From: Mya arenaria
Taxonomy: Eukaryota > Mollusca > Bivalvia > Myida > Myidae
Assembly (NCBI RefSeq): GCF_026914265.1
Contig: NC_069133.1
Location: forward strand, 4,129,566-4,193,565
Length of the DNA: 64,000 nt
Direction: 5' to 3'
Shown in pieces: positions 1-64,000 of this stretch. Position 1 is the first letter of the stretch, and each line of letters opens with the position of its first letter. The notes beneath the pieces were generated by a model that was given only the letters and a program-made list of their open reading frames with translations, ran no database searches and was not told the DNA's origin. Both the position numbers and the translations under genes were made by a program.

Positions 1-289
1 ATTTGTTAATTACGCTTACCAAATTGGTGGAGCTATTTATAGGCTTGACCAAATGTGTTATAAATAACATGTTCATGACAAACTATAATATAATTTTATA
101 CTTTTAGACATTCAATATATATTTACTACATTTTGATATGAACACTGTTAATACAGTATTATGTTGCATTTGGAGAATTCACCCGGATTGCGTGTGTGCA
201 TGATTTATGAATAACTGGCACTGCCCTTGTACCAATGACATGTACAAAAAGGTTTCCAAACAGTGATAAACTGATTAACACATTGAATA

Positions 290-430
290 ATCATGAAAAA
301 TAATACTGAACATTTATTGAAAACCATCAAATTGAAACTGAAAGTATATTTTCCGAAAAATAAACGGTGCTGACTGTAATTTTTTACTTGACATTGTGAC
401 CGACCAAAACAGAAGTCGAACATTCGCATT
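290..430 (-). repeat. Inverted copy of 43010-43200
   Basis: The bases from about 290 to 430 match the reverse complement of about 43010-43200. One example is GTGCTGACTGTAA here against TTACAGTCAGCAC there. The duplicated block proper (from 470 and from 43440) is in direct orientation, so this short edge piece has been inverted in one copy. I see no coding signal that holds in both copies. Confidence 0.6.
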
Positions 431-814
431 GACTGGTATTCTAACTTGGCCTAAATTTGCTTTGATGAAACCGAAAGTAAACCCTTTCTGATTAAAATGA
501 TGATATTTTGAAAATCTGGTTTGTAAGTCTTCATGTAACAGTATGTGACTGTACGTACCTTCTTGACAACAGTGTTGAAACCAAAGTAATACGTCAATTA
601 TATTAGGGAGAAAGTTCAATGGAGGAGATAACCAGTAACATCCAAATTCATAATGTAAGCACACTTTTCTATTATAATTTTATAAACATATGGACAAGTA
701 TACAAAAGGTCGATTGGGATATCAATACTTACTGTCATGGAATGTACACCGACTTAACATTGAATTAATTCTCCTTTCACACGTTAAAATTTCATTGTTT
801 CAGAAGTGTTCACT

Positions 815-3800
815 ATGGAGAACTTTGTTCGCAGGGAAGTCATTCGGTCGCAGTTGGAACACTTGGTACGTTTAAGATAAAATGGTTTGATAAACTATAT
901 TATATCGAAAATATCCGTACATATTCTTTTTTTTAATATTTGTTATTAAGTTAAAGTTATTTGCAGTCTGAATGAGTGTCAATAAAGTGAAGTCGAGCGG
1001 CATTGAAATTCATATGTTCTGAAGATAGAATTTACTATTCTTAGGCCAATATAAATTATTTACTTGATTGTCAACATTCTTTTTATATCGGGAAGGGGAG
1101 GTTGGGGTAACATTTTATTCTTTAATTTTTCTTAGATACCTGTTTGACCTTTGAGCATGTGTCCATGCTCTTTCTATTTTATAAGCGATCATATACAGGT
1201 GTTTCTAGACGAACCACGAACACGATTGTAGCAATTCACCTTATATACATTTGATTGTTATACATCGACTCGGCAGGTATGAATAAACGCCGTTACCGGA
1301 CAGTAACGGACAGATTCGCAAATACAGAAAGTAGTTCAACATTTTTATTTGCGTCAATAAAATGTAAGGGAATGCGCAAAAAGAGGGGGCGGTAGGCGAT
1401 GAAAATGTAGTAATTCATTTAAAGTTGCCTTAAGTTAAGTCAATTTAAATTGGGTCAAAAATGAAGTGACTTTGTATATTCCATAATAACGCTTTGAATG
1501 AACTAATGAAACATTTACAGGCAAAGTAAGCTCATTCGATTGGTTCTTACAAACGTCCAGACGTAATGTGATTAGCTAAAAGGTGAATTTAACTTTTAAG
1601 TTAAAGCTCTTGACTTATGTTGTGTTTATCAATGTGGTTTTAAGCGTATCTTAATGAGGCTTGTCAACTTATGACTTTTATTTCTGCACAGTGAAACTAT
1701 AAATACTTGTTCTCTAAGAGTGTAATATTAACCTGCTTAAGAATGTTATATGTGACAGGCATGACAGCTGAGTAAGGAGGGATGTGTTCTTATATCCTGC
1801 TAAGAAATGGTTTATTTTACAGGCATGACAGCTGAGTAATGAGGGATGTGTTATTATACCCCGCTAAAGAATCGTTTATTTGACATGCATGACAGCTGAG
1901 TAATGAGGGATGTGTTATTATACTCCGCTAAAGAATCGTATTCTTTACAGGCATGACAGCTGAGTAATGGGGGAGGGGTTATTATAACCTGCTAAAGAAT
2001 TGTTTATTTTACAGGCATGACAGCTGTGTAATGAGGGATGTGTTATAATATCCTGCTAAAGAATCGTTTTCTTAACAGGCATGACAGCTAAGTAATGAGG
2101 GATGTGTTATTAACTTATTATATCCTGCTAAAGAATCGTTTTCTATACAGGCATGACAGCTGAGTTGGGAGGGTTGTGTTATTAAACACTGCTTACGTAT
2201 CGTTTGTTATACAGGCGTTACTGCTGAGTAAGGACGGTGAAGAGGGTTTTTACAATCTGCTTACGTATCGTATATTTTAAAGGCATTACTGCTGAGTAAG
2301 AGGGAGGTGTTATTATATCCTGCTAAAGTATCGTATATCTTACAGACATTACTGCTGAGTAAGGGGGAGGGGTGTAATTATATCCGGCTAAAGTATCGTA
2401 TATTTTATAACCATTACTGCTGAGTAGGAGGGGGTGTAATTATATCCTGCTAAAGTATTGTATATTCTACAGGCATTACTGCTGAGTAAGAGGGGGTGTA
2501 ATTATATCCTGCTAAAGTATTGTATATTCTACAGGCATTACTGCTAAGTAAGAGGGGGTGTAATTATATCCTGCTAAAGTATTGTATATTCTACAGGCAT
2601 TACTGCTGAGTAAGAGGGGGTGTAATTATATCCTGCTAAAGTATTGTATATTCTACAAGCATAAATGCTAAGTAAGAGGGGGTGTAATTATATCCTGCTA
2701 AAGTATTGTATATTCTACAGGCATTACTGCTAAGTAAGAGGGGGTGTAATTATATCCTGCTAAAGTATTGTATATTCTACAGGCATTACTGCTAAGTAAG
2801 AGGGGGTGTAATTATATCCTGCTAAAGTATCGTATATTCTACAGGCATTACTGCTAAGTAAGAGGGGGTGTAATTATATCCTGCTAAAGTATCGTATATT
2901 CTACAGGCATTACTGCTAAGTAAGAGGGGGCGTAATTATATCCTGCTAAAGTATCGTATATTCTACAGGCATTACTGCTAAGTAAGAGGGGGTGTAATTA
3001 TATCCTGCTAAAGTATCGTATATTCTACAAGCATTACTGCTAAGTAAGAGGGGGTGTAATTATATCCTGCTAAAGTATCGTATATTCTACAGGCATTACT
3101 GCTAAATAAGAGGGGGTGTAATTATATCCTGCTAAAGTATCGTATATTCTACAGGCATTACTGCTAAGTAAGACGGGGTGTAATTATATCCTGCTAAAGT
3201 ATCGTATATTCTACAGGCATTACTGCTAAGTAAGAGGGGGTGTAATTATATCCTGCTAAAGTATCGTATATTCTACAAGCATTACTGCTAAGTAAGAGGG
3301 GGTGTAATTATATCCTGCTAAAGTATCGTATATTCTACAGGCATTACTGCTAAATAAGAGGGGGTGTAATTATATCCTGCTAAAGTATCGTATATTCTAC
3401 AGGCATTACTGCTGAGTATGAAGGGATGTATTATATCTTGCTATAGTATCGTATATTTTACAGGCATTACTGCTGAGTAAGGAGGGGGAAGAGTGTTTTA
3501 TTATCACTGCTTGTATAGTCGATGGAAGTTTCCAGCTATTTGGCTCGAGCAAGGGTGTTGAATACATACAGAACTACTTTAAAGGCGTGGTGGAGGAGTT
3601 TTTGCCTTATTTAAGTATGTCATACACCTATATGCTTAAATGTATTATCTCTATGGACATAAGTAATAGTCAGCACTTTTTAAGAAAAAATAAATACGTT
3701 CTCTTTAATCTTTAATTTATCTGTTAGTAGCTACAATGTGGCCGTCAGAAGAGCAGTCATTAAGTAACGAGTCATGCAATAAAATATATTTAATAGCGAT

Positions 3801-6800
3801 TTAATTTTGGGCATCACATTAACACGTTATTCGCTGATGAAACCCTTTTTCGATTTTCTCACTTGCATACTTTGTTATAGTTAAATGACATGAATTACAA
3901 TCTTGATGATTAAGAATGGGCGGAGCCAGCGTAGCGAACGAGCTCTTCTTAATTATTAAGATAGTACTTTAGGTTATCTTACTGACTTAGAATACAACCT
4001 CATTGGCTGATACATTGTCGACACATAATCTGACACGGGGAGTGTGTATCGGATGAGTTGCAGTAGACGGAAAGTTAAACACCCGCGGCAGTTGAAATTC
4101 GTAATGATTAAGCCTTGTCTTTTATATTTCATTATCAGCAGTTGTATTGGTTCAAATATAGGTTGTATTCTTATTTACGTTAGTTTTTATCAATGTTTGT
4201 TTACCACGTGATAAATTACGTCATATATGCAACGTCGGAAGGCAACTTTATGCTTAAAATGAAGACTTAAAACCAAGATTTTTTCTACACCATTTTAAAT
4301 GAAACAAAGAGCAGTCAATGTCGTTTAAAAAGCCCCGCCGTCGTTTTATTACCAGCGTTTTATTTGGTGATTAGTTTCTTTAAACACTTCGACAAACCTA
4401 TTTCCAAAATAATGTGCTGACACTGCTCCGTCAGATAGCCGTTTTTTCGAAAAGGTATGTCGAAGAGTTTAAAGAAACTAAACAATCAACCAAACTCTGG
4501 TAAAAGACCAAAGGCGGGACTCTAAAAGCGGCGTAGACTGCGCGTTGTTTCATTTAAAAAGGTGAAGCAATGGTAAAGTGATTTTTGTTTAAAGTCTTCA
4601 TCCAAAGGAAAATATTTCCTGCCGACGTAGCATTTATGATGCAATTTATCACGTGGTATACACACACTGTTTATGGTACATTGAAATGTTTTAGCGACGT
4701 CAATATGTATTGAATGGGCTGACTATATGTAATGAGAGTCCTAACTGACTTTTTTTTAAATAAATTATATAAGGAGAGGAAGTATATAGTATAGTATAGT
4801 ATAACGATGTATCTTGTGAAGAAAAATAAGACGTGTCAGAATGTTTTGATATTATAATGTTACAGGGCATATCTAAATAATCTGTGTAACCTTTTTAATT
4901 CGATCATGAAATAAATGTTAAAACTCTGTCTCATTCTGTCCCTTGACTTAATTAATACATTTATCAGTTATCGCTAAACATCATTAAGAACTATCTTAAT
5001 TCGAAAAACAAGGAAATGTTAAACCTCTATCTGTCTCTTAGCTATATTGATACATTTATCAATTATTGCAAGACAACATAACCATATGCGTATTTCAGTT
5101 TATTTCGCTACATGCCATTCCAGGTCAACAGGACATGCCCGAAAGAGTATACACACGCCAAGTCGTCGATGATTATAATGATGCCAAAAAGGCGATCCGA
5201 TCTATGATTGTATATCAGGTGAGCGTGAACCAATGTGAATCAAATGTTGTTTATATGAAAGAATGGCGACTCGGTTTTCATTCATTTCCAACGGTTTTCA
5301 ATAGCAGAGTCGTTAAATTTAAAGACTGTCACTTATTCGTAACTCACAATTGCATCACACTTTTACAATACCTCCGATATCGAAAAAGATATACATAGAA
5401 AAACATTTGTCGGAAATAAACATCTGAAGCTATATTTTATCACTAGGTTAACACTGAAGCAAAACACTTCATTGAATAGAAAACACTCATTTTTAACTAT
5501 ACGTTTTGTTTTATATACAGGCATGTCGACTAGCTGAGAACGGGGAGGAGTGCTTTGTGGTGACTGCCACAAACCCAAATATTCTAGGCTCCGACAAGGG
5601 GGTAGCCTACTGTGGAATCTTGTTTCAAGGCATTCAGAGAGCCTTTTCCAGACACGTTGGTAAGTGTAACAATGTTGGCATTGATCTGTGTGATTCAGAA
5701 CTCGAAACCCCTTATCGGTAAAACAATGTTTCTATCAGGATAGTTATTGAGAGTTGTTGAAAGAACTATCAATATACAATAACAGACAGCTATCGGCATT
5801 TTCAGCGGCAATTGCGATACAATGACAACAAAATTGGTCGAAAAAATTGTTTTGATAAAATCTCGGACGGGTTCGAATATGGATCATCTCGGATCAATAT
5901 CTAGGTCACTAGGTCAAATAAGAGAACACGTTTTATTTTGGTTAATTTTGAATATTGGTAATCTTTAACAAAAAATGTAGGTAACTAGGTCGAATCTTGG
6001 TTGATTCTGAATACTGTTATTCTTTGATAAAAAAAAGTCGGTTCCTAGAGCAAATCAGTAATTATTGTATGTTTTACTGTCTATTGGTCACAATTTTGTA
6101 CCAGTCTAAACGAAGCGTTTTCAGAATGATTGTTTTAACTTATTCTTATAATATTCAAATCTGGTTAATTCCCTTCAACAAAAACAACAAGGTTACTATG
6201 ATAACTCTTAGAAAAACGTATGTAAACCCAATATGTGGTGCTTGATTATCCGATATTTGCGAAATATTTGAATGAGTATACTATTATAAAATGTAGTAAA
6301 TAGTTATCTTGTTGTATGTGTCCATGTATCCGCTGTGAAAGTCAGGGTAACATTTGTATGTCAGGGCAATGTTGAAAGTTTATATGTGATTTTACCTGGA
6401 CGGTTAGTAATTCATGCTAACAGAAGTGTTTAAGTATCTGATTTAATGTTATTACACATTTTTCTAATTCATCGTTAGCGGCAATGTATTCAGATGAGCG
6501 ATTTAAGGCCACCATGGCTTTCTTGTTTTATATATATTGCAAATGGTATTGTTTAGGGAACCTTATACAATTAATGCTATAATGCGTATTTCCTTTTTTA
6601 CAATACAGAAGCTCACCAAACGGCTGACAGAGATCAGGCCGTTGAACAAGGCCCTGAAACGAGCACAGAAGATGTACATTCTGTACACAGTAAACTGCAA
6701 ACGCATCTGAAGATTGAGAATCCTATCAGACATGAGTCAGAAAACGATCATTGTGGAAACAATTCCAATGACAAGGGAGAGCCTTGTCCCACACCAAGAA

Positions 6801-7537
6801 AAGGTGAAACTTCAGCATTATCAAGAAATGTATCCCCTAGTCAATGGAATGGTAGAGGAAAGCAACCACTAAAAGACAACAATACACCAGCGAAAATGGA
6901 TATCCAATCAATGTTTTCATATTCAGATGATTCAGATCTTCTTGGTAGCGGCACTGATGAGGATTCCACTAATGCAGACAGTCTGCTGTCAGAATCGGAA
7001 CTGCTAGCCGAATCATCGAAATGGGAAACGACAGGGCTAAAGAGGACAAATCAAATGGATGAGGTCAACTCAGATAAGAAGAGATTTAAACCAGGTAATG
7101 GTATTAACTTAAACACTGTTGGTCCAAGTACGTCTGGTTTACAGAGCACAAGTCAGATGAATAAAGAAGACAAACGGTTTGTTTGCGTTGTAAAAGGATG
7201 CGAAAAGGGCCATAAGGACCGCAGCAAGCAATTGGAGCATTACATAAGTCACACGGACATGAAATTATACACGTGTGACTTATGTCAGATCTCATTTAAA
7301 ACTAGAGGGTCTGTTTGTAACCATAGGAAACAGAAGCACCCAGATATTGAATACAGACCTCAGGTAATGTTACGAGAGCGACTCGAAGAGTTGGAAAAAG
7401 AGCTAGAAAGAAACAACGACGTCAGTACTTTATATAACCCTGATGTTAGATCAAACGAAAACATGCCAAAACAAAGAAATAGGTTTTGTGGCGTTTATCT
7501 TCCTGGATTACATGATGATCAGGATTCTGTTCAGTAA
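815..7537 (+). CDS. Copy A: two-module GEECF-domain C2H2 zinc-finger protein, five coding exons
   Basis: Coding exons are 815-865, 3464-3614, 5124-5218, 5521-5659 and 6609-7537. All have AG acceptors and GT donors, with phases 0, 1, 0, 1 that join without a break into about 454 codons. The acceptor at 803 puts a short 5' untranslated stretch before the ATG. Residues 1-68 form a helix-like segment (REVIRSQLEHL) followed by a core with GEECFIITA and LFGSSKG. Residues 69-146 repeat this layout (KKAIRSMIVYQ, then GEECFVVTA and LGSDKG). Exon 5 encodes an acidic, Ser-rich linker, a basic KKRFK patch near residue 302, finger 1 (C338, C343, H356, H360), finger 2 (C368, C371, H384, H389) and a probable coiled coil near 398-415. 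A nuclear DNA-binding role follows from the fingers; the repeated module is not one I recognise. Intron 1 holds a minisatellite made from the exon 2 boundary. Start, splice sites and stop are read from sequence; expression is not shown. Confidence 0.85.
1750..3463 (+). repeat. 62-bp minisatellite in intron 1 of copy A, derived from the intron 1/exon 2 boundary
   Basis: There are about 28 head-to-tail units. Early units are about 64 bp and diverged; from about 2440 to 3400 they are nearly identical 62-mers. A unit reads as pyrimidine-rich TATTCTACAG, then GCATTACTGCT[A/G]A, GTAAGAGGGGG, then an AT-rich filler. The last unit runs directly into true exon 2, whose first bases are GCATTACTGCTGAGTAAG. 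Each unit therefore carries a copy of the 3' splice site and about 20 bases of exon 2, and a donor-like GTAAG 13 bases after the acceptor. The homogeneity of central units points to recent unequal exchange. Confidence 0.92.
3910..3962. repeat. Short dispersed GC-rich repeat in intron 2 of copy A
   Basis: The stretch around AGCGTAGCGAACGAG followed by CTTCTTAAT is repeated at 46182-46235 within copy B. It has foldback character because AAGA...TCTT-type ends flank it. It was carried along in the segmental duplication and looks like part of a dispersed mollusc repeat. Confidence 0.5.
4191..4669. mobile_element. TIR miniature element (hAT-like ends) in intron 2 of copy A
   Basis: Terminal inverted repeats of about 27 bp run from CAATGTTTGT and, on the other end, CAGTGTGTGT, both continuing to ACCACGTGATAAATT. 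The 479-bp element is flanked by TTTAT on both sides (4186-4190 and 4670-4674). The equivalent site in copy B carries a single TTTAT and no element, an empty-site control. It has no coding capacity. CAGTG-type ends suggest the hAT superfamily; the 5-bp target duplication is short for classic hATs. Confidence 0.82.
5820..6530 (+). repeat. Degenerate dispersed repeat in intron 4 of copy A
   Basis: The bases between exons 4 and 5 contain phrases such as TCTAGGTCACTAGGTCAAAT and end near GGCCACCATGG followed by CTTGTTT. This is the same type as the repeat at 55085-55552, which ends GGCCATCATGGCCCTCTTG. It looks like an old copy of a common bivalve repeat. No open frame in it has support. Confidence 0.5.
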
Positions 7538-7561
7538 TTGGATGCTACACGTCAGACCGAA

Positions 7562-7585
7562 AATAAATCTTTCTTCTAGAATAAA
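7562..7585 (+). terminator. Polyadenylation signals of copy A
   Basis: Two AATAAA hexamers (7562-7567 and 7580-7585) lie 25-48 bases after the TAA stop of copy A. They fit a short 3' untranslated region. Transcript ends are not visible from sequence alone. Confidence 0.55.
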
Positions 7586-8360
7586 ACGGTGTTCACACAC
7601 GAATGGATAAAACAAATTCATCTGAACTTACTCTAAAAGGACTAAACGTACTGTAACAATGTTTATTGTATACTATTAAACAGATGTCACTGACATAACG
7701 TCACTTTTTAAACTAATACATTATTTATTTATTCCGTTATATTTACATTGTGTTTAAAAATCTTCGGTCCGATTGTTATTTTTTGGTAAAGGTAATTACG
7801 CTAATAATGTAGTCTTTGCTAACATTTAAATATTTATTGCTCTATAAGTTTAACGGATATCTCCGTTAAGGCGTTGTTGTTCGACTAAGGCTATTTTCAT
7901 CTTATTTCATTGTTTTAATTCAGTTTCCTGTCATAGATAGATTTATTAGTAGTTAATTAATCGTGATTAATTTGTAACACAAGGGATGTGATATAACTTT
8001 GATAATTTTTTATGTTCATGGTTCACTGCAACTTTTAACTCCTTAGCTTTACAATTCTGTAATTTTTCGATTCCAGTATGTCCTTAAGCTTGTGCAATTA
8101 TTTATTTTTATTTATGATTGCCATTAAACAAACTGTTTTTTCTTCCAACTGTGATACATTTTATTAGCTAAATGTGTCTTCCTCTGTCAAGCTATGTTTT
8201 ACCACAAGAACCACAATGGAAATAATGCATTTATAATTCTTTTTTTGTGATATCCATTGTGTACAATAAAGTTAACATGGACTATTTTACTTATGCTTGA
8301 TGTTTTAATCATGTATCAAGTTTTCAACAATATTCATATTTATAGCCCTAGAAGCGAAGT
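7586..8360. other. Intergenic, no gene seen
   Basis: AT-rich DNA downstream of copy A. I see no exon pair, RNA gene or repeat structure that I can support here. Confidence 0.4.
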
Positions 8361-8364
8361 CTTT

Positions 8365-8640
8365 TGGGGGTATACATACGACAAACCGGTGGTGACATTT
8401 TGATTTCAATATTTCATTTTCCCATTCGTAAGTTTCCGATTTCAAATTCACCAATTTACGAAATCGAGTTCACGATTTCATCTTGTTAAACGAATTCACT
8501 ATTTTTCACGATTTTAAATTCACGAATTCAAGTTCACTAATCAAGCCACTTTTTATAAATCGTGAAATTATGACGGTGAAATCTTGAAGGTGTAATTGTT
8601 CAAATCGTGAAATATTGAAAAGAAAATATCGGGAATTCAT
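8365..8640. repeat. AT-rich CACGAATT-type repeat, left part
   Basis: Runs of phrases like ATTTCACGAATT and TTCACGATTT recur here and again at about 9825-9925, on either side of the CAGTGGCGG element. ATACGA followed by a related RACCGG-like phrase occurs in both parts. This may be one older repeat split by the transposon, but the match is loose. Confidence 0.3.
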
Positions 8641-8687
8641 AAAGTAAAATGAGTTGACCTTTTATAACATTGCGACATTGACCTTAA

Positions 8688-9691
8688 CAGTGGCGGATCC
8701 AGGACTTTCTAAATGGGAGGGGGGGCACAACTAATTATAAACATATAAAACGTTTTTGAATGCATTATTCAAATCATATAATGACCTGGAATTAACATTT
8801 CTCGTCGCTGTCAAGGTTGTTTAGGCGTTTCAACCGTCTTGACTGCATGCTTGCAAATTATGTGACCACCTCATCGATGTTAACATCGATGTCTTTGTAT
8901 GCATATATTAGAAACATGCCGTTTCTTTCCCATGATCGACCATTCGACACACATATGTGATGCAGAATAAGTACTATGCTATAGTACTTAAATATATTGA
9001 TTGCACTCAACGATGCCTTTCTTCAAATGTCATTGTCAGTTAACTGAAGGAAAATCAACTTGACAAAAGAAATCAAAAAGGGTTTCCAATAAATTTGTCT
9101 GTATTAATTTACAAAGGCTCTAGCATGATTCAGATAACTGGACGTTAATAAAGGCCGAAATGGAAAGTTTCAAGGCGGCAACGTTTTGAATTTAAACTTT
9201 TGTTAAATGCACGCCATGCACTCACATATCTTGTTGACACACAAAGACATTATTAAAAGCAATCACGAACATATAATGTGTACATGTTAACAGTTTAAAA
9301 TAACTTATATTTCTGGTTTAGGATATATCCTGAAAACAGTAAACTTACCCGTATAATTTCAGGCATATTTGTTTACTTTTGATTAGCTATTTATGTAAAA
9401 TGCGGCACAAATTTATCATAATCGAATGTTCGGGCCCTGATGTCATTTTCAAGCGTCTTTTTCGTGTCGTATACTATATTATACTTTGAAATTGGCATAC
9501 TATAAATAATGGAGCACAAGCATCAGGTTCAATTGTTTATTTGCCCCAGTAATTATATAAACTTTAAATTGCGACAAAACAAATTGTTTGTACAGTTAAA
9601 TCAATAAAGATGTGCCCAAAGATCATAACTTGCAGACCAGCTGGGGAGGGGGGCATGGACCCTCTGTGACCCACCGGTAGACCCGCCACTG
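8688..9691. mobile_element. Non-autonomous DNA transposon with CAGTGGCGG ends
   Basis: The left end is CAGTGGCGGATCCAGG and the right end is the imperfect inverse ending CCGCCACTG. The direct CTTAA flanks (8683-8687 and 9692-9696) are a 5-bp target duplication. The interior of about 1 kb has no transposase frame. The ends fit a hAT-type non-autonomous element. G-rich and C-rich tracts lie just inside the ends. Confidence 0.7.
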
Positions 9692-10491
9692 CTTAAATCT
9701 AGTGTTAAAACAACACATATACTTTACGAGTAAATCTAGTCATCATGCGAATTATAAAAAAAATGTAACAAAACAACTCTACTTGTCTGAGTGTCACTTT
9801 TGGCATACACACACAATAATGGAGTATTATACGAAAGACCAGCGGGGATATTTCGAAATCAAAATTTCACGAATTTACTATTTAAACTTCAAGAAATCAC
9901 GAATTAACCTCCGCGAGTTCATGCTTACAACATTTAGATTTTATGATTTACGACATATGGAACGGAAAAGAAACGTCAATGATCAAACCCAGTAAACATT
10001 GACGTTGGGTGGACATTGTGCAAACAAAGGACCCCATCATTAAAAGAACGTTGGATTATTGTTGGATTTGAGTGTTTTAGACGTTTTGAACGTCGGGGAA
10101 CGACCATAATCAAACCAAAATATATTTTATATTCAACGCATATATACAATTCAAACCAACATGACAATTAATATTTCAACGTTGTAAAAAACAGTTTGGT
10201 TTGATTATTAATCAAATTTCCATATCTTGAATAAGCAAGTGACTTAAGCGTTATATCACATGCTACTTGGACAGAAATTAGTGGTAATACATTAAAAATG
10301 TTTTGTATTTAAACACGATTAAGATAATTTTGAAAAAAATTTGTATATGTTTATCACGGGACGTAATAAAACATTATGAACACGTAAACGACGTGTCTGA
10401 GACAACTACAACGTTTAAATAACGTCGGACTCCTATTTCTAGAACACCAGCTAGGCATTTCCGGTTAATTAAGCCGTGCTGGAATAATAAT

Positions 10492-10633
10492 ATATGTCAT
10501 GTGTGACCATTCCGGATAGAAAAATCCGACCCTCGGGCACGCTGCGTTTCCAGTAACTCGGCAAGCCTCGTAACCGGCTACGCAGCGTGCCCGGGCGTCG
10601 GATTTTTCTATTCAGAACGGACACACATGATAT
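10492..10633. repeat. Foldback element
   Basis: Two arms of about 54 bp are inverse complements: ATAGAAAAATCCGAC and GGGCACGCTGCG on the left against CGCAGCGTGCCC and GTCGGATTTTTCTAT on the right. About 30 bp lies between. It is long enough for a strong hairpin and resembles a MITE. Confidence 0.8.
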
Positions 10634-10858
10634 CTATATATATATATTTATATGTTTTCAAGCATACCTTGAACATACCTTGAAAGAAAAATCGTAGAAA
10701 AATAGATGTGCTATGGTTATATCTAAATCCAAATTGAGTGTCATTAAAACCATTTCTGTTTCACACCTTTCATTTTTTCTATTACGTTAACAGAGAGAAA
10801 ATAGTTGAGCCATTATATACACAAGTATGATACCACGGCATTGCACTATCCCCTAACC

Positions 10859-11002
10859 TAAGGAATGAATTGCGTGATGGTGTCATTATCGGGGTATGAA
10901 CGCAGTTGGGCTGGTTAAGGCGTGTAAAAGAACTCTACGCGTACAAGCACAACTGCGTTCATATCCCGATAATGACATCATTTACGGAATTCGTTACTTA
11001 TA
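10859..11002. repeat. Second foldback element
   Basis: The left arm contains TGTCATTATCGGGGTATGAA and GCAGTTG; the right arm contains CAACTGCGTTCATA and CCCGATAATGACA. Arms are about 48 bp with about 45 bp between. This is a different family from the foldback 230 bp upstream. Confidence 0.8.
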
Positions 11003-12270
11003 TTTACACGAATAGTTCATTTTTTTATCCAAAGTTATGAACACAATGAATTATTTCATTTCAGTAAATGTGACAATTATTCTGTCTAACATGCTGTAAA
11101 TAGAACGACTCGACCGATTAACACATTTTTATTGCTGCAGACAAACTGGTAAAAAACACACTTTTTACGTAAGATTGAAACGCTATTATGACTAAAAAAA
11201 TCAAAAAAAATCATAATTTGAAACTGTTCAACATTTAATTTGAAACATTTCGTGGACTGCTGACAAAATACAAACAGTAGTATGTTTACTTTTTATAAAT
11301 ACGCGAAGATTCGCGATCCGAACATATCGAAAGATTTTACGTTCATCGGAAAATATTCGCAATTATTGTCGAAAGGCCGTTCACTGAAGGGATTGAAGTT
11401 GAGGTGTAAATATTATTATATATCCTTTGTCAACGACTCTTGATGTTCAGATTTACCATATATTTGAATAAACAATTGTTGTTATCTAATGACAAGGCTG
11501 TATATAGGCGAAAAACATTTGGCCATGTTCACAGCTGATATGAGCTTAAGATGAACCAAGATTTGAGATGATTATGTAACTGATCCCGCTCTACAACTGA
11601 GCTTGACTCAATTACCGAATGTACTCCTGGTCTCGATTCACCGTTGGCGTGCAAAACTGGCAAACGGCTTTGTTTCTAGGATCCAGTTGCCTGGATCCAC
11701 GCATCTGCTTCTGTGTTTCCATGACAATTACGGAATATAAATGTACTCTATGTTTTAAATTTGTATTTTGGGTGTTTTTACGTTTGTGTCATTAAGAGAG
11801 TTTAAATTTGGCCCTTGCCTTTTCACTCTAAACAGAGGTTATTTTTGAACGGGGGGCCGTTAGGGCCACGTTCATAGTAGGCACATTAGATCGTTACTAC
11901 AAATGATTACACGGTGATTCGGTCGAAATAATGCGCCCATTGAATCCTTGAATACACATGACATCTTTAAACTTCAACAAATCTGAATTGATGTATAGTA
12001 ATGTACACTTGAACTCGTACATTTTGCATATCCCTGAAAATGCAGCTGAAAAAAATCACAAAATGAAGACAACATATTTATACGCAACCGCTCGAAAACG
12101 GCGAAAAACTAAATGTACTGTTACAGGTGTGAGTCGGTATAAGAAGTAGTTACCATAATTGATTAAGCGATTCCAAACAATTCTAAAATTTCCTTAAAAA
12201 TGAAATGATATGTAAACACTATTTCACTGATCAATAAACAAACGAACGAAGTGAATGCTATTTTAAACAG

Positions 12271-12365
12271 ACCCGGGAGGAACTGTAAAGGACCAGCCAG
12301 ACAGCCCGCCCGCCGAGCTGCCCACCCGGCCGAGCTGTACTTTGTGTATGCCAACATTGCTGTAA
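12271..12365 (+). CDS. Candidate terminal exon in module X copy 1
   Basis: An AAACAG acceptor at 12270 is followed by an open frame of 30 codons (starts PGGTVKDQP, Pro-rich, ends with TAA at 12363-12365). The homologous site near 60700 also begins after ACAG and keeps a GGxxxxDQP pattern before a stop. No domain is recognised. It could equally be repeat-derived. Confidence 0.25.
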
Positions 12366-12822
12366 TTTGTTAGTACTTCTAGATCATATAATAGAAAATT
12401 GTATCCAAACTGAAGTATAAAAAGTAAGTTTGGGTCATATATGCCCATTGATACTGTTTGTTCCTAAATGAATTCCTTTCATGTTATTTATAATGAAACT
12501 GCTGACTTGTATAAGTCTTTGGTCTGTATTGTGCATCTATTTGCACATTATGTTTGCTCTTTTAAGCAAACATTACATTAATTAAAATTCTATAAGCAAT
12601 TAAACAAAACTTACTGCACATTTGATGCAGAATGCTGTTTTATTTAGTGTGCATATGATTTTCAGCTTATGGACAAGAAAACATCTACTTTAACAATCAC
12701 AGCAACACAATGAGATCCCTATTTTAAAGAAATAATGCCACCTTAATTTATTCATTAATTCATTCTATCAATCATTCATATATATTAATTTATTTTTGCA
12801 GTTTTTACATTGCAAAACTTGA

Positions 12823-13158
12823 CATTTCTCAAGGCAAAAGAAATAAAAAGTAAGCCACTTTCATAAAGATTAGAGCCTTTTCCCTTCATGCATTAAAAAA
12901 ACAACCTTAATACATTATAAATGTCTTAAAACCCTTATGTATTGTTTATTTCAATAGCCAGCCTGGTTGCTGAAGCCACAGGGGAATTTACATTTCTCAA
13001 TGCAAAAGAAATAAAAAGTGAGCCACTTTCATAAAGATTAGAGCCTTTTCCCTTCAAGCATTTAAAAAACAAGCTTAATACATTATAAATGTCTTAAAAC
13101 CCTAATGAATTGTTTATTTCAATAGCCAGCCTGGTTGCTGTAGCCACAGGGGAATTTT
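12823..13158 (+). repeat. 168-bp tandem duplication spanning an intron-exon boundary
   Basis: Unit 1 (12823-12990) and unit 2 (12991-13158) are nearly identical, both starting CATTTCTCAA and ending with CAATAG, CCAGCCTGGTTGCTG and CCACAGGGGAATTT. The duplicated piece carries an acceptor-like TTTCAATAG and about 33 bases of the following candidate exon. The module X copy at 61 kb lacks this duplication. Confidence 0.88.
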
Positions 13159-13254
13159 CAAGGACAAGAACCAGTGCTGGTAAAAATGTGGTCTCATGTG
13201 GTTTTCCATACCGGCTCTCAGCAAGGATTTCAGAGAAAGGAATACTGTCTCCAA
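13126..13254 (+). CDS. Candidate internal exon in module X copy 1
   Basis: An acceptor TTTCAATAG ends at 13125 and a good donor A|GTAAGA follows at 13255. The 129 bases between are open in one frame for 42 codons (VAVATGEFSRT ... GFPYRLSARISEKG). The start of this exon is the sequence duplicated 168 bp upstream. The counterpart near 61170-61205 keeps the FPYR part of the sequence, but the donor is altered there. Function unknown. Confidence 0.35.
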
Positions 13255-14142
13255 GTAAGAAGAAATTCTAATTATTTCTAGTTTTAATGCTTTCAAAATG
13301 CATCTGGGTACTCAATAAGATGCGATTAACTATGAATTGTTAAAACCCGATAGCAAAATGTCCAAAAGAATATATATGTCATAAAATTTGTCCTGAAAAC
13401 TTTCAATTCATGAGCTTTTCTGCATATTTATCACATTTATGACCACAGAAAAGGTTGTGTATGCCTCAAATGAGTGTTTACATGCCTTTTTCAAACTTTA
13501 ACAGAATTGGCAGATAGTTTTATAAGTGTAAAACATTGCTTCTGTGTCTTGCATGCAGATCATGATATGCCAATAAGCTCCGGTTAGCTGCGCCTGTTTC
13601 CTCCCACCGGTAGTCCTGCAATCTGAATCCAGGCGATGCAGCTCTGAATCCAATATTTCAGAAGAATGAATATGTCAGTCAACTCTGTAGTACTTGTTTG
13701 TGTGTAAACGATCAAAAGAGTGAGTTTTTTAGCAAATCAGGTGTAAATAAACAACTTATAGACATTGGTGAAGTGCTGTACTCTGAATTTAATGCCAAAT
13801 CTAGCCTTCAAAACAGATACTTAAAGTAAAAAAATAAATAAAAAAAATGGGCATATTAATTCTATCTCTGCATTTTCTACATCATGTAGCCACCTCATAC
13901 ATGAAAACACTAGCAGTTGTCATGAATCTTTCGGTTTTTGTGTTTTTTTGCCTTTTCTTTCGTTGCGCCATTTGTCCCTGAAGCAAACAATTGGGCATAT
14001 AGTGGTGTTTAGACTGTTTATATACACATTATCACTAAATTTCTTTTGTTAAACAGTTCTGTTACCTTTGTATATAAGTTGATAAGAAAAGCAAAATTTT
14101 GACAAGTTGAAGCATTTCAGTTTGGTTCTATGTCATTTTTAG

Positions 14143-14692
14143 CTCTTCTGGCCAAAGGCTTATGCGATGGTAATTTGTACGTAGTATGTGCGTCTGTGCG
14201 TCTGTAAACAATTCATGTTTACACGATACAGCCTTCAGTTTTGATTGTATCTTAATGAAACCTGTACAGTATCTACATATCCATTAGAGCTCGGTTTCTT
14301 TTGAAAACCACCCAGATCCGACCATGCTTGCCAAGATTATGGGCCTTGATAGTATAAAAATCCTGTAAACAATTGCTTGTTAACACGATATAGCCTTCAG
14401 TTTTGATTGTATCTTTATGAAACTTGTACAGTATCACATATCCGTAAGAGCTTGGTTCCTTTCGAAAACCAGCCAGATCCGCCCCAGCATGCCTAGATTA
14501 TGGGCATTGATAGTATAAAAAAATCAGTTTGTCAGTAGACAATTGTTCGTTAAAACGACAGCCTTCATTTTTGATTGTATCTCGATGAAACTTGTACAGT
14601 ATCTACATATCCATAAGAGCTCGGTTCCTTTTGAAAACCAGCCAGATCCACCCAGCCAGTAGAGCATACGCCCTTTTGGGCCTCTTGTTTAT
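14143..14692. repeat. Dispersed repeat with about three internal units of about 170 bp
   Basis: It opens with TAGCTCTTCTGGCCAAAGGC and closes with CCCTTTTGGGCCTCTTGTTT, giving short inverse ends. In between, the phrase CAGCCTTCA...TTTGATTGTATCT and the phrase GAGCTCGGTT recur three times at about 170-bp spacing. It is inserted in module X copy 1 and absent from copy 2. The layout is that of common bivalve non-coding repeats. Confidence 0.65.
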
Positions 14693-15249
14693 ATAAAACT
14701 GTAAGCGCAAAAGAAGTGCAAAAACCTTATTTTGCTTAGAAAAAAACTTATAAGAGTAGGCAGGTCATTTTTGTGGTGCTGTTCTATAGACACCATTGAA
14801 AGCTACAAGGAAAACTTTACTTGGTCAAATTATTCCAAATGCATAAAGAAATAATGGCTCTTCAAAGGTTTGCAGCTTACCATTTGAGGGAAATGGCTGT
14901 TTCTGCTTTTTGTGAAAATACCATAGGTGCTAATATTTGTCTCAATCATTTATTGTTTAATATATCATTTCCAAACTTTCAATATGTGTTGCATATAGCC
15001 TGCAGATGAAATATATGAGTTTTGAAGTATGTTCCCCCTTCTATCATGCAATGAATATTATTAACTATGTATGTGGTACATGTACTTTCAGAAAACTGAA
15101 GCCTTCAGGAAGTCAACTCCACCATGGTATTGATTTACTCAGCTCTGATGTACTCAGCTGTGATGTAACATGCCTTCAAGCCACTATCCCAAGAACATTC
15201 AGACGTTCTAAATGGACCATTGCCCTGTTGCCATGGAAATCATTATGAG

Positions 15250-16140
15250 GAGGAGCACACAAACTGTCACTTGTTTTGAATACGAGATGTACCACGAACT
15301 GACCATAAAAATTTCGGTCGCTCTGTTTATTTCATCAGCCAATTTCGATATAAATTTTACTGAATAATGACAAACAGTCTTACTCAAAAGCATCTCTTAC
15401 TCATTCGAATTCCACAACTAAACATGCTTGCAATTACACTGTGCCATCTATCATAATATAGCAATGCTGCAATGACCACATTTTTTGTACCAGTTGTTGC
15501 TTTATACTGAAACTTTTATTGAAAATGGTGCATTAACACACAAATGTTTCATTCATACATTTGTATGTTCTTTCATTGTATATGTTGATAATGTTTATAC
15601 ATTTTTCATGTGCATTTACACATGTGTTTATTGCCAACCTCATCAAAACATGCATAGTTTGCTCACATAAATATTTCCAACACAAAAATTATTAAAATTA
15701 ATCAGACAGACAACACAGACATTTATTGAATGTATTACTTCTTTACTCTGATTTTGACATGTAAATTTCTAAGATTTCTATGTTGCACTTTGTTGACTCT
15801 GTATGTAGTAATATAGGTATATGATCACCTTCTCCGTATATGATATCGATCTGCACCTTTAAGTATTACGTTGTCTCTTATCATGTCCTTCGTTACCTGT
15901 AAAATCTATCGTAAAACTGAAATAAGCCCTACGTGCTCCACTTGCTGTGTCATTTGTAAATGTTAAATCGTGTATTTTGTTTTTCTAACGGGCCATGTGG
16001 CTTATTGAACATGTATTCAAAATAAACCATCTCTCTATATGTAAATAAAACATTGTACTTCTTGTTTGTACAAAACACTTTTCATTTGCTATGTTGTTTG
16101 TTTCCATGTTCTGTCTGCAAACAGATGGTATTTTCATATC
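15250..16140. other. No gene seen
   Basis: AT-rich sequence with short open frames only. I see no paired splice sites, conserved copy or RNA structure that supports a gene. Confidence 0.35.
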
Positions 16141-16143
16141 AAT

Positions 16144-17074
16144 ATTTAGCTCGACTATTCGTAAAATATGGAGAGCTATACTACTCACCCAAGTGTCGGC
16201 GTTGGCGTCACACCTTGGTTAAGGATTTGCGTGCAAGCACACAAAGGTTAATATCTCAGTAACTTCTTAATGTATCGCATTGCGACTTGATACAATGGTA
16301 CTCAACCATCCAACCTACTTAATCCACCAAGTTAGATAACTCTACTTTGCATTTAATGCAAATTATAGGCTTTTATTACTTGATTTAGAAAATCTGGTTA
16401 AGGTTTTGCGTGCTAGCACACATAGGTAATATCTCATTAAGTACTTGAGGTATTGCATTGAGACTTGATACAATGGTACTCAACAATCCAACCTACTGAA
16501 TTAACAATGTTAGATAACTGTAGTTTGCATTTAATCCAAATAATAGGACTTATTCGACTTAGAAATTCTGGTTAAGGTTTTGCGTGCAATCACACAGATT
16601 AACATTTCAGCAGCTACTTGAGGTATTGCATGATACAAGGTACTCAACCATCCAACCTAATTAATAAACCAAGTAAGATAACTTGACTTTGCATTTAATG
16701 CAAATGATAGGCCTTTATTATTCGACTTAGATATTCTGATTAAGGTTTTGTGTGTAAGCACACATAGGTAAATTTCTCAGCAACTACTCGATGTATTGCA
16801 TTGAGACTTTATAGAATGGTATTCAACCACTCAATGTCATTGAATAACCAAGATATATAACTGTATTTTACAAATAATTGCCCTTCATTATTAGAATTAA
16901 ACATTCTGGTTGAAATATTCCATGTAACCACATTTATGTTAATATCTCACCACATGAATTGCATTGAAATCTTATCTAACAGTGATCCATGCATGTTTCG
17001 CCAAAACTTTTCAATCCTTACACTGAACAGCGGCGGAATAGTCGAGCGCGCTGTCTCTTTGACAGCTCTTGTTC
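16144..17074. mobile_element. TIR-bounded repeat element with internal tandem units
   Basis: The left end GCTCGACTATTCG is matched by the inverse CGGAATAGTCGAGC at about 17033-17046, followed by a GACAGCTCTTGTTC tail. Inside, the phrase TTAAGGTTTTGCGTG and TGATACAATGGTACTCAACC recurs about five times at roughly 170-180-bp spacing (16214, 16396, 16570, 16738, 16908). It has no coding capacity and is of a type common in bivalve genomes. Confidence 0.7.
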
Positions 17075-17455
17075 AAAATTTATGTGATATTCATTTCCAT
17101 TGTGAAACTTATCCCTTGGGAACAATATTAACATCTTTTAGTATACATGCCTGGATGAGTTTTAAAAAATGACCATATTATGCATACTAACTGCATAAAA
17201 ATATACAATGACATACATTTCATATCAAATTTTGTGTATCTGTATTTCCCTTTCAACTACTTCGAAATAACAAACGTCCCAACCCTAAAATGTTCAAACA
17301 TATTCTACATACATTATTTTTTATCTTACACTGTATATATATGTTCTATATGTATTTATCACGCCTAATAAAATTGAAGCCTGTCAACTCGTACGTTGTT
17401 GTGAAACATATGAACCCCACCTTTCAACTTCCCTGTGTGTTCCTATCCATTCGAA

Positions 17456-18755
17456 CGTCACTGTAGAGAGGCCGTAGGTGATACCCGGCAGTTGATGAAT
17501 TAGAAAGAGAGTCGTTAGATTAATTTAGTACTGCTGAGCGTCACGGTAGAGAGGCCGTGGGTGATACCCGGCAGTTGATGATTTAGAAAGAGAGACGTTA
17601 GATTAATGTAGTATAGCCGAGCGTCACTGTAGAGAGGCCGTGGATGATACCCGGCAGTTGATGAATTAGAAAGAGAGACGTTAAATTAATGTAGTATAGC
17701 CGAGCGTCACTGTAGAGAGGCCGTAGGTGATATCCGGCAGATTATGATTTAGAAAGAGAGACGTTATATTGATGTAGTATAGCCGAGCGTCACTGTAGAG
17801 AGGCCGTAGGTGTTACCTGGCAGTTGATGATTTAGAAAGAGAGACGTTATTTTAATGTAGTATAGCCGAGCGTCACTGTAGAGAGGCCGTAGGTGATACC
17901 CGGCAGTTTATGATTTAGAAAGAGAGACGTTATATTAATGTAGCATAGCCGAGCGTCACTGTTGAGAGGCCGTAGGTGATACCCGGCAGTTTATGATTTA
18001 GAAAGAGAGACGTTATATTAATGTAGTACTGCTGAGCGTCACGGTAGAGAGGTCGTAGGTGATACCCGGCAGTTTATGATTAATAAAGAGAGACGTTATA
18101 TTAATGTAGTATAGCCGAGCGTCACTGTTCAGAGGCCGTAGGTGATACCCGGCAGTTGATGATTTAGAAAGAGAGACGTTATATTAATGTAGTACTGCTG
18201 AGCGTCATGGTAGAGAGGCCGTAGGTGATACCCGGCAGTTTATGATTTAGAAAGAGAGACGTTATATTAATGTAGTATAGCCGAGCGTCACTGTAGAGAG
18301 GCCGTAGGTGATACCCGGCAGTTGATGATTTATTAAGAGAGTCGTTAGATTAATTTAGTACCGCTGAGCGTCACGGTAGATAGGCCGTGGGTGATACCCG
18401 GCAGTTGATGATTTAGAAAGAGAGACGTTAAATTAATGTAGTACTGCTGAGCGTCATGGTAGAGAGGCCGTAGGTGATACCCGGCAGTTTATGATTTAGA
18501 AAGAGAGACGTTATATTAATGTAGTATAGCCGAGCGTCACTGTAGAGAGGCCGTAGGTGATACCCGGCAGTTGATGATTTATTAAGAGAGTCGTTAGATT
18601 AATTTAGTACTGCTGAGCGTCACGGTAGATAGGCCGTGGGTGATACCCGGCAGTTGATGATTTAGAAAGAGAGACGTTAAATTAATGTAGTACTGCTGAA
18701 CGTCACTAGAGAGAGGACGTAGGTGATACACAGCAGTTGATGATTTAGAAAAGAT
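17456..18755 (+). repeat. 83-bp satellite array, about 16 units
   Basis: Units read CGTCACTGTAGAGAGGCCGT, then a GTGATACCCGGCAG segment, GATTTAGAAAGAGAGACGTT, and ATGTAGTATAGCCGAG. Two variants alternate in blocks: one with TATAGCCGAG and one with TACTGCTGAG. A higher-order pattern is visible, for example the 18180-18440 and 18430-18690 stretches repeat as a set. A short array of the same satellite occurs at 28516-28770. Confidence 0.93.
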
Positions 18756-18941
18756 AGTGAACTATTACAAGTACCCACTCCTTGTCCTCAATGCTAATGA
18801 TTTGGGAGACCGCAAAATTTCCTTTAAATGATGGACAAAGAGCGAATACAGAAACTATAATAATAATAATAATAAAACACTTGTCACTTATCATCTGGTT
18901 TACTTAAATAACTCGTAATAGAGTCGTATTATTACACTTAG

Positions 18942-19018
18942 GCGTCGATCAACAGAATGACTACTTCCAGGTTTCGTACGCCTTATCTATTTCGGCCAAT
19001 GAGGGTCACTTGTGATAG
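18942..19018 (+). repeat. Satellite-associated 77-bp repeat, copy 1
   Basis: GGCGTCGATCAACAGAATGA through GTCACTTGTGATAG is repeated at 28410-28488 next to the second satellite array. It behaves as the flank or edge unit of the satellite. Confidence 0.75.
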
Positions 19019-19587
19019 CGAAATATTACAAGTATCCATTCCGTGTCCTCAAAAACTAAGTATTGGATATAAGTAAAACAAAAAGTTTCTCATCTATGAT
19101 GCTAGGCACTATAAAATCTTAACATTATATTCCTGTCCAAAACTCAACAGTAAATGTTTAGAATTGAACATATGTTTCAGAAACCACTGACCTGTGGAAC
19201 TTTACTGGCTTAAGCGGGACTTGGCTTTCCTTACTATAGGCACAATCTACCAGTAGTTCAAATATAAAATGGACGAGTGCAAATAAGCATACCGTTTATT
19301 TATGCAATCATGTACATAACTTGTCATAAACTTCACATGTTAATTGCAACTGAATCTTTTTAATTGTTCTAACCGTGAGAGTTGTTTAGAAATAAGCTCT
19401 AGCTGTGAATCACCACTTGACTGCAATGCCACAGCGTTGGACAAGGTAGTCTTCACCCTCTTCTGGATGAATGTACTGACTCACCATTGTACAAATTTAT
19501 TGCCTTCAAATGGCATTTTAATCCATCTGACATTGCAGTTGCAGTGACCTGCTTCTGAGATATATGTTTTGCAGATTTATCTTTTAA

Positions 19588-22500
19588 TCAAAACAGATAA
19601 CCACGTTTGAGATCAACACCAATCGTGGCGGCAAAAGTTATGTATTTTCGCAAATAGGTAACAGGGCGAATGTTTTCATCCTTCAAATTAAAAACGACTA
19701 CATTTTTTGGATTGTGTAATGAAACTGTCTTCCCTGAAAATTCAGAAATAAAAATGTCTTGATTGTCAGGTAATTCAAACACCCGTTCTGCTGTAATTGA
19801 CCCAGATCACTAGCCCTATCGCCCATCTGTCCCTAAGCAATGAGAACTATCATCAATTTCCTCACTTTCAAAAATTATTGATAAGTCAAAAATGTACAAA
19901 GCGCACCTTGTTTATCGAACATTAATTTTTAGTTTTTTTTGTAACATTACAGGCAGCATGCTCTAAACCAACCGCTTTTAAATGGTTTTTTTTAAGCAAA
20001 CCAGAAGCGGGATTTCCAGTGTGCAAAACTGGGTTCCATTCACCGGATCGCCCCATGTCACGGAATAAAGCTCGCAGTTTGCCAATTAAACTGTCAACGG
20101 ATTTTTCCGCCAACGTCAAAGGACAATTACAACTATTCCTTCCAGGTTTACCTTTAAAATGACAGTCAGCAGTATGTTAATGAGTACGACCGTAACGCTC
20201 TTTATACACTAGGAACTTTATGATATCCTCTGTGCTTGCATTGAACATGTTTTAGCCAGTTGTAGCCCACCTATAAATGTACTAAATTCACACTGAATCT
20301 TGGACTTTTGTTGAGCGTATGAGGAAGAATCTGCTTAAGCATCCAGATATGCCATTCTAGATTCAATTGCTTTAAGAGTGTCATTATTCATAATATTCGA
20401 TGGGGATGCACTCGTTTGACTACCAAGCTTAACACCACACATTTTACAATAAACGGAATTATCATCATTCATTGTTTGACACCCAGAACATAAAATTGGT
20501 AGATTCCTTCTTCTCGAGTGGTCTGTAAATAAATACATATCTAGTATAAGGATCACAAGATCGACCATGTGATTGTGGTAATTAGACGTGATGTAACCAC
20601 GCGGTAGGATGAAATGCGATAACAGTTGTTTGCCGCGCGCAATTAAAACGGCTAGTAAATCGAAAACATGTGCCATCATTAGCATGTGCATAAAACAATT
20701 TTTAAGAACCTTAACTAAGAAAAAACTCAACATAAGACGAAGATGTCTCCAAATCTACTATTTTATTTACAACATACATATACATTTATTAATGACAGAA
20801 CATATATTTATTTTTAAACACGTGAACCATCCTATATAATGCACTCTCCTTTCGTCTGAATTCCATTAACCATATTCACATTGGCTTGTAAATAAAGAAG
20901 TTTGTTAGCAAATAGACTTTCACCGTTTTCAATTAGATGCACAGTATCATATAAATGTACTTTTTTGATGTCACTGTTATTTAAGTACACATAACCATAT
21001 GTTTTACAAATATTTTGAGTTTAATATTGATCAGCTCAGCTCTGGCATTTATAAAATAGTTTTGCGTTACAATGACGGGTGGTACAATACTATGTATAAG
21101 CTCATTTGATTCTATGATAGAAAGCAAGGATGATTCCATCAAATCAAGCTCATTGAAAGCCATGGTCAATTGTTTAAACTCATTCCTGTACAAATGCTCT
21201 TTACTCAAATTGTTGAAATCTGTATGGACCAATAAAACCCGTCGGGGAAATTTGTTTACTAATCAAAACAAATGATCAATCTTTTCACTTATGAGGCCCC
21301 CACTAAAGGAAAAGATGCCATCGGATTATGCAATCGTGACTCACTCAGTAAAAATCGAATAATGAAATCCCTCACACAGACAAAATGACTATTCTTTGAA
21401 GTTGAAGTCAATGATGTTAATGCCACTTTTCCCAATGACGGTCCGATTACCTCACCACCTTTGTCGGGAGCAACCCGAATGACCCACAAACCTTTACTGA
21501 GACCTAACAAATCTGGCACAAATCCTGATTTTGATGGAATCTGTATAATGCCTGTAATAGCTTTGTTACCCAAAAGAAAAGCGTCTTTAACGAATGATAT
21601 CTTTTCCGGGAACCAATAAGGCGTTACATCACTTAACGGCAAAACCACCGAACACCTGAGCTTGCTTTCAATTAGAAAAATTAAAAAGTTGGCAAAACTA
21701 ACGCAAATGGAGGAAACACGTGGCAATTCTCGGATGAGCTGATAACATGTGCAAACATATTTACTCCCGCAGAATGTGGAGTAGGGCACGGGGTAAAATG
21801 ACGCAGTGCGCATCCACTTTAATCCAGCATACAGTTTGAGTCAAGAGACATAATATCTATAGTATGGCCATTTTGACCGCCAAAATATTGTTCCACCAAT
21901 TCCCAGGATGATTTAGAAAGCATTGAATCAGTCTTATTCAAAGATCGGGAAGGTGTATCTGCTGGCTTGTTTTGGTAAGGCACATATTGTAAATTCAGTA
22001 TAATGTCATATTCCATAGTCAATTGAAATAGTTATTTTATGACCAAGTTCATCTCGTGTCATTTACAGCATTGATTAACCCATGCGTGTAACAAAACTAA
22101 CTTTATTGTCGATGTACGCGTCAACCCTATGCGAAGCTATTTTTGACCTGACCGCGCGCAGCACCTAAACTAAAGCTTGACCCTCTAAAACCATAATAGG
22201 CTTCCCTCGTTGAGTCTGATCCCTAAAGCCAGCAATTTGTATATGTTCACCCTTCACATCTATTAAACCCCCATATTGATATAGTGACGCATCTGTATAA
22301 ATCTCAATGTTAAGATGTCGTTCAGGTTTCCAGACAACTTTCTATTTCCAATTGTCAAAAAATCGCCTGTATTCTATGTCTTCTCGCAGGGTATCAGATA
22401 CATGAATTTGACCCCCTCTTATACCCCTTGATATCGCCGCATTCATTTCACGGATTCATTGCAGCCGGAACCGCTAACATGAAAGAAATAGCCTTGCCAC

Positions 22501-24584
22501 ATAATTTTTGGAGACCAAGTAAAGAGATTACGCGTTTGGATATGATAAATTGCTTGTGTGCAATAAATATTTGCCTCTTTACCTCTGTGACTCGAAAACA
22601 ACATTCGTCTGAATCAACAATAAAACCAAGGAACACCGGTTGTGGGGTAAAACATGACTTGTCTAAATTCAAACAGTAAGTCTTGTCAAGAGTTCGCATG
22701 TAATATAGTTTGCCACTAGCTTGTTATCTGTTGGAAAACTATGATTCACACATGTCTATTCTATTAATCTATTAATCTATCATCAATATACAAGAAGAGT
22801 GGTACATTAAATTCCCGGCGAATGTAAGATGCAAGTTTGAGGTGTGGTAAACGTAACTGCTTAGTTTGAATCCAAATACCAAAGTTTTGAAAGAGAAATA
22901 GTATCCTGCTCATTGAAAACACACATATTTGTACGAATTTTCATTTAGATTAACGTTGTCAAACCCGGATTTATCATCTAAGGAGGTAAAGTATGCACCT
23001 TTTCTAACAACTCTCGGAATGTCTTTTAGAGTGGCCAAAGAAAATGAAATGTTCTTAATCCAATTGTTCAGAAACATGAGATTAAGACACAATCTTGGTT
23101 TTGTTGGTTCAACAGTAAGAGGTGCAACTATAAGAGGCGGTTGGCACACACCCACTTTATCTAAACATTCAATAGATCCATTTTCCAATCTCTCTTATAT
23201 ATTATCAGTTATAAAATTCGTGAACATTTTGCATATATTAGCATTGTTAAATTTCCTTGGGGGTGGTAGTGCACAATCATAGCTAACCCCTCAGAAGATG
23301 CCCTTGAAATGAGTAAAAAAGTCTGATATTTCCACACCATGTTTTATCCAAAATAATGTCTCTGTAGGGCAATTGTTTTTCATGGTAATATTTTCCCACT
23401 CGCGTATTCTTTTATGTAATTGACCAAACACAAACTTGTAATAATTTTGGAAATGAAGGGATGACAAGTCAGGTATTTTTTGTGAACACTTCCTCGGCTG
23501 TATAATATTTCTCACACGAAGGTGCAGCATCACTGTGTAGGTTGACATACGGGACACTTCGGGATTTAACTGCATATGGATCAAATGGTAACTGAATTTC
23601 TTTTTCCCAATTTCGAATAACGAAGCTCATCTGCAAAATATTTGCATACACATACATCTGTACCCAAACACGAGTGCCCCATTGGAATACCAAAATTTTA
23701 CATCCTTCCCTTGCGTAAATACCACAACTAAAGATCATAATAAAACAAAATTTCTAATTAGAACCGTCCGTTTCTAAAAGGCTACGTCGATAACAATATA
23801 AACATGTGCACAACAACGTAAATTTGTATGACATTGGAATTCTACTGTTCATTCAATACTTGAAATAATAGTAACTCAAAAACATCAACTGTACACTACT
23901 GAGCAACACAGAGCTCAACCATTGAATAGCAAAACTGAGCGATGCACATGCTATCAAGCATTATTATTGTTCAACGGACAATCCCTAACCATATGCCCCA
24001 TTTTGTTACATTTAAAACATGTCATTGTTCTCATTGGGAAGCGTAGTCTATGCCTGAATTGCATCCCCTGAGGGATAGGACGCCCCTGAAATGTTTGAGC
24101 CGGCATAGGGGATACAAAGGGAAACCGGGCCATCAATGCCAGGACTGAGTGAGTGGCGGAGGTGACTGAACTCTGGTCTGAATTGTACTATGTTTTTTGT
24201 CTGAATCATCCTTTTTACTATTTTGAATCAAACCTGAAGCTTTCAACAAATATTTTGTTCTTTATGAAGGACAATTGTTTCATCTTTAGAACTCAGTAGT
24301 TTGAGAACGAGAACTGCATCAAAAGCTGGCTGATCCTTGTGCGCTTGAAAACGTGATATCAACATTGGAATTTTCTCCTTTTGTGGATCATTAACCTTCC
24401 TTGCCATGTTATGTAGTAAAATCAACTTCGAGAATATTCCATCAGTCTTTACCCATGTAGAGGCTGCTTCCTTCGTTTCCCGCTTAAGTCTTATAAATTC
24501 GGCCTTGTCATCTGCTACTCTTTTGTCTGCCAGCTGACCCTCGAGCTGTTCGATTTTACTCAGCAACACGTTATACTGTGACAA
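19588..24584 (-). mobile_element. Fossil Ngaro/DIRS-like tyrosine-recombinase retroelement
   Basis: Read on the minus strand the order is gag-like (about 24584-23954, ending in a CCHC knuckle CFKCNKMGHMVRDC), reverse transcriptase (about 23188-22448, with KPRLCLNLMFLNNWIK and SLDDKSGF), RNase H end (about 22022-21819, NKPADTPSRSLN), a zinc-ribbon-like CSGC...CKMC segment near 20440, and tyrosine recombinase pieces (about 20119-19588, RALFRDMGRSGEWNP, then ISEFSGKTVSL). The gag - RT - RH - YR order is that of the DIRS order, Ngaro-like. The element is old and broken in many places. I did not locate its terminal repeats with confidence. Confidence 0.8.
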
Positions 24585-24999
24585 ACGAAATAAGTAAACT
24601 ATAAATACGGCTGCTTCATAAGCCTTAAGTCTGAACGTTGTAAGACGTTGTTAGATAATATGCAAGACTCAAGTTACATAGACGTCTTTCTTAATGGGCT
24701 TAACACATGAAAACACAAACTCCTGTGTCAATGAAACAGCAATATGTCATGTCAATTAATTAGTATACACTTTCGACCTGATTAGAAAGTATGCACTCAT
24801 CTTAAGACATAAAGTGTTATAATAATAATGTATTCCAGTGTCAGACCAGGCAATAATCCACTAAGCATACACGGGTGGCCCGGATTCAGACACCTAAGAA
24901 TAAAGATTATTTATCAGATGATATATTTCTGAGTGCAATAGTATGTACGTAAATATTGGCATATCCAAACACAGTAACACAACTGTATGTACAGGTTTT

Positions 25000-25600
25000 C
25001 CCACGTGCTGATTTCACGCAACTAACTTTCATTGCTAAAACACAATTAACCAAAGTAATATCACCAATAATGATAAAGTTAAAAGTAAGTTTTTACGGTC
25101 TGACTTCATTTATAAATCTTAATAAACACGAATCCCACACTGCAAAGATTTTCAACTTTTAAATTTGCTCGTGCGTGACAGAATCATCTATCGTATACGC
25201 CGAACGATGCCACGTACCACGCCAAACAAGTATCCCCTATATTAATACAATAAGCATTTTTGTCATGGCGTTTGCATAGCAACTATCTATTTAATGTATT
25301 GCAATATTAATAATACACGTAACTCGCCAATAACTATAATTCTTGTCTGTTAATTAATTACACGTGCCCTGCACATCAAATCCAAGGACCGCTCAATTAA
25401 TGATAATTCTTGATTTTAAAATAAATCCACGTGTCACGCACATCAATGCAATTCAGAATTTGTTATTTTTCATGTGTATCACAACTATTCATTTCATGTA
25501 ATGAAACCAACTTAATACACGTACCGTGTAACTAATTTTATTTCATTGCAAATTTATTGTTAGTTAGCTCCACGTACCACGCCCCGCGCAGCTCTATCAA
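25000..25600. repeat. Degenerate cluster of CACGT-centred motifs
   Basis: CACGTG or CACGTA, often followed by CACGC, recurs about eight times (near 25010, 25210, 25315, 25362, 25428, 25517, 25570), each in AT-rich context with CAACTAT or AATTAAT nearby. It may be a very decayed tandem repeat or the 5' terminal region of the adjacent retroelement fossil. No gene seen. Confidence 0.35.
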
Positions 25601-25911
25601 AACGGTCAAAATTTTGTTACAGCGCGTGCGTGGCAAAACTATCCGTCATATACAACCATCCAAAGAACACGCGTTCCACAAAATATTGTATCATATGTAC
25701 CAAATTGTTGAATTTAACGAGTGTGTTATAAACAAAACTTTTGTCATAAACCACTCCACTATAAAACATTGAATAATTGCTGCCAAATGATAAAATTCAT
25801 AACAAAAGTGTCTGTTCGAAACGTTTTGTCACAAGAATGATATCGTTGAATGCCATTAAGTTTAATTTTAAAGTACGCAATCCTTCTCTAACAACTTTAC
25901 TGAGATTTATT

Positions 25912-26066
25912 TAAGGATTAAAATTCGACATGTTGCATTATATTGGGGTATGGTATGTAATTGGGCTGTTCAAAATGGGTGGAGTCCGAAGGACTCCACC
26001 AACATTTTGAACCGAGCCATTGCATACCATACCCAAATGGAATGCAACATGTCAAATTTTAATACT
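25912..26066. repeat. Foldback element
   Basis: The left arm TTAAAATTCGACATGTTGCA and GGGTATGGTATG is inverse to CATACCATACCC and TGCAACATGTCAAATTTTAA. A GGAGTCCGAAGGACTCC hairpin lies at its centre. Arms are about 65 bp. Confidence 0.82.
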
Positions 26067-26069
26067 TAT

Positions 26070-27890
26070 ATTTACATTCATTTAAATCTACATTTCTGCT
26101 AAAATAAATTGATTATTCAAGAGCATTTTCTCTTGTCTTTCTCTCGTTGTTCTCAACGGTGGGTAAATTAGAACAGCTATCGTAACCTGATTGTATACGA
26201 CAATGAATGCACACATAAAATAGTTCCTTATTTATATGTTTATTTTCTATCTTTTCAAGATCAAGAATATTATAAAAACGTATTATTGCATATAATGTGT
26301 GTTTTCAGTCCGTTATCGTAGTGTATTAAAACGCAAAAACCCGGGCGTTATCGGTAGGAAACGTGCGTTATTCAGTAAATTCATGTGCCGTTAATGCCCG
26401 TTTTTTTGTTTTACATATGCGCTTTCAGGGCCCGCATCATAACAATGAAGGCTGAGCGACCTGGTTTCTGAGCGACAGTTGGTCAACGATGCAAACTTTT
26501 ACACAAAATCATATTTAAGAATATATAATGTAGCTGCATACAAATACCAAAACATGAAATAAACCACATATAACTTTTTTTCTGCAGTTGTTTTGAGTAT
26601 TTAAAGCACTAACTTATGTCTAAAACGACTGATTCCTCCGAACTTTAGTTATTTCTGTCGATATTATTCAGAACATACGACTTATATGGACATGATTCCA
26701 TTACGTCGTATGCAATGAACAAAGAAATCATTTTTTCTCTATTTTTTTTTCTCTGATGCTGAAGATGCTGTATATTTTATCAAGAACATGTGTACAAAAT
26801 TTTCAGGCTTCTTTCAAAACGAATGAACACTGCAAAAAATGGCGTCGAAACAAAATGCAGCTGCCGAGTTATGTTGCGGCCCGAATCGAGCTTAATGTAA
26901 AACTTTTTCAATGACATCACTCATGACGTCATACAAGCACCCGTTATAGAGGTTATTTTGAACTAACTGTTTTTGCATTTTCGTGACATTTAACAGCATT
27001 ATTAAACACAAACGTTTCTTCAACTGTTCCATCCATCATGAAATTATCTACATTAAAATCAATCATATTATCGTTGCTTATTTTGTTTTAACTGCTTTAC
27101 TGCAGATTACAGTTTTGCATGTTGCCAATAATTTTACTACGATTTCATTAAAGAAAATAGTTCCGTAGTAAATATGCCCCGCCCCTTGGTATTATTGCGC
27201 CCAATGACAGGACAGAAGTATCGAACAAACGCACGCGATATCGATGGGAAATGCCATTGCACTTTATACAGAAATAAAGTGCAATTGATAAACAACAACC
27301 ATCGTTAAGGAATGAAGTGTGGATTTAAATATATTGAAATGGTATGTGTCCAGTGCCGGCAGCCGTGTTAATATTTGCTTCTGGAATTAAAATTTTCGTA
27401 CTTCCCTTTTGCTAACGTACTATTTTGAAATTAAAAGTGATTATGTGAATATGTATACACTTCACTCAACTTGACTAACGGTAAATCAAAACTTCGACTC
27501 CTTTAATTATACCATCCATGATGTTTCTCTTAGACAATATGTTTTTCAGCTCTCTCCAAATGCACACAACATTAACAGCATTCTATCACTGATAAGTAAC
27601 ACATGCAAGTATGGACATACCGTTTTGGCCCTTTTCGAGCATCCTGCCTCATCCTAGCTCACCGCCGACTGTTTTCTCTTTCCGTCCTTACCCCTATGAT
27701 TATGAACTGTTTCAAAATGTAATAACCCCCAGAAGTTCGGCTCTATCGGGTCTATATATTACCCAGCCTGCACATTTTTAAAAGGTCCACATGCAATTTA
27801 TCAGCTTCACGAACTAAATCATTCTTTTACAACGTAACTATTTGCACACCATCCATTTCACCTAAATCAGGGTTCTCAACATCCCGATAA
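26070..27890. other. No gene seen; small hairpins only
   Basis: Mixed intergenic DNA. A short perfect hairpin (ATTGCACTTTA ... TAAAGTGCAAT) lies at about 27256-27286. A loose foldback with AAACGCAAAAACCCGGGCGT and GCCCGTTTTTTTG lies near 26330-26415. Nothing supports a protein or RNA gene. Confidence 0.35.
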
Positions 27891-27899
27891 GATTGTAAA

Positions 27900-28400
27900 A
27901 TATCTAACTCTATTGTAACATATTACATAGTGGTACTGATACCACACCCCAGGGACAGGTGTATGTACTTAGATTACATAACCCGTCTGGTACTAGCATA
28001 ACCTGTCTAGTGCGGTGTGGTATATAAAGGTCGGTTTGATATATATTTTTTTATATATATAGTATGTATGCACTGTGCTGTTTATGGAGTGTTGTGTTGT
28101 TCTTCTATGTTTCTTGTTTGTGATTTTGTGTTCTATGTCTTTGGCGTTTACCCAGTGCCACTTAACCGGGTTTATGTTTAAACGTTTTGCTACTGAGCTT
28201 GTTTCTGTAGCTTTTTGCATAAATATTGACTACAAGTCTAGGAGAGCCTTCGGGCAGGAGAGTTTTTTACCAGGGAAAGCGCTAGAACCTCCCTGGGTTA
28301 TGATCCGGCTGAGAGCTCGACGCTGTTTAGAACTATTAATAAAGTTATTTACACGGAGCGGGCTTTTTGTTGAACTATACGACATCCATGTTGAGTAAGT
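27900..28400 (+). mobile_element. Possible solo-LTR-like sequence
   Basis: A TATATAAAGG TATA-like box lies at about 28021 after a GTGCGGTGTGG stretch, and AATAAAG at about 28340 lies in a GC-richer body. This spacing of promoter and polyadenylation signal resembles a long terminal repeat. I could not define TG...CA ends or a target duplication, and no second copy is present in the window. It could be unique DNA. Confidence 0.25.
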
Positions 28401-28409
28401 TTATGCCAA

Positions 28410-28770
28410 GGCGTCGATCAAAAGAATGACTACTTCCAGGCTTCGTGCGCCTTATCTATCTCGGCCAATGAGGGGTCACTTGTGATAGACGTGAGATTAA
28501 TGTTGTACTGCTGAGCGTCACGGTAGAGAGGCCGTGGGTGATACCCGGCAGTTGATGATTTAGAAAGAGAGACGTTAGATTAATGTAGTACAGCTGAGCG
28601 TCACTGTATAGAGGCCGTGGATTATACCCGGCAGTTGATGATTTAGAAAGAGGGACTTTAGATTAATATAATACTGCTGGGCGTCGCTGTGGAGAGGCCG
28701 TAGGTGATACCCGGCAGTTGATGATATAGAAAGAGGGATATCTTAATCGAGTTTATCAGTTCGTCACTAT
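28410..28770 (+). repeat. Satellite edge repeat plus short 83-bp array
   Basis: The 77-bp edge unit (28410-28488) is followed by about three diverged 83-bp units (CGTCACGGTAGAGAGGCCGT and onward). It is in the same orientation as the array at 17456-18755. Together the two arrays bracket about 9.4 kb that contains a decayed retroelement. Confidence 0.85.
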
Positions 28771-29538
28771 AGAGAAGCGTCAGATTTTGTATTTAAGCTC
28801 TTTATATCATCTAAAATCGGACGCGAAATGACATATTTTGCAATCGTTTAAGGCCAAACAACTTAGTTAATAATATTTTGTTTGATCCATGTTTTACAAA
28901 ATCTTCTTCTAGTCACGAATACCTTTCAAATTATATAATATATAATATGGGTCACTAGACATACCCAAATCACATTTTTTTGCACAGTAAAACTTACATT
29001 TGAATTTGGAGCAAACAAAACTCCATGCATTGTTTTCTTTTCTTTACAGATTTAATTCGGCCATGTTCGATACAAGAGATAGCTGGTGAATTCCAGACAA
29101 CGATGTTAGCAAGGCAGAAAATAAATCCGTTATCAGGAATGTCATCTCTAAACGAAGCAACCGTTATTGATTATGTTGTTTTCCCCTTTTGAACGGAGGC
29201 TGTCATTGAATACAATCGACATAAACCTGTTATTGTTTCTGCACAAATAATGTCGGAACCACAGTGAATTTTCTACCGTTGGTGTACGTTTGAGACGATG
29301 TCGGTGCAATTCAAACACATCGTTTTACTCCAAGAACATGACTCAGTGACTAGTAATGTCCATTGTGTTAATTATGTGTTCCTGGATTACCGACAAGTGA
29401 TTCAGGTGCAATATAAAAATAATCTTATAATTTCAAATAAAAATACACCATCAAAACAGCACAAATATTATCATTTTTAATTTAAATACTCCTAGTACTG
29501 TGTATTTATTACCACAGCGGAAAACACTGTACCTCAAC

Positions 29539-29805
29539 GTCATTGGGCCGATTTTGCCGACTTTTGTTAAGTTAACAATGTTGTTAATGCCATCGTTGTT
29601 AACTTTCAAATCTGGAAATTTCATGGAAAGTTTTAGGAGCTGCTGTACTTCTAACAAGATTTGACACAGCAGTGTCAGCTGTACATGCCTTATTTATATG
29701 CATGAGCCCATTATCAAATATTTTTCATCTAAAAGTTAACAAGGATGAAGTCAGCAACGTTGTTAACTTTAACACAGTTCCGAACAATCGGCCCAATGTC
29801 TCGCA
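29539..29805. mobile_element. MITE with ATTGGGCCGATT ends
   Basis: CATTGGGCCGATTTT and AAGTTAACAATGTTGTTAA on the left are inverse to GTTGTTAACTTTAACACAG and AATCGGCCCAATG on the right (about 29790-29803). About 265 bp long, non-coding. Several GTTAACAA/TTGTTAAC phrases give extra internal symmetry. Confidence 0.65.
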
Positions 29806-30441
29806 CAGGGCTAACCTTAATGTTATGGTAATATACTGAAGATTAACTTGAAAACAATCGAAGTGTTTAATATCAAGGCCAGGTTTGCTTAATAATACAA
29901 AATTAAGTTTCTGTAATGGCAAATACACATGGAACGTAAACCAAACATCGGTATTAGGAATTTATGGAAAAATTGGCATTTTTCTCTTTCTGTAAAAATA
30001 AACCGTTTTGAAAATGTTTGCTATTCCTTAGTTATTGTATAAAGTATCAGAATCACCTCCAGATTTAATTTCAAACAATTTAAAACAGAAAATGTTTAAG
30101 TTCGAAGGTGCAATAAATTTGAGAAAGTTTCGCGAAATGAAATTATGTAGAATAATGATAACGGAGGTTTAAAACTGCAAGAAGTGTTTAAAGTCGCGGG
30201 TGTCGTCAAAGGCGGACAAGAAGCTGTTTCTGATGATTGAGTAATAGGTGTCCCCTCGTGTTAACTTGTTCTGTCATTTGATAATAAGATTAAGATCAAT
30301 ATAAAGCAGATTTCATTAACTCTCGAGCATAAAAATGGGCCTTACATTTCAAGTCTGATGTTCGGATTATTGTTTTCAATACCTAAACCAAATGTGTCTG
30401 TCTTGACTTTGACCGCCACTAGCAGATTCAGGTGTGTGTGT

Positions 30442-30461
30442 GTGGGGGGGGGGGGGGGGGG
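30442..30461 (+). repeat. Homopolymer run of 20 G after a GT repeat
   Basis: A TGTGTGTGTG tract passes directly into an uninterrupted G run. It is likely length-polymorphic and prone to assembly error. It interrupts an otherwise unremarkable open stretch that I do not call as a gene. Confidence 0.9.
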
Positions 30462-31309
30462 AGGGCGTCCTAAAATCGCCCAAGTTTACTTTTTATTTCA
30501 ATATAGAAAAAGAAGAGTTGTACATACGGCCAAAATGCACCATATCGGACTAGAAATTGTTAACATTGTTAAAAACCAAATTGTTTTCGTTTCTGTGGGA
30601 GGGGCGCAAGTGAAAAGGGTACGCCCCTACGTTACGCCCCCTCTAACGTTGAATCCTGGGTCTGCCCATGACCGGAGTGACTGCATAATTCTCACTAACA
30701 TGTTTGGAATGGTGATGGTAAGCACAACGAAACCGGGAAGCAATGCATATCATGTTCATATATTTGCATGCACCAGGCACGTCGTTGACATTTTAAGAGT
30801 GGTGCGGCCGAAGTAGGATTCCCATAGGATCGTTTTTGGGTATATTCCAGACTAAAACAAGAAAGACCATTGATGCAAAGCATCAAAGGGCGCCGTTTAA
30901 TAGTGTATGCATGTATTATATGTTTAAAAACAATGAATAGTCAACGAGCATATGATGATGCCAACAAACTAAGGGAAAACTGTTCTGTTTCAGGGTGTAA
31001 GACGTATTACCCAATGTTTTAATCTCTAATCAAAACCTTTTACTGCATTGAGAAGTGTTTATAAGCTTTCAAATGCAATTGCGTCCTAGACCTTAATACA
31101 AGCTAATTGTTAGTTATGGTTTTGATGTCGACTTTCTATGGTCATTTGTGTCGACTCATTTCAAGGTCCTTCTTGCAATTGAACAGTACTTGTGCAGAAT
31201 CAAAATATAGTTGTATGACCTTTCGCCTGTAATTACGAATTTGAATGTAGTAAGAAGTAACATGTGGTATGCATTTGTTGTTTTGGTTAAAAAAAATGAA
31301 CACGTATAT

Positions 31310-31720
31310 ATTTATGAAAAGTAGAGATGTCGCAGGAGTGACGAATACCCAAGAATGCCGCCTGGAAACAGGAACGGGAAACTAGTTCTTTGAAGACAGG
31401 CCATAACTTCGAGGTTATTGTACACTGCACTTCCACTCATAATGATTGTCCAAAGTATGTTGTATAATTAAAATCCATCATAGTAATTTAGAAGTGACGC
31501 TGCGAACAAGAAAAAGTAACGAAAGGCAATAACTCTGTGATAGTTACTGTTTAATGAGAATACGATATAAACTTCTGTCAAAAGTGGAAGCTACTGGAAA
31601 AAGGAAGAAGGAAATTGTGCTTCTGGATGGAATCAAACCACTGCCTTGATTTTGTAGTTCTTTACTCAATACCATAGAAGCTAAATGATTAAAATTGAAG
31701 AGTTTCCAGTGGAGATTTTC
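31310..31720 (-). mobile_element. tRNA-derived SINE-like repeat
   Basis: On the minus strand the stretch near 31640 reads GGTTTGATTCC, a diverged Pol III B box. An A-box-like TTAGCTTCTATGGTATTGAG lies upstream of it (about 31670-31695). The body down to about 31320 has GATGTCGCAGGAGTGACGAA. The B box differs by one base from the element at 32365, so these are two members of a family. Confidence 0.5.
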
Positions 31721-31836
31721 ATTAGGGGTGTGCTACCTTAATATACATGATACGATTATGTTGCTTGTGCACTGCACTTACTCTCATTGCCATCTATCTA
31801 TGTTCTTAATTTTATTTCAATCACATTAATAGTTTT

Positions 31837-32196
31837 AAAGCTGCACTCTTACAGAGTTAACGTTTTGACAACTTTTTTTTTGTCTTAGAACGAGCCATTT
31901 TTTTTTGCAAAAATCCATGGAAACCAGTTGTATAAGACTGCTGACAGAAATTTAGATCGCAGATTTTTATATTTAGGTTCAAAAATTGTTTGTTTTATGC
32001 ATTTTTCTTAAACCATTAGTAAAGGTTTAAGCCATAAAACATTAATTTTCGAACGGAAATATGAAAATCTACGATCTGATTTTTGTCAGCAATCTTATAC
32101 CACTGGTTTGCAGATATTTACGCACAATTTCGCTCGTTCCAAGACAAAAAAAATAAAAAAGTTGTAAAAATGGCATATCTGTGAGAGTGCAGCTTT
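31837..32196. mobile_element. MITE with long TIRs (GCTGCACTCTYACAG family), copy 1
   Basis: Nearly the whole 360-bp element is an imperfect palindrome: AAAGCTGCACTCTTACAG at the left, CTGTGAGAGTGCAGCTTT at the right. Inner inverse phrases include GCAGATTTTTATATTTA against TATGAAAATCTACGATCTG. A second copy is at 57652-57992. It appears to sit inside a SINE. Confidence 0.88.
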
Positions 32197-32199
32197 AAC

Positions 32200-32445
32200 A
32201 ATGGCACATTTATAGTCCCATGCTTAACAGCATAGGCCAAAGCATTAAAATTTGGAAGTTAAAGAAAATGAATTAAATACTGTTTAATAAATATACAATA
32301 TAAACCTCTGCAAAAAAAATGTTTACTATTAAGAAAAAAGGAGAATCATTTTACGCCTCTAACTGGATTCGAACCGCTACCATGAAACTCTCAAAATATG
32401 TGTAGCCCTCTGCTTAACCATATAGGCTAAAGCATATGTTTCATT
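32200..32445 (-). mobile_element. tRNA-derived SINE-like repeat with good B box
   Basis: On the minus strand GGTTCGAATCC (about 32365-32375) is a perfect Pol III B box. An A-box-like TAGCCTATATGGTTAAGC lies about 45 bases upstream. It does not fold into a full tRNA. Part of a similar phrase (GCTTAACAGCATAGGCCAAA) also lies at 32222-32241. Confidence 0.5.
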
Positions 32446-33529
32446 ACAGTCGTCCCAAGCAAGTGTGAACATCACGTGAACCAATCAAAGTGTAAGATTT
32501 ATGAAGTTCCCGCGAAAACATCTTATCACATGACTGACTCGACCAATCATTTTGTGCGCACTGTGTAGTGTTCTAAAATTAAAACAACTCGGGGCAATCG
32601 TTATGAAATTTTACTTATGTCATCTTTAACATATTAACAAATAAAGTAAGGTGAACATTTAATTCCGATATTGATAGAAAACAGCTTAGTCCATTATTCA
32701 TCAATGCAGTAAACATAACAAAACGAAATAAAACATAATTATTCGCATTCGTATAATTACCAGTCCACCCATTTTACATTTCCGGCACATGATTACAGGT
32801 AACCAATCATAAAACGAAAACGAATCGGGAAGAGTTATTAAACTTATTTGTCGTTTTTTAAAAAAAAAATGTTTTGAAGATAAATTGAAGACAAAATATT
32901 TAATCATAAATAGCATAATTAACCCGCATGCAATGCCCATCCATTTGCATTTTTTTAAATTGTTATAAAATAACAAAGTAAAACCCAAAAGTCAATCAAA
33001 ATTAAAAACCGCTCCTACCTCTAACTAAAAAGTATTCCCATCCAAAAATAGGCGCACACTTCAGTGCGGCGCCAATGACTACATTTTAGAGCAGCATTTT
33101 CATGCATAATCCAGTGGGATATCTATATAAAAGCGGTGTGTTTAAAATGTAGACTATTTTCGTTTGAGCATTTAATGAGAGTATAAAAATGAGTACAAAA
33201 TGTATATATACATACATGTAAACAATATTACCCAAGTATATATAATGTTGACGTACAAGAGGATTGATATCTTCAAGCTAGTAAAAACCACAAATACTGA
33301 ATAATCTAAGTGGTGGGTGGGTGATATATAAGTCTATACATGTGACGTCGTCTGCTAGACTGAGCCCTGTCGAGGCATTCATAGTGTCAACCAAAACGAA
33401 ATTTAAACTAGCGATAATAAAATAAACAACTTTTAAATTTTGAATTAGAGATAATAAAAAAAGAAAATATAGACATATAAAAAATAAACACGCCTTTTAA
33501 AAAACTTGCATATATTAGCCAGTGTAATT

Positions 33530-34435
33530 ATAAACTCACATAATTTAGACATTCGAGTTGAGAGACTTATTCTAAACTCGCATAATTTAGCCAGTCTTGT
33601 TCTAAACTCGAATATTTTAGCCAGTCTTAAGTTCTAAAATTGTGCTATATGCTGATACGTCTAAGTATCGTTTACAAATACAAGTATGTTGACTGTCTTG
33701 TTTCACGGCTTTAACTAAACACAAATAGAATAACAGTTTAAAAGTTAAGTATATTTCTAGACCTGGCTCTTTGGCTTAAAAACACGACTAAAGTTTAACA
33801 GTTTTTAAGTTCAGTACAGATTAAGACGTGGTTTTGTAGCTTTAACTGAACAAATTTAGTTTTACAGTTACTAAGTTCAATATGTTTCTAAACATTGCAC
33901 TGTGGCTTAAAATGAACACACACAGTTTACATTTTCTATGTTAAGTACATTTATGGACGTTATTTTATGGCTTTAACTGAAAATATATAGTTTCTAGATT
34001 CTCAGTTTAATTCACGTATAGACGTGGTTCTTTTGCTTTAACTGAACATATATAGTTTCTAGTTTCTCAGTTTAATACACGTATAGACGTGGTTATTTTG
34101 CTTTAACTGAACACATATATAGTTTACAGTTTCTTAGTTCAATTCACGTATAGACGTGGTTCGTTTGCTTTCACTGAACGTATATAGATTTACAGGTCCT
34201 CAGTTCAATACACATATTGACGTCGTGTTTTGGCTTTAACTAAACACATATAGGTTTACAGTGGTTAATTTGCGCAGTATACATGTATTTTTGGATATGT
34301 TTTTTAAACAGAGCGCTCACTGTTTTACAGTTTCTAAGTTCTATATAATTCTTGTGCGGTTCTTTGGTTTTAACTGAGCACGCACTCTTACAGTTTCTAG
34401 GTTTAGTATATCACTAGACGCGGTCATCAGTGTTT
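33530..34435 (+). repeat. 65-bp minisatellite next to the stop codon of copy C
   Basis: About 11-12 diverged units contain GCTTTAACTGAACA, a TATATAGTTT segment, CAGTTTAATACACGTATAGA and CGTGGTT. They run from about 33650 to within 10 bases of the copy C stop. A shorter TTTAGCCAGTCTTGTTCTAA repeat precedes it at 33530-33640. The array would form most of the 3' untranslated region or flank of copy C. Confidence 0.82.
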
Positions 34436-34442
34436 TCCGCAT

Positions 34443-37400
34443 TTAACTCCCTTTCGAGATCTTCAAGCTGTTGTCGGCTCGGATATTGCGGTCGCAGTTT
34501 CTCAATGTATGGGTGGGCTGTTCTACAATGCTTGATTGCGGTGGTGCTGCTTTTAAATTTTCATCGCACTCTCTGCATGTGATTCGTTTCGTCTCGGTAT
34601 GACTTTGATAATGTTTTAATAACCGCCAACGGGCGATAAATTCTCTCAAACAACTTTTCACAACGCATGTAAATGATTGGATTTCTACAGAGTTTGAATT
34701 AGCTCCCTGTTTACACTCATCAGATGTCCCTGCAATAACACTTGAGTTTGTCGCCCTCTCGTTTTTTCTTGCGCTAACGTATGACCGTACACCACATTCT
34801 TCATTGTGTTTCTTTATGGCTGGCTCTTGACACGCTTCCGTTATCTTTTGTAGAGCTGACCCGCATTTTGACAGGGACTTCACTGACCGCTTGGCGTCTT
34901 GATCTAGTTTTATCGGAGTCCTTCCGATAAAGGCACTCATGTCGGGTAACTTATTTTCCAACTCTTTTTTAAACTTGTCATCTGAATTAGACCAACTGTC
35001 ATTATCATCATCATTAGAGGCGGGGGTTACAGGTACGACAGGCTCATCGGCATTTGCCTTTCTTGGAGTCCCCTCGGGTGGTAAAGCTTTTCCAAGAAGG
35101 AGCGAAGGCGATTCCTTAATTTGGTCTTCTATATTGGTCCTTTTAGTGTTCACTTTCACATTATCCGAAACCTTTTTAATTTTCACTTGTACTACGGATT
35201 GACTTGATCTGTTTCCGTCAGTTGGTCTGGAATGTTGAGCAAACGAGACGTTAGGTCTGCTTATTTCTACGTGTTTTTTTCCCGACAGTACTAGCATCAA
35301 GGTTGGTTTCATCTGTTAACAGAACATATAACTGTCAATACATATTTCATAATTCAGAATATACCGGCATATGCAAAAATGTCGTTTTACTTTTTTCATA
35401 TTGAGTTATGGCCAATGAAAACATTTCACACAAAGGGGCTCCTAATACTCCTTTTCAATAGTGTAAATGCCAATCGGAACTCCTAGGCCATTTTCTATCG
35501 AAAACAACCTCGTTTACAATGGCCGAAATCTGTATACATATACTACGCTGCAAACAGATCGCGTAGTAATTTCAATTGAGCAATAAAAATTAATGACTTA
35601 ACTCTAGGGAATCTTAATAATGTTTGCAATCTTCACTGGCAATCAAATAAAACTCAGAAATACAAATACACGCTAAAACGATACATTTAATTAATAATAT
35701 AACTCAAAATTAACAATCTACTTCAACTAATGTACATCCGAGGTTGTTTTCGATAGAAAATGGCCGAGGAGTTCCGAATGTGTAAACACTAGATACAGTC
35801 AGAGAACCAGAGGCGATTATAATGAGGCCTAAATATAAATAATTGTTCATTTCAAATGTCTAAATCTACCCTATATTTTAGCACCGATCCTAAGATTAGT
35901 TTGACCAAAATACAACAAGGACTGTACAGTGGCTTCGGAAACAAATCTTGGGCCGTACTCATAAATAATCATTAACCTTATATGTGCATTATATAGGTGG
36001 AGGTGTGTTTTTCTTTGTATTTTTTTTGAAACCAACAGACAGTTTTTTAAGTATGTGATGTTAAACCAATAATAACTAGTCATAAATAGCTTCAGTAGAA
36101 TTTAAACAATGTAGTGATACATTTATAGGGTCAATTTGATATAGTTTTGTGAAAAAGCATTCCGGATGTCAGATATTCACCTTTGTACACCCCACTTCAA
36201 AGTTACAAAGTCACAATGTTTCATAAATCAATCACCTTCAGTATAAATATAAGGAATACATGCCCAGGTTCTGACGGTCATCGAATGAAAACGATCAATA
36301 AACATGCATAAAGTGGTCATACGCAATTATTCATAATCATACTGGATAAATGTTTCAGCCCAAATCCAATGATACCTTCAACCTGCATTCATATCGTTTT
36401 GTTAATAAAAAATCCTAACAATGCGTGAAATTTAATGTAAACATATACCTGAACTTTAATTCATACGATGGAAACTTCAATAGAATGTCACATTTATGGC
36501 TCTGAAGCGGAACTAAATGTCTTACTTTAAAACACTTCAAAGCCCGATAATTACAAATGTGGCGAGAGAATGCTTTCTGACAAAACTTGAAATCCTCGCA
36601 GAAGTAAGCTTTCCCTTTGTCGGAGCCCAGAACGTTTGGGTTCTTTGCACTCACGATGAAACACTCCTCCACGTCGGCATGTAATCTAACCGCCTGTAAA
36701 TATAATGTTAACAAAATCATTTCTAAAGGTATTTGTGCGATTTAAATTAACTTTGCTTGTAATTATCACACAATACATTTCCATATCTCAAAGTGGAAGA
36801 ATGTCGTGGGTGGCAATAATTTCCGGTACGGACGGACACCTGGGTCGAATAAACGATATTCCGTAACAATCTGTCGAACACGTCGTTCACCAGGCCAACG
36901 ACAAAAGATTATGAGACATCCGTAGGAAAGAGAAGGGTATCAAGGAAACTCGTGTGTTTTGTGATATAACAATTGTAGAGTTTCGAACATATTTAAACAA
37001 AAAGAAGGCCCATGTGGGCCTGTAGTCTACTGGCACTTTGTCATAACAATCAGTAAACCATGTTTCAACGGGAGACAAACACTACAATAATGCACACCTC
37101 TCTGTACAACGTTGCCTCCCTAAATTTCCTTTGCATTCTTACTAAGTGCAATTATCAAGTCATACAAAGGCGGATCTGGCTGCTTTTCGAGAGGAACTGT
37201 ACCAATAATAAACGGACGGGCACACGGACAAACAGACAGACTGGCAGTATGAAATATATAAACAACACTTATGAGGCATACCAACTACCACAAGTAGATC
37301 TAACCCAAAGCGGAAACTCCTGTTTTATGATTATCGACCATAGCCGCTAAACCACTGAAGGGCGTTAGACGTAGGATATCCAATATCAAAAATGTGTTAA

Positions 37401-39251
37401 ACATATCCAGTGTTGGTTGAGTGCGTTTTAATAATATCTTCTGTTGGTTGAATGTGTTAATTATACCCAGTGTTGATTGAGTGTGTTAATCATACCCAGT
37501 GTTGATTGAGTGTGTTAATCATATCCAGTGTTGGTTGAGGGTGTTAGTCATATCCAGTGTTGGTTGAGTGTGTTAATCATACCCAGTGTTGATTGAGTGT
37601 GTGAATCATATCCAGTGTTGGTTGAGTGTGTTAATCATATCCAGTGTTGGTTGAGGGTGTTAGTCATATCAAGTGTTGGTTGAGGGTGTTAGTCATATCC
37701 AGTGTTGGTCGAGTGTGTTAATCATACCCAGTGTTGGTTGAGGGTGTTAATCATATCCAGTGTTGGTTGAGTGTGTTAATCATACCCAGTGTTTGTTTAG
37801 TGTGTTAATCATATCCAGTGTTGGTCGAGTGTGTTAATCATACCCAGTGTTGGTTGAGTGTGTTAATCATACCCAGTGTTGGTTGATTGTGTTAATTGGT
37901 TGCGTGTGTTAATCATATCCAATGTTGGTTGAGTGTGTTAATCATACCCAGTGTTGGTTTAGTGTGTTAATCATATCCAGTGTTGGTTGAGTGTATTAAT
38001 CATATCCAGTGTTGGTCGAGTGTGTTAATCATATCCAGTGTTAGTTGAGTGTGTTAATCATATCCAGTGTTGGTTTATGTGTTCTTTCTTTAACAGGGTG
38101 CATCTTTACTCACTAAATGTGACATAAGAGACCTGACCACTTTTCTTTCACTGTGTGGATCGTCAATAACGTCTGGCCCTCTGACGACTTCTGATAAAGC
38201 CTGGTTTTCTGAAACATATTAAAGCAAAAATTAAATGATCTAAATGAAAGCAGGTTAAATCTACACTTGTGGAATGAACACCTTGATAAAACTCCCTTAG
38301 GCCAAGTGATGTACAATCAATATACTTGTCATCCACCAGTACTATGTTCACTACAATTAATTCAAACATATTTATTTAACATCGACAGTAAAGCTCTGCC
38401 AACGTTAGATTAATCATGCTCGATAGTTGCCAGCGGGGTTCTAAACAGTAGCAACCGCAGCTACTGTATTGATTGTGCAGGTCGTACTAAAGTTTTGTCT
38501 CTCCGGGATAGGAGTCTGGGGCCATGATTACGAACGATCTCGAGTCCAAGTCTAGACTCAGACTCAGATAAGCATTTTTATTAAGGAATAAAATATCATA
38601 TGTATTCTATTTCTTTTACAAAGTTTATGTTAATAATAGTAAAACATTCAAAAAGTAAAATATTTCAGCAAAGTATGCCCTCAATGCTCTGATAGAAGGA
38701 AAATTACAATGAAATAAAGTTGTGCCATAATGAGTCTTGAGTCTGAACTCAGACTTGAGACTGTTCGTAATCACTGCCCCTGGTGTTCTTTTCCTATACA
38801 ACGAGACCTCCCAATTGTATCCAATTATAACTGTTGATATAAATTATTTTACAGATTGCTCTGCATAATCAAAAATATAAAACTTTCGTCAAATGAATGT
38901 AAAAATAGACACTGTTTTTACGTACTTAAGTATTGCAGAAATTCCGTTTTGACAATAAGGGATTTTCTCTCTACAAAGTCAGTTCCCTTGATCGAGCCGA
39001 GCAGATGCAGTGTTTCGTCAGTAACATAGGCAGTAACAATAAAACACTCATCCCCAGCTTTGCTCAACAAAGTTGACTGTAAATAAAATACACCATTCTT
39101 AAAGAAATAAATATTTTTCACAGTTTGAAATCTACATTGATAATCATATACACAAAAAGATGATTAGAAAACAAAATACTATAATGTGAATTATACTCAC
39201 CTTCAACTCTGATCTAACAACTTACCTCTCAAGAGCCAGCTCATCGCCCAT
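34443..39251 (-). CDS. Copy C: diverged paralogue of the two-module C2H2 gene, minus strand
   Basis: Exons (minus strand) are 39251-39201, 39076-38926, 38208-38114, 36693-36526 and 35312-34443. Exons 1, 2 and 3 are 51, 151 and 95 nt, as in copy A. The modules are recognisable: LLSKAGDECFIVTA with LLGSIKG, then DVIDDPHSERKVVRSLMSHL, then VEECFIVSAKNPNVLGSDKG. Exon 4 may use the donor AAA|GTAAGA at 36525, which is in frame with exon 5; the position equivalent to copy A (after 36555) has a weak donor and a phase that does not fit. Exon 5 (289 codons) has a long polar linker, one good C2H2 finger (C-x4-C-x12-H-x3-H, starting FTCVVKSC) and a second with only its cysteine pair. Exon 1 carries an in-frame TAA, so either exon 1 is not used as drawn or the gene is inactive. 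Family membership is firm; activity is not. Confidence 0.7.
35475..35776. mobile_element. TIR element (GGCCATTTTCTATCGAAAAC family)
   Basis: Left end CGGAACTCCTAGGCCATTTT and TCTATCGAAAACAACCTCG is the inverse of the right end CGAGGTTGTTTTCGATAGA and AAATGGCCGAGGAGTTCCG. It is 302 bp with no coding. A related, more decayed copy lies at 40108-40405. Confidence 0.85.
36060..36520. other. Intron 4 of copy C, no other feature
   Basis: This is part of the spacer between exons 5 and 4 of the minus-strand gene. No repeat or additional exon could be supported. Confidence 0.35.
37395..38092. repeat. 29-bp minisatellite in intron 3 of copy C
   Basis: About 24 units of GTGTTAATCATATCCAGTG followed by TTGGTTGAGT, with CATACCCAGTG and TTGGTCGAGT variants. 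It ends about 20 bp from the donor of exon 3 on the minus strand, so almost the whole proximal intron is repeat. Confidence 0.95.
38516..38782. mobile_element. TIR miniature element
   Basis: GGGGCCATGATTACGAACGA and CTCGAGTCCAAGTCTAGACT at the left are inverse to CAGACTTGAGACTGTTCGTA and ATCACTGCCCC at the right. The arms are about 50 bp and rich in GAGTCT/AGACTC. It lies in intron 2 of copy C. Confidence 0.82.
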
Positions 39252-40107
39252 GTTTGTTTTGTCTGTAAATACACAATATAAAACATCTAACGAAGCAACA
39301 ATAACATACAGTAACATTGTTAATTATTGCAAACAACATACATATCCATAGGGTTAGGTAAAAAAGACGATTTCCCTCCCAACAAACAAAATTATAATTT
39401 TATTGCGTCATAGACAATTATTGATTGTAACATATGAAGATTTCCGCCCCCTGCCCCCATCCACCCCACTCACACATACATACTTTGGTATGCCGGAATA
39501 TGGGCCATATCGGGCAGTTGTACAGACCAAGGTTATAATGTACGCTGAGTTGCACTAATATATCAAACTGGGTTCGAACTCCAATAGAAAACAACCAAGC
39601 GCCATAAAATACGCCATCAATTACAGTAATAATCTGAATTCAATTACAGATAAATGTCCTTTAGGTCAACTGTTTTGAATAATACATGCACGAAATGTCG
39701 CAGTACCTATTTTTTTAAAAGTTAATCTTATTTGTAACGCTGTCATAAAATTAAACTGAACTGCTTTTCTCCCACTCCAGATAAGTAGATCAAAATAGTG
39801 GACCAAGCTGAGAATCCTTATCCTGCCCAACAACCTTTTTTTAATATGTAACTAAACCCCAAGAGGTAACAAATAAGTTTTAGCGACTTAAATAGTAGAA
39901 AGACCAACTAATATAATGTTTAGCTACTCTGGTTCCTTTATATCTCATTTAAGTTTTTGTTCCAGTGTGAAATAGTGTTTCCAGTTTGCTTTTAAAGTGT
40001 ATTCAATGATTATTATTAGACCATGTAAGAAGTTTCAAAAATAGGTGCCTGATAGATTATTGATTATTTTTCTCGTGTTTTTGTGTGCTTTTTCGCATGC
40101 CTTTCGC

Positions 40108-40405
40108 ATTCGGAACTAATCGGTCTTTTTCATCGAAAACAACACCGGATGTATGCTGGTTAATTAGAAGAAGTTCGTTAAAATTTAAATAATTATTGTA
40201 ATGATTTAACGTGTTTTTGTATACCTAAGTTTGAAATGGTTGCCGGATAAGTGAATTATTGCATAAATAATTAAAATTCCCAAGAGTAAAGTCATTAAGT
40301 TTAACTGCTAAATTGAAACTTCTACGCGATCTACTTGCAGCGTAGTTAAAATGTTAAGATTTCTGACTTTGTAAACCGTCCATATATATCCGAGGTCTTA
40401 AGACC
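40108..40405. mobile_element. Decayed relative of the TIR element at 35475-35776
   Basis: TCGGAACTAATCGGTCTTTT and CATCGAAAACAACACCGG at the left match the family end. TACGCGATCTACTTGCAGCG in the interior and CCGAGG at the right match its other half in opposite orientation. It lies just upstream of copy C. Confidence 0.55.
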
Positions 40406-41334
40406 ACACAATCCGAAGAACTACTTCTTTTCATGTCGTTTTAACCCATATTTTGTGTCAATGCGCAATATGGATAGAATAATGACGTCACAACCATAAA
40501 AACAGATAATTTGCATTGCGTTCCGAGTATGAATTCTTGCTTGTTCGGCTATTTCCACGCTGTATTTCTGTATCCCGGCGATTTATTTTTAGCAGAATAT
40601 AACTATTTTTAGATCGCTATATTTATCAGATTAATGTGGATCAAAATAATGGAGGCTCTGGTAGGAAGGTAACATAATGATATTCACTCTGAGTTTAGCC
40701 CAAGATGTTCCAGAAATTATTACCGACCGCAAGTGTCCCATCGCCTGCAGGGTTCGTTATTATAACCTTGCGTGACCTTGAAGCATTACTTTTATGAGTT
40801 AAGAAACAAAAATGATTATCTGAATGTCAAAATAGATGTATCTCAGGTTTCGCGTTACCGTAATGCTTCAAATACTATGATATTGCTATACAATAACAAA
40901 ATACTATTCATTCTATGACTTTTATGCGTATACAATTCTAATACGATGTTTTTCTTTGCATAACAGCTTTGTTCCGGTGAATTCTTGGTATAATATTAGA
41001 CATTGGGCTTTCAATTTATATTAGCACACATGCCCTGATACGACAATGAGTTATGTATACGTTTGGTGAAGCAAAGTAGTTCGGATTAAACCTGTAAAAC
41101 ATCCAAAGGGTGCAAAGCAATCATAACAGCACTAGTACTACAAAGATACTTACATAAAACATAAATAACATTAATTTATCAATAAAACTTGAAAAAGCAC
41201 AATCAAATTCTCATTCTTAGAACAGACAATTTCCGATAATCTAAAAATATTTTCTACTTACACTAACTGACCGATAATCTAAAAATAGTTTCTATATACA
41301 TTAACTGACCACATGTTTGTCCTCGCCGCGAGAA

Positions 41335-41775
41335 AACGACCATCTGATAAGCTCTGCATTTTGAAAGGAATTATTGCTAAAATTGTTCGTAAAATAAAAT
41401 TAGTTTCCTTAAACAATTAAAACGTGTATGTTTATAAAACTTGTCCATCGTATGATATCTAATCAAAGAACCGAAAACCCTTCGAAGCAATTAAAAGGGG
41501 CATGCATTATAACATTATATACATGGGGATGGGGGATACGTCGACCGAAGTGATAAGCTGGGCATTTTGAAAGGAATTATTGCTAAAGTTGTTTGTAAAA
41601 CAAGGATTTCCCCATAACAAAACGTGTATGGAAATGATATATATGATGTATTGTACTTTCCTATCGTATGATATCTAATCAAAACAACGAAAAACCTTTA
41701 GAAACGATTGAAAGTGGCATGCATTGTACCCTTTAATACATTGGAATGGGAGATTACGACGATTGAAGTGACTTT
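41335..41775. repeat. Tandem duplication, two units of about 220 bp
   Basis: GATAAGCTCTGCATTTTGAA in unit 1 (41347) recurs as GATAAGCTGGGCATTTTGAA in unit 2 (41552). TCGTATGATATCTAATCAAA and GGCATGCATT recur at the same spacing. A shorter duplication (CCGATAATCTAAAAATA) precedes it at 41233-41310. Non-coding. Confidence 0.85.
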
Positions 41776-42139
41776 TGCATAAACAAAATGACACCAGACG
41801 CCATAAAATAGATATGTATATGTTTGTTTCCTCGCACATGTGGGCACAATCGCTCTTGGCCCTCGGCACAGTTTCCACTTTTATCTATGTGCCCTACACA
41901 CATTCCCATTCGTCATATACAATTTTCAACTCTCACATATTTGCCCGCAGATAGTCTTTCAACTAACTTCAACCTTGTTCTAATCGTTAATGCGTAAATA
42001 AAGCTACTTTCGATTTGAGACTATCCCAAATAATCAATATCTAAATAACACTGTCTAATGTTGAATCGCTGTTTAAATGAAAGTTTATTACTTACTTTAA
42101 TACAATCCGAAGGTATGTTGTTGATAGTTCCTGTCCTGG

Positions 42140-43005
42140 CATGTACACTTATATCAACATGAGGACAATAAATAAGTTGATAAGGGTTATATTGTACGGC
42201 GTACACAAGACCTTATCGCATATTAGTCATGGTGATAGAATGCTGCTCAGTGAAGTGTGTGAACACTCCTACGCACAGGGTACAGAAGGAAAAAAACCCC
42301 AGCTCTCTGTATGCTTATCAAATATTGCTCCCCCTGAGCCAATTTCTGACCACTGTGCGCAAGAGTGTGAAGTTGTTATCAAGACGCTTTATGAATTAGA
42401 ATCTTTCTATAGATATAGAATGTAACTAACATTGTACATTTTGTGGATACTATACAAACATTTGATCAAAGCGAATGGATGAATAGTAATAACCTACAGG
42501 TAAGCACATTTTTTAGAATTTAAGATACATATTAAGTATTTTTATATTGAATTTGTACATACATTTGATTTCATATCAACCACGAAAGCGAAAGTAGATT
42601 CATGTTTTCATAGTCGATACACTTTATTGACTATCTAGTTACCTAGCGTAGCTTATATCTATGATTCGATCCTCACATGATATTTTTAAAGAATGTTTAA
42701 ACTAGCTGTGACTATTGACGATAGCTGATAAATTGGACTGAATGTACATGGGTTTTATGAAGAGCGCATTTGCTGATAAAAATCTACTCTGTCTATCCGT
42801 CCCCTCCCCCTCGGAGGATTGAATTTTTAAAATGACTGTTAAATGAAAGCATTAAATGGACTATGTCAATACTATAGTCGATTCCCGTAGTTCAAATTAT
42901 ATTATTTTTGGTATTTTCTGCAGCTAGAGTTCAGACTAGTTTCAAAAGAGAAGTGCTGACTCACAAAGTCACTTCATTGTAAAATAAGATAACTTTTACT
43001 TCAAA
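42140..43005. other. No supported gene upstream of copy B
   Basis: A 94-codon open stretch occurs at 42141-42425, but it has no recognisable domain, homologue in the window or convincing splice context. The rest is AT-rich. Confidence 0.3.
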
Positions 43006-43009
43006 TCAT

Positions 43010-43200
43010 TGCAGTCAATGCGAATGTCCGTCGGACAGTCGGAAATGTCCGTTATATTTCCATTTTGCCAGACGAAAAATCTATTTTGGTCTGTCACAAT
43101 GTCCGGTGAAACATTACAGTCAGCACCGTTTAATTTTCGGATAATTTACTTTCAGTTTCTATTTGATAGTTTTCAATAAATGTTCAGTGTTATTTTTAAC
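43010..43200 (+). repeat. Partner of the inverted edge repeat at 290-430
   Basis: This is the reverse-complement counterpart of 290-430, immediately upstream of the copy B duplication. A stretch at 43220-43292 has an AG before it and a GTAAG after it, but no counterpart supports it as an exon. Confidence 0.6.
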
Positions 43201-43790
43201 TATAATTACATGTTTTTTCAGCGTGTGAATCCGTGTATCACTTTTTGTAAACCCCGTTTTGCAAATGTTATCGTAAAAGCCGAAAACACAGGTAAGATAC
43301 CAATTTCATCTCGTACCTTTATACTCATTGATAGACGAAATTTTACGGAACTGTTTGGAAATTACGAAATTCCGTATTTATATAATTTTCGGCGAGTTGG
43401 TTCCCGGCAATTATGTTAATTTTAATATGATGATGTAACCCTTTAATGAAACCCTTTCTGATATAACTGATGATATTTTGAAAATCTGGTTTGTAAGTCT
43501 TCATGTAACAGTATGTGACTGTACGTACCTTCTTGACAACAGTGTGAAACCAATACGTAAATGAAGCAATACGTAAATTATATAAGGAAGAAAGTTCAAT
43601 GGAGGAGATAACCAGTAACATCCAAATTCAGAATGTAAACAAACTTTTCTCTAATAATTTTATAAACATATGGTCAAGTATACGAAAGGTCGATATTAAT
43701 ACTTATTGTCATGGAATGTACACTGACACTTTACGTCGAATTCATTCTCCTTTCATAAGTTAAAGTTTCATTGTTTCAGAAGTGTTCACT

Positions 43791-46700
43791 ATGAAGAACT
43801 TCGTTCGCAGGGTCATTCGGGCGCAGTTGGAACACTTGGTAAGTTTAAGAAAAAAAATGGTTTGATAAACTATATTATATCGAAAATATCCGTCCATATG
43901 TTTCATATTTTTTTAATATTTGCTTTCAAGTTAAAGTTGTTTTGAGTCTAAATGAGTGTCAATAAAGCGAAGTTAAGTGGCATTGGAATTCATATGTTCT
44001 GAAGATAGAATTTACTATTCTAAGGCCAATATTTACTTGATTTTCAACATTGTTTTGTAAATCGGGACGGGGAGGTTGGGGTAACATTTTATTCTTTATT
44101 TTTCTTAGATGATTGTTTGACCGTTGAACATATGTTCATGCTCTTTCTATTTTATAAGGGACCATTTCAAGTAATTTTAGACGACCCATAAAGACGATTG
44201 TAACAATTCTCCTTTTTTACATTTGAAGGTTATACATCGACACCGCAGGTATGAATAAACGCTGTTCCAGGACAGTACCGGACATATTCGCAAATACGGA
44301 ACATAGTTCAACATTTTGTTTCAGTGAAACTATAAATTATTGTACTCCGAGAGTGTAAAATATCCTGCTAAAGATTGCTATGTTTTACAGGCATGACAGC
44401 TAAGTAAGGAGGGCGTACAATTTTATTCTGCGAAACCACGGGTTATTATACAGGCATGACAGCTGAGAAAGTAGGGGATGTGTTATTAAATTCTGCGAAA
44501 GAATTGTTTATTTCACAGGTATGACAGCTTAGTATGGAGGGGATGTGTTATTACAACCCGCTAAAGAATCGTTTATTTTACAGGCATGGCAGCTGAGAAA
44601 GGAGGGATGTGCAATTATACACTGCTGAAGTATCGTATATGTTATAGGCATCACTTCTGAGTCAGGAGGGACGTGCAAATTTATCCTGCTTAAGTATCGT
44701 TTATTTTACATGCGTTACTGCTGAATAACGACGATGAAGAGGGTTATTATAAACTGCTAAAGTATATTTAACAGGCATATCTCCAAAGAAAGGAGGGGTG
44801 TGTAAGTGTATACTGCTGAAGTATCAAATATTTTACAGGCATAACTGCTGAGTAAGAAGGAATATGTAATTATATACTGCTAAATTATCGTCTATTTTAC
44901 AGGCATCACTGCTGAGTAAAGACGGGGGTGTTATTTGATCCTGCTTAAGTATCGTATATTTTACAGGCATCACTGCTGAGTAAGAGGGCTTGTGTAATTA
45001 TATTAATCTGTATTATCATATATGTTACAAGCATCATTACTGAAAGAGCCGGAATATGTAATTAAATAATGCTGAAGTATCGTCTATTTCACAGAGTGTG
45101 TCACTATATCCTGCTTAAATATCGTATATTTTACAGGAATCACTGCTGAGTAAGAAGGGTTGTGTAATCATAAACTGCTGTGTTATCATATATGTACAAG
45201 CATCATTACTGAGTGAGCAAGAATATGTAATTATACACTGCTGAAGTATCGTCTATTTTACAGGGAGTGTTATTATATCCTGCTAAAGTATCGTATATTT
45301 TACAGGCATTACTGCTGGGTAAGAGGGGGTGTAATAACATCCTGCTAAAGTATCGTATATTTGACTGGCATAACTGCTGAATAAGAGGGAGGTGTAAATA
45401 TATCCTGCTAAAGTATCGTATATTTTACCGGCATTACTGCTGAGTAAGAGGGAGGTGTAAATATATCCTGCTAAAGTATCGTATATTTGACTGGCATAAC
45501 TGCTGAGTAAGAGGGAGGTGTAAATATATCCTGCTTAAGTATCGTATATTTGACTGGCATAACTGCTGAGCAAGAGGGGGTGTAAATATATCCTGCTAAA
45601 GTATCGTATATTTTACAGGCATTATTGCTGAGTAAGAGCGGTGTTATTATATCCTGCTAAAATATCGTATATTTTACAGACATTACTGCTGACTAAGAGG
45701 GAGGTGTAATTATATCCTACAATAGTATCGTATATTTTACAGACGTCACTGCTGAGTATGGAGGGGGAAGAGTGTTTTATTATCACTGCTTGTATAGTCG
45801 ATGGAAGTTCCCATTTATTTGGCTCAACCAAGGGAGTTGAATACATACAGAACTACTTTAAAGGCGTGGTGGAGGAGATTTTACCCTATTTAAGTATGTC
45901 ATACACCTACGCTTAAATGTATTATCTCTGTGTACATAAGTAATAACCAGCAATTTTTAAGAAATAATAAATACATTCACTAAACTTATCTGTCAATAGA
46001 TACAACGTGGCAGTCAAAAGAACAGTCATGCAATTAAACTAAGTAACGAGTGTGATGGCGCAAGCGATTTTATGTTTGGCATCATATTAATACGTTATGC
46101 ACTGATGAAACCCTTTTTCGATTTTCTCACTTGCATCATTTGTTATAGTTAGTTGACATGAAGTAAAATCTTGATTATTAAGAATGAGCGGAGCGAGCGT
46201 AGCGAACGAGATCTTCTTAATCATTAAGATAAGGTATTACTTCAGGTCATCTAACTGAAAACAATCTCATTGTCCTGTGTGTATCGGATAAGTTGCAGTA
46301 GTCGGAATGTTAAACACCCGCGGCAGTTGAAATTCGTAATGACTAAGCCTAGTCCTTTATATTTTACTATCCGCAATTTTAACATATAGGTTGTATTCTT
46401 ATTCATGTTAGTGTTTATGGCGCATTGATTTTTTTTTCATTTCAGTGACGCCAATATGTATTGAATGGGTTGACTATATGCAATGAGAGTCCTAACTGAC
46501 TTTTAAAAAAATATAAGAAGAGGAAATATAACTAACTCTTTTTTGAAGGAATATAAGACCTGTCAAAATGTCTTTATATAATAATGTTACATGACATATC
46601 TAAATAATCTGTGTAAGAATGTCTGAACAATTATTTTAATTCGATCATGAAGAAAATGTTAAAACTCGGTCTCATTCTGTCTCATGACTAAATTAATACA

Positions 46701-46869
46701 TTTATCAGTTATTATCAGACATCATTCGCATATGTTTATTTCAAGTTATTCCATTCCATGCCATGCCATTCCAGGACAACAGGATATGCCCGAAAACGAT
46801 TATACACCAACGGCCGTGAATGATATTAATAATGACAGACAGGCGATCCGGTCTGTTATCTCATATCTG
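43791..46869 (+). pseudogene. Copy B: truncated duplicate of the two-module C2H2 gene (exons 1-3 only)
   Basis: Exons are 43791-43838 (one codon shorter than copy A), 45743-45893 (151 nt) and 46775-46869 (95 nt), with the same splice phases and good AG/GT sites. The encoded N-terminus keeps GEECFIITA, LFGSTKG and QAIRSVISYL, and no stop occurs in these exons. Exons 4 and 5, which in copy A hold the second core and both zinc fingers, are not found downstream. Homology to copy A ends about 135 bases into intron 3, where Gypsy-derived sequence starts. Either the gene is dead or it makes a short protein with one complete module. The open frames and intact splice sites mean loss of the 3' half may be fairly recent. 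Confidence 0.72.
44370..45742 (+). repeat. 62-bp minisatellite in intron 1 of copy B, derived from the intron 1/exon 2 boundary
   Basis: There are about 22 units with the same layout as in copy A: TATTTTACAG, GGCATTACTGCTGAGTAAGA, then G-rich and AT-rich filler. Units are more diverged and some are shortened or disrupted (around 45030-45110 and 45190-45270). The last unit flows into exon 2 (ACAG|ACGTCACTGCTGAG). A CATAACTGCTGAGTAAGAGG subtype has spread locally at 45360-45590. Confidence 0.9.
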
Positions 46870-47217
46870 GTGAGCGTTGAAGAGCTATGATTTTTGTTAG
46901 TCAAACAAATTTAAATATAAAATTGTGGCGACTTGAGGTTTACTCATAACCAACGATTTCTAACAGCTAAGTAAATATAATTAAAGATTGCTAACAATTG
47001 CATAAAGTAGTCCATAAACCAAAGACGTATCTCCAAGAAAAAACCAAAAAACAAAAGTATTTAACAAAAAAAATGCCAAAATGTTTGCATTGTAACCGTA
47101 CAAATCATGCAGCTAATGATTGTCGATTTAAAAATGCAACATGTTACAAATGCAAAGCAAAGAGTCACATAGTCCCAGCATGTCAACGTAACCAAAGAGT
47201 GCTTCATCAGATTAAAG

Positions 47218-47315
47218 TTTTGGTAAATATACGTCACTACGACAAACAATACATACATTGTTGTTTCTTAATTTAATAAACTTTAAACATTAAAATTAAA
47301 CACATATGCCATACT
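47218..47315 (-). repeat. Terminal repeat B2 of the DIRS-type element
   Basis: The outer copy of the B repeat, at the left edge on the plus strand. Gypsy gag-like sequence ends at 47217. A 68-bp spacer separates it from A2. Confidence 0.92.
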
Positions 47316-47383
47316 CCCATACAGGTTCACTCTTCTATATTAGCTCATATAATATACATAATACAATCATAATAAATGCCACT

Positions 47384-47454
47384 GAACAAGATGAGAACAT
47401 TATTACGTCATAAATTACTGTATTATGACGTAATTGTATGTCGCGTGACTACTA
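47384..47454 (-). repeat. Split direct repeat A2 of the DIRS-type element
   Basis: This matches 51392-51462 over 71 bp with a single difference. It contains an internal palindrome: ATTACGTCATAA and, 9 bases on, TTATGACGTAAT. It ends exactly where B1 begins. Confidence 0.92.
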
Positions 47455-47553
47455 TTTTGGTAAATATACGTCACTACGACAAACAATACATACATTGTTG
47501 TTTCTTAATTTTAATAAACTTTAAACATTAAAATTAAACACATATGCCATACT
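47455..47553 (-). repeat. Internal repeat B1 of the DIRS-type element
   Basis: This matches 47218-47315 except for one T-run length difference. It starts TTTTGGTAAATATACGTCAC on the plus strand and abuts A2. Confidence 0.92.
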
Positions 47554-50500
47554 GATGAGATAAATGCACAAAATAGAATGAAGTACTCAAATTAAAGAGT
47601 GCTAAACCAGAGTGCCAACTCAATGTATGAACTTAAATCTCCAATACTTATTTACTCATGATTAAGTGACCTCTGAACTCTTCCATCGCCCGACTTTACG
47701 TACGATCTCGGGATTTATATTCTGAGCTATCGCGGTAGTAGCTCCCGTTGGACGAAACGACATTGCCGTGTAACCCTGTCCCTCTAGACCTGCCAGTTTT
47801 ATAGCTTCATCCAAAATCTTGGCAACAGACGATGCTTGAATTGCATTATACGGCGCGTGAAGCGATAAGAATACCGGACCACCTGGCGGCCGGAACCTGT
47901 CTGTCCGTTCAATGTAGTCCTGTAATGTCTGAACAGGATCAAGCTTAACGTTGCTCGCCCTTGGCAACTCGACCTCAAACCCTGACCGCGATGTATCATT
48001 TTTGATTCCGAAAAATGTTATTTTGGCAGACGTTTCACGGAATTCAACCTGACTAATTTTGAAACATAACTTTATCTCGTCGTCGGCTTGTGAATACAAT
48101 ATGCCATTAGGTGCAACGTCTGATGGTCTTAGCATTAACGTCAATGCTAATAACGTAATGGCTTTAAGCCTCAGATACTTAAAATCCAAATGTTTGTTGT
48201 CCGACCAACTTAAAAATAAGTTGTGAAAACGCTCTATAGGCATGACCTTTGATCTCTTCATTGGTTCACTGGTCCCCGATTTGACTAGTCCGCTAACGAG
48301 AAGTCTTACGTCTGAATCTTCGACAAGATTGACACGCCCCTTGGCTCGATATAAGTGACCTATAGCGGCAATGTTTGTTCTAATGACCGAATTAGGTCGA
48401 GACGACGCGTTAGCCATGTTGCAGAAAAAATCGGCCAGATAACATGTGTCATTTGGCGGGAAATCACACTTTGTTTCAGTACAAAACTTGAACAATTTCT
48501 CGAGCGCGTTATCATATGATCGCAAAGTGCCCTTAGCAAGGCTATATCTCAACTTGCTAATACTATACTGTGACCAGTTTTTTGCTACAAGTTCTTCCCG
48601 CCATACACTCTCCAGGCGACTATTTGCCACTTCCGGTTCCGGCACGGTTCCGGAAGTGCCCCCATTGATCGAAAAACTCTTGGGTTGTTCGGTAACTTTA
48701 GAGGTGGGGAAATTGACATACGAGCCAACCGTTGATACCATGTTTGTGTCTTCCACTGCGGAGCTATTATGGTCGCATACGCTTTTTGCGTTTGTACTAT
48801 GTCTAACATTTGTGGTATAAGACAAAACTGGGCGTTTACAAGTTGTTTTCGCACCCCCAGTTGCCCTGCGATAGGGCGTCCACTGCTTCTGACAACGGAT
48901 CCCAGTACCGACTGTTGAACCTCGATAACTGAGCGCTCTGACAATTTGCAAACCGATCTATTGTGTGACGACCGTACAATTTGTCTATGTAACCGAACAC
49001 GGCAGGATGCAACATCCAATTGTGCTTGTCTGGCGTTCTCGACCAATAATCGGCTTGACCATTCTGTACTCCTGCGATATGAGCACAACGTAACGTGATT
49101 CCATGATCGAACGCTTCCGCCCAAATTGCTAATGCCAGCCTTGACAGTTTTTGGCTCGGGCCCCCCATATGGTTTATATAAGTCATTGCAGAAATATTGT
49201 CGGTTAGTACTTGCACTACTAACCCGCGTAACAGCTTCGCGAAGGCTTTGATGGCCATCAATATGGCCAACATTTCTCTTTCGTTCGAGGTGAGATACGA
49301 GACGCGGCGGTTCCAGTCGCCCGATGCAACATGGCTGCCGTACGTTGCTCCCCAGCCTAGACCACTGGCATCGGTGAACACCTGAGTCTGTATTGTCTCG
49401 GAACATATCTCGCGTGAGTTCCAGTAATCTACTGAATTTAACCACCACTGTAGTTCTTCTGCAACTTCCGGTGTTATAATTAAGCTATCCGACCACGATT
49501 TACGCGCACAAAGTAATTTATACGAATTTCTCAGAAAAAGTTTGCCAGGTGTGACGGCCCAGGCAACTGACACACACTGCCCCAATACTTTCGCTAACTG
49601 ACGGGCAGCTGCCAGCCCTTGACTAAGAACTCTCCGAATAGACCTCTTAAGCCTGGCCACGCGAATCAACTGCACTTTTACGATTATTTTGCTGTCGGCA
49701 GTACATATTGTATATCCAATATATGCAATACGCTGTGTTGGCACTAGGTTTGATTTCTCAAAATTCACTTCAAACCCTAACTCGTCTAATGTATGCAGTA
49801 ACTGATCTTTGTGATCTGTTATATTTGACACAGATGCACAAAGTAGAAAATCGTCAACAAAAACTGTAATTCTCAACCCTACAGACCGTAAATACGTTAT
49901 AACATGCCTCAAAATCTTATTGAAAAAATATGGTGAACAGCATAAACCAAATACTAACACATTCCACACATAATAAACTCCATCCCATTTAAATCCTAAG
50001 AATTTTCTGTGTGATACATGAACAGGTATATGTAAATATCCGTCTTTGATATCAGTCGTAATAAACCTGTCTTCGGGTTCTATTAACTTCACAGCATCTC
50101 GAATGTCTTCATTTCTGTACTTTGGAACATTACAATTATCATTAAGCTTCCTTAAATCCGTGATAAGACGTAACTTATTGTTCTTTTTAGGCACAACCCC
50201 TAAAGGGCTCACACAAACTGGTGTTTCTTCCCTAGGTTCTATGTATCCGAGTAATAACAACCTATGTTATTCCTGATTAACAAACTGACACTGTTTTGCA
50301 CTAAGATCGTGATTCTTTAACTCGAAAGGCTGTACTTGTGACGCAAAGGGAATAGTAATACCATTAGTAATCCAATCAATTATGTGATTGGGAGCATCAA
50401 TCTGTTTCCATGCAGATATATTTCGTTGGAGATTAGAAATACACATTGAAACAAAATTTTAATTAAGTGAAATCTGAATGAAAACAACGCTTAATGTAAG

Positions 50501-51391
50501 CACACAATGCGTAACTAATCGTCCTTATCGTATGTGTTTGGTGCACCCTCGTCCTTCTGGTGGCTGTTGCGGTATCTCGACGACGGGAACTGGCGCGACG
50601 CGAAGCTATTGAAAACGTCTCCCCGACGACCTCCGCGTTGACCTCCACGATAACCGCCACGTCCCGACTCGTACGATGATGTTGACGCACCACGTGCTAG
50701 GGCTGTCGTACGGCTGGCCGCCGATAAGGTGGCTGCAGACCTTAAAGTATCGAGCGAGTCTGCGTTTAACCCGGATGTGTTCTTTTGTAACGCACGAAAT
50801 ATCCTTGATGTTGATTGGTCAAACTGTCCATTTACAAGAATAGCCGCATACTCGTCCTGAACATATTTACACTGGGCATGACAAATAAGAAACAACTGGT
50901 CCAATGTTTCTTGGGTTACACTAGATCCTGGTTCAATTGTCGATAGGAGTTTTGCCGTGGTTTCACTGTAACGGCTACACTTTGAAAGAATGTTCAATAC
51001 AGGAACATCCGAACGCTTGATTCCTTGACGGGATTCGTTGAGTCGTAGCTCTGTCGGCAGCTTAATCCGTGCCAAACTGTCCTTCAGTGCGGAAAAATCC
51101 CCCTGGATATCAGAATTAGACCCGGTGGCAGTTAGATCTGCGGTACCGGGAGCCAACACGTGGCTTCTTTCTGGGTGGTCGTTTACCGAGAAGCACCCTT
51201 CACGTGGTGAATTTACAAATCCGGAGGAAATATCAAGTTTCTGAATCACTGTCTGTAGATTTCGTTCTACGCCGATAATCCTTTCGTTCACAGAGTCTTT
51301 AAACTCCTAAAACTGTTCCTCCATCTGAATAATTGTCTATGAAATAAACTTATTTTCCTGACTGAACAAATACACGTCCTCTCTCGAGAGT

Positions 51392-51462
51392 GAACAAGAT
51401 GAGAACATTATTACGTCATAAATGACTGTATTATGACGTAATTGTATGTCGCGTGACTACTA
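51392..51462 (-). repeat. Terminal repeat A1 of the DIRS-type element
   Basis: The outer copy of the A repeat, forming the element's 5' end (right side on the plus strand). Gypsy protease-region sequence begins at 51463. Confidence 0.92.
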
Positions 51463-54400
51463 AGTCTGTTGATGACAATAATGTAAACTTTTATAGCCTA
51501 GTGGAAAATGAAACCAGAAAGACTAAAAGTAAAGCTATTTACCTGTCTCCTAATGTGAATGGGGAAATTCTGAAGATGGAATTGGACACGGGTTCTGGGG
51601 TGTCTGTGATGGATAAGTCGGATTTCATTATGCTGTTTAAATCTATCATTAAGGACATATAGTGGCGAGTTAATTCGTCCATGTGGGATAATGAATTGTA
51701 AAGTGAAACTGAATGGACAGTCGGCAGTTGTTGATCTGTACATAGAATGGCTAAGTGTGTTGAAACCGGATTGGTCTTCAATCAAGGCTCTGCAGAAAGA
51801 AGAGACCGAGACAAAAGTGAAAATATTGAAAGAGAAATACAAGTCAGTCTTTTGCAATGAGTTAGGTTTAGTGAAAGGAATGAAGGCGCATTTGAAACTT
51901 AAAGACAATGCACAATATTGTGAAAGCCAGAAGTGAAGTACTTTCACTAAAACCAGGAATTGAACAAGAACTGAATAAATTTGTGACTGAGAGTGTTCTA
52001 GAGAAAGTTACACACAGTGATTGGGCTACACCTATTGTTTCAGTACCCAAACCAAAGAACAATGATATTAGAATATGTGGATATATCAAAGTAACTGTGA
52101 ATCCCGTACTTGAAGTAGATCAGTACCCTCTTCCACGCATAGAAGAAATATTTGCTTCATTAGGGAAAGGAAAGATGTTCTCAAAAATTGATTTAAAGAA
52201 TGTTTTTTTACAGATTGAAGTAGATTAAGAAAGTAAAGAATTGCTTACAATAAGCACACATAAACGATTCTTTCGCTACAATAGGTTAGTTTTTGGAATC
52301 GCTTCTGCGCCAGCGATATTCCTAAAAAGTATTGAACAAATCATGTGTGATATTCCTGGTGTGAAAATCATTCTTGATGATATGATAGTGAAACGGATCA
52401 AATACACTTTCAGAATCTAGAGAAAGTACTTCAGCGACTTGAAGAGTACAATATAAAAGTGAATCCTTTGAAATGTGAATTTTTCAAATGTAGGATTGAA
52501 TTTTGTGGTCATAAAATTGACAAACATGCCCTACACAAAACTGAAGAAAAGATTCGGGCAGTTGTAGATGTTCCGGAAATCACCAATGTACGCGAATAAC
52601 GTTCGTTCCTCGGTTTGGTCCAGTATTATGCTAGGTTTCTGCCCAACCTTTCCACAGTACTTTACCCACTTCACCAGCTATTGAAAAAAGGATGTAAAAT
52701 GGAAGTGGACTGTAGACTGTGAAAATGCTGTGAAAACAGTTAAGGATATGATTACATCTGACTTTGTGCTCATGAACTATGATCCTACTCTTCCTCTGAT
52801 TTTAGCATGTGATGCTAGTTCGTACGGACTTGTAGCTGTGCTCAGCCACAAATTGACAGATGGAACGGAAAGACCAATTGCATTTGCATTAAGAAGTCTT
52901 AATTCCGCTGAGAAAAACTATAGTCAGATATATAAGGAAGCGACAGCACTAGTGTAGGGTGTGAAAAGGTTCAATACCTACTTGTTTGGAAGCAAATTCA
53001 TCCTGGTTACCGACCACACACCGATTCTTTCCATCTTGAATCCAAGAAAGGGACTACGTTCAACTATTTGGGCTCGACTTCAAAGATATGCTTTGTTTCT
53101 TGCTGGATACATGTATGAAATTCAATTCAAGAGCACAAATAAACATGGAAACTGTGACAGTTTGTCAAGATTACCATTGAGTGAAACAGTATTTAATACT
53201 TTAGATGCCACAGAAGAATATTTAAAGTCAATTGTTGAGCATTTACCCTTGACTTGCATACAAATTGCTAATGCCACAAGAAGAGACCCAGTGTTATCAC
53301 AAGTATATGAAGTAGTACTTAATTGATGGAGTGAATCTGAGACATCGAACCCAATGATGAAGCCATACTTTAGTCGAAGGCAGGAGTTGTCCCTTCACCA
53401 AGGATGTATATATAATGTGGTGTTCAAGAGTCATTATTCCTAGTAGTTTACAGAAATATGTAATTCAGGAAATTTATATTGGGCATGTGAGAATAGTGAA
53501 CATGAAATCTCTGGCAAGATGTCATGTCTGGTGGCCGAAACTAGACTCTGAGTTGGAACAGTTATGTAAACAATGTTCTGGGTGTATGGCTAATAAGCCC
53601 AGCCCACAAGAAGCTCCAATTCACCCTTCGGAACTTCCAAAGAACCACGGAGTAGAGTACATGTAGACTTTCCTGGTCTATTTCAGGGATATATGCATTT
53701 GGTTCTTAAGGATGCATACTCAAAGTGGTCAATTGTGAAGGTCATGAAAAGGACTACTGCTTTGCATACTATTGAAGTGATTAGAGCGATATTTGCTGAT
53801 TACTGAGTGTGTGATCAACTTGTCAGCGGCAATGGTCCCCAATTTCTTAATGGGGAATTTGAATATTTTTATGAAATTGAATGTTGTGAAACATACTAAA
53901 AGTGATCCATACCACCCAAGAACGAATGGGCTAGCTGAAAAATTTGTACAAACACTGAAGCAGACTCTCAATGCTGCTAAGTTTGACAAGGGAAAAGTTG
54001 TTAGTAAAGTTTCTAAATTCTTGATTCAGTACAGAAATGCAGAACATTCAACTACCAAGGAGTCTCCAGCTAAACTAATCCTTGGCCGTTCACTGTCCAC
54101 AAGACTCAGCAAACTTAAACCAGACCTTCCAAAACGAGTTGAAGGGGAACAAGCCAAAATGGTACGCTCCATTGGGGAAAGAAATGTTGATGTGGGGGAA
54201 AATGTTGCTGTTCGTGATTACCGACAGGGAAAAGACAAATGGGTAGCAGGAGTTATTGACGCTAAATCAGATCCTGTATCGTACAAAGTGGAAATTGCGC
54301 CTGGTGTAAGCTGAAACAGACATGCTGACCAAACACGTGTGTCATCTGAAAATGTACCATACCCAGCTACATCGCCTCTGAATATTGACATTCCACCGGT

Positions 54401-55084
54401 TTCAACTACACCAAGTGATGAAGATAGTGCACAAACTGTTGCAGGTAGTAATATTCCGGAGGAACAAGAGGCGGCCGCCCTGGAGAAGTCGTCTGTGCCA
54501 ATTTCTGTGAATGATACTGACATTCAAGAACGCAGATATCCATTAAGAGAGCGGAAGAAGCCGACTAAGTTAGATTTATAGAAAAGTGCTTAATAGAGTG
54601 TTGAATAAGGGCATAATAATCCCTTCAGGCTTCTTATTTCTAAGTTTGTTGCTTATAATATGTATTAGTTCATAAAAAAATTGTGTTCATATTATGCAAT
54701 TATTCATTTAATGATCACTAGTGTTTAAAAAGGGCATAATAATCCCTTGGTGATCATTTGTGTACACACATTCATACTATATGTTTGAATATGCCTATTA
54801 TATGATAAATGTTTTAACATATTTTGTTGATCCTGTATGTTTTTGGTAAAGCATTTGTTGAAGAAAATAATGGACAATAGACATTTCTCATAATTAAAGT
54901 TTGGGAGGTTTCTGTTATGTATTGACATATCGAAAAGCTATTACAAAAGCTGATATAATTTAGTGTAATGTAACCTAGACGGTGTTGATGTAAATAAATA
55001 TGTTGTTTGACCACGACATGGTTAATAATGATTTCTTCCCTGTAATACGGGTAAACAATAGTGGGAAGCGGTTATAATTGATTT

Positions 55085-55552
55085 TTAGCTCACCTAAGAA
55101 ATAGGCCATCAACAACTAGGTCACAGTGCCCAAATATCGAAAGACATTGTTAACACTCTAGAGGTAACATTTTCAGTCCAAATATCCTGGAAATTTGTCA
55201 GAAAGGTTTTTTTGATCGTTTTTGGTCACGTTCAAATATGGGTTATCTGGGGTCAAAAACTAGGTCACAGAGCCCAAATTTGGAAACACCTTGTTAACTC
55301 ACTAGAGGTTGCATTTTCAGCCCAAATATCCTGGAAATTTGTAAGAAAGGTTGTTTTGATAATTTCTATGTCAGGTTTGATTATGGATCATTATAGGTCA
55401 TTTGGGGCCAAAACCTAGGTCACAGGGCCTTGTAGTGAAAAGCCTTGTAAACGATTTAGAGCCATTTTTCATAAAATCCTGACCCTTGTGTCAAATTTGT
55501 CCCTGCCCAAAAGTTTAGACCGTTTTACAGGCCATCATGGCCCTCTTGTTTA
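55085..55552 (+). repeat. Dispersed repeat with internal units, TAGCTCACCTAAG ... GGCCCTCTTGTTT type
   Basis: It opens TTTTTAGCTCACCTAAG and closes GGCCATCATGGCCCTCTTG. Inside, the phrases CTAGGTCACAG and CCAAATATCCTGGAAATTTG recur two to three times at about 170 bp. A decayed relative lies in intron 4 of copy A. Following bases (55555-55640, TGGCCAAAGGC and GTACGTCTGTC) resemble the start of the repeat at 14143. Confidence 0.65.
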
Positions 55553-55821
55553 ATTATGGCCAAAGGCATGAAGAACTTATGTGATGAATTGGTGCACGTC
55601 ATTCGTACGTCTGTCAGTACGTCTGTCCGTCAGTCCTGGCCAATGTAGGGGTGTTTAGGGGATGAGTTCATCTGGTTTAGGAGTTTACTTGGTCATGTTT
55701 CTTTTGAAAAAATAACACATATAAATTTTAAACATTTTAAAAAGGTGATGAATCCTTTAATGTACTCTTCACGTGACTTTCACATACTTAATGTACACAC
55801 TACATATGGCTTCTATCCCAG

Positions 55822-55885
55822 AATCAAGGCGCTGAAATCGATGAAAGACTGTCGGTGATGTTACTGAAGCAAACTAACACTACCG
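55822..55885 (+). CDS. Weak candidate exon
   Basis: ATCCCAG before and G|GTAAGT after delimit 64 bases, open for 21 codons (NQGAEIDERLSVMLLKQTNT). The donor phase (1) fits the candidate at 57487. No domain is recognised and no homologue is visible elsewhere in the window. Confidence 0.25.
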
Positions 55886-57486
55886 GTAAGTCCTTTCAAA
55901 TGAAAAACCATTAATCGCTTTCATACATTTTATGAACTCTCTTAAAAGTAGATAAAATAAGATAAATGTGATCATAATAAGCATAAATATAACGTCCCTA
56001 TTGAATCAAGTAGCCAATGGCCTAGAAGATTATTAATTCAAGTTTCCTAAGTTTGAACCGCTTTAAGTCAACTTGATGTATATTTTTTTATGTTTGCAAT
56101 GCTTCAATTTTTGCTATTTGATATCTTTGATAACAGGGCCATAACACTGGTTTCTTTAAGTACAGCAAAAAGAACCCAAGTGCGAAATTTAACACCCCAT
56201 TAACATTGCCCTAATAGTTCATGAATTTAGATAATAGAGTTCTAGATTTTTAAGCAACATAAGTCCAGAAAGGCTTAGTTTTTAAAAGGGCTTTACCTCT
56301 GGTTTATTTATGTGCAGCCGCAAATGAAACCCAAGCTGCATAATTTGATGCAGGAAACAAATCGCAGTTGCAAACCTGTTACAATATAATCGAAATTGAT
56401 TAGATATGTATATTAACATATACTACATACAACACGTCATATTGTATCATTTTGATATTTTTAAATGCTCATTTTGGCATGTACATGGGTTTTGACCTGA
56501 CAATGACTTGAAACTAACGTAAGATGTTCCCTCCTACCAATATTAAATTAAAATAACCATGAGAAAATAAGCATTCTTTTCATTGCACATTGAATACATG
56601 TCACACGAAAGAAATGATATTACATCATTCAAGTTATCCCAGATTTATTTCACACTTTTCTTTTGATTATTTAAGCGCATTCCTGACTGCAGGTTTTTTC
56701 CAAGTTATTTCATATTGTCCACACAAGGTCAGATCAGGAATTGCATGGCACAATCTATTTATCTCCAGAGAAGACCCACTTGTTCAATTTTCACTGTAAC
56801 ACATGCACAATAAAAAAATGATAGTTATAAGCTAACTTACTTCTCACTAATATTCAATTTATTTATTTATTGGATTTAGGAAATGTCATTTTTTTTATAG
56901 ATTGATGCACTGTTTTCAAATTTAATGCATTACCATGTTTTACTCATTTGACTTTGATGATCAAAACAAAAAAGGGCATATGATTAGTGTACAGATTAAA
57001 AAATATTAATTAAAAATGTGTTGTTGTTTTTATTAAATTAAAAGACAAGTGGCCACATATTCCCCAGTTAAAAAAGTGCCAAGATAATTCTAATATTTTA
57101 ATATATGTTGCTAAATCATTTAAATGTTTTTTTTGTGTTTTTTTTGATAATTAAAGTCAACAGAGTTAGACATGATAATGCATCAAAATTAAAAAAAATG
57201 TTTTGGGGCATCAAACTATATTTTGCGCCTTTAATCTTGGAATAAATTTCTTCTCAACAGGTGCTAAATTTATAAAAAAAAATGATAGACCAAGATTTTG
57301 ATTATGACATTCCTGCATAGAAAGTTGTGTTCGTAATTGCTCGGCAACGAATACCCTGACAAACATAGTGCTGGTGTATGGACTTAGACCGGGGAATGGC
57401 GTTGCTCAACCCCAATAGCTCGATTCTTTCTACAAACGGACCAGCCCCAGTTTGTTTTCTGTCATGGTTGTCATGCTTCTTTTCAG

Positions 57487-57581
57487 CATTCCAGACAGAT
57501 AATGAAGCTTCCGACCTGAATTACAAATTGAAGAACATATTTATACATAAACATGTAATGTTGTTAAAAACATTTCATTAA
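57487..57581 (+). CDS. Weak candidate terminal exon
   Basis: A TTTTCAG acceptor at 57486 leads into an open frame (FQTDNEASDLNYKLKNIF) that ends at TAA 57579-57581. It would follow 55822-55885 in phase. The distance and lack of domains make this speculative. Confidence 0.22.
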
Positions 57582-57651
57582 ATTGCCACAAAACTATAAG
57601 ATTTTGGGTGGGGATTGCGCCAAATCAAATAGTTTAGTAATCGAGTAATTT

Positions 57652-57992
57652 AAATCTGCACTCTCACAGATTGAAAGTTTTGAGAACTTTTATTTAATTT
57701 TTTGGCGTGGAAAAAACAACTTTTTGCTTAATGTCTGAAAACCGATTATATAAGACTGCTGACAAAAGATCAAATCGCATATTTCATATTTACTTTTGTA
57801 ACTAATGGTTTCATGGCATGAATAGTTTGGCATAAAACATATTTTTTACCGTAAATGAGGAAACAGCGATCCGATCTGTTTCAGTTGTCTGTTATTACCG
57901 GTGTTCAGACATTCACGTCAAAAATGGTTTGATCCAATACCAAAAATTAAAAATAAGTTGTCAAAACAGTTAATCTGTGAGAGTGCGGCTTT
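57652..57992. mobile_element. MITE with long TIRs (GCTGCACTCTYACAG family), copy 2
   Basis: AAATCTGCACTCTCACAG at the left is the inverse of CTGTGAGAGTGCGGCTTT at the right. The internal order matches the element at 31837-32196 (GACTGCTGACAAAAGATCAA and so on). It is more decayed in its middle. Confidence 0.85.
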
Positions 57993-58499
57993 AAACATTT
58001 AAAGGCATTCTCAGTCAATACTGGACATATTCACATCTTAACTACACTTAACCAGTACATTCCTCAGCTTTACTGATACGAAGCAAGCACATTTATATTG
58101 GAAGACTAGCGTTTTACCAATTGTGCTGGACAGGAGCAGAACTGTTTAAGTTCTGAATTTTAATAAGAATTCAAAATAAATATACCTTTGTTAATGTTTT
58201 TTGTTGCAAAATCGGTTTCAATTGCTCTTCTTAAGTGAATAACAAATTTTGAAAGAGAATTACAATATCCCAGCAAATACCTGCATTCATGTATTCTTGT
58301 GCAATCTGTTAGCTTCGGTAGGCTCATATTTTGTCATTTTGTCCATCTCAAATCTATCTTCTAGACAGATGTATTGCCATCCAATTTATAAGTCAGTTCA
58401 GGCAGCCATTCGTGCTTTTGTTCCAGTTGATTGTATCAGATGATGTAAACAATACCATTCTTGTGCGTTATAGGAACTTCCCGATCTAAAAGGGAACAA

Positions 58500-58645
58500 A
58501 AAACATGCCCTGACACTTTGACAACTGTTAATCCCTAGATGATGGGTTCGAAAGTAAACCTGAGAGAAAAGGTGCTACCGGTATGGCGCTTGAACCCACG
58601 ACCATAGGAGCACGGTGATCTAACAAACTGAGCTAACTGGGCAAC
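58500..58645 (-). mobile_element. tRNA-derived SINE-like repeat
   Basis: On the minus strand, GCCCAGTTAGCTCAGTTTGT begins at about 58641 and TAGATCACCGTGCTCCTATG follows, then GGTCGTGGGTTCAAGC, i.e. A-box and B-box regions of a tRNA head with an anticodon-arm-like spacer. The B box departs from consensus and no acceptor-stem pairing was found, so it is a SINE head rather than a tRNA gene. Confidence 0.6.
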
Positions 58646-59884
58646 TGATTTTTACACACACACACTACAGTTCCCAGCTTGGCCAAGAAAACACCTATCA
58701 TCTTTCAAGAGGCGTGTTCAATTGGAGTCCTGTGTGAAACAGCTAAACACAGGGTGTTGGCAACTTAAAACTGGATTCAAATACTGTATATTTAAACTTT
58801 GAAGGATGCACCTTGTGATTTGTATGGTGCAAGTTTAATATAAAGACGATAAAGCAAACCTTTGAAGCACAAATGTTTTTTGGTGGTTGAGATATTTAAG
58901 GTTTAACAACAACTAAAAGAGTTTTACGGCATCGCACAATTATTAAGTGTGACTTCGAAGATGTAACCTGTAGATGTAGTTGCGTATTTTTACCTTCGTG
59001 TCCGAAATAGATCACATCCTGGCAGGTTTTCGGAGTGTCTTAATCTAGATTTAATATTGATGCTATTTTTGCTTCGACTGATGATGAAGCATAACATAAC
59101 ATACAGTTTGGTTGCTTTGTAGACGACGGTGTTTGAAAAAAAAATCAATTTCATTTCCTCATAATCCATGAACGCCGCCATTTTGATTTTAAAAAACTGC
59201 ACCCTATAGAACGGGTCCCTATCGAACACTAAATAGCAGGACAACTTTGTATGTTCGACAGGCGGACGTTTTCGTATTGTTTTAATAATCAATGGGCAGC
59301 TGATATTGTAAAAGCCTCAACTGTCATGGAAAAAAACTCACTCTTCTTCAAGATTTGAATTCAACTGTTAACCAATATTGCTAAAATATAATTACAATAT
59401 CTGGATCATCACATTAATACGCTGTGATAGTTTTGATCTGAATGATTATTTCAAACAAATACTTCCAGTTTCAACAGAATAATTGCTACAATACTTATAA
59501 ATGATAGCTTAATATAAATTTGTTCGATTGCTGCTGAATAATTTTCATTGGAAGCAGAAAGCAAAATAATACATTTCATGGACTTTTTAACCGCATAACC
59601 GCGTAATTATTGATAAATTTCATTCGTAAAACATTTACTCGACCGAGTCAGTCTTGAATGCCGGGATATGTGTGACGTACACGGAAACAATATATTCCTG
59701 CAAAAATATGGCGTAGCTAACTATAATTTTGAGAGTAAAATGTCTTCGTATGCATATATGATATCTATTTTTTTTTTAAATAAACTCATCAAATTACAAG
59801 TACAACTATACTTTAAATAGCACGCGATGTTTTGTCATGAAAAAAACTCGCAATAGCGCTTGAAATACGCATAAGCAAGCACTT

Positions 59885-59925
59885 GACCCCCCCACACACA
59901 CACACACAAACACACTTACACGTAA
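59885..59925 (+). repeat. CA-rich microsatellite
   Basis: CCCCCCCACACACACACACA continues with ACAAACACAC. Short, imperfect. Confidence 0.8.
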
Positions 59926-60559
59926 GTAGTTCTGTTGGTACGTATGTGATGGTGTTTAAATATTTAAATGTTCATTTTGACGCGGGCGGCGAATAGTTGC
60001 GTTTCTAAAATACCGCTCCCAACGGACAATGCAAATAAATCGGAACACTGCTGCGAAAAGGCGCAGACACGGAGTCGACAGATCAACATCGGTTATAAAT
60101 TGATCATTGGAAACTTTTTAAAGAGGCTAACTCTACTGAAAATATAAGCGAGTTGCTAACAAGGTTATTGACATTTAAGTGATCACATGACTTGCAAGGT
60201 GTTCGGAAATATATACCACGCTTTTTTAAACTCGGAAACCATTATGCCCAATTGTTAAAGAGGAAACAAATACACTATGATACTGTAATCTCACTAAAAA
60301 CAGGTTGCCGGCTAAATTTGATAGGTCAAATGGCAATAGGGCCAGTTCGAATAAGAAAAACCAGATGAATTTTAAATTAGAATAAGTAGTAGCAGGCCAG
60401 TAACTTTACTATTTGAGATGGGTTAACCAAAACTTATTAATTACGTCTTATTTTTCGAATCGCGTTAAAACGACTTACGTATTTCGTTAAGTCGTCTTAC
60501 GTTTCTCGTTCAAACGATTTTCTAACTCGTTAAACCGACTGAGTATTGCATATTTTTTA

Positions 60560-60658
60560 TCTGGGCTCTAATGATTGTATTTTGTGGTAGTCATTGTTCA
60601 TATAATATATAATATATGAACAATGATAACCACAAAATACAATAATTAGAGCCTATTT
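60560..60658. repeat. Near-perfect palindrome
   Basis: GGCTCTAATGATTGTATTTT and GTGGT...CATTGTTCATATAAT are mirrored by ATTATATGAACAATG and ACCACAAAATACAATAATTA with GAGCC. Arms are about 47 bp with almost no loop. It can extrude as a cruciform or be collapsed in assemblies. Confidence 0.88.
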
Positions 60659-61493
60659 ATTATCCAATTCCTAAATATAACTTTGTTATTGTTTGAACAG
60701 GCCGGGGGCATGATGACGGACCAGCCAGCCAAACTTTAATTGGTGTATAACATCATGCGGTAATATTTACGTATTTCACAATTTCATTGTAAGTCTGTTG
60801 CTTCAAGTAAATTTATCTTGTTGGTTTTATTCATAAATTAGTTGGTGTCATGCCGTTATTGGTCTCGGCTTTGTGATAATATCATTTTTATCTGATTATC
60901 GGTCATTGGTCTGTATTGTCAATCTATGTTATCTATTCATTTAAATGCAAATCCTATAATCAGTTTAATAAAACTACATTTACAATGTAGAATGATGATT
61001 TATGTAGTGTGCATTTGATTTTAAGCTTATGTACAAAAAACCCATCTACTTCAACAATCACAGCAAAAAAAATGAAAATTATTTAGCAGCATCGATAGTC
61101 CTTTTCTGAAGAGAAAATACTTCTCATTTCAATCATTCATACATTGAGTGTTTTGCATTGAATAACTCCAGAATTCCATACCGCTTCCAGAGATATGTGG
61201 TCTCTAAGTTAGAAGAAATTTTAAGCATGTGTGGTTTGGACTCACCAAAGTGGAGTTTGATATTTGGGTTGTTAAAAACTTGTTGCAAACTATCCAACAG
61301 ATAATATATCTCATGAACTTGTCTTCAAAATCTTTTTATTTCCTGAACTTCTTCACTATTTATCAAATTTATAACTTCAGGATTATAAAGTTGAGTATGC
61401 CTCAAATGATTATTAACAGGCATTTTTCATAATTTCACAGTAGTAGAGTGTAGTTTTAGTATGTGTAAACCATTGCTTTTATGTTATTTTCAG

Positions 61494-61637
61494 ATTCTGA
61501 TGTGCCAAAAAGCTGTAGCAAAGTTCCACCATAGATCAAACAATCTGAAACCGGGAGATGCAGCCCTGAATTCCATATTTAAAGAGAATGGAGATGTTAG
61601 TCACCCCAGTAGGACTTGTTTTTGTGTTATTTATTAA
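61494..61637 (+). CDS. Candidate terminal exon in module X copy 2
   Basis: A TATTTTCAG acceptor ends at 61493. The frame is open for 47 codons (ILMCQKAVAKFHHRSN, LKPGDAALNSIFKENGDVS) and stops at TAA 61635-61637. In copy 1 the phrase L-N-P-G-D-A-A-L-N-P-I-F is preserved at about 13620-13660, but the upstream part is shifted out of frame there. Conservation of PGDAALN in both copies argues for coding origin. Function unknown. Confidence 0.35.
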   Translation: MLMCQKAVAKFHHRSNNLKPGDAALNSIFKENGDVSHPSRTCFCVIY

Positions 61638-61892
61638 CACGTGTGACATTTAGAGCAAATGTGTTATAAATGAGCAACATGTAGACATTTGCAAAATGCT
61701 GTTTTCTGAAATCTGTGTCAAATTTAGCATTTGAAACCAGATACTTTCAGATTTTTTTTCAGTTTTAAGTATTTTTGTTTTCCATTACTTTTGTTGCGCT
61801 ATTTGTTGGAGAAGCGTACAATTATAATGGTGTTGTGACCGTCAATGAACACAAGATCACTATTGATATATTGTTGAACTGATACATTATGT

Positions 61893-61895
<3 letters not shown>

Positions 61896-61984
<89 letters not shown>
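61896..61984 (+). repeat. Compound (TA)n(GA)n microsatellite
   Basis: About 18 TA repeats followed by about 26 GA repeats, uninterrupted. It lies inside module X copy 2. Confidence 0.95.
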
Positions 61985-61986
<2 letters not shown>

Positions 61987-62439
61987 AGATAAGGACAAAT
62001 TTGGCAAATTGATGCATTTCAGTAAGCTTAATTCATAAGAAATCAATGGTTGTTCAAACGTTTGCGGCTTTTAATTTGGTCAAAAGGGCTATTACGGCTT
62101 TTTACTGTCTCAATCTATAAGTATTAAATAAACTCTTGTCAAACTTCGTGTTGTGTTGCATGTAGCCTGACAATGAAATGAAGAATGTTTTTAACTCTGT
62201 TTTGTCATAAACGATACTAAAATGTGCTCAAAAACCACAGATAGTGATCCAGACAATACAGAAAAAGACGCCTTGTGTTTTGAAATAAGAATAAGTGTCG
62301 GTTGAGCCGTCTCAAATTGTAAATTAATCGACCAGCTACTACTAATTCAATTATTTTTCTCAAATTTGAACAAGACAAATTGCCATTTAAACCGTCTATT
62401 TTGACGGCAGCTGGTTCTTTTTGGTAATCCTAAATCGTA

Positions 62440-63235
62440 GGGACCGAACACATTATTTCGGAATAGCGATATTTCGGATTAACAATTTTCAGAAAATGAC
62501 CGCGTTCGCAAATTATAGATGACTTGGAATACTAAGTCGTGAAGATTGCAATGTCGGTTACACGTTACCAATATGATACATTCGGTTTGAGTTCTCTTTT
62601 GTATACACAAATATTTGTTGATTTATTGTTTAATAAATGACAAATAATTCGTTATTATACTTCTTTATTTAAAAAAACAACAAAACATTAAACATTTTAA
62701 ACAATGACAGAACATGTATGCATTCGGAACATAGCATAGTTCATAAAATGCATGTTTAAATAGCATTGAAATTACACGTTGTTTACTCAGTATCGTCCAA
62801 TTATATTTTAAAGAATGATGTGATGTCTCGCTTCACTCCGTTGATTCGGTTCATGTGTTTCTTTGTCACGTATCCGTCCAGTTTGCTAATAAAGTCGAAC
62901 ACTCCATCACCCAAATGAAACGCTCATTTTCTGACATTGATGTTTGTAACATACGCGTGCACAATGGCATTCGTTAACAAGCCGATGACGATGCCCGAGT
63001 GCTTTCGCAGTATGGTGTCGAAGACTATGTCATGATCAAGTTCGAAATAAGAATTGATAAAAAGGTGTGAAATACCAAATCGGAACCGTAACTTTTACTT
63101 CGGAATAGCGATTATTTCGGACTAGCGATTTCGGATTAAAGATTAAAAATTTAGTTAAACAAAGAATGAGTAAATTCGGGACCGAAAACTAATTTCGAAA
63201 TAGCAATAATTTCGGATAACGGTGTTCAACTGTAT
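62440..63235. mobile_element. Remnants of a DNA transposon with TTTCGGAATAGCGAT repeats
   Basis: GGGACCGAA and ATTTCGGAATAGCGAT phrases occur near 62450, 63105 and 63180, ending ATAACGGTGTTCAACTG. Between them, on the minus strand, 62810-62900 reads KLDGYVTKKHMNRINGVKRD, then ITSFF, which resembles the C-terminal end of a transposase-derived protein. Pogo-like Tc1/mariner remnants are one possibility. The end repeats are in direct rather than inverted orientation, so this is a decayed composite. Confidence 0.35.
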
Positions 63236-63239
63236 AGAA

Positions 63240-64000
63240 ATATATATAGCACAATTAGCCTCAATAAGACATTAAGGCATTGTGTGTATTTAGGGTAATT
63301 TCATTATTATTATTTTAAAAATTATTTTCATATATACATGTTTTAATGATTCTGATAAGAAATTAGAGCTTACTCTATTTGCATGTACAGTCAACATTAG
63401 AATGGTAACTTACGCGTTTTAAACCTAACATGCTTGTACAAGCATAAAAAGTGCTTACTATGCTCAGCTGCCATGATATTTGACTAAATTAATAATTGAT
63501 AGGAAATCAGGTTCATACTTTAAGGCTCATTATGTTTGAGGGTTTAATAATTGAGACAAATAATAAAAGGGCGTATAAAACTATAATAGAGTCTCAGATA
63601 ATATCTGATAAAAGCCTGCTGTCCACACAATGCATAATTAAACAGAAATTTATCGGAATGTATTGCAATTTTCAACAGTACCACAGACTCGACTACTCAT
63701 TGGCTATATGCTAAACAGGCGCTAAATTTAGAATATACTTTCGGTTCTGCTGAACGTTAATTGTAATTGAGATAAATGCATTTCTTTTATAATACTATGG
63801 GTTAAAATATTTTGAAAGGGTTAAGCGAAGTTATTTCTATATAAATACTCGTCGATAAGTCTACACTTCTAAACATACAGGACCTTTAAGAAAGTCACGT
63901 GATATAACTCACCACCTCTCACATTATATAAAGAAGATAAACTTGTATTTGAGTTCTCTCCACACATCAATTATAGAAAACAGGAAGCATAGACATGCAT
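63240..64000. other. No gene seen
   Basis: AT-rich sequence to the window edge with short open frames only. Confidence 0.35.

Follow-up and report, generated by a model that had tools for sequence, protein, structure and literature searches.

Minisatellites with units lying across an intron/exon boundary are known from amphioxus as mirages, and the available text of the reports describes them in the Adh3, globin (BflGb6/BflGb9), TnC and PGBD5 genes (PMC3087553, PMC3902484). As described there, AG/GT is present in many, not all, of the units, the interior of a cluster evolves in concert with the cluster edges excluded, and the units of Adh3 measure 10–72 bp (PMC3087553, PMC3902484). In BflGb6, the 3′ end of the intron and the 5′ part of exon 2 are duplicated in tandem, with units of 150–160 bp that number 6 and 3 on two haplotypes; for arrays of this type, RT-PCR is described as pointing to regular splicing (PMC3087553).

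The window analysed here (the whole stretch of 64,000 nucleotides of DNA from the clam Mya arenaria, with positions counted from its first letter) contains an array in intron 1 of a gene designated copy A. As read from its units, which lie across an intron/exon boundary, the array is a mirage-type minisatellite. Arrays of this sort are already known, from amphioxus, and the main novelty of the original prediction is therefore lost. The likeness extends to the tandem arrangement, to units that straddle an intron/exon boundary in the gene that carries them and to AG/GT signals that are present in many units but missing from others; the layout, with the 3′ end of the intron followed by the 5′ part of exon 2, is that of BflGb6. 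The clam arrays differ in that their host is a mollusc and not a cephalochordate, in that they have 22–27 units as compared to 6 and 3 in BflGb6, in that they are common to four paralogs beside five array-free sisters and in that the homogenised tract of one paralog (copy D) takes in the working acceptor.

Human CBS 844ins68 is a single duplication of an intron–exon junction with two tandem 3′ splice sites; it resembles the clam array in being a junction duplication but has one extra copy and is a human polymorphism. The 31-bp VNTR of CBS, given in the available text as c.1444_1467+7, crosses an exon/intron boundary by its coordinates (PMC2630376); it spans a boundary like the clam array, but the donor side is repeated, and it too is a human polymorphism. 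Intron gain by tandem genomic duplication (the Rogers model), for which the accessible part of one report gives a potato RdRp case (PMC4974935), has in common with the clam the duplicated segments with splice-like sites. It differs in that the clam has no new intron, the array-free paralogs having the intron end at the same place. Among the literature listed, as titles and abstract openings and with subscription journals mostly outside its scope, no mirage-type array outside amphioxus appears. Amphioxus is probably not alone in having boundary-spanning minisatellites. New here are an origin that can be traced to a candidate short direct repeat (GAGTGT) and the occurrence of one array family in some members of a gene family and not in others within the same genome.

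Gene model of copy A

Copy A is located on the forward strand and has five coding exons. Exon 1 (815..865, MENFVRREVIRSQLEHL) ends in phase 0 at the donor GTACGT, and exon 2 (3464..3614, beginning ALLLSKEGEECFIITA) ends at the donor GTATGT. They are followed by exon 3 (5124..5218), exon 4 (5521..5659), which is homologous to exon 2, and exon 5 (6609..7537), which has C2H2-like zinc fingers at its end (two by eye). The exon lengths of 51/151/95/139/929 nt and the phases 0/1/0/1 give a single frame of 454 aa. The peptide of exon 1 is the same in copy D and nearly the same in copy B, and the exon layout is found again in the paralogs; as predicted from the DNA, the five-exon model is coherent. 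The zinc fingers of exon 5 are below the Pfam cut-off and match PDB zinc-finger chains with a best E of 5.2e-9. Exons 2 and 4 show no Pfam domain at E ≤ 1, and the window shows no known RNA at the Rfam gathering scores. By eye, exons 1 and 2 resemble exons 3 and 4 in the manner of an internal duplication (815–5659), with a phase-0 intron equally placed in both halves.

The array in intron 1

In copy A, TRF finds a repeat of period 62 with 21.9 copies at 2117–3488, and wrap-around alignment resolves 27 full units of 61–72 bp, mostly 62, at 1759..3463 in intron 1 on the forward strand (array A), which is where the array had been predicted to lie. In each unit of about 62 bp, some 40 nt from the end of intron 1 are joined to about the first 27 nt of exon 2. 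The array finishes at the real exon 2, so that the last junction, with the exon from 3464, is the authentic one. The 5′-most AG acceptor-like site in the wrap-around alignment (1757..1758, forward strand) is perhaps the ancestral intron end of copy A.

According to the original prediction, about 28 units would each hold the motif TATTCTACAG|GCATTACTGCT, followed 13 bases on by GTAAG. The array stands, but not the word "each": the exact 21-mer TATTCTACAG|GCATTACTGCT is present 13 times in 27 units, and the terminal AG is present in 22/27. GT does lie at positions 14–15 in 25/27 units, although the full GTAAG is limited to 17/27; a 13-nt microexon can thus be read in most units of array A, as had been proposed. 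The units are near-identical from 2473 on; those at the 5′ end are diverged, and the last unit is diverged again. All 13 copies of the 21-mer are within array A. There is none in array B and none elsewhere in the 1.2-Gb genome (13 forward, 0 reverse and 0 in the reversed control; 1,216,080,610 bases on 18 contigs searched), and the real intron 1/exon 2 junction reads TATTTTACAG.

A G-run is present in 27/27 units of array A and a branch-like TGCTnA motif in 22/27. When the units of the arrays in copies A, B, D and E are pooled, 80/100 end in AG and 83/100 have GT at positions 14–15; AG/GT signals are therefore carried by many but not all units of the four arrays. The first 10 nt of exon 2 of copy A recur exactly at 16 further places in the gene slice and the first 18 nt in three array units, with homology up to about +27..+33.

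Distribution in the gene family

A search of the genome with exon 2 gave 20 matches, of which nine, all located on contig C12, are clear copies with an E of at most 3.8e-7. Exon 4 of A, D and E accounts for three of the remaining matches; the other eight are on C6, C7 and C10. Copies A, B and C are inside the window; the others are elsewhere on C12, at 3401339 (D), 3221853 (E), 4120046 (F), 3232813 (G), 3391251 (H) and 3424429 (I). An array crosses the exon 2 junction in A (27 units counted), B (22), D (27) and E (24), and a plain acceptor is present in C, F, G, H and I. The array-free copies have the acceptor at the same site as the array-bearing copies and a short intron 1. A DNA search with two units returned at least 48 matches, all on C12 and confined to loci A, B, D and E, and a tandem array over the match was found in 0/8 of the weaker exon 2 matches on C6, C7 and C10. 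These weak relatives start shortly 3′ of an acceptor-like CAG, which suggests that the exon 2 stretch may belong to a wider clam family.

Copy B lies on the forward strand with exon 1 at 43791..43838, array B at 44391..45742 (22 units, terminal AG in 13/22), exon 2 at 45743..45893 (starting ACGTCACTGC) and an exon 3 match at 46774..46866. A genome search with exon 4 found eight clear copies, none of them near copy B, and reverse transcriptase and integrase-like frames follow downstream of exon 3; on both grounds copy B looks truncated. Copy C serves as an outgroup. Its exon 2 is on the reverse strand (38924..39076, the end being approximate), with a plain acceptor and an array-free intron 1. 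Its exon 1 (about 39200–39260, reverse strand) seems by eye to have a TAA where copy A has GAA, and the match to exon 5 is spread over two overlapping frames; copy C may therefore be a pseudogene. Exon 2 of copy E differs from that of A, B and D chiefly by amino acid changes (dN 0.23, dS 0.08–0.28), and exon 4 of copy E is nearly unchanged as compared to A and D (dN 0.03, dS 0.06–0.12); this is a hint that exon 2 of copy E evolves fast or under relaxation.

Origin of the repeat unit

Alignment of exon 2 with the units across the acceptor, the comparison that could have overturned the original prediction, confirmed instead that the units are copies of the intron 1 acceptor and the exon 2 start, since homology is present on both sides of the acceptor. 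Exon 2 +1..+33 matches 27/27 units in A (median z 10.7), 20/22 in B, 26/27 in D and 24/24 in E (p < 0.05 against shuffles). For +34..+75, the numbers fall to 2/27, 6/22, 3/27 and 13/24 at the same threshold, and +76..+117 matches no unit in A, B, D or E. On the intron side, the 42 nt 5′ of the first acceptor match 27/27 units in A, 17/22 in B, 17/27 in D and 24/24 in E, and the next 42 nt upstream match 0/27, 0/22, 1/27 and 1/24. The figure for the intron flank of E is no true flank test, since more degenerate units lie upstream of the site used as first acceptor in that copy. The homology thus covers both sides of the acceptor and fades near the breakpoints predicted below.

In copy A, the hexamer GAGTGT is found in intron 1 at 1718..1723, 40 nt 5′ of the first acceptor, and again in exon 2 at 3491..3496 (+28), both on the forward strand; we take these as the candidate 5′ and 3′ breakpoints. 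Their spacing (–40, +28) predicts a founder of 41 + 27 = 68 bp. Unit A10 (2215..2282, forward strand) has this length of 68 bp and looks founder-like: it reads LLSKDGEEGF where exon 2 reads LLSKEGEECF, and it is the unit of array A most like exon 2 (DNA score 55 as compared to 14.8 ± 2.4 in shuffles), the short protein match by itself having a tblastn E of 0.5. In the intron flank, the motif is also present at –39 in B, and in exon 2 it is present at +28 in A, B and D. Against these breakpoints, the intron flank of D has GAGTGA and exon 2 of E has GACTGT. The 3′ breakpoint is not sharp, since exon 2 +34..+75 is still weakly similar to some units.

Exon 2 is a conserved coding sequence that is also present in the array-free copies, which sets the direction from exon to array. 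The intron end of the C-type copies was considered as an ancestor of the first acceptor. It compares weakly with the first acceptor tail of A, B and D (4/15 comparisons with p < 0.05, as against 2/15 for the real acceptor), and this candidate was rejected.

Our data suggest, with a good degree of probability, a mirage-type minisatellite that arose by duplication of a 68-bp junction segment. In the ancestor of A, B, D and E, the segment from the intron GAGTGT to the exon 2 GAGTGT would have been duplicated in tandem, by microhomology-mediated slippage or unequal exchange. The surplus copies would have stayed in the intron, as only the last acceptor was joined to the full exon 2 and its donor. 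The array would then have grown and been homogenised by unequal exchange, mostly on the exon side in A, B and D, and small deletions would have cut the unit to 61–64 bp. The splice-site-like motifs of the units would be hitch-hikers in this process. Normal splicing would most likely join exon 1 to the last acceptor, and transcripts that strayed into a decoy would be expected to carry a premature stop.

Decoy splice sites

The array could instead act as a brake on splicing, with the decoys diverting some transcripts into stop-containing products and the array length setting the output of the gene; we regard this as unlikely. When a decoy preceded by AG is read through to exon 2, a stop is met before the end of exon 2 in all cases (A 22/22, B 13/13, D 22/22, E 23/23), and these 80/80 decoys from the four paralogs would fit a brake. 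Use of the 13-nt microexon also leads to a stop (A 20/20, B 9/9, D 19/19, E 21/21; 69/69 in total), the microexons all shifting into one frame and so counting as effectively one event per gene. Shuffled 62-nt units, however, give an early stop in 2000/2000. The stops are thus expected by chance and are no sign of design, and we rejected a "poison" design as evidence of function.

The splice signals of the decoys show no clear excess of constraint in A, B, D or E, whether ranked by columns or by pairs of neighbouring columns. The number of neighbouring pairs that are better kept than the terminal AG is 40/61 in A, 46/61 in B, 29/60 in D and 10/62 in E; for GT, it is 14, 46, 13 and 20, respectively. 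AG is above the median pair in E alone, where it is better kept than 42/62 pairs, and GT exceeds the median moderately in three copies (A, D and E) and falls short of it in B. A brake would be favoured by the GT of A, D and E and the AG of E, and is opposed by the AG of A, B and D; mild selection on these better-kept pairs could be read from the alignments. AG is retained in 67/78 units of A, D and E taken together as compared to 13/22 in the truncated B (Fisher p 0.013), B being more decayed overall. The purine-rich GAAGA is present in 1, 1, 1 and 0 units of A, B, D and E and, by eye, in all four real exons. A loss of this motif from the units was considered and rejected, the C-type exons being without it by eye as well.

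Splice-site scoring, with frequency tables taken from general knowledge and not built on clam introns, places many decoys at or above the real sites. The acceptor score equals or exceeds that of the real acceptor in 19/27 units of A, 9/22 of B and 15/27 of D, which would favour a brake, and in 1/24 of E, where the low number argues against one. The donor score reaches that of the real exon 2 donor in 17/27, 9/22, 15/27 and 9/24 units, respectively. With so many decoys of this strength, low-level mis-splicing of the arrays is plausible; regulation is unproven. In favour of a brake, the arrays persist in four paralogs with 22–27 counted units, and an intronic VNTR of human ABCA7 is reported, in the available text, to affect splicing (PMC5954066). 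On the other side, the amphioxus mirages seem, from what is available of the reports, to be regularly spliced (PMC3087553, PMC3902484).

Tandem duplication at a splice junction most likely left the array behind as a passive by-product; a regulatory role, possible but unsupported, has a small probability. The idea of the original prediction that the array works as a device, be it a splicing timer, a bank of poison exons or a length-dependent control, found no support, as shuffled units always stop and neither AG nor GT stands out. The array is nevertheless well suited as a natural test of the way in which cells select the right splice site.

Array turnover and the working acceptor

In a tree of the units (≥55 nt, two short B units left out, no support values), A and D pair at their third, fourth and sixth units, counted from the 5′ end, and the 3′ units mostly cluster by gene, an exception being the last A unit, which groups with two D units; the rows for the exon edge are built so as to have 40 nt in common with the last unit. 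From this pairing of 5′ units and grouping of 3′ units, and from the differences given next, the array is older than the split of A and D and is renewed on the exon side in A, B and D, with E behaving differently.

The differences are counted against the array majority. In array A, units 1–8 have 13–18 differences, units 12–26 have 0–3 and the last unit has 8. The first fourteen units of array D have 12–21 and the rest 0–5, and in array B the numbers fall from 6–27 to 3–7. Array E has its most uniform units at the 5′ end, opposite to A, B and D: the first thirteen have 3–6 differences, and the later units form a second, more distant block (6–17). For the exclusion of cluster edges described for amphioxus, the picture is mixed. 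The last unit is clearly diverged in A (8, neighbours 0–1) and E (17, neighbours 6–11), hardly in B (7, neighbours 3–6) and not in D (0).

The last unit of copy D is identical to the array majority, and the 61 nt before its exon 2, the real acceptor included, are present seven times. The acceptor of D is TTTCACAG, as in its decoys, whereas A, B and E have TTTTACAG. Since the real acceptor of D is letter for letter one of its decoys, the turnover of the array extends to the splice site in use. Copy D provides a natural experiment, in which the spliceosome meets the real acceptor and six upstream copies that do not differ over 61 nt and must choose between them by exon sequence, position or downstream donor and not by the acceptor.

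Exon 2 starts with GCATTACTGC in A, as in the array, with ACGTC in B and with GCGTC in D and E; codons 1–2 of copy A read like the array and unlike B, D and E. Between A and B, exon 2 has 4 differences in the first 18 nt as compared to 9 in the other 133 (Fisher p 0.051; p 0.07 and 0.29 when the cut is placed at 20 and 30 nt). An exchange from the array into functional sequence in exon 2 of copy A is only suggestive. One could extend these observations to a model in which the acceptor and first codons evolve in concert with the decoys (in D and A) and the four genes tune productive splicing through array length; we find this model rather improbable.

The unit numbers of all four arrays come from one genome, and near-identical units are hard to assemble. 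That the numbers are partly an assembly artefact is quite improbable, as four separate loci have gene-specific variants and the old units of A and D are collinear.

We also considered a stepwise, recursive-type removal of the long intron, in which the units would be mini-introns of about 49 nt separated by 13-nt microexons and the intron would be spliced piecemeal. The GT at +14, G-run, TGCTnA and terminal AG of most A units are what such a scheme would use. A ratchet site in recursive splicing is an abutting AG|GT; in the clam units, AG and GT are 13 nt apart. Every array also has units without AG or GT, and the array-free sister genes have a short intron 1, which together make the scheme highly improbable. 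An origin elsewhere, from a transposable element or a dispersed minisatellite with the match to exon 2 arising by chance, is suggested by the many tandem repeats of the window, but it can practically be dismissed, since the matches to the two-unit query (at least 48) are confined to the four paralogs on C12 and the homology spans both sides of the junction.

Other repeats and elements in the window

The C-type copies have a 29-bp minisatellite shortly 3′ of exon 3. It has about 24 copies in copy C (37393–38083), about 106 in F, at least about 125 in H (to the end of the slice) and 32 in I; copy G has a 22-bp array after exon 3 in its place. An 83-bp minisatellite is present with 15.7 copies at 17452–18751 and 3 copies at 28488–28738. 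Similar flanks are located at 18940–19018 and 28409–28488, for which reason it may be the internal array of a dispersed repeat. The regions 47662–51306 (reverse strand) and 51500–54314 (forward strand), 3′ of exon 3 of copy B, hold frames that resemble reverse transcriptase and tyrosine recombinase, which we take to be DIRS/Ngaro-like, followed by pieces that are presumably Gypsy-like (by eye).
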